A DNA stretch of 17,449 nt from NCBI GenBank assembly GCA_028287415.1, contig JAQBPS010000418.1, forward strand, positions 1-17,449. The letters are read 5' to 3'. This document shows positions 1-17,449 of this stretch, piece by piece. Position 1 is the first letter of the stretch; every line of letters starts with the position of its first letter. The stretch is from Bacillota bacterium. Lineage in GTDB: Bacteria; Bacillota; Sulfobacillia; Symbiobacteriales; Symbiobacteriaceae. Below the pieces are notes generated by a model, which saw only the letters and a list, made by a program, of their open reading frames with translations, was not told where the DNA came from and made no database searches. Made by a program: the position numbers and the translations under genes.

Positions 1-5
1 AGTGG

Positions 6-31
6 GGTGTTTAAATATTATATTTAACACC
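6..31. repeat. AT-rich near-palindrome at the window edge
   Basis: Arms GGTGTT and AACACC flank an AT-rich core that continues the pairing with one bulged T (ggtgtttaaatat against ggtgttaaatat reversed). It could be an operator or the stem of a terminator for a gene outside the window. Nothing else in positions 1-110 looks coding. Confidence 0.4.
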
Positions 32-84
32 TGAGTCCCACCCTCAAGATGACCACCTGAGAAAATCCGCACGGTCTCCGGAAA

Positions 85-111
85 TCTGCGTGATCCGCGT
101 ACTCCGCGTCA
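85..111. repeat. Three imperfect tandem 9-mers
   Basis: The consecutive units tctgcgtga, tccgcgtac and tccgcgtca differ at only a few bases. They lie just beyond the probable terminator of the chemoreceptor gene. No function can be assigned. Confidence 0.5.
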
Positions 112-146
112 AAATAGAAAACCCACACAGCCCACCTACGTGTGCC
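111..146 (-). terminator. Weak terminator-like hairpin after the chemoreceptor gene
   Basis: Read on the minus strand, CACAC pairs with GTGTG across an 11-base loop and is followed by GG and a T-rich tract (TTTTCTATTTT). It starts just after the TAA of the chemoreceptor. The stem is short, so the call rests mostly on position and the T-tract. Confidence 0.35.
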
Positions 147-148
147 TT

Positions 149-2017
149 TTACACCCGGAATCGTGCCACCTGCGACTGGAGCTCGGCCGCCACCCGGCTC
201 AGGCTGCCCGCACTGTTGGCGATTGAGTCCGCTCCGGCACTCAGCTCCTCCATGGCGGCGGAGACCTCCTCGGACGATGAGGCGTTCTCCTCGGAGACCG
301 CTGCAATTGCGTGGATCGCTTCCGTCACCTGGTCGGCGCCGGCCGCCATCTCCTCGGTGGCCGCGGTGTTCTCCTCGGTGACGCTCGCCACCGCGTTCAC
401 CGCCTGCATGACCTGTCCGCTGACCGTCGTCAGCCGTGTTGAGACTGCGATTACGGTGTCCACCCGGTCGCCCGTCTCAGCGACCATGCGCTGAATCTCT
501 TCAAGCGAGCTGCGGGTCTCGACCGACAGCTTCGAGCCTTCTTCCACCTCAGCGGTCACTGCTTCCATGTTCTGCACCGCCTGCGTGGTGCTGAGCCGGA
601 CGCTGGTGATCAGTGAGGCGATCTCCTGCGAGGAGCGGGCCGCACGCTCAGCGAGCTTGCGCACCTCATCAGCGACAACCGCAAAGCCCCGGCCGTGGTC
701 ACCGGCCCGAGCGGCCTCGATGGCGGCATTCAGGGCCAGCAGGTTCGTCTGGTCCGCAATCTCCGTGATGGTGGTCGTGATCTCGCTGATCTGCGATGAC
801 GTGCGGCCCAGCTCCCGGATCTGCCCCGCGGTGGCGACCACCGCGTTGTGGATGCGGCTCATGCCCTCCGACGAGCGCTGGATCACATCGCCACCGCTCT
901 GGGCGGCGACCGTCGCCTGCCGGGAGGTCTCAATGGCGGTGCCGAGGGCGGCATCAGCTTCAGCGATCGCATCGGCCATCTCGGCGACGAGTTCGGCGGA
1001 GTCCTGGGCGTTCCGGGCCTGATCCTGGGCGCCGGCCGCGATCTGCGTGATCGCTGTGCGCAGCTCTTCCACAACCCGGCTGGCCTCGTGCGCCGACCGG
1101 GACTGATCGGAGGCGCCCTGGGCCACGCCACCGACCGCCTGCGTCACCTCGACAGACGACTCGGATACCTGCCCGGTGATCGTGGCGAGGTCATCGGCGG
1201 CGGTGGCGACTTGCCCGCTGCCGCTGGTGACCTGGCGCACCAGCGTGCGGAGGTTCTCGACCATCTGGTTGAAGGTGGCGGCCACTTCGCCCAGCTCATC
1301 CCGCGAGGTGATGCGCACTGCGGCGACCGTGAGATCGCCATCGGCCACCCGGCTGGCGACCTCCGCCAGGCGGCGGATCGGGGCGGAGAGCGCCCGGGCG
1401 AGCAGCATGGCAGCGATGATGCCGATCAGGAGTGCGGCGAGCACCGTCCCCAGCATCAGCTGGAGGCTCTGATTGGCCTGCGTGTTCCCCTGGGTGACGG
1501 TGTCCCCAGTTCGCTGGTTGATGCCGCCGGCGATGTCGGATGCGGTGCCTGCCATCGTGACGATGCGGGGCATGGCCGTCTGCTGGAATGTCATGAGGGC
1601 CTGATCGCGCTGGCCGCTGCGGGCGTTGGCGAAGATCTCCTGGATGGCGTTAAAGTCGTCGGATTCCAGCGCTTTGATCGACTTGAACTGGTCCCGGGTT
1701 GTGCTGCTGGTGGCCGTAGTGATCAGGCCGTCAAGCTGCTTCGCAAGCTGTGAACTCGTCGCCTTGTAGTCGGTCGCATCCTGCTCGTTCTGGGTGAGCA
1801 TGAACGACTGCGCTTGCATAGCCTCTCGGTTTACCAGCACCTGGACCTGCTGCGCACCCTGAGCCAGGAGCGTTTTCCGGGCGATATCCGCAACCGATGC
1901 CTGCAGTCGCTGGATTGCCAGGTAGCCGACGAGTCCCACCACCACCATGATGACGAGCAGGAGCAGCGACGAAGCCAGCAGCTTGGTGCGAATCGAGATG
2001 CGAGCCTTCTTCTTCAA
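149..2017 (-). CDS. Methyl-accepting chemotaxis protein
   Basis: Transmembrane chemoreceptor that signals to the CheA/CheW array. In the 622-residue form, a first membrane helix (about residues 12-35) is followed by an extracytoplasmic region of about 150 residues, predicted helical as in four-helix-bundle sensors. A second membrane helix lies near 188-210, a HAMP domain near 208-260, then a long coiled-coil signalling domain. The highly conserved hairpin tip ([19 protein letters not shown], then [15 protein letters not shown]) lies near 421-460. No CheR/CheB-tethering pentapeptide is seen at the C terminus. The frame could extend 10 codons upstream to a GTG at 2047. The TTG at 2017 is preferred because AGGAGG (2027-2032) sits 9 bases before it and would otherwise lie inside the gene. 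The leader carries a predicted c-di-GMP riboswitch and terminator, so expression is probably set by c-di-GMP. The ligand is unknown. Confidence 0.95.
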
Positions 2018-2054
2018 CCCGGGTAGCCTCCTAAAGCTAAATTTCACCGATGTA

Positions 2055-2095
2055 TGAAAACAACAAAAAGCTACAGCCTGGACAGCTGTAGCTTT
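2055..2095 (-). terminator. Intrinsic terminator in the chemoreceptor leader
   Basis: On the minus strand, AAAGCTACAGC and GCTGTAGCTTT form a perfect 11-bp stem (arms at 85-95 and 67-77 of the 2000s) with a 7-base loop, followed by TTTTTGTTGTTTT. It stands between the riboswitch and the start codon, as expected of a riboswitch expression platform. A competing pairing of GGACA with TGTCC (2096-2100 with 2080-2084) would enclose the 5' arm and could act as an antiterminator. Confidence 0.85.
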
Positions 2096-2192
2096 GTCCC
2101 GGCCTTCGGCGGTCCCGCTGCCGTGGCCCTTTGCAGGGCTGTAGGCCGGTGACTTTGCGACGCCGGCTTTCGCCGGTTGTGCCTTTATCGAG
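2096..2192 (-). promoter_or_regulatory. Predicted cyclic-di-GMP-I (GEMM) riboswitch
   Basis: Reading the minus strand, the order of elements matches the GEMM class. First comes AAAGGC, then a CCGGC-GAAA-GCCGG hairpin with a GNRA tetraloop, then the conserved CGCAAAG block. A second helix follows, starting CCTACAGCCC, closed by TGCAAA and returning as GGGCCACGG. It ends AGCGGGACCGCC. This parallels the Vibrio Vc2 aptamer: GACGCAAAGCC, CCUAAACC...GGUAGG, AGCGGGGUUACC. The tetraloop-plus-receptor arrangement and the downstream chemotaxis gene fit the class. Some positions differ from consensus (GTC for GCC after CGCAAA; CACAA where AAA is usual). c-di-GMP is therefore the likely ligand, but cGAMP-type variants are not excluded by eye. 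Confidence 0.85.
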
Positions 2193-2223
2193 CGGTGCTA
2201 TAAAAATAGCGCAAACCACAAAG

Positions 2224-2229
2224 ATTATA
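2224..2229 (-). promoter_or_regulatory. Probable -10 element for the riboswitch-MCP transcript
   Basis: A consensus TATAAT on the minus strand lies about 30 bases before the aptamer, in the gap between the deacetylase stop and the riboswitch. A TTGCAA lies 20 bases upstream, which is too far for a good -35. The -35 is therefore uncertain. Confidence 0.5.
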
Positions 2230-2267
2230 TTAAGGCAATGAATGACCCCTTGCAAGAACTTTTAGTC

Positions 2268-3077
2268 CTACTGCGGATATCGGCTGTGAATGAAGCCATT
2301 GTCATCGACGCCGTGCTGGCGGATCAGCGGATCGAGCAGCACGAGCTGGTAGCCCTGCTGGCGGAGCGTCTGGATCACAGTTGGCAGGGCCTGGTCGGTC
2401 TGCTTGCAGGAGTCGCTGGCATGCATCAGGATGATGGCGCCGGGGTGGATCAGTTTGGTGCTCCTGCGGATGATCGTGTCGACGCCGGGGTTCTTCCAGT
2501 CGAGGGAGTCGACGGACCAGATGACGGTCGCGTAGCCCATGTCCTTGGCGCCCTGCACGGAGTTCTTGTCAAAGGCGCCGTTCGGCGGGCGGATGTAGGT
2601 GGGTGCCTTGCCGGTCAGCTGCTCGAGGATCGTATTGGCGGCGCTGACATTGCGGGCAGCGCCCTCCCGCCCGAGGGTGTTCAGGTCGACGTGCGCCTGG
2701 CCGTGGCTCTCGATCTCGTGCCCCTCATTCTTGATGCGCTGGACCAGCTCTTCATGGTCCTTGCTCCAGGGGCCGGAGAGGAAGAAGGTGGCCTTGAGGT
2801 TCTCCTGCTTCAGGACGTCGAGGACCTTGGGCGCCATCTTGTTGCCCCAGGAGATGTCGAAGGTGAGGGCCGCGACTTTCTGGTCGGTCTTGGCGGAGTA
2901 GATGGGGCGCATGGTCGGCTGAAGGCTGGCGGAGGCGGGGAAGGCGATCTCGGCCTCTTCGTTGTGCTCCTCGACGCTGGTCGGCGTGGCATACCAGGCG
3001 CCCACGCCCAGGATGGCGACGGCGGCCAGGCCGGCTACGGTCCAGCGCATCTGCCGCGTCACGGTGATGACATACAT
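2268..3077 (-). CDS. Membrane-anchored polysaccharide deacetylase, PdaB-like (NodB domain)
   Basis: Predicted carbohydrate esterase family 4 enzyme that removes acetyl groups from cell-wall or other polysaccharide on the outer face of the membrane. The N terminus has one hydrophobic segment (about residues 12-30) without a clear cleavage site, so it is probably a membrane anchor. The NodB homology domain follows: LTFDISWG with Asp74 (PdaB-type; the usual second Asp of TFDDG is Ile), SHGQAH with His125 and His129 as metal ligands, RPPNG at 163-167, WSVD near 187-190 and ILMHASD near 216-222. The TFDISWG motif is characteristic of the sporulation-linked PdaB group of Firmicutes, which suggests a wall or cortex role. 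The length of 269 is normal for the family. ATG start with GGGGGG 5 bases upstream. The gene appears monocistronic, followed by the promoter of the chemoreceptor. Confidence 0.9.
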   Translation of the reverse strand: MYVITVTRQMRWTVAGLAAVAILGVGAWYATPTSVEEHNEEAEIAFPASASLQPTMRPIYSAKTDQKVAALTFDISWGNKMAPKVLDVLKQENLKATFFLSGPWSKDHEELVQRIKNEGHEIESHGQAHVDLNTLGREGAARNVSAANTILEQLTGKAPTYIRPPNGAFDKNSVQGAKDMGYATVIWSVDSLDWKNPGVDTIIRRSTKLIHPGAIILMHASDSCKQTDQALPTVIQTLRQQGYQLVLLDPLIRQHGVDDNGFIHSRYPQ

Positions 3078-3112
3078 GGGGACCCCCCTTTGTTGTCCAG
3101 GCTGGTGTCTGT

Positions 3113-3178
3113 AGCCATGCTATGGCTTGGCTGCATGTCCCATGTCCGGGAATATGGACGAGGTCCATGGATCGGACC
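3113..3178. repeat. Cluster of small inverted repeats upstream of the deacetylase
   Basis: AGCCAT-gct-ATGGCT (3113-3127) is a perfect palindrome with a 3-base spacer. GTCC...GGAC (3144-3159) and GGTCC-n7-GGACC (3162-3178) follow closely. They lie in the leader or promoter region of the deacetylase and could be operator sites or RNA structure. No convincing promoter hexamers were found here. Confidence 0.45.
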
Positions 3179-3180
3179 GT

Positions 3181-3223
3181 GTGCTGAGTGAGTGTGTGCT
3201 GAGTGAGCGTGTGCTGAGTGAGC
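3181..3223. repeat. Three tandem 15-bp direct repeats
   Basis: The 13-base core GTGCTGAGTGAGY recurs at 3181, 3196 and 3211, giving a 15-base period with GT linkers. Copies differ only at the last base of the core. The array abuts the large hairpin to its right. It may be an iterated protein-binding site or a replication-slippage product; it is not coding on either strand as far as can be seen. Confidence 0.85.
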
Positions 3224-3275
3224 ATAACAACACGGAAGACCCCCTCTTGGCAGGGGGTCTTCCGTGTTGTTATGC
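3222..3275. terminator. Perfect 24-bp inverted repeat, possible bidirectional terminator
   Basis: The arms 3222-3245 and 3252-3275 are perfectly complementary around the 6-base loop cttggc. The inner GGAAGACCCCCT/AGGGGGTCTTCC part is typical of strong terminator stems. No true T-tract follows on either strand, only the T-rich outer stem (GTGTTGTTATG). It lies 26 bases beyond the stop of the amidohydrolase, so transcript end or 3' stabilisation is the likeliest role. A small mobile or extragenic palindromic element is the alternative. Confidence 0.6.
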
Positions 3276-3301
3276 ACTTCGCGACACGGCCCAGGCGATT
3301 G

Positions 3302-4519
3302 CTAGGGACATCGGAGGAAGTCCTGCACCAGAGACAGATAGTAGGCGACCCCCACCGGAATGCACCCCTCGTCCAGATTCAACCGTGGCGTGTGAAGCCC
3401 TGCCCGCTCCCGGTCCTCCGGCGCCGCGGCCCCCAGCCTGCCGAAGCTGCCAGGCCGCTCCTGCAGGTAGAAGGCGAAGTCCTCTGCGCCCATGGAGGGC
3501 GCCATGTCGGTGATATTCCCTTCCCCCAGGACCGTCGCCGCTGCCGCCCGGGCAAGGGCAGTCTCCCCCGGCGAGTTGACCAGCACGGGGTAGCCGGTCC
3601 GTACCTCGAGGGTCGCGGTGGCTCCGTGAGCGACACAGACGCCATCGGCCACTTCCTGAATGCGCCGCAGCACCTGCTCCCGGACCGGCTGGCTCATGGT
3701 GCGGACGGTGCCCTGGAGAACCGCCTCGCCAGGGATGATATTGTGCTTGTTGCCGCTATGGATCGAGCCCACCGTCAGTACCACCGGATCGAACGGATTG
3801 ATGTTACGGCTGACCACACTCTGAAGGGCGTTCACCACCTGGCACGCAACATAGACCGCATCGACGGTGGCATACGGGTGCGCCCCGTGGCCACCCTTGC
3901 CGTGGATGGTCAAGTCGAACTCGTCAGGAGCCGCCATGCGCGGACCGTCGCCAAACCCCATCTGCCCCACCGTGAGTGATGGGAGTACGTGCAGTCCGAA
4001 GATCGCATCCACATGCGGATTCTCGAGCACCCCGTCCTTGATCATCAGGCTGGCGCCGCCGGGGGCGCTCTCCTCGCCCGGCTGGAAGATCAGCACGACC
4101 TGCCCCGTCAATTCCGGCTGAAGTTCCCTCAGCGCCCTGGCGGTGCCCAGCAGAACGGCGGTGTGGACATCATGGCCACAGGCGTGCATGAGCCCCTCCT
4201 TGCGGGAGGCGAACGGGAGGCCGGTCTGCTCCTGGATGGGAAGGGCATCGATGTCGGCCCGGAGGGCGATGGTGCGACCCGGCCCCTTGCCGCCCTGCAG
4301 AACCACCTTGATGCCAAACCCACCGATGCCGGTCTGCGGCTGATACCCGATCTTCCGGAGTTCCGCCGCGATGAATTCGCTGGTCTCCCGCTCCTGGTAA
4401 CTCAGTTCCGGATATGCATGCAGGTGCCGCCGGCAAGCGGTTGCCCACTCGGCCACAGAGGCTGCCAGTTCCTGAAACCGTGCCGTTTCGATGGTAAGAC
4501 CTCCCGATTGTAATGTCAT
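3302..4519 (-). CDS. M20 family metallo-amidohydrolase (aminoacylase/hippurate hydrolase type)
   Basis: Cytoplasmic di-metal hydrolase of the HipO/AmhX/N-acyl amino acid amidohydrolase group, which releases amino acids from N-acyl or similar amides. Visible motifs (codon numbers from the TTG at 4534): RRHLHAYPELSYQE near 35-48, LRADIDALP near 91-99, the metal-site MHACGHDVHTA with Cys119 and His121, PGEE with Glu154-Glu155, GKGGHGAHP in the lid domain, and MGAEDF near the C terminus. The start is unclear. The frame is open to a TTG at 4534. The ATG at 4519 is used here (405 residues) because it overlaps the stop of a possible leader peptide as ATGA. The best internal Shine-Dalgarno, GGGAGGT, instead points to an ATC at about 4492, which would give the usual family N terminus. 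It is divergent from the GntR gene and probably shares its regulation and catabolic purpose. Confidence 0.92.
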   Translation of the reverse strand: MTLQSGGLTIETARFQELAASVAEWATACRRHLHAYPELSYQERETSEFIAAELRKIGYQPQTGIGGFGIKVVLQGGKGPGRTIALRADIDALPIQEQTGLPFASRKEGLMHACGHDVHTAVLLGTARALRELQPELTGQVVLIFQPGEESAPGGASLMIKDGVLENPHVDAIFGLHVLPSLTVGQMGFGDGPRMAAPDEFDLTIHGKGGHGAHPYATVDAVYVACQVVNALQSVVSRNINPFDPVVLTVGSIHSGNKHNIIPGEAVLQGTVRTMSQPVREQVLRRIQEVADGVCVAHGATATLEVRTGYPVLVNSPGETALARAAAATVLGEGNITDMAPSMGAEDFAFYLQERPGSFGRLGAAAPEDRERAGLHTPRLNLDEGCIPVGVAYYLSLVQDFLRCP

Positions 4520-4569
4520 AACATAACTAGCCAATTTGTAATGATGAAAAACCTATTCCACTTAATCAG
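4516..4569 (-). CDS. Possible 17-codon leader peptide before the amidohydrolase
   Basis: On the minus strand a near-perfect Shine-Dalgarno AAGGAGG (4579-4585) is followed 8 bases later by CTG. From there a short open frame encodes a hydrophobic peptide (LIKWNRFFIITNWLVML). Its TGA overlaps the amidohydrolase ATG at 4519 as ATGA, a classic coupling geometry. No ATG or GTG start is present; TTG and ATT lie in the same frame. The strong ribosome binding site with no other gene to serve is the main evidence. It could be chance or a decayed start region. Confidence 0.3.
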   Translation of the reverse strand: MIKWNRFFIITNWLVML

Positions 4570-4684
4570 AAACAACACCTCCTTGAATTCGTCCAATCCA
4601 ACAATCATCTATCACGTCTCTTTTTTTAGATTTATTTGTTTGTATCAGCAGGAATTGCAGAAACAGGCGGGAAAGATTATTACA

Positions 4685-4720
4685 TTCGATCTCCATTTGT
4701 TATATCAAATTGTGATCGAA
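4685..4720. promoter_or_regulatory. 36-bp interrupted palindrome, candidate operator
   Basis: TTCGATC-n3-ATTTG-n6-CAAAT-n3-GATCGAA is a two-part symmetric inverted repeat in the AT-rich divergent region, about 60 bases before the GntR start. Its size and symmetry fit a dimeric regulator. The neighbouring GntR/UTRA protein, acting on itself and on the divergent amidohydrolase, is the obvious candidate. No flanking promoter pair stands out clearly enough to call. Confidence 0.55.
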
Positions 4721-4781
4721 GCTGGGAATCGGGCGAGCCTGACCGTGGCCATGAGATATTTTCCCTTCGGAGGCATCACAC

Positions 4782-5504
4782 GTGACTGCAAAAAATCTGC
4801 CGCTAAACAAGCGCATCTACGCGGATCTGCTCACCCTGATTCAGCGTGGCGAACTGGGTCCCGGCGCCGCACTGCCCACCGAGAAGGAGCTTCAGGAGCA
4901 GTACGGCGTCAGCCGGGCGCCCGTCCGTCAGGCGCTGGCTCGGCTGGAGAACGAGGGACACATCCGCCGCACGCCGGGCCGGGGCACCGAGGTCTTGCAA
5001 CTCCAGGTAGCACCGACGGTGAAGCTGTCCGGCTTTGCCCACTTCTACAACCGCCTGGTGGACAGCATCACCAGCCGGATTCTCAAGGTTGAGACGGTCC
5101 CCGCCGATGAGGAGATCGCCGGGCACCTGGGGCTGGAGCCGGGGCTGCCAGTCATGAAGGTCCACAGGGTCCGCATGGTGTCCGGTGAGCCCACCGCTTA
5201 CATGACGAACTACTTTGCCGTGCCGGACTTCTCCCTGGAGTTCCCCGACACCGGCAGCGAGCACTTTACGCTGCAGCAGCTGATCCGGCAGAACTTCCAT
5301 CGGGATGAGGCTGAGGTGCAGGAAGACCTGGTGGCGGCGATTGTGCCGCCGGAGGTCGGCCAGGTGCTTCAGTTGCCCCCCGGGACCCCCGTTCTCTTCG
5401 TGACCCGCCGAGGCTGGGACAGCGAGCGCAGGCCGGTGGAGGTGAGCCGCTACTGGGCCCGCAGCGATGTCACGACGTACCGCACGTTTCTTTCGACCAA
5501 GTAG
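4782..5504 (+). CDS. GntR family transcriptional regulator with UTRA domain (HutC subfamily)
   Basis: DNA-binding regulator controlled by a small ligand. The N-terminal winged helix-turn-helix spans about residues 8-70, with the signature PLNKRIYADLLTLIQ, LPTEKELQEQYGVSRAPVRQAL and the wing IRRTPGRGTEV. The UTRA ligand-binding domain fills about 85-238, including the typical GLPVMKVHRVRMVSGEP segment and the C-terminal VEVSRYWARSDVTTYR. The length of 240 is normal for HutC-type members. GTG start, with GGAGG 8 bases upstream. It heads the uptake and hydrolysis gene set that follows on the same strand and is probably its repressor, with a pathway substrate or product as inducer. The 36-bp palindrome upstream is a likely binding site. 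Confidence 0.93.
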   Translation: MTAKNLPLNKRIYADLLTLIQRGELGPGAALPTEKELQEQYGVSRAPVRQALARLENEGHIRRTPGRGTEVLQLQVAPTVKLSGFAHFYNRLVDSITSRILKVETVPADEEIAGHLGLEPGLPVMKVHRVRMVSGEPTAYMTNYFAVPDFSLEFPDTGSEHFTLQQLIRQNFHRDEAEVQEDLVAAIVPPEVGQVLQLPPGTPVLFVTRRGWDSERRPVEVSRYWARSDVTTYRTFLSTK

Positions 5505-5542
5505 TGGAGGTGGGACAGGTGGACAGAACGGCGAGGCCTTGA

Positions 5543-5571
5543 TTGACATTTTCGGGATGCGTGAAGTCATT
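5543..5571 (+). promoter_or_regulatory. Possible promoter before the catabolic genes
   Basis: A consensus -35 TTGACA occurs in the 83-base gap between the regulator and the RraA-like gene, but only a poor -10 (GTCATT) lies 17 bases on. Just upstream, aggtgggacaggtggacag contains a short direct repeat. An internal promoter is plausible but weakly supported. Confidence 0.3.
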
Positions 5572-5587
5572 TACGGAGGGAACTAAC

Positions 5588-6292
5588 ATGAGCAACGACC
5601 GCGTTATGCCCGAGTACCGGATCCGCCTTCGGATCGACCGTCCCGACCCAGCCACCTACGCCGGGTACACCGAGTACCCCACAGCCTGCATTTCCGATGC
5701 CTTCCGCAAGCGCCAGACCCTGCCGCCGAGCATCAAGCCGGTCTGGGGCCCGCCCGGGCGGATCGTGGGGCCTGCGGTCACGGTGAAGGCGACCCCCGGC
5801 GATGAGATCCTGGCCCTGAAGGCGATCGAGATCGCCCAGCCCGGCGACGTGATCATCGTGGCGGGCGCCGACCATGAGCTGAACTGCTTCTGGGGCGGCA
5901 TCATGTCGACGATGGCGAAGGCCCGGGGCGTCGCGGCCCTGGTGGCCCAGGGCATGATCCGGGATCTGGAGCAGTGCCGGGAGGCGGGCTTTCCGATCTG
6001 GGCGACCGGTGTGACCCCCGTGGCGCCGAACATGGACGTGCCTCCGGGGGAATTGAACCTGCCGATCACCATCGGCGAGGTGACCATCCACCCTGGCGAT
6101 CTGGTGGTTGCGGATGAAGACGGCGTCACCATCGTGCCGAAGGCGCAGATTGCCGCTGTGAGCGATGCCGTGAAGAGCCGTATCGCCAAGGAGGATGCCT
6201 GGCTGGCGCAGATCCACGCAACCAGGCAGATGATCCTCAAGGATTCGGTGGAGAGCCTGCTGGCCAAGCGTACAGTCGAGTATCTCGACTAG
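5588..6292 (+). CDS. RraA-like / HMG aldolase family protein
   Basis: Member of the RraA/dimethylmenaquinone methyltransferase fold family, whose characterised catabolic members are metal-dependent class II aldolases and decarboxylases of oxo acids such as 4-hydroxy-4-methyl-2-oxoglutarate. Motifs in the 234-residue protein: GPAVTVKATPGD near 61-72, PGDVIIVAG near 85-93, WGGIMSTMAKARG near 102-114, GMIRD with Arg125 and Asp126 (the substrate-binding Arg and metal-site Asp of the aldolases), and GDLVVADEDGVTIVP toward the C terminus. The usual Glu after WG is Gly, so activity may differ. The frame extends 15 codons further upstream, but the ATG used has GGAGGG 7 bases before it. The true substrate is unknown. 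Its place with amidohydrolases suggests that it handles a released oxo acid or carries out a related lyase step. It lies 18 bases before the creatininase gene. Confidence 0.85.
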   Translation: MSNDRVMPEYRIRLRIDRPDPATYAGYTEYPTACISDAFRKRQTLPPSIKPVWGPPGRIVGPAVTVKATPGDEILALKAIEIAQPGDVIIVAGADHELNCFWGGIMSTMAKARGVAALVAQGMIRDLEQCREAGFPIWATGVTPVAPNMDVPPGELNLPITIGEVTIHPGDLVVADEDGVTIVPKAQIAAVSDAVKSRIAKEDAWLAQIHATRQMILKDSVESLLAKRTVEYLD

Positions 6293-6310
6293 AGGAGGAG
6301 CCAACCCGCC

Positions 6311-7093
6311 ATGAGCAAGGCTGAACTGTGCAGCATGACCTGGGCCGAGTCCGCCGAGGCCTTCAAGCAGAACCCCGTCATCCTCATCCCCATGGGCAGC
6401 ATTGAGGAGCACGGCCCGGCGACCCCGGTGGGTGATTACCGCTACACTGCGGAGATCTCCCGCCAGGTGGCAGAGGCGACGGGCGCTGTCTCCTGCCCGA
6501 CCATTCCCTGGGGCTACTCGGAGTACTTCAAGCCCTTTCCCGGCACCATCAGCATCCGGCCCGAGACGCTGACCATGATCCTGGAGGATCATCTGGACTG
6601 CCTCCTCCGGTTCGGCCTGGACCATATCATGTTCGTCTGCGGCCACAAGGGGGACTTGCACATTTTGGAGCAGCTGGGCCGCAAGATCCGGCTGGCACAC
6701 AAGCTGCGGGTGGCGACGATGGAGCCGATTGCCTGGTTCACTGAGGAGTGGAAGCGCGAGGTCTACGGCGCGGACAAGCCCTGGACCGGCCACGGCACCG
6801 ACCCGATGCAGTCCTTCGCCATGCACCTTTATCCCGCAGAAGTGCGTCCCGACCTGTTGCAGCCGGGCAACAAGCCCGTCTGGAACGGGCAGACCTTCCA
6901 GGGCACGGCGGCCACCTTCACCGAGGGGAACATCTGGCACATGTACCTGGACTACAACGAGCTGACCCCTAACGGCGTGATCGGGGATGTGAACCTGCCC
7001 AGCGCTGAGGTGGGCCGCCGCACCCTGGACCGCCTGGTAGCGATCGGCTCCAAGGTCGTGCGCCGCTTCGCTGAGATCGACACCCGACTGTAA
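6311..7093 (+). CDS. Creatininase family amidohydrolase, variant metal site
   Basis: Predicted cytoplasmic metal-dependent hydrolase of cyclic or linear amides, in the creatininase/creatinine amidohydrolase superfamily. The signature PMGSIEEHGP supplies Glu32 and His34, Asp42 lies in VGDYR, and CGHKGD supplies His112. Two deviations stand out. The loop between His34 and the Asp is one residue shorter than in the paralogue downstream. The usual GHGGE/GHAGE segment reads GHGTDPMQS, so Asp164 stands where the last metal ligand is normally Glu. The length of 260 is normal. Strong GAGGAGG upstream of the ATG; 18 bases after the RraA-like gene and 25 before the permease, so very likely the same operon. 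The substrate is unknown; creatinine itself is not implied. Confidence 0.85.
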   Translation: MSKAELCSMTWAESAEAFKQNPVILIPMGSIEEHGPATPVGDYRYTAEISRQVAEATGAVSCPTIPWGYSEYFKPFPGTISIRPETLTMILEDHLDCLLRFGLDHIMFVCGHKGDLHILEQLGRKIRLAHKLRVATMEPIAWFTEEWKREVYGADKPWTGHGTDPMQSFAMHLYPAEVRPDLLQPGNKPVWNGQTFQGTAATFTEGNIWHMYLDYNELTPNGVIGDVNLPSAEVGRRTLDRLVAIGSKVVRRFAEIDTRL

Positions 7094-7118
7094 GCGCCGC
7101 TACCAGGGGGGATTCTGG

Positions 7119-8072
7119 GTGCGCCGATTTCTGCTTCGTCGCCTGGGGATGAGCGTGCTGCTAATGTGGTTGGTGGCGAGCTTGATCTTCCTCATGATCC
7201 ACGCCCTCCCGGGCGACCCCGCCATGGCGGTCCTGGGCGGTGGGGATGCCTCGCCTACTCCGGAGCAGCTCATTACCGTGCGAGCCAAACTGGGGCTGGA
7301 CGTGCCACTGTACGAGCAGTATCTCAACTACTTCGGCCGGCTGGCACGGGGGAATCTGGGGGAGAGCCTCCTGAACGGCAGGCCCGTCGCACTGGATCTG
7401 GGGCTGCGGCTGCCGCGAACCCTCCAGTTGATCATCCCGACGGTCATGATCTCGCTGCTGCTGGGGGTGCCACTCGGCATCATCGCAGCGAAGTTCCGAA
7501 AAACCTGGGTCGACCCGGTCGTCTCGGGCATCGCGCTGCTGGGCTTCTCGCTCCCGGTTTTTGTGGTGGGAACCCTGCTGGTGCTAATCTTCTCGCTGAA
7601 GCTGAAATGGTTCCCGCCTTCGGGCTGGGTTGACTTCAGCGAGCAGCCCCTGGAGTTCTTCCGAAGGCTCACCCTGCCCGTGGTGGCGCTGACGTTCGGC
7701 CCCCTGGCCACGACCATGCGCATGACCCGCACCAGCATGCTGGAGCAGCTGAACATGGATTACACCCGGACCGCCCGGGCGAAAGGTCTGTCGGACCGGA
7801 TCGTCATCTACCGCCACGCGTTGCGAAACGCCTTGCTGCCGGTTGTCACGGTGGTCGGACTACAGTTTGGCAACATGTTCGCCGGCTCGGTTCTGGCGGA
7901 GTATCTATTCAACTGGCCTGGCCTCAACAACTTGATGTTCCGGGCGATCGGCGTGCGTGACTACCCGGTGGTGCAGGGTGTGGTGCTGCTCAGTTCCGTG
8001 ATGTTTGTCTTGATCAACCTCCTCACCGACGTGTCCTACGCCTTGTTAAACCCACGGATCCGGTACGACTAG
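7119..8072 (+). CDS. ABC transporter permease, DppB/OppB type
   Basis: Integral membrane subunit of a peptide/opine/nickel-class ABC importer. The N-terminal helix (about residues 10-30) precedes HALPGDPA. A periplasmic loop contains LGLDVPLYEQYLNYFGRLARGNLG, and further membrane helices follow near 104-122, 135-160, 184-200 and beyond. The cytoplasmic coupling loop TARAKGLSDRIVIYRHALRN (about 218-237) is the EAA motif that docks the ATPase. The length of 317 is normal for DppB. GTG start behind a GGGGGG site. It is followed 12 bases later by the partner permease. Partners are the DppC-like subunit and the lipoprotein; the ATPase must come from elsewhere. Confidence 0.95.
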   Translation: MRRFLLRRLGMSVLLMWLVASLIFLMIHALPGDPAMAVLGGGDASPTPEQLITVRAKLGLDVPLYEQYLNYFGRLARGNLGESLLNGRPVALDLGLRLPRTLQLIIPTVMISLLLGVPLGIIAAKFRKTWVDPVVSGIALLGFSLPVFVVGTLLVLIFSLKLKWFPPSGWVDFSEQPLEFFRRLTLPVVALTFGPLATTMRMTRTSMLEQLNMDYTRTARAKGLSDRIVIYRHALRNALLPVVTVVGLQFGNMFAGSVLAEYLFNWPGLNNLMFRAIGVRDYPVVQGVVLLSSVMFVLINLLTDVSYALLNPRIRYD

Positions 8073-8084
8073 GGGGGGAGCTTC

Positions 8085-8912
8085 ATGACATGGTCGCGGC
8101 TGGTCAAGAACCCGCGGATCTGGCTCAGCGGGGGCTACCTGCTCGTGCTGGTGCTGTTGGCGATCGGGGCGCCTCTGCTTGCCCCGAAGGACCCGACGGT
8201 GATGGCAGGTGCCAGCCGGCTGGCCCTGCCCAGCGCCAAATACCTGCTGGGGGCGGACGAGTTCGGCCGGGATATCCTCAGCCGGCTGATCTACGGCGCA
8301 AGGATCACCCTGGAGGTCTCGACGTTTGGTGTGCTGATCGCGTGTGTGATCGGGGTGCTGCTGGGCATGGCTGCGGCTTACAACGGCAAGTGGACGGAAG
8401 CGGTCATCATGCGGGCGATGGATGCGGTGCTCTGCTTTCCGCCGATCCTGCTGGCCCTGATGGTGGTCACGTTCATGAAACCCACGGTGACCAACGTTGT
8501 CCTGACGGTTGGGTTCCTTTATGTGCCGAGGTTCGCTCGGATCGCGCACAGTTCGGCGCTGGCCATCTCCCAGAGCGATTACGTCGAGGCCGCCCGGGCC
8601 CTGGGCGCCGGCAACTGGCGCATCCTGGTGAAGGCGATTCTGCCGAACATCATGGCGCCGGTCTTCGTGCAGATTTCGCTCAGCCTGGGCAACGCCATCC
8701 TGCTCGAGAGTGGTCTCAGCTACCTGGGCATGGGCCCGCCCCCGCAGATCCCGTCCTGGGGCCGCATGATCGAGACGTCGTCCCGGTTCATGCACCTGAA
8801 CCCGCATGCGGTCATCTGGCCTTCGGTGGCCATCGCCGTCACCGTCCTGGCGTTCAACTTGTTGGGGGATGCGGTCAGAGACACGCTGGACCCGCGGCTC
8901 CGGAACAGCTAG
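8085..8912 (+). CDS. ABC transporter permease, DppC/OppC type
   Basis: Second membrane subunit of the same importer. The N-terminal helix lies near residues 13-33, followed by the DppC hallmark LGADEFGRDILSRLIYGAR (55-73) and several membrane helices. The coupling loop YVEAARALGAGNWRILVKAILPN (166-188) carries the EAA motif. The C terminus GDAVRDTLDPRL is typical of the family. The length of 275 is normal. ATG start with GGGGGGAG 5 bases upstream. It would form a heterodimer with the preceding permease. No nucleotide-binding protein follows; the next gene is the binding protein. Confidence 0.95.
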   Translation: MTWSRLVKNPRIWLSGGYLLVLVLLAIGAPLLAPKDPTVMAGASRLALPSAKYLLGADEFGRDILSRLIYGARITLEVSTFGVLIACVIGVLLGMAAAYNGKWTEAVIMRAMDAVLCFPPILLALMVVTFMKPTVTNVVLTVGFLYVPRFARIAHSSALAISQSDYVEAARALGAGNWRILVKAILPNIMAPVFVQISLSLGNAILLESGLSYLGMGPPPQIPSWGRMIETSSRFMHLNPHAVIWPSVAIAVTVLAFNLLGDAVRDTLDPRLRNS

Positions 8913-8930
8913 CACACGGGGGGATGGATC

Positions 8931-10541
8931 ATGCAGATGAGATGGCAGCGGTTCATGGTAGCGGGGCTGGCCGTCGCTGTGGTGGCAGTGGGGGGCTGCG
9001 GCGGGGGCGCCAAGTCTGATACTGGCGGCGAGCAGAAGGGTACCGGCACCCAGACGGCTTCCGGTCCCAAATCCGGCGGTACCCTGAAGGTGGGCATCTC
9101 CCGGGATCCACTGGCGTTCGACGGCCACATTGCCTACGGTATCACCAACAGTTCCGTCCTTGGCAACATCTACGACGGACTGGTGGAGTATGACATGCCG
9201 GGCGACGGCAAGATCGTAGGCGCCCTGGCAGAGTCCTGGACGATGCCCGATGACAAGAGCTACGTCTTCAAGATCCGACAGGGGGTCACGTTCCACAACG
9301 GCGACCCGTTCGATGCGCACGTCGCGGAGTGGAACCTGAAGCGGATCATGGACCCGCAGACAGCAGCCACCCGGCGGGGCGAACTGACCGCCATGATCGA
9401 CAAGATCGACGTGCCGGACGACTACACGCTGAAGGTTACGCTCAAGCAGCCCTCGCCCATTTTCCTCAACGTGCTCGCCGCTCGCGAGGTCTACATGATG
9501 GACCAGAAGTGGGTAGCGGCGGGTAATGATCCGAAGAAGTCAGCGATGGGCACCGGCCCGTTCAAGCTGAAGAGCTACGAGCCCCAGCGTAACGTGATCC
9601 TGGTCAAGAACGAGAACTACTGGAAGAAGGGACTGCCGTACCTCGATCAGCTGGACATGGAGGTGCTCCAGGACGACGCCGCCCGTGTCAACGCCTTCAA
9701 GGGCAATGAGGTAAACTTCATCGAGTATGTGCCCTGGCAGGAGTTTCAGGGCTTCGAGGCGGACAAGAGCCTCAAGCTGACGAAGGGCTTTGACTCCTTC
9801 AATGTCGTGCGCCTCAACCCGAACCGGGCGCCCTTCGACAACCCCAAGGTCCGCCAGGCGATCAACTACGTGGTTGACCGTGAGGAGATCATCAACCTGG
9901 CCTGGGGCGGGCAGGGCCTTCCGATTACGGGCGGCATGCTCCAGCAGTCCTCACCGTACTACAACGCTGACCTTCAGGGCGTGTGGAAGAAAGACTGGGA
10001 CAAGGCCCGGGCGTTGCTGAAGGAAGCGGGCATCAACAACCCCGCTGACGTGAAGCTTACGCTGGAAACATCCACGCTGTCGGTGCATAAAGACACCGCT
10101 CAGGTGGTGCTCCAGGAGTTGCAGCAGTTCGGTTTCAAGGTGGAGTATAAGACCTTTGAGTTCCAGACCACCGTGGACAAGCGCTCCAGCGGCGACTATC
10201 AAATGCTCGTGGACGGCCTGGGTATGTCCTGGCCCGACCCCGATTTCTACTTTCAGTACTTCCACAGCACCGGTTCCGGCCATGCCAAGGGTGTGAAGAT
10301 GAAGGTTGACGCCCTCGACAAGCTGATCGAGCAGGGGCGCACTACCGTCGATCCGGCCATGCGGAAGCCCATCTATCACGATCTGGAAAAGGGGATCGTC
10401 GACAACGCTCCGTGGATCTTCCTTCTGTGGCGGCCGCAAGCTGAGGTGACGCACGACTTTGTCATGGGGTACAAGCCCCTGCCGGGCGGTATTGCCGGCT
10501 ACTCCATCGGGTATCTCGAATACGTCTGGCTGAACAAGTAG
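8931..10541 (+). CDS. Extracellular solute-binding lipoprotein, family 5 (peptide/nickel type)
   Basis: Substrate receptor of the importer, anchored outside the membrane by a lipid. The signal peptide ends in a lipobox VGGC with Cys23, followed by a Gly/Ser/Lys/Thr-rich linker to about residue 45. The family 5 signature is clear: GGTLKVGISRDP, LAESWTMPDDKSYVFKIRQG, VTFHNGDPFDAHVAEWNLKR, then FDNPKVRQAINYVVDREEI in the middle. The length of 536 is typical for DppA/OppA relatives. ATG start with GGGGGGA upstream, 18 bases after the permease gene and 7 before the second creatininase gene. The ligand cannot be read from sequence; the surrounding hydrolases suggest a short peptide or amide-containing small molecule. 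Confidence 0.95.
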   Translation: MQMRWQRFMVAGLAVAVVAVGGCGGGAKSDTGGEQKGTGTQTASGPKSGGTLKVGISRDPLAFDGHIAYGITNSSVLGNIYDGLVEYDMPGDGKIVGALAESWTMPDDKSYVFKIRQGVTFHNGDPFDAHVAEWNLKRIMDPQTAATRRGELTAMIDKIDVPDDYTLKVTLKQPSPIFLNVLAAREVYMMDQKWVAAGNDPKKSAMGTGPFKLKSYEPQRNVILVKNENYWKKGLPYLDQLDMEVLQDDAARVNAFKGNEVNFIEYVPWQEFQGFEADKSLKLTKGFDSFNVVRLNPNRAPFDNPKVRQAINYVVDREEIINLAWGGQGLPITGGMLQQSSPYYNADLQGVWKKDWDKARALLKEAGINNPADVKLTLETSTLSVHKDTAQVVLQELQQFGFKVEYKTFEFQTTVDKRSSGDYQMLVDGLGMSWPDPDFYFQYFHSTGSGHAKGVKMKVDALDKLIEQGRTTVDPAMRKPIYHDLEKGIVDNAPWIFLLWRPQAEVTHDFVMGYKPLPGGIAGYSIGYLEYVWLNK

Positions 10542-10548
10542 GTGCGAT

Positions 10549-11343
10549 ATGCGTAAGTATGAACTTGCCCTGATGAGCTATCGTGAGATCGAGGCGGTCG
10601 ACCGGGAACAGGCGGTGGTTCTGCTCCCCGTCGGATGCGTGGAGCAGCACGGCCCCTGCGGCCTCACCGGCGCTGACACCCTGCTGGCCGAGCGCTGGTG
10701 CCGTGACGTCGCATCCCAGGGGGAGAACACCTACGTGGCCGCTCCCATCTGGTATGGGTACACGCCGTATACGGCCTTTGCCGGTACCATCACCCTTCGG
10801 CTGGAGACGCTGAAAGCCGTGGTGCAGGATGTGGTGGACGGCCTGATCAGCCACGGCTTCAAGCATATCGTGCTCGTCAACAACCACGGGCCGAACGAGG
10901 CGGCGCTGGAGCAGGTGGCCGCGCAGGTGCGGCGTGAGCACAGCATCACGCTAGGGCTCCTGTACCCGTGGCGCCTGGCGATGCACCTCTGCCCCGACCT
11001 ATACGAGGACTACAAGGCGGTGGCCGGCCATGGCGGTGAGCCGACCATTTCAGTGATGATGGCGCTCGCCCCCGGCATGGTCGACCTTACCCACACGGCG
11101 CCCCGCGGGTACGTTCGGGAGCAGGGGCCATTCTACGCCTTGAACTACAAGGCGGCCCGGTTCGAAGGCTTCGAGGTGGGCGTCTATTGGAGCGCCGAGG
11201 AGGTGCTCCCCGGCGGGACCAGCGGTGATTGGCGCCCGGCCACGCAGGAGCGGGGCGAGGAGATTCTGCGCCGCATGGCCGCATACGGGCTCAAGTTCAT
11301 CCCGGCCTTCCGCACCTGGAGTCAGGGGAGGGCGGCCAAATGA
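10549..11343 (+). CDS. Creatininase family amidohydrolase, canonical metal site
   Basis: Second creatininase-family enzyme of the cluster and a paralogue of the one before the permeases. PVGCVEQHGP supplies Glu32 and His34, GAD supplies Asp43, NNHGPNE supplies His113 and GHGGEPTIS supplies Glu164, so all expected metal ligands are present. The length of 264 is normal. The ATG lies 7 bases after the binding-protein stop with only a modest ribosome site (GTAGGTG), so translation is probably coupled. Its TGA overlaps the ATG of the dipeptidase by four bases, evidence for co-translation with it. Likely a cytoplasmic amide or lactam hydrolase acting on the imported compound or a derivative. Which of the two paralogues acts first is unknown. 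Confidence 0.9.
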   Translation: MRKYELALMSYREIEAVDREQAVVLLPVGCVEQHGPCGLTGADTLLAERWCRDVASQGENTYVAAPIWYGYTPYTAFAGTITLRLETLKAVVQDVVDGLISHGFKHIVLVNNHGPNEAALEQVAAQVRREHSITLGLLYPWRLAMHLCPDLYEDYKAVAGHGGEPTISVMMALAPGMVDLTHTAPRGYVREQGPFYALNYKAARFEGFEVGVYWSAEEVLPGGTSGDWRPATQERGEEILRRMAAYGLKFIPAFRTWSQGRAAK

Positions 11344-12707
11344 GTCTCAGGGAGGCCCTCCGGGTGGCGGCAGAGCGGGAAGATGCGAACGTGGCGGACC
11401 TGCAGGCATTCCTCCGCATGCCTTCGGTGGCTGCTCAGAACTTGGGGATGCAGGCGTGCGCGGAGTTCCTGGCCGAGCACTTCCGGGCGATTGGGTGCGA
11501 TCATGTGCGGTTGGTGCCCACCGCCGGGTTCCCGGTGGTCTGCGCCGAGGTGCGCGGGGAGTCGGACCGCAGTGTGCTGGTCTACGGCCATTACGACGTA
11601 CAGCCTCCCGAACCGCTCGAGGCATGGCCGCACCCACCGTGGAGCGCCCACCTGGAGAATGGACGCATCTACGCCCGGGGCGCCGTGGATGACAAGGGCA
11701 ACTTCTACTGCGCCGTTAAGGCTGTGGAGGCCTACCTGCAGGCAGGGCGCCGCCCTCCGGTCACGGTGAAGTTCTGGATCGAGGGCGAGGAGGAGGTGGG
11801 CAGCCCCAACCTCAGCCAGTTCGCCCGGGATCACTACGACTGGCTCAAGTGTGACGGAATGATTCTTCAGGACGGCGGCGAGGCCTCCGACGGGCGGACC
11901 GAGTTCAACCTCGGCATGAAAGGGCTGCTCTACCTGGAGTTGTCCGTCCGGAAGAACCCCCGGGATCTTCACTCCGGTAAGGCACCGGTGGTGGAAAATG
12001 CCGCCTGGCGCCTGATCTGGGCGCTCGCCTCCATGAAGGGGCCCGACGACCGGGTGCTCGTGGATGGTTTCTATGACAACATCAGCCCGGTCACCGAGGC
12101 GGAAATGGCGTGCATTCGGCAGAACGCCATTCCTGACCAGGTGCTGGTTGATGAGTTCGGTGGGGCGCCGCTGAAGCAGGGGCTGACCGGTCCGGAGCTG
12201 TTCAAGACGCTCTACTTTGAGCCCACCATGACGGTGTGCGGGTTCGATTCCGGGTACAACGGACCGGGGCAGAAGACCGTGTTGCCCGCCACTGCCAAGG
12301 CGAAGATGGATATTCGCCTGGTGCCTGGGCAGGACCCGCAGGACCTCCTGGCCAAGGTGAAGCGGCACCTGGTGGCGCACGGCTTCGCCGACATTGCGGT
12401 GAAGACGCTGGGCGGGGCGGGGTTGCCCGCGGGGCGGACGGCCCTCGAAGCGCCTGTGGCTCAGGCATTGTTGCAGGCCGTGACCGAGGAGTGGCACGGC
12501 CGCAAGCCGATCATCAAGCCGAGCGTCGAGGGCTCCGGCCCGGGTTCGATCTTCTCGGACATTCTGCAGATTCCGTGGGCATTGACCCGCTTCGGGCCGA
12601 AGGAGGCGCTCATGCACGCCCCCGGCGAGTACACCGAAGTGGCTGGTTACCTGCGGGGCATCCGGACGATCATCAAGTTCTTGCAGTACTTCCAGGACTG
12701 GGAGTGA
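11340..12707 (+). CDS. M20 family dipeptidase (CNDP/PepV-like)
   Basis: Di-zinc exopeptidase of the carnosinase-like M20 group, cleaving dipeptides or related amides in the cytoplasm. In the 455-residue protein VYGHYDVQPP gives His84 and Asp86, YARGAVDDKG gives the bridging Asp117, and EGEEEVGS gives the catalytic and metal Glu pair near 151-152. DLHSGKAPVVENAAW lies in the lid domain and GSGPGSIFSDI near the end. The frame is open further upstream, but the ATG used overlaps the previous stop as ATGA and has GGGGAGGG about 8 bases before it. It is co-translated with the second creatininase-family gene, which suggests consecutive steps: ring or amide opening, then hydrolysis of the resulting peptide-like bond. 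Confidence 0.93.
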   Translation: MSLREALRVAAEREDANVADLQAFLRMPSVAAQNLGMQACAEFLAEHFRAIGCDHVRLVPTAGFPVVCAEVRGESDRSVLVYGHYDVQPPEPLEAWPHPPWSAHLENGRIYARGAVDDKGNFYCAVKAVEAYLQAGRRPPVTVKFWIEGEEEVGSPNLSQFARDHYDWLKCDGMILQDGGEASDGRTEFNLGMKGLLYLELSVRKNPRDLHSGKAPVVENAAWRLIWALASMKGPDDRVLVDGFYDNISPVTEAEMACIRQNAIPDQVLVDEFGGAPLKQGLTGPELFKTLYFEPTMTVCGFDSGYNGPGQKTVLPATAKAKMDIRLVPGQDPQDLLAKVKRHLVAHGFADIAVKTLGGAGLPAGRTALEAPVAQALLQAVTEEWHGRKPIIKPSVEGSGPGSIFSDILQIPWALTRFGPKEALMHAPGEYTEVAGYLRGIRTIIKFLQYFQDWE

Positions 12708-12723
12708 GAGGGGGGCACAAGCC

Positions 12724-13572
12724 GTGTCGGAGAAACTGCTGTGGGATCGCCTTCAGGTCGAACTGACTGAAAGGGTCGCTGGCTTTGCCGGGGTTGCCGG
12801 ACTGTGCATCAAGGATCTGACCACGGGCTGCCAGGTGGCTGTCAACGCCGACGAGGAGTTCCCAACCGCCTCGGCCATCAAGGCGCCCATTCTCGCACGG
12901 ATGTTTCGCTTGGCGGAGGCCGGCAAGCTCGACCTGAGCCGCAGAGTGCAGCTGACCGAGGATTTGAAGGTACCGGGCAGCGGCGTCATTACCTACTTCG
13001 ATGACGTGGCTGAGCTGACGGTGCGGGACATCGCCGTGTTGATGATCATCGTATCGGACAACACCGCTACCAACCTCTGCATCGACTGGGCCACCTACGA
13101 GGGCACGAATGCCCTGCTGCGGGAACTCGGCATTACCAGGACCACCCTGCGTCGCAAGATGCAGGATCATGTGGCGGTGGAGCGGGGCGAGGAGAACCTG
13201 GCGACGCCGGCGGAGTTGGTGCAGTTCTATGAGGCGCTCTTCCGGCCGGAGAAGCTGAGCCGCTACGTGTGCGAGGAGACAATCAAGGTGCTGAAGAAGC
13301 GAAAGCGAAGCCAGTTTGCCCAGGGCCTGCCTCCAGACGTGGTGCTGGCGGGCAAGCCGGGCGGAATGGACAATGTGCGGACTGACGCCGGCATCGTCTA
13401 CCTGGATCGGCGACCCTACGCCATGTGCGTCATGACGAAGTATGGCATGTGCCTGCCAAGCGAACAGGAGCAGTTCGTCGCCGGGGTAGCGCGGACGGTG
13501 CACCGGCACATGAGTACGTTGGCTGTCACCAGTGTTCATGGGCAGGGGCTGCCACCTCAGTTCCGGAAGTAA
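12724..13572 (+). CDS. Class A beta-lactamase-fold serine hydrolase, cytoplasmic
   Basis: Serine hydrolase of the penicillin-binding/class A beta-lactamase fold. Active-site motifs are present in order: SAIK (Ser50, Lys53), SDNTATN (Ser111-Asp112-Asn113) and KPGG (Lys210) in place of the KTG/KSG triad. A segment ENLATPAE near 156-163 sits where the omega loop ends, but a standard ExxLN is not obvious. No signal peptide is present. The protein starts directly in the fold, so it should be cytoplasmic, unlike true beta-lactamases. GTG start with GAGAGGGGGG upstream, 16 bases after the dipeptidase, so it is the last gene of the operon. A role in amide, ester or peptide hydrolysis in the same pathway is more likely than antibiotic resistance. 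The length of 282 is normal. Confidence 0.87.
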   Translation: MSEKLLWDRLQVELTERVAGFAGVAGLCIKDLTTGCQVAVNADEEFPTASAIKAPILARMFRLAEAGKLDLSRRVQLTEDLKVPGSGVITYFDDVAELTVRDIAVLMIIVSDNTATNLCIDWATYEGTNALLRELGITRTTLRRKMQDHVAVERGEENLATPAELVQFYEALFRPEKLSRYVCEETIKVLKKRKRSQFAQGLPPDVVLAGKPGGMDNVRTDAGIVYLDRRPYAMCVMTKYGMCLPSEQEQFVAGVARTVHRHMSTLAVTSVHGQGLPPQFRK

Positions 13573-13576
13573 CGGC

Positions 13577-13613
13577 ACAAAAGGCTCCGGCTACCGGTCG
13601 GGGCCTTTGTGTA
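13577..13613 (+). terminator. Terminator-like hairpin after the catabolic operon
   Basis: ACAAA(A)GGC pairs with GCCTTTGT around an inner CCGG-cta-CCGG stem, beginning a few bases after the serine hydrolase stop. The T-rich tail (TTTGTGT) is partly inside the stem. The position strongly suggests the end of the operon. Confidence 0.6.
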
Positions 13614-13695
13614 TGCTTCGGTGGCAAACGCAGGACATGTACTCAGGGCGCGGCTTCTCGTCGAAACCTTTGGCACTGAACGTTTCCAGCAGTCG

Positions 13696-13726
13696 TTGAC
13701 TTGAAATGTCAGTCGCAGCATGGTAA
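13696..13726 (+). promoter_or_regulatory. Weak candidate promoter for the tRNA-Sec gene
   Basis: TTGACT is followed 19 bases later by TGGTAA. The -35 is good but the -10 and spacing are poor. TGAC-n7-GTCA (13697-13711) overlaps the -35. Nothing else in the 226 bases between the operon and the tRNA looks like a gene. Confidence 0.3.
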
Positions 13727-13798
13727 GGTTGTTCCTGCAGTTGATTTCTACGCAGTGACCGCTCACCCAGCGGTTCCAGGCGTGTAGCCTGATAGTAT

Positions 13799-13896
13799 GG
13801 GAGTAGCTCTGGTCCTGGTGGCCGGCACGGTCTTCAAAACCGATGTGCCGTAGTGATCCTGCGGCGGGTGGGTTCGATTCCCACATACTCCCGCCA
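13799..13896 (+). tRNA. selC: tRNA-Sec (anticodon TCA)
   Basis: Selenocysteine tRNA that decodes in-frame UGA codons. It is 98 bases long with CCA encoded. The acceptor GGGAGTAG pairs with ATACTCCC, the eighth pair being a G-A mismatch. The D arm has the Sec-typical 6-bp stem (CTGGTC/GGCCGG). The anticodon loop CTTCAAA carries TCA at 13834-13836, closed by CGGT/ACCG with an A-A mismatch at the base. A long variable arm (GCCGTAG/CTGCGGC) follows, then the T arm GTGGG-TTCGATT-CCCAC. The extended D stem, long extra arm and TCA anticodon exclude tRNA-Ser or tRNA-Leu. It is clustered with selA and selD. Confidence 0.95.
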
Positions 13897-13905
13897 AACA
13901 GAAGG

Positions 13906-13953
13906 AAGGCTCCAGGATCCCAAGCAGAATGGCTGGGGACCCTGGAGCCTTTT
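13906..13953 (+). terminator. Intrinsic terminator of the tRNA-Sec transcript
   Basis: AAGGCTCCAGG (13906-13916) pairs perfectly with CCTGGAGCCTT (13941-13951), with an inner TCCC/GGGA extension and a run of four T at the end. It begins 9 bases after the tRNA CCA end. Confidence 0.9.
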
Positions 13954-14011
13954 CGCGTGCTGCGCTCGGCGATCAGTCCTCGTCCTCGCTCCACAACTCA
14001 CGCAGGCAGCG

Positions 14012-14311
14012 CTACCGAGCTTCAGGTGGCGGGAACTGCCCACCGCTCTGCTGCGACCGGTGCCAGTCACGCCACTGCCGCAACTCCCGGAGCACCGGCC
14101 AGTCGCTGAAGGCGATTACGAGCAGGACGACGAAGCCGACCAGCGGAATCAGCAGCAGCAGCGACATTGCGCCCGGGTAGCCCGCCTTTGCAAAGATCAT
14201 CCAGAATGGCAGCACGAGGACCAAGGCCGAAACAACAGCCACGATGAGGGAGAACACAAACATGCCTGCGAAGAAGTTTGGGAACAGGGACGGGTTCGGG
14301 TTCGAGTACAT
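14012..14311 (-). CDS. Small two-helix membrane protein of unknown function
   Basis: A 99-residue protein with two predicted membrane helices (about residues 13-40 and 48-68) joined by a short loop containing IFAKAGYPG, followed by a charged, Trp/Arg-rich cytoplasmic tail. The KAGxPG-then-hydrophobic pattern resembles small membrane proteins of unknown function common in Firmicutes, but no name can be given. ATG start with GGGAG 7 bases upstream. It has its own upstream region with a consensus TTGACA. It lies on the opposite strand between selC and selA, so any link to selenium use is only positional. Confidence 0.75.
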   Translation of the reverse strand: MYSNPNPSLFPNFFAGMFVFSLIVAVVSALVLVLPFWMIFAKAGYPGAMSLLLLIPLVGFVVLLVIAFSDWPVLRELRQWRDWHRSQQSGGQFPPPEAR

Positions 14312-14340
14312 CGGATCACTCCCAGTATCAAAAGTTCACA

Positions 14341-14370
14341 TACATCGTACTTCTTTATTTAAACTGTCAA
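14341..14370 (-). promoter_or_regulatory. Possible promoter for the small membrane protein
   Basis: On the minus strand a perfect -35 TTGACA (14365-14370) is followed by either TACGAT at 15 bases or GATGTA at 18 bases. The -10 is ambiguous, and the region is AT-rich compared with its surroundings. Confidence 0.4.
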
Positions 14371-14480
14371 CTCCTTTTTTCGCTGCCAGTACGGAAGGTG
14401 ATCGATTGAGAATCCAGAAATGGTTGAACGAGGCCGTAGCCCAATGCCCGCCCGGCCTGCGGCGATACAGGGCCGGCGGT

Positions 14481-14509
14481 TTGCTGCACCCCCGTGAAAG
14501 GGGTATAAT
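14481..14509 (+). promoter_or_regulatory. Sigma-A type promoter for selA-selD
   Basis: TTGCTG and a perfect TATAAT are separated by exactly 17 bases, 40 bases before the selA ATG. Transcription would start near 14516, upstream of the GGAGG site. It probably drives selA, selD and bshC together. Confidence 0.8.
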
Positions 14510-14548
14510 GTTACCGCATATCACCCGGTGATTTCCCACACGGAGGCC

Positions 14549-15967
14549 ATGACCTTGAAACCCTGGCAGCAAAAATTGCTCCGTGAGATTCCGCCCGTCA
14601 ATACGGTCCTGGACGCCCCCGCGGCCGTCCAGCTCCTGCAGCAGCATGACCGGGAGCTCGTCGTCCAGGCCGTCAACGCTGCCCTGGCGGACCTTCGGAG
14701 CCAGGTCACCGCAGCGGCTGATGAATCAGACCTCAGCCGGCTGGACCTCACGCCCGACGCCCTGGCCCGCTCCGCCGCCGCACAGCTGGACCTGCGCCTC
14801 CAGCCGAGATTGCGGCGCGTCATCAACGCGACCGGCGTCGTCCTGCATACGAACATGGGCCGATCACCGCTGGCCGATGAAGCCGTGGCGCAGATCGCCC
14901 GTGTCGCCGAACGCTATAATAACCTGGAACTGGACATCACTACTGGTGAGCGAGGCTCCCGGTATGCCCACGTTGAGGAGCTCCTCTGCCGCCTGACCGG
15001 CGCCGAGGCCGCCATGGTCGTCAACAACAACGCCGCCGCCGTTTTGCTCATGCTCTCCGCCCTCTGCAGCAGCAGAGAGGTGCTCGTCAGCCGGGGCGAA
15101 CTTGTGGAGATCGGCGGCTCCTTCCGGGTGCCCGACGTGATGGAACAGGGCGGCGCCCGCCTCGTCGAGGTCGGCACGACCAACAAGACCCACCCTGCTG
15201 ACTATGTGCGCGCCATCCGCCCGGAAACGGGCGCCCTGCTTAAAGTCCACACCTCCAACTTCAAGCTGATCGGCTTCACGGAGGATGTGCCCGTCGCCGA
15301 ACTCGCGACCATCGCCCACGAGCATGGCCTGCCCTGCCTGGTGGACTGGGGCTCCGGGGTCATGGTCGACCTGGCTCAGTTCGGCATCCCCCATGAGGCG
15401 ACCATGCCGGAGTTGATCCGGGACGGCGCCGACCTCGTCACCTTCTCCGGCGACAAGCTGCTCGGCGCCCCGCAGGGCGGGTTCATCGTCGGCAAGCGGG
15501 AGTTGGTCGAACGCTGCCGCAAGCACCCCCTCACCCGGGCGCTCCGGGTCGATAAGCTGACCCTGGCGGGCATTGAGGCGACGCTCAAGCTCTACCTCGA
15601 GCCGGCCAAAGCGATTCAGAGCATCCCCACATTGCGTATGCTCAGCCTCAGCCGGGCACAACTGACCCCGGTCGCGGACGACCTCGCCCACCGCCTCAAC
15701 GAAGCCCTGATTGGCACCGGACTCACCGCACACACCATCGATGGTTTCTCGCAAGCGGGCGGCGGCTCGCTGCCCGGCGTCGACCTGCCCACCAGGCTCG
15801 TGGCGATTGCCATGGCGGCCCCCCATGCCGTGGAGCGGCGGCTGCGCGAGCAGGACCCCCCGGTGATGGTCCGGGTGTCAGGCGGCCAGATTTTGTTCGA
15901 CCCCCGAACCCTCTGGCCTGAGGAACTTGATTTGACAGTATCTGCCCTGCGCCGGGCAGTCGTCTAA
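14549..15967 (+). CDS. selA: L-seryl-tRNA(Sec) selenium transferase
   Basis: PLP enzyme that converts Ser-tRNA(Sec) to Sec-tRNA(Sec) using selenophosphate; a homodecamer in characterised bacteria. The N-terminal tRNA-binding domain contains PPVNTVLD and the conserved RRVINATGVVLHTNMGRSPL. The PLP domain follows, with NNLELDITTGERGSR, AAMVVNNNAAAVLL, SRGELVEIGGSFRVPD, and LVDWGSG. The cofactor lysine is in TFSGDKLLGAPQGG (residue 303 from this ATG). About 472 residues, normal for SelA. The start is uncertain: a GTG at 14528 lacks a ribosome site, the ATG used is only 2 bases after GGAGG, and a TTG at 14555 has ideal 8-base spacing. It is followed after 19 bases by selD. Confidence 0.97.
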   Translation: MTLKPWQQKLLREIPPVNTVLDAPAAVQLLQQHDRELVVQAVNAALADLRSQVTAAADESDLSRLDLTPDALARSAAAQLDLRLQPRLRRVINATGVVLHTNMGRSPLADEAVAQIARVAERYNNLELDITTGERGSRYAHVEELLCRLTGAEAAMVVNNNAAAVLLMLSALCSSREVLVSRGELVEIGGSFRVPDVMEQGGARLVEVGTTNKTHPADYVRAIRPETGALLKVHTSNFKLIGFTEDVPVAELATIAHEHGLPCLVDWGSGVMVDLAQFGIPHEATMPELIRDGADLVTFSGDKLLGAPQGGFIVGKRELVERCRKHPLTRALRVDKLTLAGIEATLKLYLEPAKAIQSIPTLRMLSLSRAQLTPVADDLAHRLNEALIGTGLTAHTIDGFSQAGGGSLPGVDLPTRLVAIAMAAPHAVERRLREQDPPVMVRVSGGQILFDPRTLWPEELDLTVSALRRAVV

Positions 15968-15986
15968 GTGTAGGGAGGTATCAAGC

Positions 15987-17045
15987 GTGAGCGAGTCAAT
16001 GCAGATCCGTCTGACTCAGTACTCCTCGAAGGCCGGCTGAGGTTGTAAAATCGGTCCGGAGGACCTGACAGAAGTGCTCAAGTTCCTGCCCCCGAGCGTC
16101 AGCAACGCCAACGTGATCGTCGGGCTCGATACCCCCGATGACGCTGGTGTTTATAAGATTAGCGACGACGTAGCCATCGTCCAGACTGTGGACTTTTTCA
16201 CCCCGATCGTTGACGACCCGTACTGGTTTGGCGCCATCGCCGCGGCCAACGCCCTGTCGGACGTCTATGCGATGGGCGGCAAGCCGGTCACGGCGCTCAA
16301 CATGGTCGCCTTCCCTGTAACGAAGCTTGACAAGCAGGTGCTCGCGGAGATTCTCCGCGGCGGCGCCGACAAAGTGCGGGAGTCCGGTGCAGTGATCCTC
16401 GGTGGCCATTCGATCGATGACCCGGAGCCGAAGTACGGCCTGGCGGTCACCGGCGTGGTCCACCCCGGCAAGATCGGTGCCAAGGGCGGCGCCCGCCCCG
16501 GCGACAAGATCATCCTGACCAAGCCGATCGGCATCGGTGTGATCACCACCGCGATCAAGCGGGGTGCCACGACGCAGGCGCATGCGGACGAGGCCATTCA
16601 GGTGATGGCCAAGCTGAACAATGTAGTGGATGTGCTTGCGCCGTACGATGTGCGGGGCCTGACCGATATCACCGGCTTCGGCCTGCTGGGCCACGCTTCC
16701 GAGGTGGCGCGGGAGTCGAAGACGGGCATGCGGATTCACTCCGCACAGGTGCCCGTGCTCGCCAGTACTTACGAGTACGCTAACCAGGGCATCTTCCCCG
16801 GCGGCTCCAAGACCAACTTCAAGTTCCTGACCACCCGGGAGTATATCCACTTTGACCCTTCAATTGATGAGACCCAGCAGATGATTCTCTGCGATGCGGT
16901 TACATCGGGCGGCCTCCTCATCTGTGTGGCAGCTGACAAGGCGGATGCCCTTGCAGCAGACCTGAAGGCGAACGGCACCCTGGCCGCAGCGATCATCGGC
17001 GAAGTTGTTGCCGACCATCCTGGAAAGATTATGGTGATGCCTTAA
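15987..17045 (+). CDS. selD: Selenide, water dikinase (selenophosphate synthetase), itself a selenoprotein
   Basis: Makes selenophosphate from selenide and ATP for SelA. The reading frame is interrupted by TGA at 16038-16040, which must be read as selenocysteine (residue 18) in the catalytic motif KAGUGCKIGPEDL; Cys20 and Lys21 follow as in the family. Downstream motifs are typical: GLDTPDDAGVY and VQTVDFFTPIVDDP near the ATP site, NALSDVYAMGGKPVTALNM, GGHSIDDPEPKYGLAVTG and LTDITGFGLLGHASE. The whole product is 352 residues, normal for SelD. GTG start with GGGAGG 8 bases upstream. A conventional stop-codon reading would wrongly begin the gene at 16074. It is probably co-transcribed with selA, and its stop overlaps the bshC start by one base. 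Confidence 0.96.
16041..16070 (+). promoter_or_regulatory. SECIS-like hairpin after the selD UGA
   Basis: Beginning about 10 bases after the UGA, GGTCC (16053-16057) pairs with GGACC (16061-16065) around a 3-base loop. Two further pairs follow below if the T at 16066 is bulged. The distance from UGA and the small apical loop fit bacterial SelB-binding SECIS elements. The exact loop geometry is inferred. Confidence 0.65.
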
Positions 17046-17449
17046 TGCGGATCGATCTGGTCTCCGGCGTCCGGCTGAACGCCAGCCCTGCCGTAGAGGC
17101 CTTCCTTTTTGACTGGGCGAAGGTCGCCCCGGCGTACGAGTACGATTGGACGAAGCAGGAGTCATTCGCGGCCCGTGCCGCCTGGCTGAATGAGGGTGGC
17201 TACAAGGGGGACCGCAAGGCGGTCGCTGCCGCGCTTGAGCAGTACAACCGCGCCCTCGGCGCCGGCCCCGCCACGCTGGACAATATCGCAAAGCTGGCGG
17301 AGGAGGGGACCCTGGCGGTCGTCACCGGCCAGCAGCCGGGCGTCTTTGCCGGGCCGGCGTACAGCATCTACAAGGCGCTGACCGCCATTCGCCTCGCCCG
17401 CCAGCAGTCTGAGCGCCTGGGCGTGCCCGTGGTGCCGGTCTTCTGGGTA
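17045..17449 (+). CDS. bshC: Bacillithiol biosynthesis protein BshC (N-terminal part, cut by window end)
   Basis: The last step of bacillithiol synthesis, joining cysteine to glucosaminyl-malate, is attributed to BshC. The visible 135 codons stay open to the window edge. They include the family hallmark VVTGQQPGVFAGPAYSIYKA (about residues 95-114), followed by VPVVPVFWV. The N-terminal YEYDWTKQESFAARAAWL and the region around KLAEEGTLAVVTGQQ also fit the family. The ATG overlaps the selD TAA by one base (TAATG), so translation is probably coupled. The domain order beyond the window cannot be seen. The presence of bshC suggests a bacillithiol-using Firmicute or relative, and the pairing with selenium genes is a possible thiol-selenium connection. 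Confidence 0.9.
   Translation, partial: MRIDLVSGVRLNASPAVEAFLFDWAKVAPAYEYDWTKQESFAARAAWLNEGGYKGDRKAVAAALEQYNRALGAGPATLDNIAKLAEEGTLAVVTGQQPGVFAGPAYSIYKALTAIRLARQQSERLGVPVVPVFWV

Follow-up and report, generated by a model that had tools for sequence, protein, structure and literature searches.

What compound would a bacterium import and take apart with the products of an operon that combines a Dpp-type transporter with two creatininase-family enzymes, an RraA-like protein and several other hydrolases? The question is raised by a 17,449-nt contig (JAQBPS010000418.1; the window, meaning the whole stretch analysed) of a Bacillota bacterium of the Symbiobacteriaceae. The source bacterium is known from a draft genome alone. 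The genes and strands listed in a first-pass annotation were all recovered, each family scoring well above its Pfam cut-off. A gene for a GntR-family regulator with a UTRA ligand domain (4782..5504, +; PF07702, 91.5 bits; PF00392, 79 bits) is followed on the same strand by those for the RraA-like protein, the creatininase-family protein CreA, a DppB-type permease with a GTG start (7119..8072, +; PF00528, 147 bits), a DppC-type permease (8085..8912, +; PF00528, 120 bits), a substrate-binding lipoprotein (SBP), a second creatininase-family protein, CreB, an M20 dipeptidase and a beta-lactamase-fold hydrolase; a divergent M20 amidohydrolase lies upstream, as had been described. Both permeases have the BPD_transp_1 domain, and both M20 proteins have Peptidase_M20 and M20_dimer. 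The gaps after the regulator had been put at no more than some tens of bases, which holds for all spacings downstream of the RraA gene (18 nt to CreA, then 25 to DppB, 12 to DppC, 18 to the SBP and 7 to CreB, whose stop codon shares the reported ATGA at 11340-11343 with the start of the M20 dipeptidase, and 16 nt to the last gene), whereas 83 nt separate the regulator gene from the RraA ATG at 5588. A simple promoter and terminator scan gave nothing above shuffled expectation (3 against a mean of 2.1, and 1 against a mean of 5.6), and no GntR operator was found, the inverted repeats within 4500-4800 being distant pairs only and 5495-5600 having none. Import plus hydrolysis is well supported as the function of the operon.

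The two creatininase-family proteins, CreA (6311..7093, +; PF02633, 158.5 bits) and CreB (10549..11343, +; PF02633, 186 bits; cut-off 31.3 for both), are 31% identical and occupy separate, supported branches in the tree, for which reasons a recent tandem duplication was rejected as their origin; by this tree they are branches that parted anciently. The metal loop of CreA, EEHGPATPVGD, is one residue shorter and marks a deletion branch of the family, here called deletion-type, and that of CreB, EQHGPCGLTGAD, has no deletion. AlphaFold models of the two (mean pLDDT 92.3 for CreA and 91.5 for CreB) were compared with Foldseek, and for each of them all 26 matches at E <= 0.001 were creatininase-family entries, so that the predicted structures support the creatininase fold, and the fold only. 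True creatininase, MftE and IolN were each considered as identities and rejected, since CreA and CreB fall below all three equivalog cut-offs: 65.6 and 88.5 bits, respectively, on the creatininase model TIGR04448 (cut-off 235), 70.6 and 77.6 bits on the MftE model TIGR03964 (172), and 60.3 and 77.3 bits on the IolN model NF041098 (245), although MftE and IolN belong to the same Pfam family. No mycofactocin or inositol genes were found among the ten proteins of the locus that were scanned. The metal residues of creatininase are E34, H36, D45, H120 and E122, the last also being named in PDB titles. CreA and CreB resemble creatininase in fold (TM about 0.7-0.8) and keep the E, H, D and H residues, which in CreA are E32, H34, D42 and H112, but they differ from it in equivalog score and at the E122 position, where the profile of CreA has Gly and that of CreB has Pro, and CreA also differs in its shorter loop.

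Conservation of the neighbourhood in other genomes had been proposed as a check on the first-pass annotation. A core of Dpp-type transporter, CreA-type protein and RraA does recur, also in distant bacteria, with cultured kin such as Shinella and Neorhizobium among the carriers of related loci, but the full set was absent from the loci examined, and in none of them did both creatininase-family genes, the M20 dipeptidase and the beta-lactamase-fold protein occur together. In a scan of 80 loci, RraA was present at 7 of the 11 loci with CreA's closest relatives (L035-L045) and at 0 of the remaining 69 (L046-L114), DppB at 8 of 11 versus 2 of 69, and an SBP at 9 of 11 versus 7 of 69, the split having been chosen after the contexts of L035-L054 had been inspected. 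This division matches both a drop in E-value (6e-43 to 1e-29) and the loop deletion; L140, which is not one of the 80, was scored by pattern as deleted in the accompanying analysis, and its alignment gives the standard loop length. With the window counted, 30 of 31 deletion-type loci were scored; RraA lay within 8 kb in 21 of these, and 26 had some part of a Dpp- or TRAP-type transporter. The loci are interdependent, with near-identity among L039, L135 and L136, between L041 and L042 and among several Agrobacterium-group loci, and the Fisher p-values of the 80-locus scan and of the SBP comparison below take no account of this. At some deletion-type loci a TRAP or sugar-type transporter replaces the Dpp type. 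The unscored locus is L200, where the transporter is of the Dpp type and RraA is not annotated. At two deletion-type loci from genomes of the window's class, L142 (on a 3.7 kb contig) and L143, neither RraA nor any transporter part was seen. One fragmentary deletion-type reading in a genome of the class (L163), with no RraA or transporter matches, was left out of the tree and of the deletion-type count. The plasmid loci are a non-random sample: 15 were inspected from the best 25 of 285 records for CreA (one is MftE and one unannotated), and for CreB, RraA or Dpp genes were found in 0 of the 2 inspected from the best 25 of 311 records.

The recurrent unit is a core with exchangeable amide hydrolases. 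M55 enzymes occur at kin loci (L037, L135 and L137 by Pfam; L039, L136 and L138 by profile), as do formamidase, N-formylglutamate amidohydrolase, gamma-glutamyltransferase and hydantoinase/oxoprolinase. Creatininase-family proteins are present in 117 of the 154 genomes of the class, and because creatininase and RraA genes were adjacent only in the window contig and in G020:C8, among the matches listed and judged by eye, the pairing seems to be a trait of a special branch and not of the families at large. No description of this gene set was found among the papers listed by the literature searches, which is weak evidence because they were thin on subscription journals; likewise, with most such journals outside their scope, they returned nothing on creatininase in a gene cluster with N-formylglutamate amidohydrolase or on creatininase together with the D-aminopeptidase DppA. 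In the literature searched, "creatininase family" was used in connection with mycofactocin biosynthesis and mycofactocin dehydrogenases.

The sharpest clue to the substrate is the SBP (8931..10541, +; SBP_bac_5, PF00496, 308 bits). Its nearest solved relative is AgaA (6hlx, 239.8 bits), with an uncharacterised protein as runner-up (211.3 bits) and YliB/GsiB (159.5 bits) and DppA (110.3 bits) further down. In a quick tree, the window SBP and those of L035, L037, L038, L039 and L135 fell in an AgaA branch of 14 rows (support 96), and DppA, GsiB, OppA and NikA formed a separate fork (support 95), so the window protein appears to be an AgaA-clade receptor set apart from the peptide receptors. A different creatininase-Dpp operon in the same genome, L144, served as the control: for its SBP, AgaA comes only seventh. 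Among 24 deletion-type loci entered, 22 yielded a piece of an SBP; AgaA was the nearest reference for 16 of these 22 versus 5 of 17 controls, and was not the nearest for the other 6. L200 had been counted as a control, and its loop (EDQGTHAPMGD) is deletion-type; when it is reassigned, the counts become 17 of 23 and 4 of 16. A 423.5-bit AgaA score was built on five SBPs, three of which (L158, L159 and L199) lie outside the AgaA branch, and it therefore leans on the two inside it, L157 and L185. Agropinic acid is a lactam. The title of Marty et al. 2019, a paper cited in PMC6683767, gives it as the ligand of AgaA. SBP family 5 is promiscuous, an AgaA orthologue has only 34% identity to the window SBP, and membership of the AgaA clade does not equal a common ligand.

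The aga operon of Agrobacterium Ti/opine plasmids resembles the window in its AgaA-clade SBP and its DppB- and DppC-type permeases, which are 34, 44 and 47% identical, respectively, to those of the window. In aga-type loci, the transporter is preceded by genes for a hydantoinase/oxoprolinase, an FAD oxidoreductase and an ATPase, joined at two of the three loci by an SDR gene. None of them occurs in the window, where creatininase-fold, RraA-like, M20 and beta-lactamase-fold proteins are found in their place. By tblastn (E <= 1e-20), the aga HyuA and FAD oxidoreductase had no match in the window; HyuA matched in L043 and L184, and the FAD oxidoreductase in L185 and L201. At the latter two loci a deletion-type creatininase-family gene adjoins FAD oxidoreductase and SDR genes; compared with their counterparts in a Ti-plasmid aga-type operon, identity is about 50-51% for the oxidoreductase and about 43-44% for the SDR.

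Our preferred reading, which we put forward tentatively and with a little less than even confidence, is that the operon is induced by its substrate and serves to break it down, the substrate being an amino-acid conjugate that resembles a lactam or opine: an N-substituted amide, ring-closed and probably of glutamate type. The annotation had offered a lactam, hydantoin, diketopiperazine or opine. The SBP lends separate support to the lactam and the opine, since its nearest solved relative is the agropinic-acid receptor, as do the tree and the L144 control, whereas nothing points specifically to a hydantoin or diketopiperazine. Gene content, folds and families, conserved residues, the recurrent neighbourhood and the AgaA-clade SBP can all be read from the sequences; we infer the substrate class, the order of the steps, the ATPases acting in trans and the regulation. 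The lipoprotein would capture the compound, and DppB and DppC would import it with ATPases from elsewhere in the genome, where 13 DppD-like matches were found (the best on contig C133); the window has the SBP and two permeases, and no DppD/DppF gene was found in it. CreA, CreB or both would then act as metal hydrolases that open the ring or cleave a non-peptide amide.

The remaining linear amides would fall to three hydrolases. The M20 dipeptidase/carboxypeptidase-like protein (11340..12707, +; PF01546, 104 bits) is nearest among solved proteins to the Sso-CP2 carboxypeptidase (4mmo, 254 bits) and has metal-site motifs. The divergent M20 amidohydrolase (3302..4534, -; PF01546, 160 bits; TIGR01891, 383 bits, cut-off 154) is of the hippurate/IAA-amino-acid hydrolase type, its nearest solved chains being 4ewt, YxeP and an IAA-amino acid hydrolase homologue; at L035 its homologue is co-directional with SBP-CreA-DppB-DppC, and it probably belongs to the system. 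A role in selenium metabolism, considered in view of the adjoining tRNA-Sec, selA and selD, was rejected, the YgeY-type model scoring 29.5 of 321 bits on this protein. The third is a beta-lactamase-fold serine hydrolase (12724..13572, +; PF13354, Beta-lactamase2, 209 bits) with SxxK (SAIK), SDN and KPG motifs and no match to ExxLN, which scores 109 bits on the class A model NF033103 (cut-off 200) and is apparently cytosolic, no signal peptide being seen on inspection by eye.

Acting as a class II aldolase/decarboxylase, the RraA-like protein (5588..6292, +; PF03737, 155 bits, cut-off 24.5) would then split an oxo acid of the 4-hydroxy-2-oxo or 2-oxo type and so yield a compound of the pyruvate type. 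It aligns with the HMG/CHA aldolase 3noj (94 bits), and its R125-D126 is the conserved Arg-Asp pair common to both, to which PMC5065237 assigns catalytic roles (Arg-123 and Asp-124, serving enolate and metal). It differs from that enzyme in scoring below the equivalog cut-off (138.7 bits on NF006731, cut-off 179) and in lying outside any aromatic-degradation cluster. The earlier suggestion that it handles a released oxo acid is compatible with the retained pair. The UTRA-GntR protein may sense the compound or a breakdown product. Against the preferred reading, the operon includes no transaminase or oxidoreductase to generate the oxo acid, and the hydantoinase-type genes of aga-type operons are missing from the window.

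A bolder proposal, which we consider decidedly unlikely, is that the deletion-branch creatininase and RraA form a two-enzyme module for lactam opines and comparable ring-closed glutamate conjugates, found far outside the crown-gall bacteria, a creatininase-fold lactamase replacing the hydantoinase-type enzymes of aga-type loci. In an alphaproteobacterial branch, the metal His of the creatininase-family protein is replaced by Gln and the RraA Arg by Thr or Ala at 11 of 11 loci. Of the 14 loci that have the His, 13 have the Arg as well; the pattern is what a joint change of chemistry in both partners would leave.

The dpp-ykf operon of Bacillus subtilis is a peptide operon in which a Dpp-type transporter is joined to dedicated peptidases, and it supplies the model for another explanation, unlikely on balance though with a serious claim: that short D-residue or end-blocked peptides are imported and reduced to amino acids by the M20 proteins, the serine hydrolase and creatininase-fold peptidases. 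The Dpp-type permeases and the M20 dipeptidase would fit this, the M55 D-aminopeptidases of the kin loci have their counterpart in dpp-ykf, and the name of the MftE model, "peptidyl-dipeptidase", shows that a peptidase exists within the creatininase family. However, the SBP is closest to AgaA, with DppA and OppA scoring far lower, the RraA-like enzyme would have no obvious place, and the window lacks M55 and the ykf-type enzymes, having creatininase-fold and RraA-like enzymes in their stead.

Other cyclic-amide chemistry, in which creatininase-fold enzymes open hydantoins, creatinine-like imidazolones or diketopiperazines before M20 cleavage, strikes us as quite improbable. It would agree with the fold, with the membership of carbamoylases in the M20 family and with the hydantoinase/oxoprolinase genes that adjoin deletion-type creatininase-family genes in L184, L185 and L201 (with a match also in L043), but CreA and CreB stand far under the creatininase cut-off and do not conserve the metal ligand E122, the hydantoinase/carbamoylase model (cut-off 204 bits) gives the divergent M20 protein only 36.6 bits, and that model is outside the best 25 families listed for the M20 dipeptidase. 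It is very improbable that two separate functions, the transporter with CreA and RraA and an unrelated string of CreB, M20 and beta-lactamase-fold hydrolases, are co-transcribed by chance, for although this trio was not seen next to CreA among the loci examined and the CreA and CreB branches are anciently distinct, the genes are tightly spaced with an ATGA overlap, an M20 dipeptidase 46% identical to that of the window is grouped with RraA, creatininase-family and Dpp genes in L137 and L138, and the CreB-branch genes of L164 and L165 adjoin AgaA-like SBPs.

Creatininase-family proteins are common, roles have been assigned to few of them, and the NCBIfam equivalogs matched here number three. 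One branch of the family is now linked to a loop deletion, an RraA partner and a transporter whose SBP resembles a lactam-opine receptor, which narrows an open annotation problem to a short list of ligands. If the preferred reading is true, bacteria far from crown gall would feed on opine-like lactams, and the "creatininase" and "RNase E regulator" superfamilies would acquire a joint catabolic role.

All ten genes named in the first-pass annotation were found on the strands it had claimed, each with its Pfam family well above the cut-off: GntR (4782..5504), RraA-like (5588..6292), CreA (6311..7093), DppB, DppC, a substrate-binding lipoprotein (SBP, 8931..10541), CreB (10549..11343), an M20 dipeptidase and a beta-lactamase-fold serine hydrolase on the forward strand, and an M20 amidohydrolase (3302..4534) on the reverse strand. 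The tight spacing held for the eight genes after the regulator, which are 7-25 nt apart or share an ATGA overlap, but not for the step from the regulator to the RraA-like gene, which is 83 nt. No ATPase gene lies within the 17,449-nt window. The window corresponds to bases 1-17449 of contig C212 in a genome of 4.1 Mb (822 contigs, 77.8% complete). DppD-like matches number 13 in this genome. The best of them (63%) is one of a pair on C133, a contig of 6.9 kb on which the profiles labelled neither permease nor binding protein, and we infer that the importer ATPase is supplied in trans. Downstream of the operon (13799-17045) are tRNA-Sec (13799-13896), selA (14528-15967) and selD, the latter two named by reading; selD itself is apparently a selenoprotein, with an in-frame TGA at 16038 in 'KAGUGCK' and an ATG at 15999. 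On the reverse strand, a c-di-GMP-I riboswitch (2105-2193, 71.8 bits) immediately precedes a gene on that strand which, by reading, is methyl-accepting-chemotaxis-like (149-2047).

The two creatininase-family proteins share 31% identity and fall in separate supported branches of a 74-row tree. The CreA branch (32 rows, SH-aLRT 95 in a short search) is of the deletion type, with a metal loop, ExHGPxxPxGD, one residue shorter; the shortened loop was present in 31/31 rows of the CreA-family alignment, and standard spacing in 28/28 rows of the CreB-family alignment. Structure models (mean pLDDT 92.3 for CreA and 91.5 for CreB) predict the same fold for both, all 26 matches of each at E <= 0.001 being creatininase-family proteins. 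Both retain the E, H, D, H metal residues. Since neither keeps the creatininase E122 position and both score below the cut-off of each of the three NCBIfam models matched, 'creatininase' is here a fold label. Deletion-type proteins at two other loci (L037, 10001-10774; L038, 4785-5561) have Asp at the second metal His, H112 of CreA, and an Oscillospiraceae MAG carries four creatininase-family genes in tandem (L072, 4733-7915).

Recurrence of the gene set was assessed with a CreA-alignment profile scan, taking the best 80 of 574 loci, from named genomes. The 11 best CreA-relative loci differed from the other 69 in carrying RraA (7/11 vs 0/69), DppB (8/11 vs 2/69), DppC (7/11 vs 3/69), an SBP (9/11 vs 7/69) and the M20 amidohydrolase type (3/11 vs 1/69), a split that was chosen after a first look at the contexts and that coincides with an E-value drop and the loop mark. 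The 11 are spread over Bacillota, Alphaproteobacteria, Acidobacteria and Armatimonadetes, with one MAG of the Terrabacteria group and one further bacterium. Three loci (L039, L135, L136) read GntR-DppB-DppC-M55-DppD-DppF-CreA-RraA-SBP; L137 reads XRE/cupin regulator-M20 dipeptidase-RraA-creatininase family-DppB-DppC-SBP-M55-DppD-DppF, an order that L138 shares from the M20 dipeptidase onward. L037 has M55-DppD-DppF-SBP-DppB-DppC-RraA-CreA-formamidase-SDR, and L035 has M20-SBP-CreA-DppB-DppC. Annotated plasmids of Agrobacterium, Shinella and Qingshengfaniella carry SBP-permeases-ATPase-serine hydrolase-creatininase family-RraA-N-formylglutamate amidohydrolase, and one of Terrarubrum has gamma-glutamyltransferase as a companion, while at L040 and L160 a TRAP transporter with an M20 amidohydrolase replaces the Dpp type. 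Among 30 deletion-type loci scored within 8 kb, RraA was present at 21 and some part of a Dpp- or TRAP-type transporter at 26; two from the window's class, L142 (3.7 kb) and L143, had neither within that distance. The gene-neighbourhood conservation that had been proposed as a check was therefore found for a core of importer, CreA type and RraA, around which the amide hydrolases are exchangeable.

At L036 (929-10777), a CreA homologue (53%) is the last of a string of genes. The others encode a GH4-like protein and an ABC transporter of the sugar type (both named by reading), a homologue of the lactate racemase LarA, an esterase, RraA and M20, surroundings that look sugar- or hydroxy-acid-like. 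In Agrobacterium tumefaciens 1D1460 (L183, 6417-8825), the serine hydrolase and creatininase-family gene are annotated as a single CDS of ~800 aa, the counterparts in sister strains being two overlapping genes or two genes; the joined CDS is either a genuine gene fusion or the result of a sequencing error.

In the HMG/CHA pyruvate aldolase, according to PMC5065237, Arg-123 stabilises the pyruvate enolate and Asp-124 binds the metal, and the window's RraA-like protein retains this Arg-Asp pair. Gln replaces the metal His in the deletion-type proteins of L156-L160, L182-L185 and L197-L201, with an RraA partner found in 11. At all 11 the RraA has Thr-Asp or Ala-Asp for Arg-Asp, while Arg-Asp is present at 13/14 His-bearing loci with RraA <=1.5 kb away (the exception is L196); L140, outside the 11, is also an exception (Gln with Arg-Asp, genes 7.6 kb apart). 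Because near-duplicates occur in both groups and the Gln loci of the deletion type share a single branch, this covariation may be a single joint change, but it argues that the creatininase-family protein and its RraA partner work together.

CreA-profile matches (E <= 1e-40) occur in 19/398 genomes of the phylum, CreB-profile matches (E <= 1e-60) in three of the 398, including the window's own, and CreA-type genes at E <= 1e-50 in 6/154 genomes of the class. None of the four other same-family or three same-order genomes has a CreA-type gene (E <= 1e-50) or an RraA-like gene (E <= 1e-8), and this patchiness suggests acquisition by horizontal transfer. The window's genome has three RraA-like matches, all adjoining Dpp-type sets: the window's, and two in tandem on C540 (L195) adjoining SBP, DppB and DppC, a stretch with no creatininase-family match found. 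C184 (L144) has a second creatininase-family operon (IclR, two Amidohydro_1 enzymes, SBP, creatininase-family gene, DppB, DppC), and C727 (L194) an SBP nearest AgaA among six references, adjoining DppB, DppC and an M55 D-aminopeptidase cut at the contig end.

The best solved chain for the window SBP is AgaA (6hlx, 239.8 bits), the receptor for agropinic acid, which is the lactam of mannopinic acid; next come an uncharacterised protein (211.3), YliB/GsiB (159.5), DppA (110.3) and OppA (99.2 bits). A profile of five alphaproteobacterial kin-locus SBPs scored AgaA at 423.5 against 248.4 for the runner-up, although two of the five are themselves in the AgaA branch. The control, the SBP of the L144 operon, places AgaA seventh. 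In a tree with K-12 DppA, OppA, GsiB and NikA as references, the window SBP groups with its counterparts from L035, L037, L038, L039 and L135 (support 100), and this branch in turn joins one with AgaA and the L157, L185, L201, L200, L164 and L165 proteins (support 96). AgaA is not nearest for 6/22 SBPs of deletion-type loci, and those of the Agrobacterium group branch separately. The AgaA link therefore applies to the branch that contains the window SBP and to some of the larger group.

Relatives encoded on Ti and opine plasmids match the printed part of 6hlx at 85 and 90% identity. Their operons also contain hydantoinase/oxoprolinase and FAD oxidoreductase genes, and a third such locus was found. 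An agropinic acid uptake operon is named for plasmid pAoF64/95 (that of L204) in PMC6341043. Two rhodobacterial loci (L185, L201) join both gene sets. Each has genes for hydantoinase B, an AgaA-like SBP and Dpp proteins, with an SDR and an FAD oxidoreductase that are 43-51% identical to their Ti-plasmid counterparts; these are followed by a creatininase-family gene of the deletion type, a TRAP transporter and RraA. The aga opine operon is the closest named system.

The window operon is very probably dedicated to import and amide hydrolysis; that its substrate is lactam- or opine-like we propose tentatively. The importer would take up a lactam- or opine-like amino-acid conjugate, CreA and/or CreB would open the ring, both M20 enzymes, together with the serine hydrolase, would cleave further amides, and the RraA-like enzyme would perform a pyruvate-type cleavage. 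The main alternative to this scheme is a peptide-scavenging system with unusual peptidases. A glutamate flavour of the substrate would be read from the kin-locus companions (N-formylglutamate amidohydrolase, gamma-glutamyltransferase, oxoprolinase), the window genes being no part of that basis. No description of this gene set was found in the open-licence papers covered. The parts belong to known families.
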